Part shown: piece after piece, positions 1 through 44,992 of the stretch | Position numbering within the stretch: position 1 is the stretch's first letter | Layout: each line of letters starts with the position of its first letter | From: Rhodothermia bacterium | GTDB taxonomy: Bacteria; Bacteroidota; Rhodothermia; Rhodothermales; UBA2364 | Length of the DNA: 44,992 bases | Direction: 5' to 3' | Assembly (NCBI GenBank): GCA_017303715.1 | Contig: JAFLBZ010000034.1 | Location: 1 to 44,992, forward strand | Translations under genes and position numbers: made by a program | Notes under the pieces: generated by a model | What the model was told of the DNA's origin: nothing | Seen by the model: the letters and a program-made list of their open reading frames with translations, nothing else | Databases searched by the model: none

Positions 1-128
1 CGAGATGCCCAGTTCCCTGGCCGAACAGAGCATGCCTGACGACTCGACGCCACGCACCTTGGCGACCTTGATCGCGAATCCACCCGGCAATTCGGCACCG
101 GGGAGTGCGCACGGCACCTTGATGCCGC
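1..128 (-). other. PheT-like tRNA-binding-domain fragment fused in frame to glyA
   Basis: The last roughly 43 codons of the reverse frame include [17 protein letters not shown] and [15 protein letters not shown]. These match the conserved part of the N-terminal OB-fold tRNA-binding domain of bacterial phenylalanyl-tRNA synthetase beta chains. Codon choice is less GC-biased than in the glyA body (for example GAA TTG, GGT GGA, TCG TCA). The join lies near base 120 to 130, where SHMT sequence should be finishing. No SHMT known to me carries this domain, so a chimeric join is more likely than a true fusion protein. Only the fragment inside the window is visible. Confidence 0.75.
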
Positions 129-1356
129 TCACCTCCGCCGCGATCGCGTCGAGCCGCGCGTCTCCGCCCTGGGTCTCCGCGGCGATCTTCACCGCGCGGT
201 CGAACCAGTGCGCGACCCGTTCCATATGTGCTTCGGTAAGTCCGCGGCTGGTGATCGCGGGCGTTCCGAAGCGCACCCCGCTGGGATCGAAGGGCTTGCG
301 GGGGTCGTAGGGCACGGTGTTGTAGTTCAGCTCGACGCCCGCGCGGTCGAGGGCCTTCGCGGCGATCTTGCCCGAGACCCCCTTGTTCGTGAGGTCCACG
401 AGGAGGAGGTGGTTGTCGGTGCCGCCGCTCACGAGCGCGTAGCCCAGGCCCGCGAGGTGACACGCGAGGGTCTTCGCGTTCGCCACGACCTGCCGGGCGT
501 ACGCGCGAAACTCCTCCGTCGCGGCCTCGCGCGCGGCCACCGCGACGCCCGCGATGCTCGCCACGTGCGGCCCGCCCTGCAGGCCCGGGAACACCGCCTT
601 GTCGATCGCCGCGGCGTTCTTCGCGCCCGTGAGGATCATCCCCCCGCGCGGACCGCGAAAGGTCTTGTGCGTGGTGGACGTGATCACGTCGGCGTGGCCC
701 ACGGGGGAGGGGTGCGCGCCGCCCGCGATGAGCCCCGCGATGTGCGCGATGTCCGCGACCAGCGTGGCGCCCACCTCGCGGGCGATCTCGCCGAAGGCCG
801 CGAAGTCCCAGGTGCGCGGGTACGCCGTGCCGCCGCAGAAGATCAGCCGGGGCTTGTGCTCGTGCGCGAGCCTGCGCACCTCGTCGAGGTCGATGCGGTG
901 GTCGTCGCGCCGCACCGAGTAGGGGACCGACTTGAACCACGCGCCGGTCACCGACACGGGCCAGCCGTGGGTGAGGTGGCCGCCGTGCGGGAGCCCGAGG
1001 CCCATCACGGTGTCGCCGGGCTTCGCGAAGGCCATGTACACCGCGAGGTTCGCGGGGGAGCCGGAGTAGGGCTGCACGTTGGCGTGCTCGACGCCGAAGA
1101 GGGCCTTCACGCGCTCGCGGGCGAGCTCCTCGATGGGGTCGATGTTCTGCTGGCCCTCGTAGTAGCGCTTGCGGGGGTAGCCCTCGGCGTACTTGTTCGA
1201 GAGGGTGCTCCCGCAGGCTTCGAGCACCGCGCGGGACGCGTAGTTCTCGCTCGGGATCATCCGCAGCGAGTCGCGCTGACGGAGGTCCTCGGCGTGCACG
1301 AGGGCGGCGATCTCGGGGTCGCTCGCGGCGAGGTCGGGGTCACGAAGGGTGCTCAT
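1..1356 (-). CDS. glyA: Serine hydroxymethyltransferase, running into a PheT-like tail and off the window
   Basis: Reverse-strand frame from ATG at 1356, open through base 1 (452 codons, no stop). Residues 1 to about 409 are a PLP-dependent serine hydroxymethyltransferase, which interconverts serine and glycine and charges tetrahydrofolate with a one-carbon unit in the cytoplasm. Visible family marks are MIPSENYAS near residue 33, NKYAEGYP near 54, the PLP-lysine motif [13 protein letters not shown] with Lys231, and [10 protein letters not shown] near 363. A normal SHMT would end around residue 415 to 420. Here the frame continues instead into sequence typical of phenylalanyl-tRNA synthetase beta (separate entry). 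The gene is divergent from prfB across 87 bp. The SHMT identity is secure; the C-terminus as given is not. Confidence 0.93.
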
Positions 1357-1443
1357 GGCGGCGCATTCTTGGGGCGAGACCGCGGGGAGCACAAGCGCGC
1401 GTCGTTGACCGTGCGGCCGCGAGGGTGTATCCCCGCCGCCCCT

Positions 1444-2569
1444 ATGATCTCCGACTCTCGCAACGTGTTAGAGGAACTCGGTCGCCGGGCCGAGAACCTC
1501 GGGAGGCATCTTTGACCTCCCGAGGTTGAAGAAGCGCATCGAGGAGCTCGACGCCCAGAGCACCCGCCCCGGGTTCTGGGACGACCAGATCACATCGCAG
1601 AAGCTCCTGAAGGAGCGCGCCGACAAGGAGACGATGGTCAAGGCCGTCGAGGCCCTCCTGACCGACGTGAAAGACGCCTCGGAGCTCCTGGAGCTCGCGG
1701 CGCTGGAGAACGACGACGCCGTGGCGAAGGAGGTCGACGCCTCCCTCCCGGGCCTCGAGGTCCGGTGTCGCAAGCTGGAGCTCGACCAGATGCTCTCGGA
1801 GCCCGAGGACAAGGTCGACGCCATCCTTGAGGTGAACGCCGGCGCCGGCGGCGTCGACGCCATGGACTGGTGCGAGATGCTCCTGCGCATGTACACGCGC
1901 TGGTGCGAGGCGCGCGGGTTCACGGTCAAGCTCCAGGACGTGACCGAGGGCGAGGAGGCCGGGCTCAAGAGCGTGGCGATCCACATCTCCGGGCCCAACG
2001 CCTTCGGGTACCTCAAGGCCGAGAACGGGGTCCACCGCCTCGTGCGCATCTCGCCCTTCGACTCCAACGCCCGGCGGCAGACGGCCTTCGCCGCGGTGTG
2101 GGTGACCCCCGACCTCGACGAGGACATCGACGTCGAGGTGAAGGACGCCGACTGCGAGTGGGACACCTTCCGCTCCGGCGGCAAAGGGGGGCAGAACGTG
2201 AACAAGGTCGAGTCCGCGGTGCGCGTGGTGCACAAGCCCTCGGGCATCGTGGTGAAGTGCCAGAGCGAGCGCTCGCAGCTCGAGAACCGGCGCATCGCCC
2301 TCAAGACCCTGAAGAGCAAGCTCTACGCGATGGAGAAGCAGCGCCGCGAGGAGGCCTTCAAGGGCAAGTTCGAGGCGAACAAGACCGACATCGCGTTCGG
2401 CCACCAGATCCGCTCGTACGTGCTCGCGCCCTACCAGCTCGTGAAGGACCTTCGCACCGAGCACGAGACCGGCAACGTGAACGGCGTGCTCGACGGCGAC
2501 CTCGACCCCTTCATCGAGGCCTACCTCCTCGACTCCATGAAGAAGCGCGTCGCGACCGCGAAGGCGTGA
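1444..2569 (+). CDS. prfB: Peptide chain release factor 2, with programmed +1 frameshift
   Basis: RF2 recognises UGA and UAA in the ribosomal A site and triggers peptidyl-tRNA hydrolysis. The product is split over two frames. ATG at 1444 opens 23 codons that end at an in-frame TGA (1513-1515). A +1 shift at CTT TGA C gives Leu-Asp and continues to the stop at 2569, for about 374 residues, the normal RF2 length. The second frame contains the RF2 anticodon-like tripeptide in RISPFDS and the catalytic GGQ in [15 protein letters not shown] first-frame peptide such as [19 protein letters not shown] matches an RF2 N-terminus. Annotating only the downstream frame from 1526 would lose the true start. 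lysS follows 41 bp downstream on the same strand. Confidence 0.95.
1500..1518 (+). promoter_or_regulatory. RF2 programmed-frameshift signal
   Basis: A Shine-Dalgarno-like GGGAGG lies just upstream of the slippery CTT and the in-frame TGA followed by C. This is the same arrangement as the E. coli prfB site. When RF2 is scarce the ribosome pauses at TGA and slips +1 to complete RF2, so the gene autoregulates. The mechanism is established for the family; the elements are visible here. Confidence 0.92.
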
Positions 2570-2610
2570 CCCCGCTCTCCCCCTCTATTCTCCTCACGGA
2601 TGAGACGCCC

Positions 2611-4230
2611 ATGACCGAAGCACACCGGACCATCGAGGAGGTGCGCCGCGCGAAGGCGGAGTCCTGGCGCGCCCGAGGCTTTCTCCCCTTCGGGAACGAC
2701 CCCGGCGCCCTGGACCCGATCTCTTCGCTCCACGCCGCGCACAAGGACCACGACGCCCCGACCCTCGACCGCGACCACGCGGGCCTCACCTACCGCGTGG
2801 CCGGGCGGGTCATCGCCCTGCGCGACACGGGCAAGCTCGCGTTCATCAAGCTGCGCGACGGCAGCGGCGAGGTGCAGCTCTTCTGCTCCGCGCGGGACAT
2901 GGGCGACGGCTTCGGGGCGCTCAAGGACGTGGACATCGGCGACGTGGTGCTCGCCGAGGGCCGCCCGATGCGCACGCGCACCGGCGAGCTCTCGGTGATG
3001 GTGCGGGGCTTTCGCCCGCTCACCAAGGCCTACCTCCCGCTGCCGAGCGAGTGGTTCGGGCTGGGCGAGGTCGAGACGCGCTACCGCCAGCGGTACGTGG
3101 ACCTCATCGCGAACTACCCCGACGTGCAGAGCGTCTTTCGCGCGCGCTCGCTGATCACCCGCGCGCTGCGCGAGTGGTTCGACGCGCGGGACTTCATCGA
3201 GGTCGAGACCCCCACGCTGAGCACCATCCGCGGGGGCGCCACGGCGAAGCCCTTCTCCACGCACCACAACGCGCTGGACATGGACCTCTTCATGCGCGTG
3301 GCGCCCGAGCTCTACCTCAAGCGGCTCATCGTGGGCGGCCTGGAGCGGGTCTACGAGATCGGCCGGGTGTGGCGCAACGAGGGGATCTCCACGAGGCACA
3401 ACCCCGAGTTCACCATTCTCGAGTTCTATCAGGCCTACGCGACCTACCAGGTGTTGATGGATGAGACCGAGGACCTCATCCACCACGTGGACAAGCGGGT
3501 GCTCGAGCGCTTCCCGCAGTTCGCCGAGTCGCGCACGTTCACCTTCGAGCACCCGTGGAAGAGGGTCCGCATGCTCGACGCGATCACCGCGGCGCTGGTC
3601 AAGCGGCACGCCAGGCTCGCAGAGCTCTGGGACCAGGGGGCCTCGCTCATCCGCTGGGAGCACCTGCGGAGCGAGTGCGCCTCGGACCCGGTGGTCACCC
3701 GCGAGGAGCAGCAGTACCTCTACAAGTGCAGCACGCCGGGCGAGCTGATGTTCGCGCTCTACGAGGTCTTCGCGGAGCCGCACCTCACCGACGACTACCG
3801 CGCGGACGACGGGGTGCGCTCGGTGCCGGTGTTCATCACCGACCACCCCCTCGACACCTCCCCCCTCGCGCGCCGCAAGGACTCGGACAAGCAGGCGAAG
3901 GAGTACGGGGACTCGTTCCCGGTGGCGCTCACGGACCGCTTCGAGCTCTTCGTGGAGGGCCGCGAGCTCGCCAACGCGTTCTCCGAGCTCAACGACCCGG
4001 ACGACCAGGCCTCGCGCTTCAACGGCCAGCTCGCCAACCGCGCGAAGGGCGACGAAGAGGCCATGGACTACGACGCGGACTACATCCGCGCGCTCTCCTA
4101 CGGGATGCCCCCCACCGCGGGCTTCGGCCTCGGGGTCGACCGCCTGGTCATGCTGATCACCGGGCAGAAGAGCATCCGTGACGTGATCCTCTTTCCGCTG
4201 CTCCGGCCCGAGTCGGTGTCTGGGACGTAG
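2611..4230 (+). CDS. lysS: Lysyl-tRNA synthetase, class II
   Basis: Charges tRNA-Lys with lysine in the cytoplasm. The product is 539 residues from ATG at 2611, slightly longer than the usual 500 or so. An N-terminal OB-fold anticodon-binding domain (roughly residues 65-150, with [17 protein letters not shown]) is followed by the class II catalytic core: motif 1 around the FIEVETPTL segment, motif 2 [14 protein letters not shown], and motif 3 [12 protein letters not shown] near the C-terminus. The longer open frame upstream of 2611 overlaps prfB and is not coding. The gene sits 41 bp after prfB and 24 bp before the Lol permease, so one transcript for all is plausible. The sequence departs from E. 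coli LysRS in the region just before motif 3 but all catalytic motifs are present. Confidence 0.95.
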
Positions 4231-4254
4231 AACGCTCCGAGGAGGTGCCGCGCG

Positions 4255-5904
4255 ATGGGTCTCGACCTGCTGATCGTCTGGCTCATCGTCCGCAAGCTCA
4301 AGGGCCGCGCGCAGGTCGCGGTCTACCTCCTCTGGATGGCGCTGTGCCTCGCCCTCGCGGTCTTCGAGGTGCGGTACTCGTTCAAGCTCGTTCGGCCGGG
4401 GCTCGACCCCACGCCCCCCCTGGCGGTGATCCTCCTGCGCGTGGGGGCCATCGTCGCCGTGCTGGAGGCGTACTTCCTCTCCACGCTCGTGTGGATGCCC
4501 CGGCTCTTCGACCGCATGGAGCGCCTCCCCGCGGAGGTGCTCATCGCGGTCCGTCAGCTCCGCTCGCGCAAGAGCGGGTTCCTCACCGCGATCTCGTTCC
4601 TCGCGTTCCTGGGCGTTGGCCTCGGGTCCTTCGCGCTCTGCATGACCATCGCGATCATGGGGGGCTTCGGCAACGACCTGAAGACCAAGATCCTGGGCAA
4701 CAACGCCCACGTGGTGGTCGACCGCGAGCGGGGAGGATTCTCCGGCTGGCGTCCCCTGCTCGAACGCATCCGTCGGGTGCCCGAGGTCTCTGTCGCCACG
4801 CCCCTCGTGCAGGGGGAGGTGATGGTGACCTCGCAGACCAACCTCAGCGGGGTGATCCTTCGCGGGATCGATCCGTCTGCGGTGGGTAGCGTGTTGAATC
4901 TACGGAGGGACCTCATTCGCGGGAGGGTGGAGTACCTCGCGGACCCCTCGCGCCTGGACAACCTTCATCCCCTGGAGCGCCGCCCGGTGAGCGCCCGCGG
5001 CGAGGAGGACATCGTCGCCGGGGGAGGGCCCAGCCCCGCCCGACCGCCGTCCCCTGCTTCATTGGGCACACCCGTTCAGGGCAATGGCCTGGGCGCGCCG
5101 ACGGACGTGCTCCCTGGGATCATCGTGGGGCGCGAGCTCGCGTCGAACCTGCACCTCGCGGTGGGTGATGAGGTGCGGGTGGTCTCGCCCTACGGCTCGA
5201 TGGGCCCCCTCGGGCCCATCCCCAAGACGAAGCTCTTTCGCGTCGCCGGGATCTTCTATTCAGGGATGTACGAGTACGACACCAAGTACGCGTACATCAC
5301 CATCCCCGTGGCGCAGCGGTTCTTCAACCACCGCGACGACGCCATCACCGCCATCGAGGTCCGCCTCACGGACGTGGACCGCTCGGACGACGTGCTCGCC
5401 GCGATCCGCCCGATGGCCCGCGGGATGAACCTCCGCGTGCGCGACTGGAAGGAGCTCAACCAGAACCTCTTTCGCGCGCTCAAGCTGGAGAAGCTCATGA
5501 TCTTCCTGCTCCTCACGGTGGCGATCATCGTGGCGAGCTTCTCCATCGTGGCCACCCTCCTGCTCCTCGTGACCGAGAAGGGGAGGGAGATCGCCGTGCT
5601 CAAGGCCATGGGCGCGAGCGACGGGTTCATCACCCGGGTGTTCCTCGCCGTGGGCGGCCTCATCGGGGTGGTGGGCTCCTCGCTCGGGACCTCCGGCGCG
5701 CTGATCGTGGCGCTCGCCGCGAAGCGCGTCGGCATCCCCCTGGACCCCGAGGTGTATTACATCGAGCGCCTCCCGGTGATCATCGCCCCGTGGGACTTCG
5801 CGCTGGTGTTCGTCACCGCGGTGCTCATCTGCCTCGCGGCCGCGGCCTTCCCCGCGTGGCTCGCGGGACGTCTCCGCCCCGTCGAGGGGCTCCGCTTCGA
5901 TTGA
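4255..5904 (+). CDS. lolC: LolC/LolE-type lipoprotein-releasing ABC transporter permease
   Basis: Inner-membrane permease that, with LolD, releases mature lipoproteins to the periplasmic carrier. The product is 549 residues with a Shine-Dalgarno GAGGAGG at 4239-4245. Instead of one N-terminal helix it starts with an extra module of two or three hydrophobic segments (about residues 1-85). The canonical MacB/FtsX layout follows: a membrane segment near 105-130, a large periplasmic domain, and three C-terminal helices (about 415-435, 465-490, 510-535). The cytoplasmic coupling motif LKAMGASDGFI is present near residue 450. A Pro/Gly/Ala-rich stretch near residues 235-280 looks like a linker insertion. 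It lies 15 bp before lolD. LolC versus LolE cannot be decided; one permease may act as a homodimer. Confidence 0.85.
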   Translation: MGLDLLIVWLIVRKLKGRAQVAVYLLWMALCLALAVFEVRYSFKLVRPGLDPTPPLAVILLRVGAIVAVLEAYFLSTLVWMPRLFDRMERLPAEVLIAVRQLRSRKSGFLTAISFLAFLGVGLGSFALCMTIAIMGGFGNDLKTKILGNNAHVVVDRERGGFSGWRPLLERIRRVPEVSVATPLVQGEVMVTSQTNLSGVILRGIDPSAVGSVLNLRRDLIRGRVEYLADPSRLDNLHPLERRPVSARGEEDIVAGGGPSPARPPSPASLGTPVQGNGLGAPTDVLPGIIVGRELASNLHLAVGDEVRVVSPYGSMGPLGPIPKTKLFRVAGIFYSGMYEYDTKYAYITIPVAQRFFNHRDDAITAIEVRLTDVDRSDDVLAAIRPMARGMNLRVRDWKELNQNLFRALKLEKLMIFLLLTVAIIVASFSIVATLLLLVTEKGREIAVLKAMGASDGFITRVFLAVGGLIGVVGSSLGTSGALIVALAAKRVGIPLDPEVYYIERLPVIIAPWDFALVFVTAVLICLAAAAFPAWLAGRLRPVEGLRFD

Positions 5905-5919
5905 TGGGAGTCGCGCACG

Positions 5920-6618
5920 ATGTCTGAAAAGAGCCTGGTGGAGGTCCGCGGCGCGACGAAGTCGTATGACCACGAGGGCAAGCAGCTCGACGTGCTCAAG
6001 GGCATCGACCTCACCATCGAGGCCGGGGAGATGGTGTCCATCGTCGGCGCGAGCGGCGCGGGCAAGAGCACCCTCCTGCACCTCATCGGCACCCTCGACA
6101 TGCCCTCGCAGGGCGCGGTGCTCCTCGACGGCGTCGACGTGACGAAGATGAGCTCGTCGCGGGTGGCCGCGCTGCGCAACCGCACCATCGGGTTCGTGTT
6201 CCAGTTCCACCACCTCCTGCCCGAGTTCAGCGCGCTGGAGAACGTGATGATGCCCGGGATGATCTACGGAGAGATCCCGCGGGCGCAGCTCCAGGCGCGC
6301 GCGGCGAAGCTCCTCGACGAGGTCGGCCTCGGGCACCGCCTCTCGCACCGCCCGGGCGAGCTCTCGGGGGGAGAGCAGCAGCGCGTGGCCCTCGCGCGGG
6401 CCCTGGTGCTGGAGCCCAAGCTCCTCCTCGCCGACGAGCCCACGGGCAACCTCGACACGGCCAACAGCGCCGCGATCCACGCCCTCTTCCATGAGCTCAA
6501 CCGGGTCCACGGGACGACCATGGTGATCGTCACGCACAACCCCGAGCTCGCGAAGAGCATCCCCCGCGTGGTCACCATGGTTGACGGGCGCATCGAGCGT
6601 GACGAACATGTAGGGTGA
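5920..6618 (+). CDS. lolD: LolD-type lipoprotein-releasing ABC transporter ATPase
   Basis: ATP-hydrolysing subunit partnering the adjacent permease. The product is 232 residues, the normal length. Walker [11 protein letters not shown]-loop region [18 protein letters not shown], signature [15 protein letters not shown], Walker [13 protein letters not shown] and the switch histidine in VIVTHN are all intact. QFHHLLPEF is characteristic of the LolD branch of the MacB/FtsE/LolD family. The 15 bp spacing after the permease indicates an operon. Nothing odd within the gene; the block ends about 170 bp downstream. Confidence 0.95.
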
Positions 6619-6651
6619 CGCTCCGCCCTGGCTCTGTCAGAAAGGACCGCC

Positions 6652-6790
6652 GTGAGGTCCGCGCGACTGATCCCCCCCATCGCCCTCGCGCTGCTCGCGT
6701 GCGACGGCCCCGCACCGACGCTCGCGCGAGACCTCGCGTGCGCGGAGCGGGCGTCGGGGGTGTACTGCGAAGGAGCGGTCGCGATCCATA
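6652..6790 (+). pseudogene. Truncated lipoprotein gene cut by a sequence join
   Basis: Opens with GTG at 6652, 33 bp after lolD. It encodes a basic N-terminus, a hydrophobic stretch and a lipobox-like LLAC with Cys at residue 17. This is a lipoprotein signal peptide and fits the neighbouring lol genes. GC-rich coding continues to roughly codon 45 and then composition collapses. The remaining frame to 6849 (ending IMVFLLTKVCYLILHLL) is read out of AT-rich DNA that codes in another frame, so it is artefactual. Function of the intact gene is unknown. Confidence 0.6.
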
Positions 6791-6795
6791 ACACG
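6785..6795. other. Abrupt join between GC-rich and AT-rich blocks
   Basis: Left of this point GC is very high and codons end in G or C. Right of it the sequence is strongly AT-rich. Two genes are interrupted at the same point: the lipoprotein (3' end lost) and the HEPN/Toprim gene (5' end lost). A short imperfect palindrome, CCATAAC ACG ATTATGG, spans it. No transposase, inverted repeats or target duplication are visible. The simplest explanation is a chimeric join. Confidence 0.8.
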
Positions 6796-7673
6796 ATTAT
6801 GGTTTTTCTGTTGACAAAAGTATGCTATCTAATTCTACATCTCCTTTAATTTTTTATTTACTTGAATATGGATATGGTTTTGAAAGATTTCCAACTAATT
6901 ATGATTTGCGTACTTTACTACGAGCATTTTTAGAGTTCGTTAATGATGACGAAATAATTACATATGATATTACAGAAGTTGTTGATGTTTATTATAATAC
7001 AATAGATGAGAAACAAATATATGATGAAATTGTAAATATTTACACATACGAATTTGAAATAGGTGATAAATTTATAATACTTACAGAAGGAACAACTGAT
7101 ATTTACATGCTTGAAAATTCATTAAAATTACTTTATCCTCATTTAGTCGAGTTTTATTCATTTATGGATTTTGGAAATTCAAATGCTTCTGGAAGTGCAA
7201 GTTCATTAGTAACAAGTATAAAATCATTTATAGGAGCAGGTTTTAAAAATAAAATTATTGCTATTTTTGACAATGATACAGCAGCAGAAGAAGCAAAACG
7301 TGGACTTGCAAAAACAAAAATACCAGATAATATTAAAATATTAAATTATCCAAACTTAAAATTTGCAGAAAATTATCCAACAATTGGTCCAACTGGTGAA
7401 AGTACTTTTAATGTTAATGGTTTAGCAGGAAGTATTGAAATTTATCTTGGTGAAGAAACGTTAACAAAAAATGGCAAATTTATACCTGTACATTGGAAGG
7501 GATACAACCAAAGTCTAAATAAATATCAAGGTGAAATATTAGAAAAAGAAGAAATTCAAAATAAATTTAAAATCAAAATTGAAAAATGTAGAGAGAATGC
7601 AAAATTGATAAACGAATATGATTGGTCAGGGATTAAAGAAATATTTAAAGTTATATTTAACGCTTTTAATTGA
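6792..7673 (+). CDS. HEPN/Toprim-associated protein, 5'-truncated
   Basis: The frame is open from 6792, just after a TAA at 6789 that lies at the join. Plausible coding (HDYGFSVDKS) precedes the first ATG at 6822, so the real start is lost. The C-terminal part is a Toprim-like nuclease domain: acidic motif EGTTD (Glu89 counted from the 6822 Met) and FDNDTAA with Asp150 and Asp152, followed by YPTIGPTGES, FNVNGLAGSIEIYLG and VHWKGYNQ, which are shared by the HEPN/Toprim family. Intact members are longer by very roughly 200 residues and carry an N-terminal HEPN/Toprim-associated domain. The family is predicted to be a nucleic-acid-cutting defence factor; its target is not known to me. It is the last gene of the first, partial cassette. 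Confidence 0.75.
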   Translation, partial: HDYGFSVDKSMLSNSTSPLIFYLLEYGYGFERFPTNYDLRTLLRAFLEFVNDDEIITYDITEVVDVYYNTIDEKQIYDEIVNIYTYEFEIGDKFIILTEGTTDIYMLENSLKLLYPHLVEFYSFMDFGNSNASGSASSLVTSIKSFIGAGFKNKIIAIFDNDTAAEEAKRGLAKTKIPDNIKILNYPNLKFAENYPTIGPTGESTFNVNGLAGSIEIYLGEETLTKNGKFIPVHWKGYNQSLNKYQGEILEKEEIQNKFKIKIEKCRENAKLINEYDWSGIKEIFKVIFNAFN

Positions 7674-7693
7674 TAAAATTAATAAAATAAAAT

Positions 7694-7832
7694 GCCCATA
7701 ACATATGTTAGTCGATAATTGCCGGCTTTCGTGCCAAGTTGATACTTTGGTGCTTTTAACGAACCGAAGTGCTAAATTGATACGAAAGTGCTGTAAATCC
7801 GGCAACTACGGCTACCATTTTTCGTTACCGCC
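7694..7832 (+). repeat. attC-like site A
   Basis: Left core GCCCATAAC (7694-7702) and right core GTTACCGCC (7824-7832) enclose an imperfect inverted repeat whose inner arms are ATTGCCGG and CCGGCAAC, about 139 bp in all. The inner segment differs from the other four sites and carries an extra inverted pair, CTTTCGT and ACGAAAG. The right core pairs with the left core of site B. The left core should pair with the lost start of the first cassette. Confidence 0.75.
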
Positions 7833-7877
7833 AATGCTAAGAAACCGTAAACACACAAAAATTCGTAACTTTGAAGA

Positions 7878-8909
7878 ATGGAATATTGGGAAGAAATAAA
7901 TAAAAAACTGAAACCTTGGATTGACACTGATTTGAACAAAACAGTGGTTGACCTTTTTGCGGGCTGCGGTGGACTTTCCCTTGGTTTTGAAGCTAATGGG
8001 TTTAAAACTATTGGCTATGAAATGGATGAACAAGCAACGAATACTTACAACAAAAATTTAATTGGAGAGTGCTTCAACCAAAAGCTGACAGTTGAAACAA
8101 TATATCCGAAAGCTGATATCGTGATTGGTGGCCCACCTTGCCAACCATTTAGTGTTGGTGGAAAACAACTTGGCTTAAAAGATTCAAGGGATGGATTTCC
8201 GATTTTTCTGTCAGCAATAAGACAGCTAGACCCAGAAGTGTTGCTTTTTGAAAATGTTCGTGGAATGCTTTACAAGAATAAGTGGTATTTAAAAGAAGTA
8301 ATTGAAGAACTTGAAAATTTAGGTTATTACATCAATTACGCCCTTTTAAATGCTGTAAACTATAAAGTTCCACAAAACAGAGAACGAGTTATTGTTATTG
8401 GCTCAAAACAGAAAATCAATCTTCCTAGAAAAAGTAACCGAATAGTAACCGCAGGTCAAGCCTTAGGAGAACTACCATTTGAGTTTAATGAAGATTCTAA
8501 ATTTTTTACTGAATCTATGGATAGATACGTTGCTAACTATGAAAAAGCATCAAAATGTATTAATCCAAGAGATTTATATTTAGACAGACCAGCAAGAACT
8601 TTGACTTGCAGGAATTTAGCAGGTGCAACGGGAGATATGCACCGAGTGAAATTAAAAGATGGTCGCAGACGTAGAATCACGGTTCGAGAAGCTGCAAGAC
8701 TTCAAAGTTTTCCTGATTGGTTCGAGTTTTCAGGAACGGAAACTCATCAATACAATCAAATTGGCAATGCTGTTGCCCCAAACTTCGCATATCATTTGGC
8801 TTTAAACATCAAAAGACATTTGATGGACGAATTAGAAAACCATTACACAATCACAGAAAACGAACAATTAAAATTATTTGAGAATGAAGCAGTATATCAG
8901 TCCCGATAA
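7878..8909 (+). CDS. DNA (cytosine-5) methyltransferase of a type II R-M system
   Basis: Transfers a methyl group from SAM to C5 of cytosine in a recognition site, protecting host DNA from the endonuclease encoded next. The product is 343 residues, typical for the class. Motifs are in canonical order: I VVDLFAGCGGLSLGFE near residue 24, IV GGPPCQPFS with nucleophile Cys88, VI ENVRG, VIII QNRERVIVIG, the variable target-recognition region around residues 185-260, IX RRRRITVREAARLQSFPD, X YNQIGNAVAP. ATG at 7878 is 40 bp inside the cassette after attC A. It overlaps the endonuclease start by 26 bp, so translation is probably coupled. AT-rich codon use matches the rest of the cassettes, not either flanking block. 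Confidence 0.95.
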   Translation: MEYWEEINKKLKPWIDTDLNKTVVDLFAGCGGLSLGFEANGFKTIGYEMDEQATNTYNKNLIGECFNQKLTVETIYPKADIVIGGPPCQPFSVGGKQLGLKDSRDGFPIFLSAIRQLDPEVLLFENVRGMLYKNKWYLKEVIEELENLGYYINYALLNAVNYKVPQNRERVIVIGSKQKINLPRKSNRIVTAGQALGELPFEFNEDSKFFTESMDRYVANYEKASKCINPRDLYLDRPARTLTCRNLAGATGDMHRVKLKDGRRRRITVREAARLQSFPDWFEFSGTETHQYNQIGNAVAPNFAYHLALNIKRHLMDELENHYTITENEQLKLFENEAVYQSR

Positions 8910-9900
8910 ATCAAAATCTTTTAGCGAAAAAACACCACAGGTTCAGGAATTGATAAATACTACGCTTTATATCCTTGACACTTTTGGGATTCCTTTAGAT
9001 GCCACGCCAAGAAGATTGGAAAGAATGGCAATTGCGTTTTTAGCAAGTGGCGACATTAAAAAAATTGCCGACTTCAAAAAAGCAAAAGATTTAAACAGCG
9101 GATACGCTCTCAAAACAAGGGATATTATCATTTATGTCAACAATCATTTTGCAGAAAATATAAGTTCAGGTTCTTATGATGACATTCGTAGAAAAGACCT
9201 AAAACTACTCACAGTAGCAGAAGTAGTTTTACAATCAAGCCCAAATTCAGCGACAAACGACTCAACTCGTGGTTATTCAATAAATCCAGCTTATGCTGAA
9301 CTTCTCAGGAATTTTGGCTCAAAGGATTGGGAGAAAATAGTCTCTGAAAAATTAAAGAATATTGAACCGTTAAGCAAAAAACTGAAAAGAGAGAGAGAAA
9401 TAGCAAAGGTTAATGTTACACTTCCTTCAGGTGGTGAACTGACCTTTTCGGCAGGAGGACATAACGACTTACAAAAAGCAATTATAGAAGACTTTTTACC
9501 AAGATACGGACACGGTGCGGAAGTGCTTTATGTAGGCGACACATCTGATAAATATCTTTATCTAGAAAAAGAGAAACTTGAAGAACTGAATTTTTTTGAG
9601 ATTTCACACGAAGAGTTGCCAGATGTAATTGCCTATTCAAAGAAAAAGAATTGGCTCTATTTGATTGAAGCCGTTCACTCTTCGGGTCCGATAAGCGAGC
9701 TTAGACTAATTCAACTTCAAAAACTTACAAAGGACTGCAAAGCTGATATTGTTTATGTGACAGCATTTTTGAACAGAGCTAAGTTTAGGCAATTTATGAC
9801 AGATATTGCTTGGGAGACAGAAGTATGGATAGCTGACAATTCAGACCATTTAGTGCATTTCAATGGAGACAAATTTCTCGGACCATATAAACCTGAATAA
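8884..9900 (+). CDS. BsuBI/PstI-family type II restriction endonuclease
   Basis: Predicted to cleave unmethylated DNA at the site protected by the upstream methyltransferase. The ATG at 8884 is preferred over a TTG two codons earlier; the product is about 338 residues. An N-terminal helical region (about 1-150, with DATPRRLERMAIAFLA) precedes the C-terminal catalytic domain. That domain contains ELPDVIAYS, the core NWLYLIEAVHSSGPIS, YVTAFLNR and the family-type ending IAWETEVWIADNSDHLVHFNG plus FLGPY. The acidic PD...E pattern fits a divergent PD-(D/E)xK nuclease. Known PstI and BsuBI are paired with adenine-N6 methyltransferases, whereas this one follows a cytosine-C5 enzyme. Recognition sequence is unknown. 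Confidence 0.88.
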   Translation: MKQYISPDKSKSFSEKTPQVQELINTTLYILDTFGIPLDATPRRLERMAIAFLASGDIKKIADFKKAKDLNSGYALKTRDIIIYVNNHFAENISSGSYDDIRRKDLKLLTVAEVVLQSSPNSATNDSTRGYSINPAYAELLRNFGSKDWEKIVSEKLKNIEPLSKKLKREREIAKVNVTLPSGGELTFSAGGHNDLQKAIIEDFLPRYGHGAEVLYVGDTSDKYLYLEKEKLEELNFFEISHEELPDVIAYSKKKNWLYLIEAVHSSGPISELRLIQLQKLTKDCKADIVYVTAFLNRAKFRQFMTDIAWETEVWIADNSDHLVHFNGDKFLGPYKPE

Positions 9901-9910
9901 AAAAGCACTA

Positions 9911-10044
9911 GGCGGTAACAGGCGTTTGGCTCAATGGCGGACGAAGTGGTTAATTGAACATTCTACCTCGCATCAACTTTTGAGGTGTATTGACAGTTTT
10001 GTGCTCCGAAATCCGCCACTTCGCCAAGCCGCAAAACGTTATGC
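9911..10044 (+). repeat. attC-like site B
   Basis: Left core GGCGGTAAC (9911-9919), right core GTTATGCC (10037-10044). Arms are TTTGGCTCAATGGCGG and CCGCCACTTCGCCAAGCC, imperfectly complementary, with an unpaired central stretch of about 65 nt. A 101-bp segment (9917-10017) differs by one base from site E. A 90-codon open frame across it (9863-10135) is not a gene. Confidence 0.85.
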
Positions 10045-10178
10045 CCAATGCTATGACGACCGTGCAACAGACGAACATTGTAACTTGACATTAAACTTTT
10101 GTGTAAAACTTGACGACCAAACAGGACAGATTTAGCCCTTAAAAATATTAACTTAGCGACATCAATTTCAAGACAAGA

Positions 10179-10856
10179 ATGAAGAAAAAATTAACGATAG
10201 AAACCTTAATAAAAGAAGCCCAAATTTTCTGTGCTGAACAATCCAAGTTTCAGCATAAAGAACTGTTTGGAGTAACTGACGGAAAAGCCGTTGGGACACT
10301 TATTGAACAGAAATTTCAAAAACACTTAAACGACAAATACGAAGTTACAATTGGTTCGTCTGCAAGTGGTATTGACTTGCCTTCTGACGACATTCAAACC
10401 GACATTAAAGTAACTTCAATAAAACAACCCCAATCATCTTGCCCATTCAAAGACGCAAAGCAAAAGGTATTCGGACTTGGATACAATCTTTTAGTTTTTG
10501 TTTACGACAAAACTGACGACCCAAAAACAAAAACAGCAAACCTAAACTTCGTTAGTTGTTCATTTGTTGCAAGAGAAAGAACAGCAGACTACACGACAAC
10601 TTTCCGCTTGCGGGAAATGGTAAAAGACAAAGCCAATGAAGCTGACATCATTGCTTACTTGCAAGATAAAAATATCCCAGCAGACGAAATAACACTAGCG
10701 AAATTAGCGGAGCAAATTTTAAAAACTCCACCTGAACAGGGTTACTTGACTATTTCTAATGCTTTACAATGGCGATTACAATATCAACGAATTGTAACTC
10801 TTACAGACGAAGTAAAAGGAATTACCAAGATTGTAAGCTATAACAAACCTCAATGA
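10179..10856 (+). CDS. Type II restriction endonuclease, PD-(D/E)xK type (predicted)
   Basis: A 225-residue protein starting at ATG 10179. The segment GTLIEQKFQKHL near residue 40 supplies a helix glutamate, and SGIDLPSDDIQTDIKVTS near residues 64-80 gives the Asp...Asp-x-Lys signature of a PD-(D/E)xK nuclease core. QPQSSCPFKDAKQKVFGLGYNLLVFVYD follows in shape, that is a conserved helix and strand after the active site. Its stop overlaps the start of an adenine methyltransferase (ATGA), the usual R-M arrangement, which is the main support for the function. I cannot assign it to a named prototype enzyme or predict the site. It heads the third cassette, about 140 bp after the recombination point. 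Confidence 0.75.
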   Translation: MKKKLTIETLIKEAQIFCAEQSKFQHKELFGVTDGKAVGTLIEQKFQKHLNDKYEVTIGSSASGIDLPSDDIQTDIKVTSIKQPQSSCPFKDAKQKVFGLGYNLLVFVYDKTDDPKTKTANLNFVSCSFVARERTADYTTTFRLREMVKDKANEADIIAYLQDKNIPADEITLAKLAEQILKTPPEQGYLTISNALQWRLQYQRIVTLTDEVKGITKIVSYNKPQ

Positions 10857-12625
10857 TGAAAGTATTTGAAGCAAATATTACTCATCAAGTTTCGGATTTC
10901 TTAAATGACAATCTGAAAAAGATTACCTCTTTCGAAAAGGCAAATCAAAAAATGTATGATGCCTTCGGCATTATACATTTTTTTGATAATGATGAAGAAT
11001 TGGAAACGCTTAAAGAAGTTCTTTCAATTACCAATAATGTTGTTGAAGAGCCTGATAGAGCAGAATATGGCGACTTCCAAACTAATTCTGATTTAGCAAA
11101 CAAGGTAACTTTATACTTAGCGACAAAAAAGATTTCGCCCGAAGTTGTTATTGAGCCAACCTGTGGAAAAGGAAATTTTATTATTGCCTCTCTACGCAAT
11201 TTCACGAATATTAAAAATGTATTCGGAGTTGAAATTTACAAACCTTACGTTTGGGAAACCAAATTCAGCATTGTTGATTTTTTCCTTTCTAATCCAAATT
11301 CATATAAGCCAGAAATTTCAATAGCTCATTGCAATGTTTTTGACTTCGATTTTAAAGCAATAGCTAAGAAACATTCAACAAATGATATTTTAGTCATTGG
11401 TAATCCACCTTGGGTAACTAATTCAAAATTGGGTAGTTTAAATTCAACGAACCTTCCGAAAAAAACGAATTTCAAAAATCATAGCGGTTTAGATGCAATG
11501 ACAGGTAAGGGCAATTTTGACATTGCTGAATTTATAACGCTAACTATGATTGAAACCTTTCAAAATATGAAAGGGAATTTATTGCTTTTGGTAAAAAATT
11601 CTGTTATCAAAAACATTGTCTTTGACCAAAATAAAAATCGTTACAAGATTTCTGATATTGAAAAACATTGTATTGACAGCAAAAAGGAGTTTAATGTATC
11701 AGTTGAAGCAGCTTTGTTTTATTGCAAACTAAATGCACAACCGACATTTGATTGCTTAGAATTTGATTTTTACAAGAACCAAAAATCTCAACTCAAATTC
11801 GGTTGGTTGAACGATAAATTTGTTTCAAATATTGACACTTACAGTCACACGAAAGAGATTGACGGAGAATGTCCATTTGTTTGGCGACAAGGTTTAAAAC
11901 ACGATTGTTCTACTGTAATGGAATTAGACAAGGTGAACGGACATTATGTAAACGGACTGAACGAAGAAGTGAAATTGGAAGACGGTTTAGTTTACGGTAT
12001 TCTCAAAAGTTCTGACCTTAAAAACACTGTGATTAATCAAACACGAAAGTTTACGATTGTTACGCAAAAGAAAGTTGGTCAAGAAACAAAATATATTAAA
12101 ACTGAATATCCAAAGACATATCAATACTTGACAGAACATCAAGCAAATTTTGATGCAAGAAAGTCAAGCATCTACAACAACAAACCTTTGTTTTCAATAT
12201 TTGGTATTGGTGACTATTCTTTCAAACCTTTCAAAGTTGCTATATCAGGACTTTACAAAACATTTCATTTTACACTTATACTGCCACAGGACAACAAGCC
12301 TGTAATGCTGGACGACACTTGTTATTTGATAGGTTTTGACAAAATAGAATTTGCAGTTTACGCATTAATTCTATTAAACTCAAACACGACAGTTCAATTC
12401 TTACAATCAGTTACTTTTCCAGACGCTAAAAGGACTTTTACAAAGGACGTTTTAATGAGAATTGACCTTTTAGAATTAGCAAAACAAATTGACAAGACCG
12501 ATTTGCAAACAGAACTTGATACTCTTAACGAAAAGTATAAATTCAGCTTGACACTTGACTTGTGGGACAGTTTCATTAACGAGATGACACCTGTAAACAA
12601 TGGACAAATGGCAATGTTTGCATAG
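10853..12625 (+). CDS. Adenine-specific DNA methyltransferase (NPPW type), R-M partner
   Basis: SAM-dependent methyltransferase expected to methylate adenine N6 in the site cut by the preceding endonuclease. The product is 590 residues. The SAM-binding motif I region is EPTCGKGNFIIASL near residue 100, an acidic motif II GVEIYKP follows, and catalytic NPPW sits at about residues 184-187. A long C-terminal part (about 300-590) is probably the target-recognition domain, with WRQGLKHDCSTVMEL and YSFKPFKVAISGLYK. This architecture is like Eco57I/TaqI-type gamma-class enzymes. The ATG at 10853 overlaps the upstream TGA by ATGA; a second ATG at 10856 is an alternative. The gene ends 15 bp before the left core of attC C. 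Confidence 0.88.
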   Translation: MMKVFEANITHQVSDFLNDNLKKITSFEKANQKMYDAFGIIHFFDNDEELETLKEVLSITNNVVEEPDRAEYGDFQTNSDLANKVTLYLATKKISPEVVIEPTCGKGNFIIASLRNFTNIKNVFGVEIYKPYVWETKFSIVDFFLSNPNSYKPEISIAHCNVFDFDFKAIAKKHSTNDILVIGNPPWVTNSKLGSLNSTNLPKKTNFKNHSGLDAMTGKGNFDIAEFITLTMIETFQNMKGNLLLLVKNSVIKNIVFDQNKNRYKISDIEKHCIDSKKEFNVSVEAALFYCKLNAQPTFDCLEFDFYKNQKSQLKFGWLNDKFVSNIDTYSHTKEIDGECPFVWRQGLKHDCSTVMELDKVNGHYVNGLNEEVKLEDGLVYGILKSSDLKNTVINQTRKFTIVTQKKVGQETKYIKTEYPKTYQYLTEHQANFDARKSSIYNNKPLFSIFGIGDYSFKPFKVAISGLYKTFHFTLILPQDNKPVMLDDTCYLIGFDKIEFAVYALILLNSNTTVQFLQSVTFPDAKRTFTKDVLMRIDLLELAKQIDKTDLQTELDTLNEKYKFSLTLDLWDSFINEMTPVNNGQMAMFA

Positions 12626-12640
12626 ACAGAAAAAAGCACT

Positions 12641-12777
12641 GGGCATAACAGCGGTTTGGCGTAATGGCGGGTGCAGTGCTTCGTATGACAGTTTTGTGGT
12701 AGGTTCAAGTTTAGTTCTTCGATTGAACATTTGTGCTAAAAATTCGCCACTACGTCAAGCTGCAAACCGTTACCTGC
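12641..12777 (+). repeat. attC-like site C
   Basis: Left core GGGCATAAC (12641-12649), right core GTTACCTGC (12769-12777). Arms are GGTTTGGCGTAATGGCGG and CGCCACTACGTCAAGC plus TGCAAACC. The left core with its flank GCACT pairs with 13 of 14 bases of the right core of site B. The central part differs from sites B and E but keeps a GACAGTTTTGTG element. Confidence 0.83.
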
Positions 12778-12819
12778 AAGCGTAGCGGACGACACAACAT
12801 AAACAAACAAGAGACATCT

Positions 12820-13752
12820 ATGAATAAACTTTTAATAATTCTCACTTTTTCACTTTTTGTAATTAATTGTAATGGACAGAAAGTATCTAATCTCAAAATC
12901 GAGAAGGTTTTTCTTGACAAATCTGACACAACAAAAAACTGTTATACAATAATATATCCACCAAAACTACCTTGGACAGGATATTTGTTCCTTATGCCAG
13001 GTTTTGGAGAAACAGCTGAAAGAGTTTTACAACAAACAGACTTACCCAAAAAGTTAGCCCTTAAGGGTATTTTGACAATTATTCCAACCTTACAAGATGG
13101 TGTTCTATCTTTAGGAGTGGATAGTCTAAGCCAACAAACTTTTAAAAGAATATTGAAAGATGTAACCACTAAACACAAACTTACTGACCAAAGATTTTTT
13201 GTTGGCGGATATTCCATTGGTGGCAGTTGTGCTATAAAATATGCTGAAAATTCGACCGTCAAACCTACGGCAGTTTTTGCAATTGACCCACCGCTCGACT
13301 TTGAAAGGTTTTATAATTCCGCAAAAAGAGATATTAGACTTTCAAAAAGCAATGAAGCTAGTGAAGAGAGTGTATATATGATAGAGAGACTTGAAAAAGA
13401 AACAGGCGGAAGTCCAACAACAAACCTTTCTGAATATTACAAACTTTCACCTTATTCATTTACTGACACAACTCAAACAGCAATTAAGAAAATAGTCACA
13501 ATACCTTTAAGAATTTACACAGAACCCGACATAAATTGGTGGTTAAAAGAACGTGGAGAAGACTTTACAAGTATGAATGCTACTGAATGTTCGGCAATGA
13601 TTAACGAATTGAAGAGGCTTGGAAATCAAAAAGCTCAATTAATAACGACACAGAATAAAGGTTACAGAAAGCCTGACAATAGCAGACATCCGCATTCGTG
13701 GAGTATTGTGGACAATGACGAATTAATAAGATGGATTTTAGAACAGAAATAA
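12820..13752 (+). CDS. Lipoprotein alpha/beta hydrolase, cassette-borne
   Basis: About 310 residues from ATG at 12820; the 29 codons upstream in the same frame lie in attC C and are not coding. A short N-terminal hydrophobic stretch ends in VINC, a lipobox-like Cys at residue 17, suggesting anchoring in the outer or inner membrane. The hydrolase fold shows YLFLMPGFGE (oxyanion-loop region), nucleophile elbow GGYSIGGSCAIKYA with the Ser of GYSIGG, an Asp in AIDPPLDF and a likely catalytic His in RHPHSWSIVD near the C-terminus. The substrate is unknown; the pattern resembles serine esterase or peptidase-like proteins. It is the only gene of its cassette. Defence, scavenging or surface roles are all possible. 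Confidence 0.75.
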   Translation: MNKLLIILTFSLFVINCNGQKVSNLKIEKVFLDKSDTTKNCYTIIYPPKLPWTGYLFLMPGFGETAERVLQQTDLPKKLALKGILTIIPTLQDGVLSLGVDSLSQQTFKRILKDVTTKHKLTDQRFFVGGYSIGGSCAIKYAENSTVKPTAVFAIDPPLDFERFYNSAKRDIRLSKSNEASEESVYMIERLEKETGGSPTTNLSEYYKLSPYSFTDTTQTAIKKIVTIPLRIYTEPDINWWLKERGEDFTSMNATECSAMINELKRLGNQKAQLITTQNKGYRKPDNSRHPHSWSIVDNDELIRWILEQK

Positions 13753-13758
13753 CGCCAG

Positions 13759-13893
13759 TAGGTAACACGGGTTTTGCGTCAGGCGGGGTGACGTGCAAAT
13801 TTGGAGCTTTGTGCTTCTATTCAAGTTCAGTGCTGGTTGATAGTTTTGTACTCCGAAACCCGCCCGAACGCAAAGCCCGAAACCGTTATGCGG
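13759..13893 (+). repeat. attC-like site D
   Basis: Left core TAGGTAAC (13759-13766), right core GTTATGCGG (13885-13893). Arms are GGGTTTTGCGTCAGGCGG and CCGCCCGAACGCAAAGCCC, the most complementary of the five sites. The left core matches the right core of site C except for one position. The centre contains GATAGTTTTGTACTCCGAAA, close to the corresponding element in sites B and E. Confidence 0.85.
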
Positions 13894-13915
13894 CAGCTTA
13901 AAAGACGACAATACT

Positions 13916-14731
13916 TTGACAATTAGAATTTACATATTGACACTTTTGACCTTGACATCTTTCAATTTCAAGGTTTTCGGGACTGCTCAAATTCCAGACA
14001 GACTAATTTATAATGGAGAAACAGTTTCGATATTTTCAAACCCGTTGGAGCAACTTCCAAACATTGATAATTTAAGACCTAAATTGTTTGGCGACAAAAA
14101 AGGGTGTAACTCGACAGCTTGTTGGAGAGAATACCAGGGTAAATGGGAAATTATAGACTCTGAACTTTATCTAATTGGAATTTATAGCTGTTGCTTTTGT
14201 GAAGACAAAATTGAAGCGAACTTAGAACAATTATTTCCAGACAAATTCGAGAATGGAAAAGTAAAAGCCGATTGGGTAACAGCAAATATTTTATCGCCAC
14301 AAGGAAAACAACTTTACTATGTTCATATGGGTTATGAATCGCTTTACGAAAAAGAAGTTGTTTATGAAATCGAAAACGGACAACTAAAAGGAACAACAAC
14401 TTTCGACAATACAAAATCAAGGAAATCAATATACAGCCAAGATACCACATTGTTAACATTTATCTATTCAAACATAAATTGGGAAACCCTACCAAAGAAG
14501 GACAAGACCGTTAAAGTTTTTATTCAATTTTCAGCAAACGAACAAGGAAAAATTGACAGTTTGAAAGTAATGAGAGGTTTTGATGAAACTTATGACAATG
14601 AAGCATTAAGAGTTGTGAAATGTATTCCTGAATGGGATGTATTTTACAGACATGGCCAACACGAAAGACGAGTTTGGAATTTGCCAATTGTGTTTAGTGA
14701 AGAAAACAGGAAAAAGTATCAAAAGAACTGA
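13916..14731 (+). CDS. Exported protein with TonB C-terminal-like domain
   Basis: 271 residues, starting at TTG 13916 because no in-frame ATG lies between attC D and the signal peptide. Residues 1-23 form a signal sequence. The middle has a Cys-rich patch (GCNSTACW and YSCCFCED) of unknown role. Residues about 190-262 look like a TonB C-terminal (energy-transducer) domain: KTVKVFIQFSANEQGKIDS, LKVMRGFDETYDNEALRVV and WNLPIVF. Such domains occur in many Bacteroidota proteins that are not classical TonB; the absence of a proline-rich linker and of a clear membrane anchor beyond the signal argues against a working energy transducer. Sole gene of the fifth cassette. Confidence 0.7.
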   Translation: MTIRIYILTLLTLTSFNFKVFGTAQIPDRLIYNGETVSIFSNPLEQLPNIDNLRPKLFGDKKGCNSTACWREYQGKWEIIDSELYLIGIYSCCFCEDKIEANLEQLFPDKFENGKVKADWVTANILSPQGKQLYYVHMGYESLYEKEVVYEIENGQLKGTTTFDNTKSRKSIYSQDTTLLTFIYSNINWETLPKKDKTVKVFIQFSANEQGKIDSLKVMRGFDETYDNEALRVVKCIPEWDVFYRHGQHERRVWNLPIVFSEENRKKYQKN

Positions 14732-14755
14732 AAATGAAAGATGTAAAAGAAAGCC

Positions 14756-14893
14756 GACCGCATAACAGGCGTTTGTCTCAATGGCGGACGAAGTGGTTAA
14801 TTGAACATTCTACCTCGCATCAACTTTTGAGGTGTATTGACAGTTTTGTGCTCCGAAATCCGCCCGTACGCAAAGCCCGAAACCGTTAGGCAC
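14756..14893 (+). repeat. attC-like site E
   Basis: Left core CCGCATAAC (14758-14766), right core GTTAGGCAC (14885-14893); GTTAGGC is the only right core here that fits the strict GTTRRRY consensus. The left arm and centre (14764-14864) copy site B with one mismatch, while the right arm ACGCAAAGCCCGAAACCGTTA copies site D in sequence pattern. The site is therefore a mosaic of two others. No following attC with a matching GTGCCTAAC end exists. Confidence 0.83.
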
Positions 14894-14907
14894 AATAATA
14901 AAAAGAC

Positions 14908-15078
14908 ATGAAGTGGATTAAGAATATTGAAGAATTTACAGAGCACATTTTTAGCAATAAAGAACGAGCTGCTAAAAGACACCTGAATAATTTTGAAGTG
15001 GAAAAACCCCGAGAGGTATTTGACAGAGCATGCCAATTGATTTCAGACGAACTAGCAAAAATTGGATTTCACCTCTAA
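14908..15078 (+). CDS. Short ORF of the last cassette, probably truncated
   Basis: A 56-residue frame from ATG 14908 (MKWIKNIEEFTEHIFSNKER at the start) to TAA at 15076. It is charged, predicted helical and has no recognisable domain. The end (ISDELAKIGFHL) reads like the N-terminal helix of a larger protein, and the cassette lacks its closing attC, so the gene was probably cut where the composition changes. The start lies 15 bp after the right core of attC E, as in the other cassettes. Function unknown. Confidence 0.5.
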   Translation: MKWIKNIEEFTEHIFSNKERAAKRHLNNFEVEKPREVFDRACQLISDELAKIGFHL

Positions 15079-15189
15079 TATGGAGGTAAAATGGAACGCT
15101 TTTTGTTTTGCTTAATACAAAGTTTGTTTTTGCGCCATACAAAGACGTTTTTTTGAAATAACGATTGAACCATAAATCCAAGGACTGTG

Positions 15190-18100
15190 ATGAACCGAGT
15201 CTCTTTATTTGTTTTCCGTGGGCTTGTATTGTATTTGCTTACTTTATTGGCTCCTTTTACGGTATCGGCACAACAAACCGCCGACCTCGGTATCACGATG
15301 AGTGATAATCTTGAGAACACCACTGCTGGCAGCCCATTAACCTACATCATTACCGTTATTAATAATGGTGCATCTACAGTTGATGGGATGACGGTTGTTG
15401 CAAACCTAAGACCAGCCCTGACGAATCCCTTATTTACACCGAGTAAGGGGACGTATAATGCCCAAACCGGCGCATGGAACGGCTTCACACTGGGAGTTGG
15501 GGAGTCTATCTTTTTGGAGATGAAAGCCACTGTTTCGGCAACGGCTATGCCCGGATCTATCCTGACGACCGCTTATGTCTTGCCTCCGGCGGGCTTTTCG
15601 GATCCGAATCCGGTCAATAACACCTGTGCCGACAAAACCCAGATCCCCGGCAGTAATTCTACGGCGGATCTTGGTATTGTGAAAAGTGACAACCAAACCA
15701 CCATTGCTCCCGGCGGTATCCTAACCTACCTCATTACGGTTGTGAACAATGGGTCCGCAACCTTACCGTCTTTTACCGTGATAGACCGTTTGCCACCCTA
15801 CGTTACCGCTGCCGGCTACGACGTGAGTGCGGGGCAATACAATGCCACCACGGGTGCATGGACGGGGGTTAATTTCGCGCCGGGCGAGAGCCTTTTTATG
15901 CAAGTGACAGCACAGGTGTCCCAAAATGCACCGGGTGGAACGTTGTTGCTTAATACGGCCTATGTGTATCCGCCAGATGGAACAATAGACCCCAACAGCG
16001 ACAACAATGCTTGCCATGATGTGACAACGGTCTCCGGAAACAATCCACCCCCTATTAGTGAAGTTGATCTTGGCATCACTAAGTCCGACAACCGAGCCAA
16101 TGTAACCAAGGGCGAAGACCTCACCTACACCCTCACGATCGTGAACAATGGTCCTGCCACCGTTACAAGCATTGTGGTTATAGATACCTTGCCGACGCAT
16201 TTTGTTGGCCCATACACTTATACTACCCGAAACAGCAATGGTCAAATAAATGTAGGGGTTTATGATCCTGCGAATGGGCTTTGGAATGGCTTGAATTTTG
16301 CGCCCGGCGAGAGCTTATTTCTCGAAATAAAAGGCAAAGTAGCGGCAAATGCACCAGAAGGCAACCTGATCAATATGGCCTCGGTATCTCCTCCTCCCGG
16401 CTATACCGATCCTAAATCCGATAACAACCACTGTGAGGACAAAACGTTGGTTGTAGGCCCCGGAGGAGCAGATGTGCAGCTTCTCAAAACCGTGAGCAAT
16501 GCCATACCTGCACCAGGCGATGAGGTGGAGTGGACGATAGAAGTGACCAATAATGGCCCCGAAACGGCCCAATCCGTCTCTGTTGTAGATCGTATTCCCA
16601 TTGGTATTTCCTTTACGTCCTTGGTGAGTGTATCGCAAGGAACTTTCAGCGTCCAAAATGGAACTTGGGAGGTGGGGAGTCTTAATGCTGGCAAAACCGC
16701 TAGCCTTAAAATAAAGACCTCGGTCAATAATGGCGCTCCGGCAGAGGTTAAAAACTGTGCATCTGCTGTAACTTCCAGTAACGATCCTTTGGCATCTAAC
16801 AACGAAAGCTGTGCAAGCATTGCCCCCAAAACGGTTTCTTGCTCGTGTGATGCCGGCGTGGAATCTAATGGTGAATTTGCTTTGGCTCTTGCGCAACGCG
16901 CTTTTAACCGCCAATTTGTACGCCAAGAAGGCCCTGTATCGGCAGCATTAAGCAAAACAAACGCGTCTATCCTTGCTGAATTGGTTCCCAATGTAGGGCC
17001 AGAGGGTGCATTACCCTTTGACCAGACTTGGGCAGTAGATGACCTGATGACCTATGGCATTACCAAAGCCACGTCTTTGTATGCGGTGGATTATAACCAA
17101 GTGGCGAAGAACAACCGTCGGATGGCTGGTATTTTTGCCGCCATCACAAAAGGTCATCATTATGAACACGCAAAAGTGACCTGCGACCGTTTTGGAACCC
17201 ACACCTTAGACGAGGTTCGCACGATCGAGATTGCCGGAAATCCCTTTGTTTTATCAAAAATCATGCGGGCGGATGGCCAGTTGGATTATGCGGTTACGTT
17301 TACAGCCCGTAAAGTGGGGAACGGGTATTTGGTAGATAGCCGAAACTCCACCGTAGAATATTCGCTTCCAGCCGCGAAAGACGAGGATGTTCTTACCTTC
17401 GAAGTTTGGACGCTTTCCCCAGAGAAAACAGCCTTGATGGTGCAAGAAATTCTGAAAAAACTGCAAGCTCGTGGGGCTGTTACCATTAATAACACCATCT
17501 GGAATGCCCCGTCAATCCCCCGCGTATTTGTTCGGAAAGGCCGTTACGAACAATCTAAACTGCTTTTTGAAATTGCCAATCCAACAGGACTATCTACGGC
17601 ACACTTAACGGGCTTTATCCGCGATTCGGAAATGGCGACGACTTCCAAAAAAGTAGAGATGACATTGAATTTGTCAGGCAAATACCTTCAAAATATCGTT
17701 ATTCCAACGGATGGGCCAATTTATGACGCCACATTCGAACTTACAGATGGTACTCGTCAAGGTATAGACCAGTTGTATTATGCGGATGGTACGTGGAGTT
17801 ATAATGCGCCTCATCAAGTGATACAAAACGCACAACTGAATATCGCTCCACAAGAACGCTTTATACCAACGGCAGATGCCTACGTGGTGGAACGGAACGC
17901 CCAATTTGCCGGAACACTCACACAAGCCTTAGGCAACAACCAAGTGGTTAGCCTTTTTAGAACCTTGAAGGCGGGCAATACACCAGCAGACTTTAGCGCT
18001 TTCAACGCCATCCAATTTACGGCTTCAGGCAGTGGCAGGATTGAGTTCTCGCCCGAAAAAGCCTCGTTGTCTGGCAATGAGCAATACCGGACGGTGTTTG

Positions 18101-18558
18101 ATTTAACTTCGTATCCAAAAACCTACACCATCCGTTTTAGCCAGTTGAGCAATAGTACAGCAAATAGCTTTACCGCCGAGGATTTGCGTTGGTTGTCTTT
18201 CTACCTTTTGCCCAATGCCGGAAAAGGCTATCCGCAAAGTTTTGATATTAACTTAAAGGATGTGAAGTTTATTGCAAATGCAGAACCATTACCGAAGGCC
18301 TACATCTTGTACCCCAATTATCCGAATCCGTTTAATCCCACTACGGTCATCGAGTTTAACGTACCGCAAGTTTCGGATGTAAAAGTGGTGGTGTATGATG
18401 TACTCGGTAGGGAAGTGAAGGTCTTGGCAAATGGACAATTCTATCCGGGATTACATGCTGTGGTCTTTGATGCAACAGGCCAGCCTTCAGGCGTGTATTT
18501 TTATCGGATGTTTGTAGGAAGAAATGCCCTAACCGGTAAAATGATTCTTACCAAATAA
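15190..18558 (+). CDS. Large secreted DUF11-repeat protein with T9SS type A sorting domain
   Basis: 1,122 residues from ATG 15190. A signal peptide (residues 1 to about 28, ending SAQ) is followed by four tandem DUF11-like Ig-fold repeats at about residues 30-155, 157-288, 291-425 and 427-545. Their starts are at bases 15280, 15661, 16063 and 16471, marked by DLGI or DVQLLKT and by ITVVNNG-type motifs. A unique region (about 550-1030) of unknown fold follows. The C-terminal 85 residues carry YPNYPNPFNPTTVIEF, VYDVLGREVKVL and SGVYFYRM, the type A sorting signal used by the Bor/Por (type IX) secretion system. The protein is therefore expected on the cell surface or released. It may be structural or adhesive. 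Length variation in such repeat proteins is common. Confidence 0.88.
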   Translation: MNRVSLFVFRGLVLYLLTLLAPFTVSAQQTADLGITMSDNLENTTAGSPLTYIITVINNGASTVDGMTVVANLRPALTNPLFTPSKGTYNAQTGAWNGFTLGVGESIFLEMKATVSATAMPGSILTTAYVLPPAGFSDPNPVNNTCADKTQIPGSNSTADLGIVKSDNQTTIAPGGILTYLITVVNNGSATLPSFTVIDRLPPYVTAAGYDVSAGQYNATTGAWTGVNFAPGESLFMQVTAQVSQNAPGGTLLLNTAYVYPPDGTIDPNSDNNACHDVTTVSGNNPPPISEVDLGITKSDNRANVTKGEDLTYTLTIVNNGPATVTSIVVIDTLPTHFVGPYTYTTRNSNGQINVGVYDPANGLWNGLNFAPGESLFLEIKGKVAANAPEGNLINMASVSPPPGYTDPKSDNNHCEDKTLVVGPGGADVQLLKTVSNAIPAPGDEVEWTIEVTNNGPETAQSVSVVDRIPIGISFTSLVSVSQGTFSVQNGTWEVGSLNAGKTASLKIKTSVNNGAPAEVKNCASAVTSSNDPLASNNESCASIAPKTVSCSCDAGVESNGEFALALAQRAFNRQFVRQEGPVSAALSKTNASILAELVPNVGPEGALPFDQTWAVDDLMTYGITKATSLYAVDYNQVAKNNRRMAGIFAAITKGHHYEHAKVTCDRFGTHTLDEVRTIEIAGNPFVLSKIMRADGQLDYAVTFTARKVGNGYLVDSRNSTVEYSLPAAKDEDVLTFEVWTLSPEKTALMVQEILKKLQARGAVTINNTIWNAPSIPRVFVRKGRYEQSKLLFEIANPTGLSTAHLTGFIRDSEMATTSKKVEMTLNLSGKYLQNIVIPTDGPIYDATFELTDGTRQGIDQLYYADGTWSYNAPHQVIQNAQLNIAPQERFIPTADAYVVERNAQFAGTLTQALGNNQVVSLFRTLKAGNTPADFSAFNAIQFTASGSGRIEFSPEKASLSGNEQYRTVFDLTSYPKTYTIRFSQLSNSTANSFTAEDLRWLSFYLLPNAGKGYPQSFDINLKDVKFIANAEPLPKAYILYPNYPNPFNPTTVIEFNVPQVSDVKVVVYDVLGREVKVLANGQFYPGLHAVVFDATGQPSGVYFYRMFVGRNALTGKMILTK

Positions 18559-18577
18559 ACTATACTTCCGCTATGGT

Positions 18578-18611
18578 AAAAGGACGTTTCTTGTTGGAGA
18601 CGTCCTTTTTT
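18578..18611 (+). terminator. Rho-independent terminator after the DUF11 protein
   Basis: Stem AAAGGACGTTTC with GAGACGTCCTTT (one mismatch) around a TTGTTG loop, running into six T. It begins 20 bp after the stop. Confidence 0.85.
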
Positions 18612-18676
18612 GCTCAAGCCCATACCAGCATGGCCCAGTATAATGAAAACTTTTAGCGTTTGGTCAACGAATCTTA

Positions 18677-18728
18677 GGCTTTGTGTCCGATCAGAAAATG
18701 CGCACATTTAGGAGATCGGAGCAAAGCC
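18677..18728. repeat. Inverted repeat in the convergent intergenic region
   Basis: GGCTTTGTGTCCGATC (18677-18692) faces GATCGGAGCAAAGCC (18714-18728) around a 21-nt spacer. It lies between two convergent genes and has no T-run, so it may be an RNA-stabilising hairpin or a bidirectional boundary rather than a classic terminator. Confidence 0.5.
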
Positions 18729-18741
18729 ACTATAATCCGAG

Positions 18742-18766
18742 TGAACAAATGACTTGCATTTGTTCA
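18742..18766 (-). terminator. Hairpin directly after the SRPBCC gene
   Basis: A perfect 10-bp stem, TGAACAAATG and CATTTGTTCA, with a 5-nt loop. It abuts the stop codon of the minus-strand gene ending at 18767. No T-run follows, so it may protect the 3' end rather than terminate on its own. Confidence 0.5.
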
Positions 18767-19180
18767 TCAGGCTGTTTCTGTATAGCTTTTGAAGCTATTT
18801 AATATGGCCTGCCAGCCCTTTCTTTGTAACTCGATAGGGTTTTCGGTTTCGGGATCAAACATCACGCAAACTTCGGTTTTCCCCTTTAGGTCTTTGAAGG
18901 TAACATGCACAACCCGTTCACCAAACGCATACGTAAAATGCTCACCTTCAATAATCTCCGTATAAATGGCTTCAAAGTCAAAGCCAAAGCTTCCATCTTT
19001 TGCTTCCATCCGTGCAATATATCGTCCGCCAACTTTCAAGTCATTCGTAGCGCTTGGGCAGTGCCAGCTTGAATCTGCAAAATTCCATTTTGTTATGTGT
19101 TCGGGCATTGTGTAGCAATTCCAAACCTTTTGTTTGTCCGCTGAAACGACCGCCGTTACCGTTATTTTGTTTGATGTCAT
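18767..19180 (-). CDS. SRPBCC/AHSA1-family protein
   Basis: 137 residues from ATG at 19180 (MTSNKITVTAVVSADKQKVW). The longer open frame to 19306 overlaps the upstream gene and is rejected. The Aha1-C-terminal-like (AHSA1) pattern is clear: KVWNCYTMPEHITKWNFA, then DLKVGGRYIARMEAKDGSF, ending GWQAILNSFKSYTE. The fold makes a hydrophobic pocket that binds lipids, aromatic compounds or proteins. Ligand unknown. It starts 4 bp after the VOC-family gene, so the two are co-transcribed; such VOC plus SRPBCC pairs are common and often annotated only as stress or detoxification related. Confidence 0.85.
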   Translation of the reverse strand: MTSNKITVTAVVSADKQKVWNCYTMPEHITKWNFADSSWHCPSATNDLKVGGRYIARMEAKDGSFGFDFEAIYTEIIEGEHFTYAFGERVVHVTFKDLKGKTEVCVMFDPETENPIELQRKGWQAILNSFKSYTETA

Positions 19181-19184
19181 GTTT

Positions 19185-19592
19185 TTATTCGGATATTTGA
19201 TTGTGGTCGGTGAACATGATTTCCCATTGGTGTCCGTCAAGGTCTGCAAAGCTGTCGTAATACATCCAACCGTGGTCAGCTGGTTCCCGATAACGTGTTG
19301 CACCATTGTTCAATGCAAGATTGACCATTTTGTCCACCTGTTCTTTACTATCCACCTCAATAGCGGTCAAAACTTGCGTTGTTGTACCATCGGAAATGGG
19401 CTTGTTGGTAAAGGTGCTAAACATTTCGTGGGTGATTAACATAGAGTACATGCGTCCTTCGTGGAGGACTAAACAAAGTGCTTTATCGTCCGAAAAGTTT
19501 TCGTTAAACGAAAATCCGAGGGTCGTCCAAAACTCCCTTGTCTTGGCAAGGTCTTTTATCGGGAGATTTACAAAGATTGATTTTACGTTCAT
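19185..19592 (-). CDS. VOC (glyoxalase/bleomycin-resistance) family protein
   Basis: 135 residues from ATG at 19592 (MNVKSIFVNLPIKDLAKTRE); the 13 codons upstream are less conserved in appearance. Two beta-alpha-beta-beta-beta modules of the vicinal-oxygen-chelate fold: the first around FVNLPIKDLAKTREFWTTLG and the second ending in DLDGHQWEIMFTD, where the late Glu can be a metal ligand. The extended GWMYYDSFADLDGHQWE form is common in PhnB-like or glyoxalase-like proteins of Bacteroidota. Reaction unknown. First gene of a two-gene unit with the SRPBCC gene. Confidence 0.85.
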   Translation of the reverse strand: MNVKSIFVNLPIKDLAKTREFWTTLGFSFNENFSDDKALCLVLHEGRMYSMLITHEMFSTFTNKPISDGTTTQVLTAIEVDSKEQVDKMVNLALNNGATRYREPADHGWMYYDSFADLDGHQWEIMFTDHNQISE

Positions 19593-19982
19593 ATTCGTTT
19601 GTGGTTTTTGTGTCGGCAGTATTGTCATCAACTGCCCTCCTTTGTGTATGTTGGAGGGGGAGCAAAATTAACACAAGTTTTCTGCTTTAGCCCAACTTTA
19701 TTTGCCCAGTCGGGGCGCTATTCCACATTATTTCGGTTCTGATGCTGATTGTGCGCGGTTTCGGATTAATCAGGCTATGGATGGTAAAATCTTGCACAGC
19801 TACCAAGATTACAGAACTAAGCCATTACAGGTCAAGTCAACACGTTAAATTTCTCAACACGAAAGCCATAAGCTAATCTGAAGAAGTTATTTTTTTATTA
19901 ACAATGCTTTATAGTTCATAACCCCCATTAAAAAAGCACCGAGCCAATGTGATTCGGTGCTTACCCAGAGCTTACGTAAGGG
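19593..19982. other. Intergenic stretch without a gene
   Basis: 390 bp between two minus-strand genes. It holds the upstream region of the VOC gene and, near its right end, the terminator of the gene at 19983-20651. No RNA gene or further ORF is supported. Confidence 0.6.
19928..19962 (-). terminator. Rho-independent terminator
   Basis: Stem AAGCACCGA and TCGGTGCTT with an 11-nt loop. On the minus strand the stem is followed by a T-run (the A-run at 19930-19935 on the plus strand). It terminates the secreted-protein gene ending at 19983. Confidence 0.85.
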
Positions 19983-20651
19983 TTATGATTCGTAGATGCT
20001 AACCTCATCCATCGGAATCATGTTTTTGGGAATTTTCTTACGACTAATGGTTGGTTTTTTCCCACCTTTAGAGGTTTCGGTTACTTGGTTGCCGGTCAGG
20101 AGGTTTTTGCTCACTGTCTTACTATTTCCATTTGCGCGGTCATAGTCTGTGCGGTCTTCGCCAATTAACATCATGCGTTTAAAGAGCGGCTCCCACCGGA
20201 AGCGCTGGACTAAATTGGTGGCTTCGCGCGATCCCATCAGTTGTTCAACAACCACAACCCCATTTTTGATTTCTGTGGAGACCGAAGTGAGCATTCCGCC
20301 GCATGTGGTGCATTGTAACACATAGTGTCCAATGGTTGAAAGCTCAAAGCCTTCTCCACTTTTTTTCCGAAAGATGACAACCAAGGCGCGGAAGCGGGTG
20401 GTTGGCGCTCCATTTTCATCTTCAGCCTTAAGGTCTTCCACCAATTGTAGAACAGCATCCACGCGCCCGTCTTTGTTAAGGTCGCCCGTCGCTTGCTCTT
20501 CCATCGTCCAGCCGTCAGGGACAAAATCGCCAATGTTCATACCTTCTTTGGCAACATCATCCCAACTTAACGTGCGGACTTCTTCGTCTTGTGCTTGTGC
20601 GAATCCAAAAATACAGCAGAAGCAGAGGGTAAGAAGGATTTTCTTCTTCAT
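19983..20651 (-). CDS. Secreted protein with an EF-hand-like calcium motif, unknown function
   Basis: 222 residues. A signal peptide (residues 1-20, ending AQAQ) is followed by a domain with TGDLNKDGRVDAVLQL, a DxNxDGxxD motif as found in calcium-binding FG-GAP, VCBS or dockerin-like proteins. Two Cys (residues about 114 and 117, in LQCTTCGG) could form a disulphide or bind metal. The C-terminus is basic (SKGGKKPTISRKKIPK). Family members with this layout are often described as hypothetical proteins that test whether a quantity is stored or computed; I do not recognise a specific one. Transcribed alone and divergent from the hydrolase at 20968. Confidence 0.65.
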   Translation of the reverse strand: MKKKILLTLCFCCIFGFAQAQDEEVRTLSWDDVAKEGMNIGDFVPDGWTMEEQATGDLNKDGRVDAVLQLVEDLKAEDENGAPTTRFRALVVIFRKKSGEGFELSTIGHYVLQCTTCGGMLTSVSTEIKNGVVVVEQLMGSREATNLVQRFRWEPLFKRMMLIGEDRTDYDRANGNSKTVSKNLLTGNQVTETSKGGKKPTISRKKIPKNMIPMDEVSIYES

Positions 20652-20967
20652 AATACTTTAGGGTTGGATTGAGGTAAGAAAGATTGATGAGCAGATACAC
20701 CAAGTCCATGTAAAAAAATGGTTAAGGCAATAAGGGGCGTTTGCCACACCAATAGGGCTTTGGATACCTGAAAAATTAAAATACAATTAAAGCGAAGAGG
20801 TTCCTAATCGTACTGAAAAAATATAAGTCAGAATCAGGTACGATTGGCCGTTTGGGTTCCTACTTAAAAAGGCGAGTACGCTTGCAACTATATTATATGA
20901 TGATTCGTTGAAGATTCTGTCACTTCGCTACCTCATGCGAAAATAGCACCTCTTATCACGATATGCC
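20652..20967. promoter_or_regulatory. Divergent intergenic region with an inverted repeat
   Basis: 316 bp between divergent genes. The imperfect inverted repeat AATCGTACTGA (20806-20816) and TCAGGTACGATT (20834-20845), spaced by 17 bp, could be an operator or a hairpin. No gene is supported here and no promoter can be placed with confidence. Confidence 0.35.
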
Positions 20968-22056
20968 ATGGAAACACCTACTACACCGCCCGCCTCTGTA
21001 GGGAAATATGTTCGGAATGTTGCACTTGCGCTTGGTGCTGCAACGGTTGCCGCCGTCAATGCGTTGGCTTTTCGCCATGCTCATCTGCTAACCCGATACG
21101 TGGATGCGCCGCGTGGTTTGAAGAAACACCCGTCCGAGCTGTCCTCGTCCGAGAGGTTCCAAGCGGCCTTAAAAGGGGTTGGTAATCCGCGACCACAGAA
21201 CGATCAATTACCCAATCTCCCTTATGAAACCATTGAAATTAAAGGATTTGGGCATACCTTAGAAGCGTGGCGTATTTCCACAGCAAATGCCATGGGTACG
21301 GTTGTGCTGTTTCATGGCTATACCAGTAAAAAGTCAGATCTTTTGGACAAAGCCTTGTTTTTTCACGATCAAGGCTATGATGTTTTGTTGGTAGATTTCT
21401 CTGGCTCTGGTGGTTCAACTGGCTCCAAAACGAGCATTGGCTATCATGAAGCCGATGAGGTGACCGCTGTTTATCGGTACTTATTGGCTTTGGGTGAGGA
21501 ACATATTTTGTTGTTTGGGACGTCTATGGGCGCTGTTGCCATCCTAAAAGCCATGTCATCGGAAGCCTTTAGGATGGTAGGAATACCACCGCAAGCCTTG
21601 ATTTTGGAGTGTCCGTTTGGCTCCATGTACCGTGCCGTAGCCAATAGGTTTGACAATATTGGCCTCCCCGCATTCCCAATTGCTGGCCTTATGGTTTTCT
21701 GGGGTGGTGTTCAGAACGGATTTTGGGCATTCCGTCACCGTCCTACCGATTATGCCAAAAAAATCTCTCAGCCCACCTTGGTGATTTGGGGAGCAAAAGA
21801 CCCACATGTTCGACGAGAAGAAGTGGAAGCAGTCTATAACAATTTGAAGGGGCCTAAGTCCTTGTGCTGCTTGACCAATGCCGCACATTCGGATTTTATG
21901 GAGGCCGACGGTACGCACTGGCGAGATGCGGTGACAAACTTTCTGATCGAACAAGCGATCATCGCCGTAAATAAAAAAGGTGAAAAAAGCCTCGAAATGC
22001 TTGATTCCACTGGTGAAATTCACGATGTTGCCGATGCAAATACTTCATCACCATAG
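20968..22056 (+). CDS. Membrane-anchored alpha/beta hydrolase
   Basis: 362 residues from ATG 20968. A hydrophobic segment at about residues 13-32 suggests an N-terminal anchor. The fold then shows VVLFHGYTSKKSD (oxyanion loop), LLVDFSGSGGSTG, nucleophile elbow LLFGTSMGAVAI with the Ser of GTSMGA, an Asp in VIWGAKDPHV and a His in TNAAHSDFM. This Ser-Asp-His set is complete. It resembles the YqkD/FrsA-like or BAAT-type hydrolases, whose substrates vary widely. The final 35 residues are polar and look like a tail. A small secreted protein follows 17 bp downstream, probably in the same transcript. Confidence 0.8.
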   Translation: METPTTPPASVGKYVRNVALALGAATVAAVNALAFRHAHLLTRYVDAPRGLKKHPSELSSSERFQAALKGVGNPRPQNDQLPNLPYETIEIKGFGHTLEAWRISTANAMGTVVLFHGYTSKKSDLLDKALFFHDQGYDVLLVDFSGSGGSTGSKTSIGYHEADEVTAVYRYLLALGEEHILLFGTSMGAVAILKAMSSEAFRMVGIPPQALILECPFGSMYRAVANRFDNIGLPAFPIAGLMVFWGGVQNGFWAFRHRPTDYAKKISQPTLVIWGAKDPHVRREEVEAVYNNLKGPKSLCCLTNAAHSDFMEADGTHWRDAVTNFLIEQAIIAVNKKGEKSLEMLDSTGEIHDVADANTSSP

Positions 22057-22073
22057 ATTATAGTAGAGGTACA

Positions 22074-22508
22074 ATGAAAAAACTTTTTTTAATCTGGCTT
22101 ACTTTGTTGGGTACACCGATCGTTTGGGCGCAGACAGCCCCTAAAATCCCCTCCTTCAAAATTTTAAAAATGGCGACCATTGCCGCAGAGGAAAAGGATG
22201 CGTTCGACGAATTGCTCACGGAAGTGCGAAGCCCGCAAATTCAAACGCCAGAAGCAATGTTGCGGTCGCTTAGTTTAGAGGGCAACAAACCCCTCGTATG
22301 GTGCGCAGCACCTACGGAAAACGGAAAAATACAAACTTGTACCTTCCGTATCGAAGGTTTAGAGGATGATAGCGTTGTCGGAGAGGTTAAAAAAATCCGT
22401 TTCAGACTAATCAGCCGTGTTTGGGTAGCGGAAAAAGTAGAAACCGCTTGGCGTTGCGCAGAAGGCAGGGGGAAATCCGACGCTTATCACACCACAAATT
22501 GCCAGTAA
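22074..22508 (+). CDS. Small secreted protein of unknown function
   Basis: 144 residues with a signal peptide (residues 1-19, ending VWAQ). The mature part is mixed alpha/beta with three cysteines (in VWCAAP, QTCTFRIE and WRCAEG) plus one at the extreme C-terminus (TTNCQ), so disulphides are possible. I recognise no domain. It lies 17 bp after the hydrolase and before a strong hairpin, so the two form a likely operon. Confidence 0.55.
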   Translation: MKKLFLIWLTLLGTPIVWAQTAPKIPSFKILKMATIAAEEKDAFDELLTEVRSPQIQTPEAMLRSLSLEGNKPLVWCAAPTENGKIQTCTFRIEGLEDDSVVGEVKKIRFRLISRVWVAEKVETAWRCAEGRGKSDAYHTTNCQ

Positions 22509-22520
22509 TTCGGCCAATTG

Positions 22521-22554
22521 AATAACCCCAATCGCTTTCGTGGTTGGGGTTATT
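22521..22554 (+). terminator. Strong hairpin after the secreted protein
   Basis: A perfect 11-bp stem, AATAACCCCAA and TTGGGGTTATT, with a 12-nt loop, 13 bp after the stop. The T-run is weak. Confidence 0.7.
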
Positions 22555-22638
22555 GCGCTATCTTTGAAGTTTAAAGTTCATCATGGTCAATTCGTGATGA
22601 GAATCCAAATGCTTCACGATCATAGCCCTACGTGCGAA

Positions 22639-23040
22639 ATGCTTGATAATTTTATTCATGTAAACGCTTTGGAAGTAGTAAAAACGCTTCCAGACAATTC
22701 TGTGGATTAGAATTTGCCGACCCACCCATACAACATTGGTAAAAGTTTCAAGGAACACATTAAAAAATGGAAAACAGAAGAAGAATATCGTGAATGGTGT
22801 TACAAGTGGCTTGATTTGTGTATTCAAAAATTCAATCATAACGGTGGTTTATATGTAATGTAGCAAGACAGTTTAAGACACCTTTTCAATATTTACTTTC
22901 ACAAAAAATAAACATATTTTCTTGGCTTGTATGGTATTACGACAGTTCAGGAGTTCAAGCCAAAGAATACCAATGTATGGGTCAATTTAATTTTGTGTAA
23001 AAGACAAGAATTACTACACGTTAAACACAAATAAACAGCG
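22639..23040 (+). pseudogene. Decayed site-specific DNA methyltransferase
   Basis: No intact frame, but three consecutive frames align with one methyltransferase family. From 22639: NALEVVKTLPDNSVD, then a stop, then PYNIGKSFKEHI and EEYREWCYKWLDLCIQKF with NGGLYVM, then a stop. After an apparent one-base loss in the A-run at 22903-22908 the next frame reads LVWYYDSSGVQAKEY. A further shift gives FCVKDKNYYTLNTN. Intact relatives have the catalytic DPPYNIGK; here it reads THPYNIGK because of a base change or indel. These are N6-adenine/N4-cytosine type enzymes. The frame disruptions mean it is dead. The longest open frame on the opposite strand (22558-22839) is a shadow. Confidence 0.75.
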
Positions 23041-23179
23041 CATCGTGGTGATAGTTTGCTTAACGCATGTCTTACGATGTTTACAGAACCGTGATTTGTT
23101 CAAATAGACCAAAATTCCCAATCTATCCGCACGAAGAAACTTAAATTAACCCCAATATACCCAATAATTTTGATTTAAC

Positions 23180-23842
23180 ATGTTTGCAAAAGAAGGTTAT
23201 GGCATTATTGCCCGTGCGGCATTGCTCGCACTCTGTTTTGTATTGGCTGGCCTCTGGCTTGGAGGAATGGTATCCCTTGTCTTTTTCGGACTTGCGCTGT
23301 TTTCGATCCTATTTACCCTTTATTTCTTTCGAGACCCCAAACGCATTCCGCCAAAAGAAGCGGCGGAAGGTTTTTTATTGCTTTCACCTGCCGATGGCAA
23401 AATTGTGGTGGACGAAGTGGTTCACGAACCATTGTATCTCAAAGGCGAGGCACGGCAGATATCCATCTTTCTTTCGCCCTTAGACGTGCATGTGAACCGC
23501 TCGCCAGTCAAAGGTGTTGTGGAGTTCGATCAATATGTGCCGGGAGAATATTTGGTGGCTTGGGAGCCAAAAGCCAGTGAACGGAACGAGCGCTCCCAAA
23601 TTGGGGTACTGCATCCAAGTGGCCGTAAGTTCTTGTTTAAACAAATCGCGGGCTTTGTTGCCCGAAGAATTGAGTACCATATTCACCCTGGAGACCACGT
23701 TGAGGCAGGAGAACGCTTTGGCATCGTTAAGTTTGGTTCGAGAATGGACATTCTTATGCCCTTAGATGTAGTGGTGGACGTAAAAATGGGACAACACGTC
23801 TATGCCGGAACCACGATCCTTGGTCGTATTCCCCAATCTTAG
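23180..23842 (+). CDS. psd: Phosphatidylserine decarboxylase proenzyme
   Basis: Converts phosphatidylserine to phosphatidylethanolamine at the inner membrane. The product is 220 residues, the short form typical of Bacteroidota and many Gram-positives. Two N-terminal hydrophobic segments (about 9-55) precede LLSPADGKIVV, the active-site HVNRSPVKG and the self-cleavage site KFGSRMD near residue 190. There the Gly-Ser bond is cut to create the pyruvoyl group. The gene is directly followed (9 bp) by pssA, which supplies its substrate. Confidence 0.95.
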   Translation: MFAKEGYGIIARAALLALCFVLAGLWLGGMVSLVFFGLALFSILFTLYFFRDPKRIPPKEAAEGFLLLSPADGKIVVDEVVHEPLYLKGEARQISIFLSPLDVHVNRSPVKGVVEFDQYVPGEYLVAWEPKASERNERSQIGVLHPSGRKFLFKQIAGFVARRIEYHIHPGDHVEAGERFGIVKFGSRMDILMPLDVVVDVKMGQHVYAGTTILGRIPQS

Positions 23843-23851
23843 GAGAACATT

Positions 23852-24700
23852 ATGCCCCAAAGCCGATTTCGGAGGCGGTTTCAGCAAAATCGTAAGAAGC
23901 CGCAATTCAGACAACGGATTGTAATCTACCGCGAAAAACGTTCTGGGCGTCCTCGAAGACACATTCCGCGCACTGTTGCACCTTCGTCTTTAACCCTGAT
24001 GAACTTGTTTTGCGGGTTTTTGGCTATTGTGCAGGTTCACGAGAACAACCTTTTGGCCGCTTGTTGGCTGATTATCATGGCGGGTTTATTTGACTTATTT
24101 GATGGCATGGTTGCACGGATGGCTAATGCCACGAGTGATTTTGGCATTGAGTTGGACTCTTTGGCAGATGTGGTGTCCTTCGGTGCAGCCCCCGCTTTTT
24201 TGGTATATGTGTTCGATTTGCACACGCTTGGGCTGGTGGGGCTACTTGTTGCAGCACTTCCGGCATTGGGCGGGGCAATACGGCTGGCACGTTTTAACAC
24301 CAACGCCTCTTCCGACAAAAGCTTCTTCTTTTCGGGCTTGCCCATTCCTGCACAAGCACTGGCATTGGTTGCCTTCATTTTGGCCTTTCACGACTTTAGC
24401 TTTGCGCCCTATTTTGAATTTGGGCGGAAGTCGGTCTTGGTTCCGTTGGTCGTGACTTTATCCCTGTTTATGGTCAGCACCATCCGGTTTGCCTCTATGC
24501 CAAAGCCTACGGTTTCCTCGTTTAAGGCTCATCCTTGGTTATGGGCGGGCTATGGGATTTGTTTTCTTTTGATCTTGTTTTTACAAGACATTGGTATATT
24601 TTTATCTATCCTGCTCTATCTCTTGGCAAATCTTATTTATGCCTTGCTTACACTTGTCCGAACGCTTTGGGCAGAGACAGAACCCGAAATCACACGTTAA
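23852..24700 (+). CDS. pssA: CDP-diacylglycerol-serine O-phosphatidyltransferase
   Basis: Makes phosphatidylserine from CDP-diacylglycerol and serine; membrane-embedded. The product is 282 residues. The CDP-alcohol phosphatidyltransferase signature is intact from FDLFDGMVARM through SDFGIELDSLADVVSFG (pattern D..DG..AR...G...D...D). About seven or eight hydrophobic helices follow. The N-terminal 45 residues are very basic (RRRFQQNRKKPQFRQR and so on), longer than in many homologues and likely cytoplasmic. Its stop overlaps a candidate ATG of purS (TAATG). Confidence 0.95.
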   Translation: MPQSRFRRRFQQNRKKPQFRQRIVIYREKRSGRPRRHIPRTVAPSSLTLMNLFCGFLAIVQVHENNLLAACWLIIMAGLFDLFDGMVARMANATSDFGIELDSLADVVSFGAAPAFLVYVFDLHTLGLVGLLVAALPALGGAIRLARFNTNASSDKSFFFSGLPIPAQALALVAFILAFHDFSFAPYFEFGRKSVLVPLVVTLSLFMVSTIRFASMPKPTVSSFKAHPWLWAGYGICFLLILFLQDIGIFLSILLYLLANLIYALLTLVRTLWAETEPEITR

Positions 24701-24711
24701 TGTTAACTCTT

Positions 24712-24963
24712 ATGACGTTTAAAGCCATTGTCACTGTTACCCTGCGTCCTTCTATATTGGATACACAAGGAAAGGCCGTAGAACATGCCTTAGAACAATT
24801 GGGGTATCAGCAAATTTCCCAAGTTCGCATTGGGAAACACATAGAACTGACCGTAGAAGCGGATACGGCCTTAGATGCAGAACTACAAGTGCGGAATGCC
24901 GCCGAGAAACTGCTTGCAAACCCCGTGATGGAAAACTACACGGTTGTTTTACAGCCTATCTAA
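24712..24963 (+). CDS. purS: PurS, small subunit of FGAM synthase
   Basis: Small subunit bridging PurL and PurQ in phosphoribosylformylglycinamidine synthase, step four of purine synthesis. The product is 83 residues from ATG 24712 (MTFKAIVTVTLRP), the usual length. An earlier ATG at 24700 would add four residues and overlap the pssA stop. Family marks are VTVTLRPSILDTQGKAVEHAL, VRIGKHIELTVE and the C-terminal ENYTVVL. purL and purQ are not in the window, so its grouping with lipid and clp genes is not functional evidence. Confidence 0.9.
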   Translation: MTFKAIVTVTLRPSILDTQGKAVEHALEQLGYQQISQVRIGKHIELTVEADTALDAELQVRNAAEKLLANPVMENYTVVLQPI

Positions 24964-24968
24964 TCACC

Positions 24969-25283
24969 ATGAAAACACCCTCTCATCTGCTACTTGTAAC
25001 TTCTGAAGCCGCCAGCCCATTAGAGGAAGTCTTGGAATTGACCGAAGTTCGCATGGATAGGCCGTGGCGGGTCATCTTGTATAATGATGACGTCCATACG
25101 TTTGATGAAGTGATTTATCAACTCCAGTTGGCTACGGGTTGTTCAAGGGAACAGGCGGAAAAATTTGCATGGGAGACCCACACCAAAGGAAAAGCCAAGG
25201 TTTATGAAGGTGAATTTGAAGACTGTTTTCGCGTACAAATGATCCTGAAAGAGATTGAGCTGATTACCGAAATTCAGGGGTAA
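24969..25283 (+). CDS. clpS: ClpS adaptor for ClpAP/ClpCP
   Basis: Delivers N-degron substrates to the Clp protease. The product is 104 residues. The core PWRVILYNDDVHTFDEVI contains the NDD substrate-pocket residues, followed by a helix ATGCSREQAEKFAWETH with the conserved A..HT..KG pattern and a C-terminal strand region ending in MILKEIELITEI. The 28-residue N-terminal extension is variable. It starts 5 bp after purS and its stop is 3 bp from the convergent FHA gene, so the intergenic boundary is almost absent. Confidence 0.92.
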   Translation: MKTPSHLLLVTSEAASPLEEVLELTEVRMDRPWRVILYNDDVHTFDEVIYQLQLATGCSREQAEKFAWETHTKGKAKVYEGEFEDCFRVQMILKEIELITEIQG

Positions 25284-25286
25284 GGC

Positions 25287-26303
25287 TTAACCATCAAATC
25301 GGATGCAAGCGGAGCCTAAGTACAGTACATCGCCGGGTTCTAAGGCAACGGACTGCCCAGTGGCCAGTTTCCTGCTGGAGGTATAGCCTGTTCGGAAGAA
25401 ATTTGTTGTGCCTTTCTCGTTGTAATAAACAAACTTACTTTTTTTGTTATCGAACTGGATTTTCCCGTGCATACGCGAAACCGTATCGTTTATAGACCGG
25501 TTCGGGTCGCTCATCGGTAAGCTATTCGGATCTATAAAGTAAATTTGATTTTCGCGCGAAAGGTGTCCCCGTTGGTTGGTGATTTCTCCGAGACGTCCGA
25601 TGTTATACGCTTGGTTGGTTTGGAGTTTATAGACGGATTGGCTTGTAAGTCCTTTAATAACCGTCACTGTACCAACCATGGTGGCTGCCGTTCTTTTGGC
25701 CAATTCAACATATACTTTTGTTTCTGTAAAGGCATCTGCAATTTTGGCCGGAACTTCTGGATAAATAAGTACATCCACCTGAAAATCTTCTGGTAAATTA
25801 AATCGTCCAGAGATTAATTTTTCCAAGACGGCATCTTGTAGTGAAGGAGAAAGGTCGGAGATGGCCGCCACAAATTTTTGTTGCTCTTGAGGTGTCTCGG
25901 CCACAATATGGATCAAGGCCAAATTATAAGGCAAGATCACCCCGCGTCGGCGGTGCGGGCGTAAGGTTTGCTCAACCAATTCCACCATTTCGTACCGAAT
26001 TTCGAGCGTGGATTTTTCTTGGGGGATCAGGTTTTCGATGGCCTCTACAACTTCTTTGGGCTTGCTGAGTTTGCCAAAAATTCGCTTAAACAAAGAACCA
26101 CCCTCATTGGCCTCGCCATCTTGCCCCACGACAGCCGTTTCTACGCCTTGTTTTTGAGGCTCCGGCGTGGGTGTCGTCTGCGGTTTCGGTTCTTCCGCCT
26201 TAAGTTCGTCCGTAGGAGGTTCCTGTGCCGGATTCAGAACCAACGTCTCTGGTTCTTCCTCCAAGGGCATCACTGGTTGTGGATTCTGCTCGTTAATCTT
26301 CAT
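25287..26303 (-). CDS. FHA-domain protein with DUF3662-like N-terminal region
   Basis: 338 residues from ATG at 26303; four codons upstream are in frame but less likely. A Pro/Glu-rich disordered N-terminus (about 1-70) is followed by a helical domain (about 75-205, with PKEVVEAIENLIPQEKS and VILPYNLALIHI) like the DUF3662/FhaA N-terminal domain. The C-terminus is an FHA phosphothreonine-binding fold (about 225-338): YNIGRLGE, SRMHGKIQFD and GTTNFFRTG. The order of the operon (FHA, peptide, SEDS-PBP, FHA) resembles the actinobacterial fhaA-fhaB-rodA-pbpA locus. No Ser/Thr kinase is in view. Role in regulating cell-wall synthesis is inferred. Confidence 0.82.
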   Translation of the reverse strand: MKINEQNPQPVMPLEEEPETLVLNPAQEPPTDELKAEEPKPQTTPTPEPQKQGVETAVVGQDGEANEGGSLFKRIFGKLSKPKEVVEAIENLIPQEKSTLEIRYEMVELVEQTLRPHRRRGVILPYNLALIHIVAETPQEQQKFVAAISDLSPSLQDAVLEKLISGRFNLPEDFQVDVLIYPEVPAKIADAFTETKVYVELAKRTAATMVGTVTVIKGLTSQSVYKLQTNQAYNIGRLGEITNQRGHLSRENQIYFIDPNSLPMSDPNRSINDTVSRMHGKIQFDNKKSKFVYYNEKGTTNFFRTGYTSSRKLATGQSVALEPGDVLYLGSACIRFDG

Positions 26304-26333
26304 AACAATACACACGTCGAGAGGTTGGCAAAC

Positions 26334-29300
26334 TTATTTAATTAGCCCTAAACTTCGGGCTGCATCTACAATGGATCCCGCAATAGGGGCTACATCTCCA
26401 CCATGTTTCCCTGAGTCTTCCGCAAGCACCGCCACCACCAAATGGCTCCCTTTGCCATCGGGCACAAATCCTACGAACCAAGCATGGTCTAAGTGTCCGG
26501 TTTGTTGGGCGGTTCCTGTTTTTCCCGCAATAGGGGAGCGGTTGCCGGCGATGGATTTTGCCGTTCCGATGGTGACGACTTTCCGCATCATACTTTTCAG
26601 CATCGCCGCTTGACCAAGGGTGAGGACTGTTTTGGGTTCTCCAACAAAGGCATTCTCGTCCAAGAAGAACCGTGGTTCAACGGATTTCCCCTCATTGGCA
26701 ACTGCCGCCGCCATACGTGCTACATTAATGGGAGCGCCTACAACTTCACCTTGTCCAAACCCAGCCTGTGCCAGATTGTGAAGGCTATTGGCGTATAAGC
26801 GATCCAATTTTTGTTGCTTTTCGTATGCACTATTTCGTACCACAAAACCAAAGGCATCCAGAACCTGTAACATTCCCTCTGGCCCAACACGGTCTGCCGC
26901 TACACTGGCAAAATAGACATTTCCCGAATGTACGATGGCTTTTTCCATATCCACCATGCCGCTTGGCTCATCATCCCTATAGTAACGCCACCATCGGTTC
27001 CGATTGTCCACCTGAACCGTCCAATTGGCGGCTCCATCCCCGCCGCGTCGGAATGCGGCCATTGCGGTTGCCACCTTCAGCGTGGAGCCGGGAGGCTTAG
27101 AGGCATATAGGGCATGATCGAAGAGGGCGGTTTTAGATTGTGCCAAACTGGGGGAAATAAACACCTCGTTTGGTAGTGGATAGGTAACTGAAGCCAGTAA
27201 ATCTCCTTTTTTGGCATCTAAAACCACTGCCGAAACAATTTGATTCTTTTTCTGAAGCCCCATTTGGGCGGTCTTAAGCCGGAGGACTTCCGCTACTTTT
27301 TGCTGTAGGCGGATGTCTATCGTAAGTTTTAGGTCGCGTTTTGTATTCAGAATCTTGTCTGCTTTTTTGGGATCTGCGCCACGCAAAAAGGGTAGAAGCG
27401 GCGAATAGTCAAACTTCACTACCGTATAAGTGGTATCCTTACCATCCGATAACGTATGGGTTATTTTACGTGCCACCGGATTGTTGTTGTAGCCGCGCAG
27501 GGTGGATAAATAGCGGTTTTCGGCATAAAGTCCATTCGGAGCATTCCACTTGACCCGATTGTTGAGGTCTCCCAATAAATAAAAGGTTAGGGCCTCAAAA
27601 GGATAGTGCCGTTTGGGGGCGAGCAATTCATTTTTACTCAGTGGGAATCCCAATTCTTTATAGGTCTTCTTAAAGTTTGTAAAGGCTGTCGTATCCGAAG
27701 CCGCCAATGGGATGCCATTGCGGTCATAAATATTGCCTAAAGGCAAGGCATCGCGGATGCGCAACATACGAGGGTTATAGGTATAGCTTTTGAGTCCGTC
27801 GGACTGGATAACCAATGCTTGCTTAAGCGACACCTCATCCGCCTGCCATAACTGGAGGTAACCAACCCTCAAAAGTATAATTAGGCCCAAAATCCCGAAG
27901 GCGTATCTGAATGTTCGTATTGGTTTTCCAAAATCTTTTTCTTGAATTTCCAAAAACTGTGCGGACGGATTTTGATTGGAGAGACTCATCAGCAACCCGG
28001 CAAAAACCAAGTGCATGACTACTGCAACCTTTCCATAACTCAAGAATGGTGAAACCACGCCCGTAAGAGGCAGCAATCCAAAAGCACCACCGGCAATCAA
28101 AACCAACTGAATCATGGTGGAGGCCACAATGCCCAAGGCCAAAAACAGACTAAAGCGGGCATCCGTCCGGAGTGCAATCACGAGACCCCGATGGAAATAA
28201 ACCGCGTATAGCAAAAACACGGCCACCAAGCCAAAAAAGCCCACCTCTTCCCCAATCGCAGAAAGAATCATGTCGGTATGCGCCGCAGGGGTATCAGCCG
28301 GCGATCCATCCCCCAAGCCTTGTCCAAGCCATCCGCCGGAGGCCAAAGACCAGAAAGAATATGCAAGGTGATCACCGCCATCTGCTTCGTTGTCCCAAGG
28401 AGAAAGCCACATCTCGATTCGGGAACCCACCGTTGGATTGAGTTGATACATGACCCAAAATCCAGCAACGAGCAATACCAAGCCAAGTCCTAACGCCGCC
28501 CAGTGATGACGTGTAAAAGCGTAGAGTACCAAAAACGTGGTACAAATGACCAATGCCGGGCCAAGGTCTTTTTGCAAATAGAAAAAAGCAAGTGCAAATG
28601 CCACACCAAACAAAATGGGCAACATGGCACGTAAATTGGGCAAGCGGATCCCAGCCCATTCCACCCATTTTGGCAAATGTGCGTCTAACTGACGAATAAA
28701 CTGCCATTTTCGGGCAAGGTAGCCCGCGAAAAAGATTAATAAAAACAGTTTGATCACCTCGACAGGCTGAATTTCCGGCCCAAAGAACAAAAAGAGCTTT
28801 AAGTTTACCTTTGCAGTACTGCCTTCCGGTCCAAAACCAATGGTGAGGAGCAACAAAGACATCAGTGCGGCGGCTCCCAGCCACCAAAAACTCCTATTGC
28901 CCGTTTCGCTAAAGTCATAGCCCCAATGTTGAACATCCGTCAGTGAGAGGATTGTGAGCAAAACCAAGCCCCCACCAATCGCCCAAACGGTGTCCCACCC
29001 GCGTAGCAAATCGCGTAAAGGGTCTGGAATGGCAAACATCATCATCAAGCCCAAACCTGTGAGTATCATCAGTACTGGCAAGATGTAAGGATCACCATTA
29101 AATTCCTTGAATCGCCAGAGAAGATGCACCAGCCAAAAAAGCGTAATAAAAATGCCGCCAAAAAGGAAAAGGGATTGTATAAAGTCGCTCGGCACCCGAA
29201 CTACCACTTGCGGTTTTAGCCTTGAAAAGACAGGGCCTTCTATAAGACGTATGGTATGGGGTTTTGCGGTAAAATCAGCCTCTTCATTCCCGCGTAGTGT

Positions 29301-29999
29301 TAGGTGGCGCACGCGGCGGAACTCGACATCGGGCTTCATGGCCAAAACATAATAGTCTCGGTTTGCACCTAAGCCCTCGAATGAAAATCGGCCGTCATTC
29401 GAGGTGCGCACGGTGTCTCGGCGCGTCTCCGAGTCTAACGTCACCAACGTGCCCGACATCGGATTTCCGGCTTCGTCTCGGACAAGCCCCGAAATAGCAA
29501 AGGGGCCTTCGCGATGATGTACCGCCGAGGGAAAGGATTTGGGGTTTCTCCGCTCTTGAGATACCAATTTTGCGGAAAGCCCAATTTGCCTCCATGAGTT
29601 TTCCAGACGAGAAACCAAACTTTGCCCGCCTTTTTGCTCAACATCCTTTGCCGGAACTTTGAGTTTGTTTAAGGTTCCAACATTTGGAATATCGCCCTTT
29701 TGGGCTTGTTGGAAAATGGCATTTGCTACAAAAATTTGGTCTTTGGTGTCTGGGTACAAACTTCGCATGACATCGCGCAAGTCCGTCGGATTGTTAAGCG
29801 CGTTAAGGTTCAATATTTTTTTTGCGGCAACATGGTTCTTGATCTCATCAAAAGAACTGGTTTTGGTGAAAAACAATGCCGCAAACCCAAAGATGATCAC
29901 CAACGTTGCAAAGGCCAACCATTGTGCCTCTTGGTTCCGCAATTCATGACGGAAAGGCATCTTCGCATTCGTAACGGTACGCTCGGTAAATGTTGCCAT
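26334..29999 (-). CDS. Fused SEDS glycosyltransferase (RodA/FtsW) and class B penicillin-binding protein
   Basis: One 1,221-residue polypeptide joining the peptidoglycan polymerase and its transpeptidase. Layout: membrane segment near 26-45; a soluble region about 50-160; a carboxypeptidase-regulatory-like beta domain about 166-240 with DGRFSFEGLGANRDYYV; a long series of membrane helices about 275-675 containing SEDS motifs such as FYLQKDLGPALVI and ILSAIGEEVGFFG; then a periplasmic PBP domain about 700-1221. The transpeptidase motifs are intact: STLK with Ser972 and Lys975, SGN with Ser1025 and Asn1027, KTG with Lys1160. It lies 3 bp after a 27-residue membrane peptide. SEDS and PBP are usually separate neighbouring genes. 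RodA-like (elongation) versus FtsW-like (division) cannot be decided. Confidence 0.9.
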   Translation of the reverse strand: MATFTERTVTNAKMPFRHELRNQEAQWLAFATLVIIFGFAALFFTKTSSFDEIKNHVAAKKILNLNALNNPTDLRDVMRSLYPDTKDQIFVANAIFQQAQKGDIPNVGTLNKLKVPAKDVEQKGGQSLVSRLENSWRQIGLSAKLVSQERRNPKSFPSAVHHREGPFAISGLVRDEAGNPMSGTLVTLDSETRRDTVRTSNDGRFSFEGLGANRDYYVLAMKPDVEFRRVRHLTLRGNEEADFTAKPHTIRLIEGPVFSRLKPQVVVRVPSDFIQSLFLFGGIFITLFWLVHLLWRFKEFNGDPYILPVLMILTGLGLMMMFAIPDPLRDLLRGWDTVWAIGGGLVLLTILSLTDVQHWGYDFSETGNRSFWWLGAAALMSLLLLTIGFGPEGSTAKVNLKLFLFFGPEIQPVEVIKLFLLIFFAGYLARKWQFIRQLDAHLPKWVEWAGIRLPNLRAMLPILFGVAFALAFFYLQKDLGPALVICTTFLVLYAFTRHHWAALGLGLVLLVAGFWVMYQLNPTVGSRIEMWLSPWDNEADGGDHLAYSFWSLASGGWLGQGLGDGSPADTPAAHTDMILSAIGEEVGFFGLVAVFLLYAVYFHRGLVIALRTDARFSLFLALGIVASTMIQLVLIAGGAFGLLPLTGVVSPFLSYGKVAVVMHLVFAGLLMSLSNQNPSAQFLEIQEKDFGKPIRTFRYAFGILGLIILLRVGYLQLWQADEVSLKQALVIQSDGLKSYTYNPRMLRIRDALPLGNIYDRNGIPLAASDTTAFTNFKKTYKELGFPLSKNELLAPKRHYPFEALTFYLLGDLNNRVKWNAPNGLYAENRYLSTLRGYNNNPVARKITHTLSDGKDTTYTVVKFDYSPLLPFLRGADPKKADKILNTKRDLKLTIDIRLQQKVAEVLRLKTAQMGLQKKNQIVSAVVLDAKKGDLLASVTYPLPNEVFISPSLAQSKTALFDHALYASKPPGSTLKVATAMAAFRRGGDGAANWTVQVDNRNRWWRYYRDDEPSGMVDMEKAIVHSGNVYFASVAADRVGPEGMLQVLDAFGFVVRNSAYEKQQKLDRLYANSLHNLAQAGFGQGEVVGAPINVARMAAAVANEGKSVEPRFFLDENAFVGEPKTVLTLGQAAMLKSMMRKVVTIGTAKSIAGNRSPIAGKTGTAQQTGHLDHAWFVGFVPDGKGSHLVVAVLAEDSGKHGGDVAPIAGSIVDAARSLGLIK

Positions 30000-30002
30000 G
30001 TG

Positions 30003-30086
30003 CTATGTATTCGAGTCCCGGATTTGTTGAACAAACAACCAAGCCGCAAACAAAACAAAAACGATTAAAAACAATATCTTAAACAT
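30003..30086 (-). CDS. 27-residue single-pass membrane peptide
   Basis: ATG at 30086 to TAG at 30003 encodes MFKILFLIVFVLFAAWLFVQ then QIRDSNT: one hydrophobic helix and a short polar tail. It sits 16 bp after the FHA gene stop and 3 bp before the ATG of the SEDS-PBP fusion, so translational coupling is likely. Such tight packing is hard to explain otherwise in this operon. Possible roles are a regulator or stabiliser of the fused synthase. Could also be a chance ORF in a short leader. Confidence 0.5.
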   Translation of the reverse strand: MFKILFLIVFVLFAAWLFVQQIRDSNT

Positions 30087-30102
30087 ATAAAACAAGCAAG
30101 TC

Positions 30103-30972
30103 CTATCGGTGAAAAACCAAGTATATTTGGCCTGCAAGCGATATTTCATCGCCGGATTCTAGGGGCTGCCAATATCCGGGTTCCAAGCGGTGATGGTTTA
30201 TGTATGTCCCAAATCGGCTTAGGTCTTTGATATAAAACGTATCCGTATCGGGTGTATATCGGATTCTAACGTGTTCTCGTGAAACCTCGCCATTGGTTTG
30301 GAGGCTGAGGCCAACCCGTTTACTGGAAGGATCCGCACGACCAATTGCGAAGTCGGATTTTTCGATGACATATTGCTGCTTACCGGCAAGGTCTTCATAG
30401 GTGATATACGCTTGGGGCAAAGACCAAGAACCACCCTTTGCTTGAACTACAGGAACCGTTTTACCAGACGAGACGGGGTATGCAGCACCTACAGGGAAAT
30501 TCCTTGTGGGTTGATGGTGGCCAATATCGTTCAAACGCTCATCGGTTTTTTCTCGATGAAGATTAGCCTTAACCCCAATATAGCCGAGGGGTGTTTCTGC
30601 GTCGTAATTCGGGAGGATGTCTAAATACCATGCAGCAACCGTTCGCTGAAAAACTTCTTTGGGCGTGCCGATGGTGGCTGGTTCCGGTTTGCCCCAAAGA
30701 CGGTTTACACGCCTTACAAAACGTACAAGCGGTGTTTTGTTTTTTCTCAGATTCATTGCCCTAAGTTCTTTGTCCAATCGGGCACGTATTCGTTCATTTA
30801 AATAGGAAAAAGTAGGTGCAATTTCTTTGTAAGCAGTAGGGTGTAACGACACCTCAAAATGAATTGGCACCAAATAGGCTTCCTTGTCAAAAGGCTCAAC
30901 ACCGTTTTTCATCGCATCGGCAACGGTATCCACAATCTCTTGGGCGCTCGGACGTCGGGAAGTATCTTGCAT
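30103..30972 (-). CDS. FHA-domain protein, first gene of the cell-wall operon
   Basis: 289 residues. The N-terminal 150 or so residues are predicted mostly helical, with EIVDTVADAMKNGVEPFD and LVPIHFEVSLHPTAY resembling the DUF3662-like domain of the other FHA gene. The C-terminal FHA domain (about 205-289) has IGRADPSSKRVGLSLQ, the core SREHVRIRY, and FGTYINHHRL. Phosphothreonine-binding residues Arg, Ser and His of that core are present. A promoter candidate lies about 33 bp upstream. Both FHA genes flank the fusion gene, so the two may bridge the synthase to a kinase encoded elsewhere. Confidence 0.85.
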   Translation of the reverse strand: MQDTSRRPSAQEIVDTVADAMKNGVEPFDKEAYLVPIHFEVSLHPTAYKEIAPTFSYLNERIRARLDKELRAMNLRKNKTPLVRFVRRVNRLWGKPEPATIGTPKEVFQRTVAAWYLDILPNYDAETPLGYIGVKANLHREKTDERLNDIGHHQPTRNFPVGAAYPVSSGKTVPVVQAKGGSWSLPQAYITYEDLAGKQQYVIEKSDFAIGRADPSSKRVGLSLQTNGEVSREHVRIRYTPDTDTFYIKDLSRFGTYINHHRLEPGYWQPLESGDEISLAGQIYLVFHR

Positions 30973-31004
30973 AATGAATTGAAGTTTTTGTGCATCATGC
31001 CCTA

Positions 31005-31033
31005 ATGATACCTATTTATGGGCTTTCATTCAA
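31005..31033 (-). promoter_or_regulatory. Candidate promoter of the FHA/SEDS-PBP operon
   Basis: On the minus strand TTGAAT (31033-31028) and TATCAT (31010-31005) are separated by 17 bp, about 33 bp before the FHA start codon at 30972. This matches a primary-sigma layout. It is not the Bacteroidota-type TAnnTTTG box, so weight is moderate. Confidence 0.4.
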
Positions 31034-31596
31034 GCGTAAAATCGTCAAAAGACAATATTTCGTTCTTTAAGGTGCAATTGTTTCATCTTGTCCACAGATA
31101 AATGGCCGAAACTAAAATGAATGGGTTCTCCTTCTTGTTCAAAAATTAAACAAATTGAATGTACCCGCCATCCAAAAGACAGAAAGCCCCGATTTATGGA
31201 GCGGTTTTCTCGCTCCGAACATGCAAGGAAGGGTATAAAAAACAGTTACTTGTGGCTTATGGAATGATTTTGTATATTTTATGACATCCTCCATTATACC
31301 GGACTCAATCCACGCAACCCGCCTTCCTGTGTCGAGCTTGCCACAAAGCATGAAGTTTTGTAGCAATGAATGTTAAGAGCCTGCGCATTTTAATTCGTCT
31401 GCAAAGATACCATGTGGTCAGCTTGAAAACTACAACAAGATTCAGATGAACCCATAACGCTATGTGTAGATTTTTCAATACGGGGCATCCTTTGTGCAAA
31501 CCAACCAACGGCAACATGCTAATACGCACAACAAGTTCCATACCCCATTTTAAGGGTGGCCAACCGCGCCACCATTGTTTAACCAAACCTTTTTAT
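31034..31596. other. Divergent intergenic region without a gene
   Basis: About 560 bp upstream of the RlpA-like gene. A frame continuous with that gene opens at 31462 but precedes the signal peptide and is not coding. A short hairpin GGTGGC and GCCACC (31555-31573) lies 23 bp before the ATG, in the probable leader. No RNA gene seen. Confidence 0.5.
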
Positions 31597-32646
31597 ATGA
31601 GTTTATTCAATATATTTATCCTCCAAACCCTCCTCACCTTCCTCCATCCAGCGCCTACCGCCCTCGCCCAGTCCACCGCAAAACAAAATCCCATAATCGA
31701 AAAAGGACGGGCAACCACATATCCAGATTCCCTTTCTGGAAAGACCACTGCAAGTGGCATCGCTTATAACCCAGATGCATTTACAATTGCTCACCGAATT
31801 TATCCCTTCAAAACGAAGTTGGTCTTGGTAAATCCAGCAACGAAAGACACGTTGCATGTGGTGGTAAATGATCGCGTTGGCGCACAGTCCGAGCATGATT
31901 ATTGGCTCACGCCTTCTGTTGCAGAGCGGCTGGACATAACCTCATCGAGCACTTTGAATGTGATTGCAGCGGACGTCTATAGGCCCCTCCAAACGGATAA
32001 ATTGGTTTCGGCGCCACGTCGCAAAACCTATGAAGCCGTCGGAAAGGCTGCCGGTAAAGCCTTCCAAACAGGTGGTGCCAGTTTTTACGGGAATAAATTC
32101 AATGGCAGACGCACCGCGAGTGGGCAACGTTTTAGCAATAGTGCCTTTACAGCAGCCCATCGTACCTTGCCTTTTGGCACCATGGTGCGTGTCGTAAACC
32201 CCCGAAATGGCCGCTCGGTTGTTGTACGAATCAATGACCGTGGCCCGTTTGTTCGTGGAAGAGTGATAGACCTCTCCTCAGCAGCAGCCCGCAAATTGGG
32301 CATCGGAGGCGTTGGGACGGTACACCTCTACCGCCTTGATAGAAATGACGTGGTGGAACTAGAGGAAACGTTGGACGGTAGCCCTGTCACCGAACCACTA
32401 CATAAGCCAGATGGTACCTTTACGATTCAAGTCTTTAATCTGCAAGATACCGTCTTGGCCAATCGCGCACTTAGTCTGGCAGAAGGCTTTTGGCTTGAGT
32501 CCACAACGGTTGGTAATAGTACGATGAGCCGCATCAATTACAAGCGCTTCGGATCGGAAAAAGAGGCGCAGATTGCACTTGCCTTTTTGCAATTAAAGGG
32601 CTTTGATGGCTTTGTGAAACAACTGCCCCCCGAAGGATCCCGCTAA
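31597..32646 (+). CDS. RlpA-like protein with two DPBB domains and a SPOR-like end
   Basis: 349 residues from ATG 31597, chosen because it opens a signal peptide (MSLFNIFILQTLLTFLH, ending LAQ). Two double-psi beta-barrel domains follow. The first (about 33-130; GRATTYPDSLSGKTTASGIA, VVNDRVGAQSEHDYWLTP) has lost the DRGPF catalytic-loop form. The second (about 150-250; GGASFYGNKFNGRRTASGQR, VRINDRGPFVRGRVIDLS) has it intact. The last 75 residues (FTIQVFNLQ to GFDGFVKQL) look like a SPOR domain, which binds denuded glycan at the septum. RlpA is a septal lytic transglycosylase in Pseudomonas. A domain duplication with one degenerate copy is the odd feature. Confidence 0.85.
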   Translation: MSLFNIFILQTLLTFLHPAPTALAQSTAKQNPIIEKGRATTYPDSLSGKTTASGIAYNPDAFTIAHRIYPFKTKLVLVNPATKDTLHVVVNDRVGAQSEHDYWLTPSVAERLDITSSSTLNVIAADVYRPLQTDKLVSAPRRKTYEAVGKAAGKAFQTGGASFYGNKFNGRRTASGQRFSNSAFTAAHRTLPFGTMVRVVNPRNGRSVVVRINDRGPFVRGRVIDLSSAAARKLGIGGVGTVHLYRLDRNDVVELEETLDGSPVTEPLHKPDGTFTIQVFNLQDTVLANRALSLAEGFWLESTTVGNSTMSRINYKRFGSEKEAQIALAFLQLKGFDGFVKQLPPEGSR

Positions 32647-32666
32647 GTTTTGTGGTTATCCCACTA

Positions 32667-32697
32667 AAAGCTCATTTCAAACGAAGTGGGCTTTTTT
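32667..32697 (+). terminator. Rho-independent terminator after the RlpA-like gene
   Basis: Stem AAAGCTCATTTC and GAAGTGGGCTTT (with two G-T pairs), loop AAAC, followed by a T-run, 21 bp after the stop. Confidence 0.85.
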
Positions 32698-32878
32698 TAT
32701 TTCACACAAACCATTGTTCGGGGGCGATGTACCAAATGTTCGGGCGCAAAACGGAAATGTACCTTTGGGTTTGTTCGAGATGACGTCCATTTGTTCTCAG
32801 AGGCAAATTGGTTTTTGCACATCATAAAATCATTCGGAGATGGTACTGTTTATGCGTATTTTGCAAAGCTAAACCTAA

Positions 32879-34849
<1,971 letters not shown>

Positions 34850-34880
34850 TTAGAAGTTGCCGTGCGCTCATAAAACCTTA

Positions 34881-34917
34881 AATCCGCATGGGTGAACAAT
34901 CCTCTTGCGGATTTTTT
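34881..34917 (+). terminator. Rho-independent terminator after gyrB
   Basis: Stem AATCCGCA (34881-34888) and TGCGGATT (34906-34913) followed by T-rich sequence. It overlaps the GTG at 34892 that opens the long frame of the next gene, so that GTG is unlikely to be the start. Confidence 0.88.
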
Positions 34918-34927
34918 ATTCAATACC

Positions 34928-36355
34928 ATGCCCATACGTTCGCTCGAATCTGCTTTTGATCCAGACCATTTCCGCAAGGAAGGTCATGCCTTGGTTGATC
35001 TTCTCGGCGATTATCTGGAGCGCGTTCAGCGTAAAGAACCCGCCGTCCTACCTTGGGTTTCGCCGGATGTGGAGGCCGCTTTCTGGAAAGAAGTGCAATT
35101 TGAGGACAGCCTTTCGTTTTGGCAAACCGTATTGGCGCGTTCCATTCACCTCCACCATCCGCGTTATATGGGGCATCAAACCGCCGTTGTAGCCAATGAG
35201 GCGGCACTCGCGGCCTTGGTTAGCGCGGTTTTGAACAATGGTATGGCCGTTTATGAAATGGGTGCGGTCTCAACTGCCCAAGAGCGAATTTTAATAGGCA
35301 TTTTGGCAGAACACCTAGGATTGGGTACACAGTCAGATGGTTTTTTTACGTCTGGTGGAACGATTGCCAACTTGACAGCTCTCTTAACGGCGCGAGCGGT
35401 AAAAGCGCAACAGGACGTTTGGGAGGACGGAACAAAGGCATCCTTTGCCCTTATGGTCTCGGACGAAGCACATTATTGCATAGATCGGGCGGTTCGGATC
35501 ATGGGCTGGGGACGAGAAGGCATCATCCGAGTTCCTACCAATCCCCAGATGCAGATGGATGTTGCAGCATTGCCCGCTTTATACGAAACTGCGACGGCTT
35601 CCGGTAAAAAAGTTATTGCTATTGTCGGAAGTGCCGGAAGTACCTCCACGGGCGCTTTTGATCCTTTAGAAGTCATTGCGGACTTTGCCGAACAGCACAA
35701 TCTTTGGTTCCATGTGGACGGCGCGCACGGGGCGGCAAGCGCCTTTTCCGAAACGTACAAACCCTTATTAGCAGGTATCCATCGTGCAGACTCGGTGGCA
35801 ATGGATTTTCACAAACTTCTGGGAACGTCGGGGCTGGTAACAGCATTGGTTTACCGAACGGGAGTGCATAGCTACCAAACCTTTGCACAAAGAGCCGATT
35901 ATCTTTTGGAACAAACCGAGAACCCTGAATGGTATAATTTGGGGCGCAGAACCTTGGAATGTACCAAAAACATGATGGTTCTCCGCGCTTTTGCACTCTA
36001 TCAAACGTATGGGACGGCCTTTTTTGCGAACCAAGTAGAGGTCTTACACGGATTGGCCAAGCGTTTTGCGCAACTCGTCCGCGAAAGCACAGATTTTACC
36101 CTCTGTATCCCACCACAGACCAATATCGTGTGTTTTCGATACGAGCCTTCTCACGTAAAACCCGAACAACTGGCCGCCTTGAATCGGGAAATCCGCCAGA
36201 AAATTGTAGCTTCCGGTACGTTTTATTTGGTTCAAACCCAAGTCAAGGGGCAATTTTGGTTACGTCTCACGTTGATGAATCCCCTTACTTCGGTAGAAGA
36301 CCTACAAGCCCTCTTGTCCGAAATCCGGCAAGTTGCCAACGAAATCCATTTGTAA
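34928..36355 (+). CDS. Group II PLP-dependent amino-acid decarboxylase
   Basis: About 475 residues from ATG 34928; the in-frame GTG at 34892 lies inside the gyrB terminator. The fold-type I decarboxylase pattern is clear: LPWVSPDVEAAFW, FFTSGGTIANLTAL, SDEAHYCIDRAVRIMG, the PLP-phosphate region IVGSAGSTSTGAFD, the Asp of HVDGAHGAASAF that contacts the pyridine N, and the Schiff-base lysine in MDFHKLLGTSG (Lys296). This class includes aromatic-amino-acid, glutamate, diaminobutyrate and related decarboxylases. The substrate cannot be told from the sequence. It is 14 bp upstream of a glycosyltransferase, likely co-transcribed. Confidence 0.85.
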   Translation: MPIRSLESAFDPDHFRKEGHALVDLLGDYLERVQRKEPAVLPWVSPDVEAAFWKEVQFEDSLSFWQTVLARSIHLHHPRYMGHQTAVVANEAALAALVSAVLNNGMAVYEMGAVSTAQERILIGILAEHLGLGTQSDGFFTSGGTIANLTALLTARAVKAQQDVWEDGTKASFALMVSDEAHYCIDRAVRIMGWGREGIIRVPTNPQMQMDVAALPALYETATASGKKVIAIVGSAGSTSTGAFDPLEVIADFAEQHNLWFHVDGAHGAASAFSETYKPLLAGIHRADSVAMDFHKLLGTSGLVTALVYRTGVHSYQTFAQRADYLLEQTENPEWYNLGRRTLECTKNMMVLRAFALYQTYGTAFFANQVEVLHGLAKRFAQLVRESTDFTLCIPPQTNIVCFRYEPSHVKPEQLAALNREIRQKIVASGTFYLVQTQVKGQFWLRLTLMNPLTSVEDLQALLSEIRQVANEIHL

Positions 36356-36369
36356 ATGCAACCGACGTT

Positions 36370-37311
36370 ATGAAGCCAACTGTCTCCATCGTCATTCCGG
36401 CCAAAGACGAAGCCGAATCCCTGCCTGAATTGGCAGACCAAATCAGAATGTCCTGCACACCTATCGAACTTTCGTTTGAGGTCTGGATCATTGATGACGG
36501 ATCTAAGGACGACTCATGGGAGGTCATTAAGCGCCTTCAGAGAGAGGACGCTCGATTCCAAGGCATACGGTTTGCTCGGAACTACGGGAAAAGTGCTGCT
36601 CTCTCGGTTGGGTTTGCGCGTGCATGCGGCCAATACGTGGTAACAATGGATGCCGATTTGCAAGACGATCCCGCCGAGATTCCAGAATTAATCCGGATGT
36701 TGGAAGGTGGTTTGGACTTGGTGAGCGGTTGGAAGAAAAAGCGAAACGATCCCCTTGGCAAAACAGTGCCGAGCAAACTCTACAATTATGGTACACGCCT
36801 TGTCTCCGGCATCCCGCTCCACGACTTTAACTGCGGCCTCAAAGCATATCGGGCTGAAGTGGTGAAAATGGTTAAGGTCTATGGCGAACTGCACCGATAT
36901 GTGCCACTACTGGCAAAATGGGAAGGCTTTACCCGAATCGGCGAAAAGGTAGTGAACCATCGTGCAAGGAAATATGGCAGTACAAAATTTGGTTGGGAAC
37001 GCGGTTTGCGAGGCTTTTTAGATCTTATCACCCTTTCTTTTCTTACAAGGTTTGCCGTGCGGCCTATGCACTTTTTTGGCGGATTGGGCCTGTTGGCCTT
37101 CTTCATTGGCTTTATGATTGGGGCATGGCTCAGTTTCGAGAAAATCTTCTGGCTACAACCCATCGGAGATCGTCCGTTGCTCATGTTGGCCATGCTGCTG
37201 ATGCTGCTTGGAGCACAATCCTTTATGACGGGTCTATTGGGTGAAATGCTCCTCAAACCTACATTAGAAGGAACCGAGCAATATCAAATACGCGAAGAGG
37301 CCATAATATAG
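36370..37311 (+). CDS. GT2 glycosyltransferase, DPM1/GtrB-like, with C-terminal membrane helices
   Basis: 313 residues from ATG 36370; the longer frame from 35959 overlaps the decarboxylase. The GT-A catalytic domain has VSIVIPAKDEAESLPEL, IIDDGSKDDSW, the metal-binding MDADLQDDP, and FNCGLKAYRAEV followed by a basic helix KYGSTKFGWERG. Two membrane helices follow (about 235-255 and 270-295). This is the polyisoprenyl-phosphate glycosyltransferase layout (transferring a sugar to a lipid carrier for envelope glycan or lipid modification). The specific sugar is unknown. It follows the decarboxylase by 14 bp. Confidence 0.88.
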   Translation: MKPTVSIVIPAKDEAESLPELADQIRMSCTPIELSFEVWIIDDGSKDDSWEVIKRLQREDARFQGIRFARNYGKSAALSVGFARACGQYVVTMDADLQDDPAEIPELIRMLEGGLDLVSGWKKKRNDPLGKTVPSKLYNYGTRLVSGIPLHDFNCGLKAYRAEVVKMVKVYGELHRYVPLLAKWEGFTRIGEKVVNHRARKYGSTKFGWERGLRGFLDLITLSFLTRFAVRPMHFFGGLGLLAFFIGFMIGAWLSFEKIFWLQPIGDRPLLMLAMLLMLLGAQSFMTGLLGEMLLKPTLEGTEQYQIREEAII

Positions 37312-37697
37312 AAAGCGATGCTAAAGCAACGCGAGTTATGTAATCAAGCTATCACATCGTCGTGATAGAGGAAGGACTCTTACTTGGGTAGCTTTCCGGT
37401 GTACTTCACTGAAAAGGGGCAACCTTAGAAGTGGTGTAAAAAGTGTTATCGCTTATTTTTTTAGAACGGCTTTTCAAACAACTCCAATTTCGAAAAATTA
37501 TACCGTCTATCGGTGTTAATCGAAGAATGTTTGACACTTTTGCTTCTTGCCCTTATATTTATTGTGCTTGAGAGAAAAGGCTACCTTCACCACACCCCAA
37601 AGTCCCACCCTCTCGGCTAAAATACAGCCATATTTTTACTGTATTGAGTGACACGCCCCCTCCAATACACCTTTAACGTGTCTAAATTTGCTGAACC
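37312..37697. other. Intergenic region with a hairpin and the M23 promoter
   Basis: 386 bp without a gene. A 7-bp hairpin CTATCAC and GTGATAG (37349-37368) near the left end may end the upstream transcript but lacks a T-run. The promoter candidate for the peptidase lies at 37531-37559. Confidence 0.5.
37531..37559 (+). promoter_or_regulatory. Candidate promoter of the M23 peptidase gene
   Basis: TTGACA (37531-37536) and TATATT (37554-37559) are separated by exactly 17 bp, 138 bp before the ATG at 37698. This matches the primary-sigma consensus closely. Confidence 0.5.
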
Positions 37698-38684
37698 ATG
37701 TCTCAAAACAAGTATTATTATTACGACCACGAGACCATGTCTTTCGTGGAAGCAGCTCCCATACAACGCAACAACCCACTCCACTGGGGTGCAATTGCTG
37801 TTGGTGCTGCTACTCTCCTTATTGCCGTCGGAATATGGGCCTTTAGTAGTATCGGTGGAGGGTCTGCAAAGGAGTATCAATTAAAGAGCGAAAATGAAGC
37901 CCTACGTACACAACTCGGCCAAACAGAGAAACGTGTGGACGCTGTCTTTGACAAGTTAGATGAGTTGTACAAAAAGGACAGTGAACTTTACCGTGTGGTG
38001 TTACAGGTTGATCCCATCTCCAAAGATGTACGGGATGTTGGAGTAGGTGGAAGCGACTCATACGAGTCCTTTGACGGATACTCCAATGAAACAGGTGGGC
38101 TGTTGCGTCGAATGAACACAACCTTAGACAAATTAGAGCGCCAAATGAGTCTTCAAGGCTCATCCTATCGGGAACTCATCACCATTGCCCGTACCAAAAA
38201 CGAAGACCTTGCCCACAAACCAATCATGATCCCCGTAGAAGGTGGTCGCTTCACTTCTGGTTTTGGCTATCGCTTCCATCCCATAGCACGTACACGTAGA
38301 ATGCACGAAGGGGTGGACATTGTTGTCCCAATCGGCACACCTGTTTATGCGCCTGCCAATGGTACGGTTGATTTTGCAGCCACCAAAGGCGGATATGGCC
38401 ATACCGTAGTTCTAAAACACGGTAACAGTGGTTATTCCACATTGTTTGCCCACCTTTCGCGATATATTGTTTCTCAGGGACAAACGGTAAAACGCGGCCA
38501 ACTCATCGCCTATTCGGGCAACTCTGGTAGCTCCACAGGCCCGCACCTTCATTATGAAGTACAAAGTGCAGATGGCCAACAAAAATTCAACCCGATGGAT
38601 TTCATTGCGCCAAGTATGTCGCCCAAAGCCCTCAAAGAAGCCATTAAAGGCGCCGAGGGCGAGTCTGCCTCTTTGGATTTTTAA
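37698..38684 (+). CDS. M23-family metallopeptidase, membrane-anchored
   Basis: 328 residues. A tyrosine-rich cytoplasmic head (MSQNKYYYYDHETMSF) leads to one membrane helix (about 30-52), a coiled-coil stalk (about 60-150, with ENEALRTQLGQTEKRVDAVF) and a LytM/M23 domain (about 175-315). The zinc ligands are intact: GFGYRFHPIARTRRMHEGVD supplies the H...D pair and STGPHLHYEV the HxH. Members cut cross-bridges or stem peptides in peptidoglycan. The YYYYD-type head is common in Bacteroidota M23 proteins. Monocistronic, with its own promoter candidate and terminator. Confidence 0.92.
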   Translation: MSQNKYYYYDHETMSFVEAAPIQRNNPLHWGAIAVGAATLLIAVGIWAFSSIGGGSAKEYQLKSENEALRTQLGQTEKRVDAVFDKLDELYKKDSELYRVVLQVDPISKDVRDVGVGGSDSYESFDGYSNETGGLLRRMNTTLDKLERQMSLQGSSYRELITIARTKNEDLAHKPIMIPVEGGRFTSGFGYRFHPIARTRRMHEGVDIVVPIGTPVYAPANGTVDFAATKGGYGHTVVLKHGNSGYSTLFAHLSRYIVSQGQTVKRGQLIAYSGNSGSSTGPHLHYEVQSADGQQKFNPMDFIAPSMSPKALKEAIKGAEGESASLDF

Positions 38685-39000
38685 GCCATAGAATTCCTTT
38701 TGCAAATTTCATCTTCAGCATTAACTATAATCCCGAAGCGGAGAAAAGCATTTTTTCTCCGTTAGGTTTTTTTATGGGCTATGCGACAAAAGACGACCAA
38801 TGCAAAAGAGTTGAATGGTACCAACGTATTCAGGATGCTGCTCCTTCTTATTTCTCCTCAAAATCAAATCAAAACAGCGTGATACGATCTTCGTCTTTGT
38901 TGATTTGCATGGGGTTGGAGTTGGCATTTTGCTCATACAGCCTTCTCGCGCACTTATCATCTCACCGCCAACTTGAGGCCAAGAAACAAGTCATCATGCC
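38685..39000. other. Intergenic region without a supported gene
   Basis: 316 bp. It contains the terminator of the M23 gene. An ORF at 38774-39004 (76 codons) and one on the reverse strand (38772-38960) show no family features and overlap the next start or the terminator end, so neither is called. Confidence 0.55.
38739..38773 (+). terminator. Rho-independent terminator after the M23 gene
   Basis: Stem CGGAGAAAA and TTTTCTCCG (9 bp, perfect) with a 5-nt loop, followed by TTAGGTTTTTTTA. Confidence 0.88.
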
Positions 39001-40071
39001 ATGATTCCTTTCATTCTCTTAAGCCTCAACATCCTCGTATGGAGTCTGTTGTATATCGGTTTTAGAAGGTCTATCCATAACGTACAAAAAGGATCTTCAT
39101 CCACCGTACCGATTTCAGTCTTGGTTGCCCTAAAAAACGAAGAAGCCCAAGTTCCAACCTTGGTTGAAGCATTTAAAAAACAGATCTACCCGCACTTCGA
39201 GGTCATTTTCATTAACGATGGCTCTACGGATCAAACAACGGCGCAGTTAAGGCTGGCGATAGGCGACGATTTACGGTTTCGCCTCTATGACCGCCCCGAT
39301 GACATGCGTTCGGGGAAGAAATTTGCCCTGACATATGGTATTTTGCAAGCAAAACATGCGCACTTGGCTTTCACCGACGCAGATTGTGTCCCAAGCCCGA
39401 CGTGGTTACGGCAACTCGCTGGCCACATCACCACAATACCAGATGCGGTATGGGTGGGCTATGGCCCCTTTTTATCTGAACCCACCTTGCTTAACCTCTT
39501 CGTCCGTTATGAAACAAACCTGACCGCTTATCTTACCGCTGCTTTTACCGGTTGGGGACAAGCATACATGGCTGTCGGACGAAATTTAAGCTACCCCAAA
39601 AAAACATTTGAAGAAGTTCAGGGCTTTGCTTCCCATCAACACCTCCTGAGCGGTGACGATGACTTATTTATACAGACGGTACAGGCGCACAAAACATCGC
39701 CCATTTATATGGTCTTAGAACAAGAGGCATGGGTTTATAGCAGTCCTCCTTCTTCATTTCGGGTGTGGTTTCGTCAAAAAACCCGTCATTTTTCAGCAGC
39801 ACGCGGTTATGCTCGACGTGCTATGGTGGGCTTATCGGTCATTCAGATGTTGCAAATTTTGTCTTGGGCTGTATTGTTTTGGGATTTTTGGACGGGACTT
39901 CTTGCCCTATCTTTGAGGTGGCTGTTCATGGCCACGTGTTTTTCTCTGGTGTCTGTGCGCCTACATACGGCATCGTTGTTGCTCCTTATACCACTTTTAG
40001 ACGGACTTTACCACCTCATGAACCTTGTTGTTGCGCCTTTTGGTTACCTGAAAAAAACGCTCCGGTGGTGA
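39001..40071 (+). CDS. GT2 glycosyltransferase with C-terminal membrane helices
   Basis: 356 residues. An N-terminal hydrophobic anchor (about 3-20) precedes the GT-A domain: ISVLVALKNEEAQVPTLVEA, VIFINDGSTDQTT, the metal-binding AFTDADCVPSPTWL, and SGDDDLFIQ with the QxxRW-like WFRQKTRHFSAA near residue 255. Several C-terminal helices (about 275-345) follow. This is the processive or AglB-like layout seen in membrane glycosyltransferases that make polysaccharide or glycolipids. The sugar is unknown. ATG 39001 overlaps the end of the spurious 38774 frame. It is read as monocistronic. Confidence 0.85.
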   Translation: MIPFILLSLNILVWSLLYIGFRRSIHNVQKGSSSTVPISVLVALKNEEAQVPTLVEAFKKQIYPHFEVIFINDGSTDQTTAQLRLAIGDDLRFRLYDRPDDMRSGKKFALTYGILQAKHAHLAFTDADCVPSPTWLRQLAGHITTIPDAVWVGYGPFLSEPTLLNLFVRYETNLTAYLTAAFTGWGQAYMAVGRNLSYPKKTFEEVQGFASHQHLLSGDDDLFIQTVQAHKTSPIYMVLEQEAWVYSSPPSSFRVWFRQKTRHFSAARGYARRAMVGLSVIQMLQILSWAVLFWDFWTGLLALSLRWLFMATCFSLVSVRLHTASLLLLIPLLDGLYHLMNLVVAPFGYLKKTLRW

Positions 40072-40310
40072 TAGGAATGACCAAATCAGCCTTGCCGAGG
40101 CACTCAAAATGCCCAAATCACAAGCCATTAACCCAACGTTCTCCTTGTGAAACACTTTTTTTCATGGAGCGGGAACCTATCTACCCGTTTCGTTTTATTA
40201 TTATAAGGCGGCTACTACGGCATTCATTGATCGTTGAAGAGGGAGTTTACCGCCTACTTTGCCTGCCTAACCCCTCATTTTACCAAACCTAATCCCCCTC
40301 CTATAAAATT

Positions 40311-40529
40311 ATGTACTGGACTTTTGATTTGGCCTCTTATTTAAATGATGCGCCGTGGCCGGCTACAAAAGACGAGTTGATTGACTATGCCACCAGAACA
40401 GGAGCACCGGAAGAGGTCTTAGAAAATCTGGAAATGCTTGAGGATGATGAAACCCCTTACGAAAGTATGCAAGAAATTTGGCCAGATTATCCAACCAGTT
40501 CCGACGACTTCTACTATACAGAAGAATAA
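40311..40529 (+). CDS. Small acidic DUF2795-like protein
   Basis: 72 residues, very acidic (DLASYLNDAPWPATKDELID, ENLEMLEDDETPYES). The pattern LNDAPWPATKDELIDYATRTGAP with a following E.LE.L matches small DUF2795-type proteins found in Bacteroidota and cyanobacteria. Function is not known. It starts 240 bp after the glycosyltransferase and ends 28 bp before the outer-membrane protein, so co-transcription with the latter is likely. Confidence 0.75.
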   Translation: MYWTFDLASYLNDAPWPATKDELIDYATRTGAPEEVLENLEMLEDDETPYESMQEIWPDYPTSSDDFYYTEE

Positions 40530-40557
40530 GCGTTTGGGGCCTGTTGATCCATCCTTA

Positions 40558-43065
40558 ATGCGCTATACGTATAAAGCAATTTCTACTTGGCGCAATACCC
40601 ATAAGCACGTTTTTACAATTTGTGCTGTTGTTTGTTTGCACGTCCTTCTTGTAAAAGTTGTATTTGCACAACCGACCGCTTACAAAACAGGCCCAATAGT
40701 CTCCTCCATCGAAATTGAAGGCCAGTCCCTCTTTGGGGTAGAAACACAGTTGCTCCCCTTGGTCAATACCGAAGTGAACCGAAAATTGTTTGGTATCTCC
40801 GGTGTTACGCCTTGGCTATGGATTTATCGTTGGGGAACCAAGAGTGGTTTACCAAGCCGACTCAAAGAGGGCATCATCAAAAGTGGTGAAAAACCCGCCT
40901 TTTTGGATCTTGTCGTCATGGAAAAAGATTCCGATCGGCTGCGGCTGTTTTTTCGTCAGCAGGGGTATCGGTCAGCACAGGTAAAAGCACAGGTTATCAA
41001 AAAAAATCCAGACTCCTCCGAAGTAATCGTTCGGTTTAATATCACACCCGGATCACCGACCTTTATCCGAACCTTTCGTTATCAGGGTTTGGATAAACTT
41101 ACTCCAGAACAAAAAGAGCGGCTCCTTTCGCAATCCTTACTCATCGGCGATAAAAAGTCTGCTGATACCCTTCGCTTAGACAACAAACGCTATATCGAGC
41201 CAAAACTCTACGAGGAAAGGCGGCGCATCATCACTTTTCTACAAGACGAAGGCTATCCGGAGATTACCCGTGACTCGGTAAGGGTTTTGGTCACACCCGT
41301 CCGACCCGACTCGTTTGACGTGACCATGCTGGTGGGAATGGGAAAACGCTACCGTATGGGTGACATTCGCTTTCGCATAACCGGCCCGGACGGATCCTTA
41401 GCCCAGCAAGACACACTACAGTGGTTAGAACGAGAATACCAACCGCGTTTGCATGTAACCGCCACCCGAATTGGTGAAGGCTCTTTAAATCCCAACCTGC
41501 TGTATGCGCTCATGCAGTTTTCTCCCGGTGAGTGGTATAATCAATCTAAATTGCTCCAAACCAAATTATTACTTGAACAAACGGGTCTCTTTCCTTTTAC
41601 AAATTTTAATCCTGTTTATTCGGCGGCAAGCGACCACGAGAACCGATCTTATGTCCCCATAGAGGTTGAGCTGCGTACACGTTCTCGGTTTGAGGTGAAT
41701 TGGGATGGATCGCTTTTACAACGTTTTAATACCAATACCAGTAACGAAATCGGGCTTGGTACGGGGGCTTCTGTCTCCGACCTAAACGTTTGGGGACAAG
41801 GCGAAAAGATGCGGCTGCGTGTTTCTGCATCCGGTACATTAGAACGTGGCTTCGCCCTCTTGAACAATGCCCAACAAGCAGGCACCTTTAGCCGCTCAAC
41901 GCAATACGATGCCTCGCTTGGTTGGAGTTTTCCTTATTTACGAAAACGACTCTCTTGGATGGGGCCTCTCTTTGGGGTTCCTTTTTATAGTGCTTCTACC
42001 CGTATCCAAGTCAATTATCTGCATGAAAAACGAGATGTCATCAAACTTTCCCGCGACCGTGCTTCGTTGTTATACCAATTAGACTTTCGGCACAACCGTT
42101 CAATCACTTCAACCCTAAACCTCTTCGATTTCTCGTTCAGCGATCCCCAGCCGGCAGCCGGCTTCGAGGAACTTTTCTTGAGCCTCATTACCGATCCCGT
42201 CCAATACCAACGTGCCGTCGAGGATTATACCGTGCGCAAAGTCAACAATGCTTTCCGGTATGCCATCCGTGGCGGAAATGCCGACCCACTCCGTAGAGAC
42301 AAAGGATACTCCAGTGAATTTGGCGCCGAAATTGGGGGCAATTTACCTTTCTTGTTAGACCGTTTTGCCATTACGCCAAATACCTTAGAAGGCACATTAC
42401 CCGGCATTGGTGCAGGGAGTAGTTTGGCATATCGGCAGTACGCCCGCTTTAATTTGGATTTCCGGAAATACCAACCACGCGGGAGCTACGGAACCCTTGC
42501 ATGGAAAGCCTCGGCAGGATGGGCCTTCCCGACTGGTAGCCATACTGGAACGCCACTGGCCAATAGATGCGGGGAAAACGCCTTAAATGCAAACCTACAA
42601 GATTGTCGGCGTGCCGAGGTCCCCTATGAAAGAAGGTTTTTTATTGGCGGAAGTTCAAGCCTACGCGCATGGGGATTGGGAGAACTGGGGCCGGGAGAAG
42701 CCACTTCCGCGAAGGACGGACTCACAGGTGTGCTGGGCGGTGATGTGAAGTTAGAGGCCAGTTTGGAGTATCGGCAGGTTTTCGTCCGTAACTTGTTCGG
42801 TGCAGATTATTTGTTGGCCACTTTTGTGGATGCAGGAAACATTTGGTACGATCGTCGTAATGCCTCGGATGTAGCCGCCGCCAAATTCATATTGCCCGAT
42901 GCCTTCCGACAATTGGGCATTGGTGGCGGATTTGGGCTACGCATCTCGTGGGCTTATCTTATTTTACGGTTCGACTGGGCCGTACAAATGCTTGCACCCG
43001 GTGGCACTTTTTTCCCAAATGGCATCCGATTTCGGTTTATTCCCGGCCTTGGCCAAGCCTTTTGA
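40558..43065 (+). CDS. BamA/TamA-family outer-membrane protein
   Basis: 835 residues from ATG 40558; the frame from 40438 overlaps the DUF2795 gene. A hydrophobic signal (about 17-38, ending VFAQ) is followed by POTRA-like repeats (about 46-375; IRTFRYQGLDKLTPEQKERLL, YRMGDIRFRITG) and a C-terminal Omp85 barrel (about 390-835). Surface-antigen features include FEVNWDGSLLQRF, YERRFFIGGSSSLRAWG, and a long extracellular insert rich in RDKGYSSEFG. The RRFFIGG...RGWxxxxLGP-type segment (here FFIGGSSSLRAWGLGELGPG) is the L6 loop signature of BamA. It may be a second copy; divergence from a typical BamA suggests a TamA-like role. Confidence 0.88.
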   Translation: MRYTYKAISTWRNTHKHVFTICAVVCLHVLLVKVVFAQPTAYKTGPIVSSIEIEGQSLFGVETQLLPLVNTEVNRKLFGISGVTPWLWIYRWGTKSGLPSRLKEGIIKSGEKPAFLDLVVMEKDSDRLRLFFRQQGYRSAQVKAQVIKKNPDSSEVIVRFNITPGSPTFIRTFRYQGLDKLTPEQKERLLSQSLLIGDKKSADTLRLDNKRYIEPKLYEERRRIITFLQDEGYPEITRDSVRVLVTPVRPDSFDVTMLVGMGKRYRMGDIRFRITGPDGSLAQQDTLQWLEREYQPRLHVTATRIGEGSLNPNLLYALMQFSPGEWYNQSKLLQTKLLLEQTGLFPFTNFNPVYSAASDHENRSYVPIEVELRTRSRFEVNWDGSLLQRFNTNTSNEIGLGTGASVSDLNVWGQGEKMRLRVSASGTLERGFALLNNAQQAGTFSRSTQYDASLGWSFPYLRKRLSWMGPLFGVPFYSASTRIQVNYLHEKRDVIKLSRDRASLLYQLDFRHNRSITSTLNLFDFSFSDPQPAAGFEELFLSLITDPVQYQRAVEDYTVRKVNNAFRYAIRGGNADPLRRDKGYSSEFGAEIGGNLPFLLDRFAITPNTLEGTLPGIGAGSSLAYRQYARFNLDFRKYQPRGSYGTLAWKASAGWAFPTGSHTGTPLANRCGENALNANLQDCRRAEVPYERRFFIGGSSSLRAWGLGELGPGEATSAKDGLTGVLGGDVKLEASLEYRQVFVRNLFGADYLLATFVDAGNIWYDRRNASDVAAAKFILPDAFRQLGIGGGFGLRISWAYLILRFDWAVQMLAPGGTFFPNGIRFRFIPGLGQAF

Positions 43066-43085
43066 CGATCCTTGTAAATTATACC

Positions 43086-44486
43086 ATGAAGAAAAACGAA
43101 GTATTGACGCTAACCGTAGAACGATTCGCAGATCAAGGCAAAGTATTGGCGAAGGTAAATGGCTATGTTGTTTTCTTTAAAGGAGCAGCTCCCGGAGACG
43201 TAGTACAGGTACGGACGACGAAGGTCAAAAAAAACTATGCCGAAGCCCTGCTTTTAGGCGTTCTCTCGCCGAGTCCGTTACGGGTTGCGCCAACTTGTCG
43301 GTACTTTGGGGTTTGTGGAGGGTGCAAATGGCAACACGTCGGCTACGAGCATCAACTCATCGCCAAGCGCGAAAGTGTGGAAGATGCTCTTATACATACA
43401 GGTGGCTTCCAAGAGGTGAAGGTTCAGCCTACCATTGGTATGGAAGCGCCGTGGTTCTATCGCAATAAAATGGAGTTTTCGTTCTCGACACAGCGCTGGT
43501 TAACCGATGCAGAAATGGGGACAGAACAACCCGTGGAGCGCAACTTTGCGTTGGGTCTTCATGCTCCGGGACGATTCGACAAAGTGTTAGACCTCGAAAT
43601 GTGTCACCTACAGTCCGAACTTAGTGCAAGGATTGTGAATGGCTTGCGTCAATATGCCAAAGAAAATCAATGGCCGGCTTGGGATACCCGTAAACAAACC
43701 GGTTTTTTGCGCCATATCGTCATTCGTCAAACATGGCATACCCAAGACCTGATGGTCAATTTGGTCACTTATGGCCATTATGCTGAAAAGATGAGCCGCT
43801 TGGCCGCATTTTTCCGAACGCATTTTCCCGAAATTACTACCTTTATCAATACCTGCAACACGGGCCTTGCACAAACGGCCTACGGTGAAAGTACCCATGT
43901 CATTTATGGCCCCGGAAAGATTTACGACAAAATAGGCGGCCTCACCTTCGAGATTGCGCCCAATGCGTTTTTCCAGACCAATACCTCACAGGCCGAGAAA
44001 CTCTATGAAGTGACGCGCAACTTTGCCGAACTCCGGCCCGATGACTTGATGTATGACCTCTACTGCGGAGCCGGAACTATCTCGCTCTTTTGTGCAAAGC
44101 AGGTAAAACAGGTTGTGGGCGTAGAATTGGTGGAAGAAGCTGTTGCCAATGCCCGAATTAATGCCCAATTGAACCAAATCCATAATGCCACCTTTCTTAG
44201 TGGAGACCTCATGCGGCTTTTTACACCGGATTTTGTCCGAAAATATGGAAAGCCAGATGTCTTAATCGTGGATCCGCCAAGAGTCGGTATGCACCCAAAA
44301 GTGGTCGGACAAATTGCACAATTACAGCCAGAAAGATTTGTGTATGTCTCATGCAACCCGATGTCGCAAGCCCGCGAACTAAAAGAATTGTCAGATTTAT
44401 ACGCCATCGAGGATGTACAGCCCGTAGATATGTTTCCGCATACCCACCATACCGAGAGCGTTGTAAAACTCCGGCTGCGCACATAA
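43086..44486 (+). CDS. rlmD: 23S rRNA (uracil-C5)-methyltransferase, RlmD type
   Basis: Methylates U1939 (or U747 in RlmC/RumB-type relatives) of 23S rRNA. The product is 466 residues from ATG 43086; the frame upstream to 42948 overlaps the outer-membrane gene. N-terminal TRAM domain (about 1-60); iron-sulphur ligands in CRYFGVCGGCKWQH plus a later Cys (MCHLQ); SAM motif LMYDLYCGAGTISLF; DPPRVGMHPKV; and the catalytic nucleophile Cys423 in YVSCNP. The closing HTHHTESVVKL is typical of the family. RlmD, RlmC and TrmA cannot be fully separated by eye, but the Fe-S cluster with TRAM favours RlmD. It follows the outer-membrane gene by 20 bp. Confidence 0.88.
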   Translation: MKKNEVLTLTVERFADQGKVLAKVNGYVVFFKGAAPGDVVQVRTTKVKKNYAEALLLGVLSPSPLRVAPTCRYFGVCGGCKWQHVGYEHQLIAKRESVEDALIHTGGFQEVKVQPTIGMEAPWFYRNKMEFSFSTQRWLTDAEMGTEQPVERNFALGLHAPGRFDKVLDLEMCHLQSELSARIVNGLRQYAKENQWPAWDTRKQTGFLRHIVIRQTWHTQDLMVNLVTYGHYAEKMSRLAAFFRTHFPEITTFINTCNTGLAQTAYGESTHVIYGPGKIYDKIGGLTFEIAPNAFFQTNTSQAEKLYEVTRNFAELRPDDLMYDLYCGAGTISLFCAKQVKQVVGVELVEEAVANARINAQLNQIHNATFLSGDLMRLFTPDFVRKYGKPDVLIVDPPRVGMHPKVVGQIAQLQPERFVYVSCNPMSQARELKELSDLYAIEDVQPVDMFPHTHHTESVVKLRLRT

Positions 44487-44945
44487 AACGCTTAATGCCT
44501 ATTCAGATTCTTATACCATAACGGCTCGGCCTTCTTCATACATGTTTTGTCTTGGCGTATTTGTCCTTCATTTCAATTATTGCCCTTACGCAGCTAAAAA
44601 TAGTTTTACCAACTTGAACCTTTAAAAGGTTTTTGTTAACCCAATAGCGATTAGTTTCAAGGTTTCGAATTAGTGTCATAAATTTGGAACTTGTAAAATA
44701 TTTGTAAATTCCGAGTTCATCCTGTTGTGCAAAGCATGATTTTAAAGTTTACAACTAAAAGGCAATTCTCTTTGTCATGTAAAAAGTCTATTGAATACAA
44801 CTCCTTTATACTTTGAATAATCGCCTTTTTGGTCATAACCAGTCGCCAATTGATTTTTAGTAATTAGACTTGTTGCATTGGGATAAGTATAATGTTTACA
44901 TTAGTTTAAACGTGTATTCCTCTCAATATTAATCTATATAAAACG
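44487..44945. other. AT-rich intergenic region without a gene
   Basis: 459 bp, AT-rich compared with its neighbours. The only structure is the weak hairpin at 44617-44634. No tRNA or small ORF is supported. Confidence 0.5.
44617..44634 (+). terminator. Weak hairpin with T-run
   Basis: AACCT, TTAAA loop, AGGTT, followed by TTTT. It lies 130 bp after rlmD and may end its transcript. Short stem, so weak. Confidence 0.35.
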
Positions 44946-44992
44946 ATGAAAGATTTTTCGATATATTCAAATGTCAAAACAGATCGTGACTT
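44946..44992 (+). CDS. Start of a gene running off the window, possibly a transposase
   Basis: ATG 44946 opens MKDFSIYSNVKTDRD and is cut at the window end. The pattern resembles the N-terminus of IS5/DDE-type transposases in Bacteroidota, where a DR(E/D)F-type motif follows soon after the start. Only 15 residues are visible, so this is a weak guess. The AT-rich upstream region would fit an insertion sequence. Confidence 0.3.
   Translation, partial: MKDFSIYSNVKTDRD

Follow-up and report, generated by a model that had tools for sequence, protein, structure and literature searches.

In canonical integrons, the mobile class 1 and chromosomal types among them, cassettes whose cores are complementary are cut at G^TT and lie in codirectional arrays at an attI platform, and the recombinase is IntI. 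The I2 of canonical IntI docks the extrahelical bases of attC. I2 has been treated as necessary for cassette capture, IntI1 being dead once it was removed, and has been called exclusive to integrases (PMC7790495). Published integron searches require an IntI-specific domain (PMC2426708, PMC9668308), and Bacteroidota have been reported to contain hardly any integrons (PMC9024848). Arrays of attC sites without a recognisable IntI are known as the CALIN elements of IntegronFinder. Recombination without I2 is known from XerCD/dif and CTX-phi, whose hairpins or inverted half-sites have no extrahelical bases (PMC4792948). The archaeal XerA-type family NF040815 bears the NCBI product name “site-specific tyrosine recombinase/integron integrase”, and to our knowledge no cassette system exists for XerA. 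In Riemerella anatipestifer, aph(3')-IVb with an attC-like tail of ~140 bp was inserted by transformation in a homology-independent manner (PMC13148043).

The locus described here very likely (probability about 0.86) belongs to an integron-like system of Bacteroidota with an I2-less integrase, an inference made from sequence alone, with neither excision nor insertion observed. It shares the cassette, core, attI and array features of canonical integrons, and its recombinase is related to theirs but lacks I2. Its attC sites mostly have no extrahelical bases in the L stem, and attI usually lies 3' of int, with int pointing toward its array; elsewhere, an “inverted” intI has already been described (PMC8352920). 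Unlike CALIN, these arrays have a dedicated integrase, which published searches miss, since they insist on the IntI-specific domain. The system differs from XerCD/dif and CTX-phi in having its own attI and attC and tandem cassettes. The Riemerella case likewise joins a gene to an attC-like tail in a member of the Bacteroidota, although no integrase was identified there (PMC13148043).

The window, that is, the whole stretch of 44,992 nucleotides analysed from a Rhodothermia bacterium (contig JAFLBZ010000034.1), contains the array detailed in Table 1. A preliminary description had proposed five sites of about 135 bp following plus-strand genes in a Bacteroidota-like host, with no integrase in view. 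All five sites were confirmed in place, and the host assignment also held. The window contains no integrase and no attI, and the platform of its own array was not seen; an integrase is nevertheless present elsewhere in the same genome. The content of the array is chiefly restriction-modification cassettes. Cassette 1 opens with the core TTATGG at 6797, complementary to CCATAA of attC site 1, and its protein gave only a weak N-terminal HEPN/Toprim match (Pfam PF18871, below cut-off). Family searches, Pfam among them, returned no match for the proteins of cassettes 4 and 5. Shiga-toxin family lines for the cassette 2 methylase (21 bits against a cut-off of 650) were dismissed as chance. Sites 5 and 2 are 90% identical (repeat D1).

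Table 1. Features of the window; attC coordinates run from left core to right core.
Feature	Position	Strand	Description
Segment outside the array	1-6790		lysS-like, FtsX/MacB permease, LolD-like ABC ATPase
Cassette 1	6797-7824	+	283-aa protein; 5' flank missing at junction
attC site 1	7694-7832	+	GCCCATAAC ... GTTACCGCC; 92.7 bits, model R1
Cassette 2	7825-10038	+	Cores GTTACCGCC/GGCGGTAAC; two genes
C5-cytosine methylase, cassette 2	7878-8909	+	Pfam and PADLOC
BsuBI/PstI-type restriction endonuclease, cassette 2	8887-9900	+	Pfam and PADLOC
attC site 2	9911-10046	+	GGCGGTAAC ... GTTATGCCC; 115.8 bits, model R1
Cassette 3	10039-12769	+	Type II restriction-modification pair
Type II restriction endonuclease, cassette 3	10179-10856	+	NF052465, 339 bits, over cut-off
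Methyltransferase, cassette 3	10853-12625	+	PADLOC MTase_II
attC site 3	12641-12777	+	GGGCATAAC ... GTTACCTGC; 102.8 bits, model R1
Cassette 4	12770-13885	+	310-aa protein
attC site 4	13758-13893	+	GTAGGTAAC ... GTTATGCGG; 120.4 bits, model R1
Cassette 5	13886-14885	+	271-aa protein
attC site 5	14758-14893	+	CCGCATAAC ... GTTAGGCAC; 103.7 bits, model R1
Last cassette, truncated, without own attC	14886-15080	+	Sequence and GC step; array end

The GC content of the cassette array is 30-38%, against ~47% in the Bacteroidota host genome. Cassette 1, with its Toprim-like gene, starts at a junction with DNA of 68% GC, an abutment of the left array edge on foreign or chimeric DNA that the preliminary description had missed. 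The segment to the left of the junction has a GC fraction of 0.68-0.72 versus 0.47 in the host part, and a second lysS, the host's own, is located on contig C6, at 44-62% identity. This segment is foreign DNA, or chimeric or mis-assembled, and not part of the array.

The window holds a genuine cassette array, in which units start with TTRNNN and end in a folded site of ~135 bp, and the left core of each attC is the complement of the start of its own cassette. The sites gave no match in an Rfam search. A covariance model (R1) was built from 17 sites of the source genus, and the window scores of 93-120 bits follow from this choice, because the five window sites were among the 17; their match to it is thus no independent check. 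The attC arms covary, with double changes at 15 of 20 pairs, a value equalled in none of 500 shuffles, and the covariation is lost when one arm is slid by 1-3 columns. Model R1 detected 25 more sites in the source genome, some of them used in building it, and hundreds in other Bacteroidota. Among 84 neighbouring site pairs from 24 array stretches, complementarity was perfect (6/6) in 58 and 5/6 in 8, as against 1.9% and 5.1%, respectively, of random pairings; within one site, left and right cores match at about chance level. One candidate from a crude scan (L063:705-842) proved to be no real attC and was dropped. The claim of four consecutive complementary core pairs held exactly, three being 6/6 and one 5/6 at the variable positions, and that of an integron-type array held by covariation, further sites and core complementarity.

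The expectation of extrahelical bases at all five sites largely failed, since in attC of this type the L-box stem is mostly uninterrupted. In the L stem, 70 of 111 sites have no bulge and 30 more have a single one, whereas canonical attC sites from this order have 2-3; the integron criterion of extrahelical bases in the L box is not fulfilled. Their absence makes sense because the matching integrase of the genome has no I2, the base-binding domain. The sites show a spacer asymmetry of 1 versus 5 nt.

The source genome, an assembly of 62 contigs, contains about 30 attC sites of the present type, together with one attI-like site in 11 copies (BLAST), mostly 3' of a 368-aa tyrosine recombinase that occurs as one intact and several decayed copies. 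The motif ..GGATATTGCCGCAATATTGCGGCAATACAGATG|TT was found at eight loci (two in shorter form), each with different cassettes, and seven of the eight are 3' of int or an int remnant. These are insertion points of attI type just 3' of the recombinase gene, where different cassettes follow the same G^TT. Very probably the genome has a multi-platform integron with about a dozen cassette arrays, the window array among them. That this genome encodes a canonical IntI was considered and rejected, as the best match is the I2-less int.

The recombinases lack the I2 “additional domain”. Their motifs are spaced by 91 residues, whereas canonical IntI from this order has 133; alignment to VchIntIA (2a3v) leaves a gap at the I2 position, and the predicted structure model, whose best fold match is 2a3v, has no helix where I2 would be. 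With TIGR02249 (cut-off 265 bits), two tabulated integrases scored 190-199 bits, below the cut-off, and three canonical controls 417-444 bits; by the same cut-off, canonical IntI was found in none of 16 tested genomes with I2-less int, several of them isolates. Scores for the XerC and XerD families were 158 and 156 bits against cut-offs of 335 and 330. The best NCBIfam score of the own integrase was with NF040815 (196 bits; cut-off 220), for which an Algoriphagus integrase gave 217.5 bits. In a tree that included real XerC and XerD, with XerA left out, the IntI clade had support of 100/99 and the I2-less clade was its sister (95/82), outside IntI, and XerC and XerD formed a clade apart from the I2-less enzymes. 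The I2-less enzymes are close to IntI, yet fail IntI membership. That the I2-less enzyme is the integrase of the array is very likely, although no recombination has been observed.

In a survey of 394 Bacteroidota genomes, the attC type was present in 185 (47%), the integrase in 119 and both in 101 (odds ratio 12.8, p 2e-24); the p value is optimistic, as the genomes are related to one another. With the strict integrase cut-off of E 1e-60, 84 of the 185 attC-positive genomes had no int passing it, and 18 int-bearing genomes had no attC match. Across 80 int loci, all 62 attC matches were downstream, 60 of them on the int strand, and none occurred up to 6 kb upstream. The preliminary description had suggested looking in related Bacteroidota for the same attC type beside an integrase, and it was found there, next to the I2-less enzyme. 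At 25 of 28 loci, complementarity between the attI core and the left core of the first attC is perfect (9/9); L083, L084, L089, L091 and others in the integrase family have no clear cassette core after int. Type A integrases have an N-terminal extension, and in the type B minority (~250-320 aa) int is divergent from the array. The cassette pool, which includes restriction-modification and metal efflux, crosses families and classes, and cassettes common to different families show 77% and 95% DNA identity, the 95% case ending at the attC core. Within this order, other families do have a canonical IntI. At canonical-IntI loci the attC sites bear bulges and are not detected by model R1. A truncated member was also noted on Acinetobacter plasmids, where it immediately precedes tet(X3).

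In the proposed mechanism, the intact recombinase on contig C24 would serve all platforms of the genome in trans. A cassette circle would arrive single-stranded or with its bottom strand folded, and the recombinase would hold two R/L half-sites and cleave at G^TT. The cassette would then be joined to attI, present as duplex DNA at the 3' end of the recombinase's own gene, and replication would resolve the junction. Polarity would probably be read from the 1-versus-5-nt spacer asymmetry instead of I2 docking extrahelical bases. We lean slightly toward a folded single-strand attC as the substrate, a point that is inferred. It remains possible that the I2-less integrase recombines attC as double-stranded DNA in a Xer/dif-like manner, the hairpin being a by-product of inverted half-sites. 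The absence of I2, the scarcity of extrahelical bases and the position of these enzymes beside IntI and Xer in the tree would agree with this. However, compensatory pairing extends over about 20 bp, more than two half-sites require, the strict site orientation and the spacer asymmetry point to strand polarity, and the Riemerella transformation data fit single-strand cassette uptake.

Other alternatives dispute the recombinase or the array itself. A canonical IntI, located elsewhere, lost or unassembled, might have built the array, with the I2-less recombinase as a bystander. Its occurrence in other families of the order and the fragmented assembly leave room for this, but it is very unlikely given that many unrelated genomes have attI-cassette junctions at the 3' end of the I2-less gene, that canonical IntI is lacking in all 16 tested genomes, several isolates included, and that canonical-IntI loci have a different, bulged attC. 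That the repeats are termini of a different mobile element (as transposon ends, or as hairpins of REP or IS200/605 type) draws some support from the int element of the own genome, of which decayed copies exist and in which int is bracketed by short inverted repeats. This reading can be practically excluded, as the sites follow unrelated codirectional genes, and neither target-site duplications nor a transposase-linked terminus was seen; transposon terminal repeats in particular were rejected since the cores are complementary across a gene unit, cassette by cassette, and not inside one site. The preliminary description would have been refuted by such repeats beside a transposase, and the array of the window has none. 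The foreign left flank might suggest that the whole array, and not only its left end, was mis-joined into this bin; this too is close to ruled out by the same attC type beside host DNA on many other contigs of the source genome, in same-genus genomes and in one single-contig genome.

A search of the open-access literature, which left out most subscription papers and all preprints, revealed no account of I2-less integrons. Under the preferred reading, an integron-like system with an I2-less integrase, these arrays represent a large and apparently undescribed integron family of Bacteroidota, possibly a variant predating I2. A bolder version, somewhat more likely to be wrong than right, is that of an ancient Bacteroidota lineage which split before IntI gained its I2 helix. 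That the family is a living intermediate from Xer to the canonical integron, moving bulge-free folded attC and missed by I2-based searches, is part of this bolder version and carries the same odds. A recombinase without I2 heads arrays in Bacteroidota, in contrast with the view of I2 as indispensable, and the family may show how integrons arose, providing natural material for testing the evolution of single-strand recombination. A large hidden cassette pool is thereby uncovered in Bacteroidota and, judging from the truncated member before tet(X3), it may already feed clinical resistance.

The five sites of about 135 bp reported in the preliminary description exist at the positions given, and the core pairs quoted there are exact. 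They are read here as attC-type sites of a cassette array belonging to an integron family whose recombinase is without I2, the additional domain of IntI. Integron activity of this system is inferred from sequence alone, and recombination in action is not shown by any of the present data. The window is the complete contig C34 (45 kb) of a 4.35-Mb assembly with a completeness rating of 100%, whose host is inferred to belong to an order near Salinibacter. Two of the five window cassettes are complete type II restriction-modification systems; the others encode one Toprim-like protein and two unknown proteins. Because of the three-part composition of the window, the left edge of the array is lost at a foreign or mis-joined junction and the right edge intact. 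The GC-rich first segment, which meets the array at a cassette start, is either foreign DNA or the result of a chimeric or mis-joined contig; the host has a separate lysS on contig C6.

Coordinates of features in the window, elsewhere in its genome and at compared loci
Feature	Location	Positions	Description
attC-type site	window	7694-7832	
attC-type site	window	9911-10046	
attC-type site	window	12641-12777	
attC-type site	window	13758-13893	
attC-type site	window	14758-14893	
Segment 1	window	1-6790	68% GC; lysS-like, FtsX/MacB and LolD-like genes
Segment 2 (array)	window	6797-15080	30-38% GC
Segment 3	window	remainder	~47% GC; T9SS sorting-tail protein encoded
SEDS-PBP fusion	window	26334-29999 (-)	1221-aa ORF; FtsW/RodA and penicillin-binding transpeptidase domains in a single chain
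Full-length tyrosine recombinase	C24	11601-12707	368 aa
Tandem repeats CAGGGGCGTCAGCCCTGCCATCTTCATAGAA...	L016	~12890-13100	
Tandem repeats CAGGGGCGTCAGCCCTGCCATCTTCATAGAA...	L017	~7353-7710	
Tandem repeats CAGGGGCGTCAGCCCTGCCATCTTCATAGAA...	L020	~3069-3437	
Tandem repeats CAGGGGCGTCAGCCCTGCCATCTTCATAGAA...	L023	~3844-4373	
Inverted copies of GGATATTGCCGCAA	L016	~11580-11593 and ~12742-12755	
Shared metal efflux block	L065	9288-17075	
Shared metal efflux block	L068	1-7720	
tet(X3) locus	L207	4968-7238	NZ_CP041297.1, Acinetobacter indicus plasmid p80-1-2-tetX3

In an alignment of 17 sites of the genus, 15 of 20 stem pairs showed double-sided changes, a level of covariation approached by none of 500 shuffles; slid registers likewise fell short. 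The covariance model built from these sites, R1, matched 30 sites in the genome. Canonical IntI genes in other families of the same order (loci L071-L079) had no R1 match nearby, and the attC type is therefore distinct from theirs. Facing cores of neighbouring sites, the right core of the first and the left core of the second, were also compared across 24 array stretches drawn from many genomes. They matched at 6/6 positions in 58 of 84 pairs and at 5/6 in a further 8, against 1.9% and 5.1% under random pairing; the two cores within a single site matched near chance level. This is the pattern required of gene cassettes exchanged at G^TT. The majority of non-matching pairs probably span a weak, undetected site.

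A search of the genome with TIGR02249 (integron-integrase family) gave no member above the cut-off. It did return one full-length tyrosine recombinase, together with a series of fragments from the C-terminal part of such enzymes, which mostly lie a few kb inside the start of a contig, beside AT-rich arrays. Eight loci aligned at their 3' ends share ..GGATATTGCCGCAATATTGCGGCAATACAGATG and then split at TTRNNN into eight different cassettes; two are shorter by one palindrome arm and one has the integrase itself deleted. On sequence evidence this stretch, ~40 nt past the integrase stop codon, is an attI site, and eleven copies were identified by BLAST. Two further genomes of the genus have the attI core almost directly after the 3' end of the integrase gene, where it is exactly complementary to the first attC.

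Platforms or attI copies occur on contigs C2, C4, C6, C9, C13, C19, C24, C32 and C55, with one intact integrase only, which might serve these dispersed platforms in trans. Integrase fragments of three loci begin at an identical internal position, and tandem repeats of ~50 bp lie upstream of the integrase or its remnants at several platforms. Inverted copies of GGATATTGCCGCAA flank the integrase gene, one inside attI and the other just ahead of the start codon; they could be an autoregulatory binding site.

From the first catalytic Arg motif to HxLRH the family has 91 residues (92-96 in a few members), compared with 96-98 in XerC/XerD of Bacteroidota and 133 in canonical IntI of the same order. 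Alignment to VchIntIA (2a3v) breaks precisely at the I2 position, where a short loop is all that the predicted structure of the Algoriphagus litoralis enzyme shows (mean pLDDT 85); the top fold match of this model is nonetheless 2a3v. No canonical IntI was found in 16 genomes carrying an I2-less integrase, while three control genomes gave 417-444 bits, one of them (G052) having an integrase of each kind. With XerC/XerD as the root, a maximum-likelihood tree places canonical IntI in a single clade (100/99) and the I2-less enzymes in its sister clade (95/82); XerA and other families were unsampled and the order of events is not settled.

The sites differ in shape from canonical attC of the same order, which have 2-3 single-base bulges per stem. 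Of 111 sites of the new type, 70 had no bulge and 30 had a single one; instead, the spacers are usually unequal (1 nt vs 5 nt). The I2 domain of IntI both docks the extrahelical bases and blocks second-strand exchange (PMC7790495). The missing domain and the missing bases form a coherent pair.

Scanning genome_contigs with the integrase alignment yielded 464 confirmed relatives, and 80 of these loci were retained. Nearly all are from Bacteroidota (Saprospirales, Cytophagales, Flavobacteriales, Bacteroidales, Chitinophagales), with a few in MAGs of other phyla. At E up to 1, R1 found 62 sites in the 80 loci, all downstream of the integrase, none upstream, and 60 on its strand; isolates with such sites include A. 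litoralis (7), Algoriphagus sp. AK58 (4) and A. aquimarinus DSM 23399 (3). The core directly 3' of the integrase complements the first attC left core at every position (9/9) in 25 of 28 loci tested. Among 394 sampled genomes of the phylum, 185 had the attC type, 119 the integrase and 101 both (odds ratio 12.8), with the reservations that the genomes are non-independent, R1 E-values rough and the family cut-offs strict. The 84 attC-positive genomes without integrase may contain fragments, type B relatives or relics. Arrays of ~20 sites over 30 kb occur in a single-contig genome (G124) and a draft (G411).

Two layouts exist. The majority, type A, has N-terminally extended integrases reading toward the array; in the minority, type B (~250-320 aa), the integrase is divergent from it, resembling class 1 integrons, and also lacks I2 wherever the motif is measurable. 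Both types have cassettes in common. The present genome shares 257 bp at 95% identity with genome G425, ending at an attC core, and a 2.2-kb cassette stretch has 77% identity with a cassette in the type A array of G124. Two genomes of the genus have arrays that share a multi-kb block with a CusA/CzcA-like metal efflux gene (82-88% identity), unusually long for cassette content.

Reviews count Bacteroidota among the phyla with integrons (PMC8618304), and in IntegronFinder 2 the sole complete integron of Bacteroidetes proper was that of Salinibacter (PMC9024848). Published surveys rely on the additional domain to pick integrases (PMC2426708, PMC9668308), so the I2-less family would be left out by design. 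No description of integrons without I2 was found in the literature searched, which included no preprints and lacked most subscription journals. For Riemerella, a 2026 paper (PMC13148043) reported a resistance gene with a 140-bp attC-like tail inserted without homology, naming no integrase; this fits an I2-less system.

Plasmids of Chryseobacterium sp. SNU WT5 (with three R1 sites) and Pontibacter kalidii carry full-length I2-less integrases with codirectional genes behind them; the system is thus also mobile. On the Acinetobacter indicus plasmid, and similarly at L208 and L214, a truncated 'xerD'-like gene immediately ahead of tet(X3) (221 aa, 50% identity to the integrase of the present genome) is a member of the family. 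Between the two genes lie an inverted repeat and a core (..GGATATATACGCCATTTGGCGTATAGCCACTTG|TTATGTGCC) that are attI-like, and behind tet(X3) comes the left half of a new-type attC (R1 27.6 bits, E 1.9e-4). With the integrase remnant and attI-like core before it and the attC half after it, and with an imperfect core match, tet(X3) thus resembles a captured cassette that an IS element moved at a later stage.
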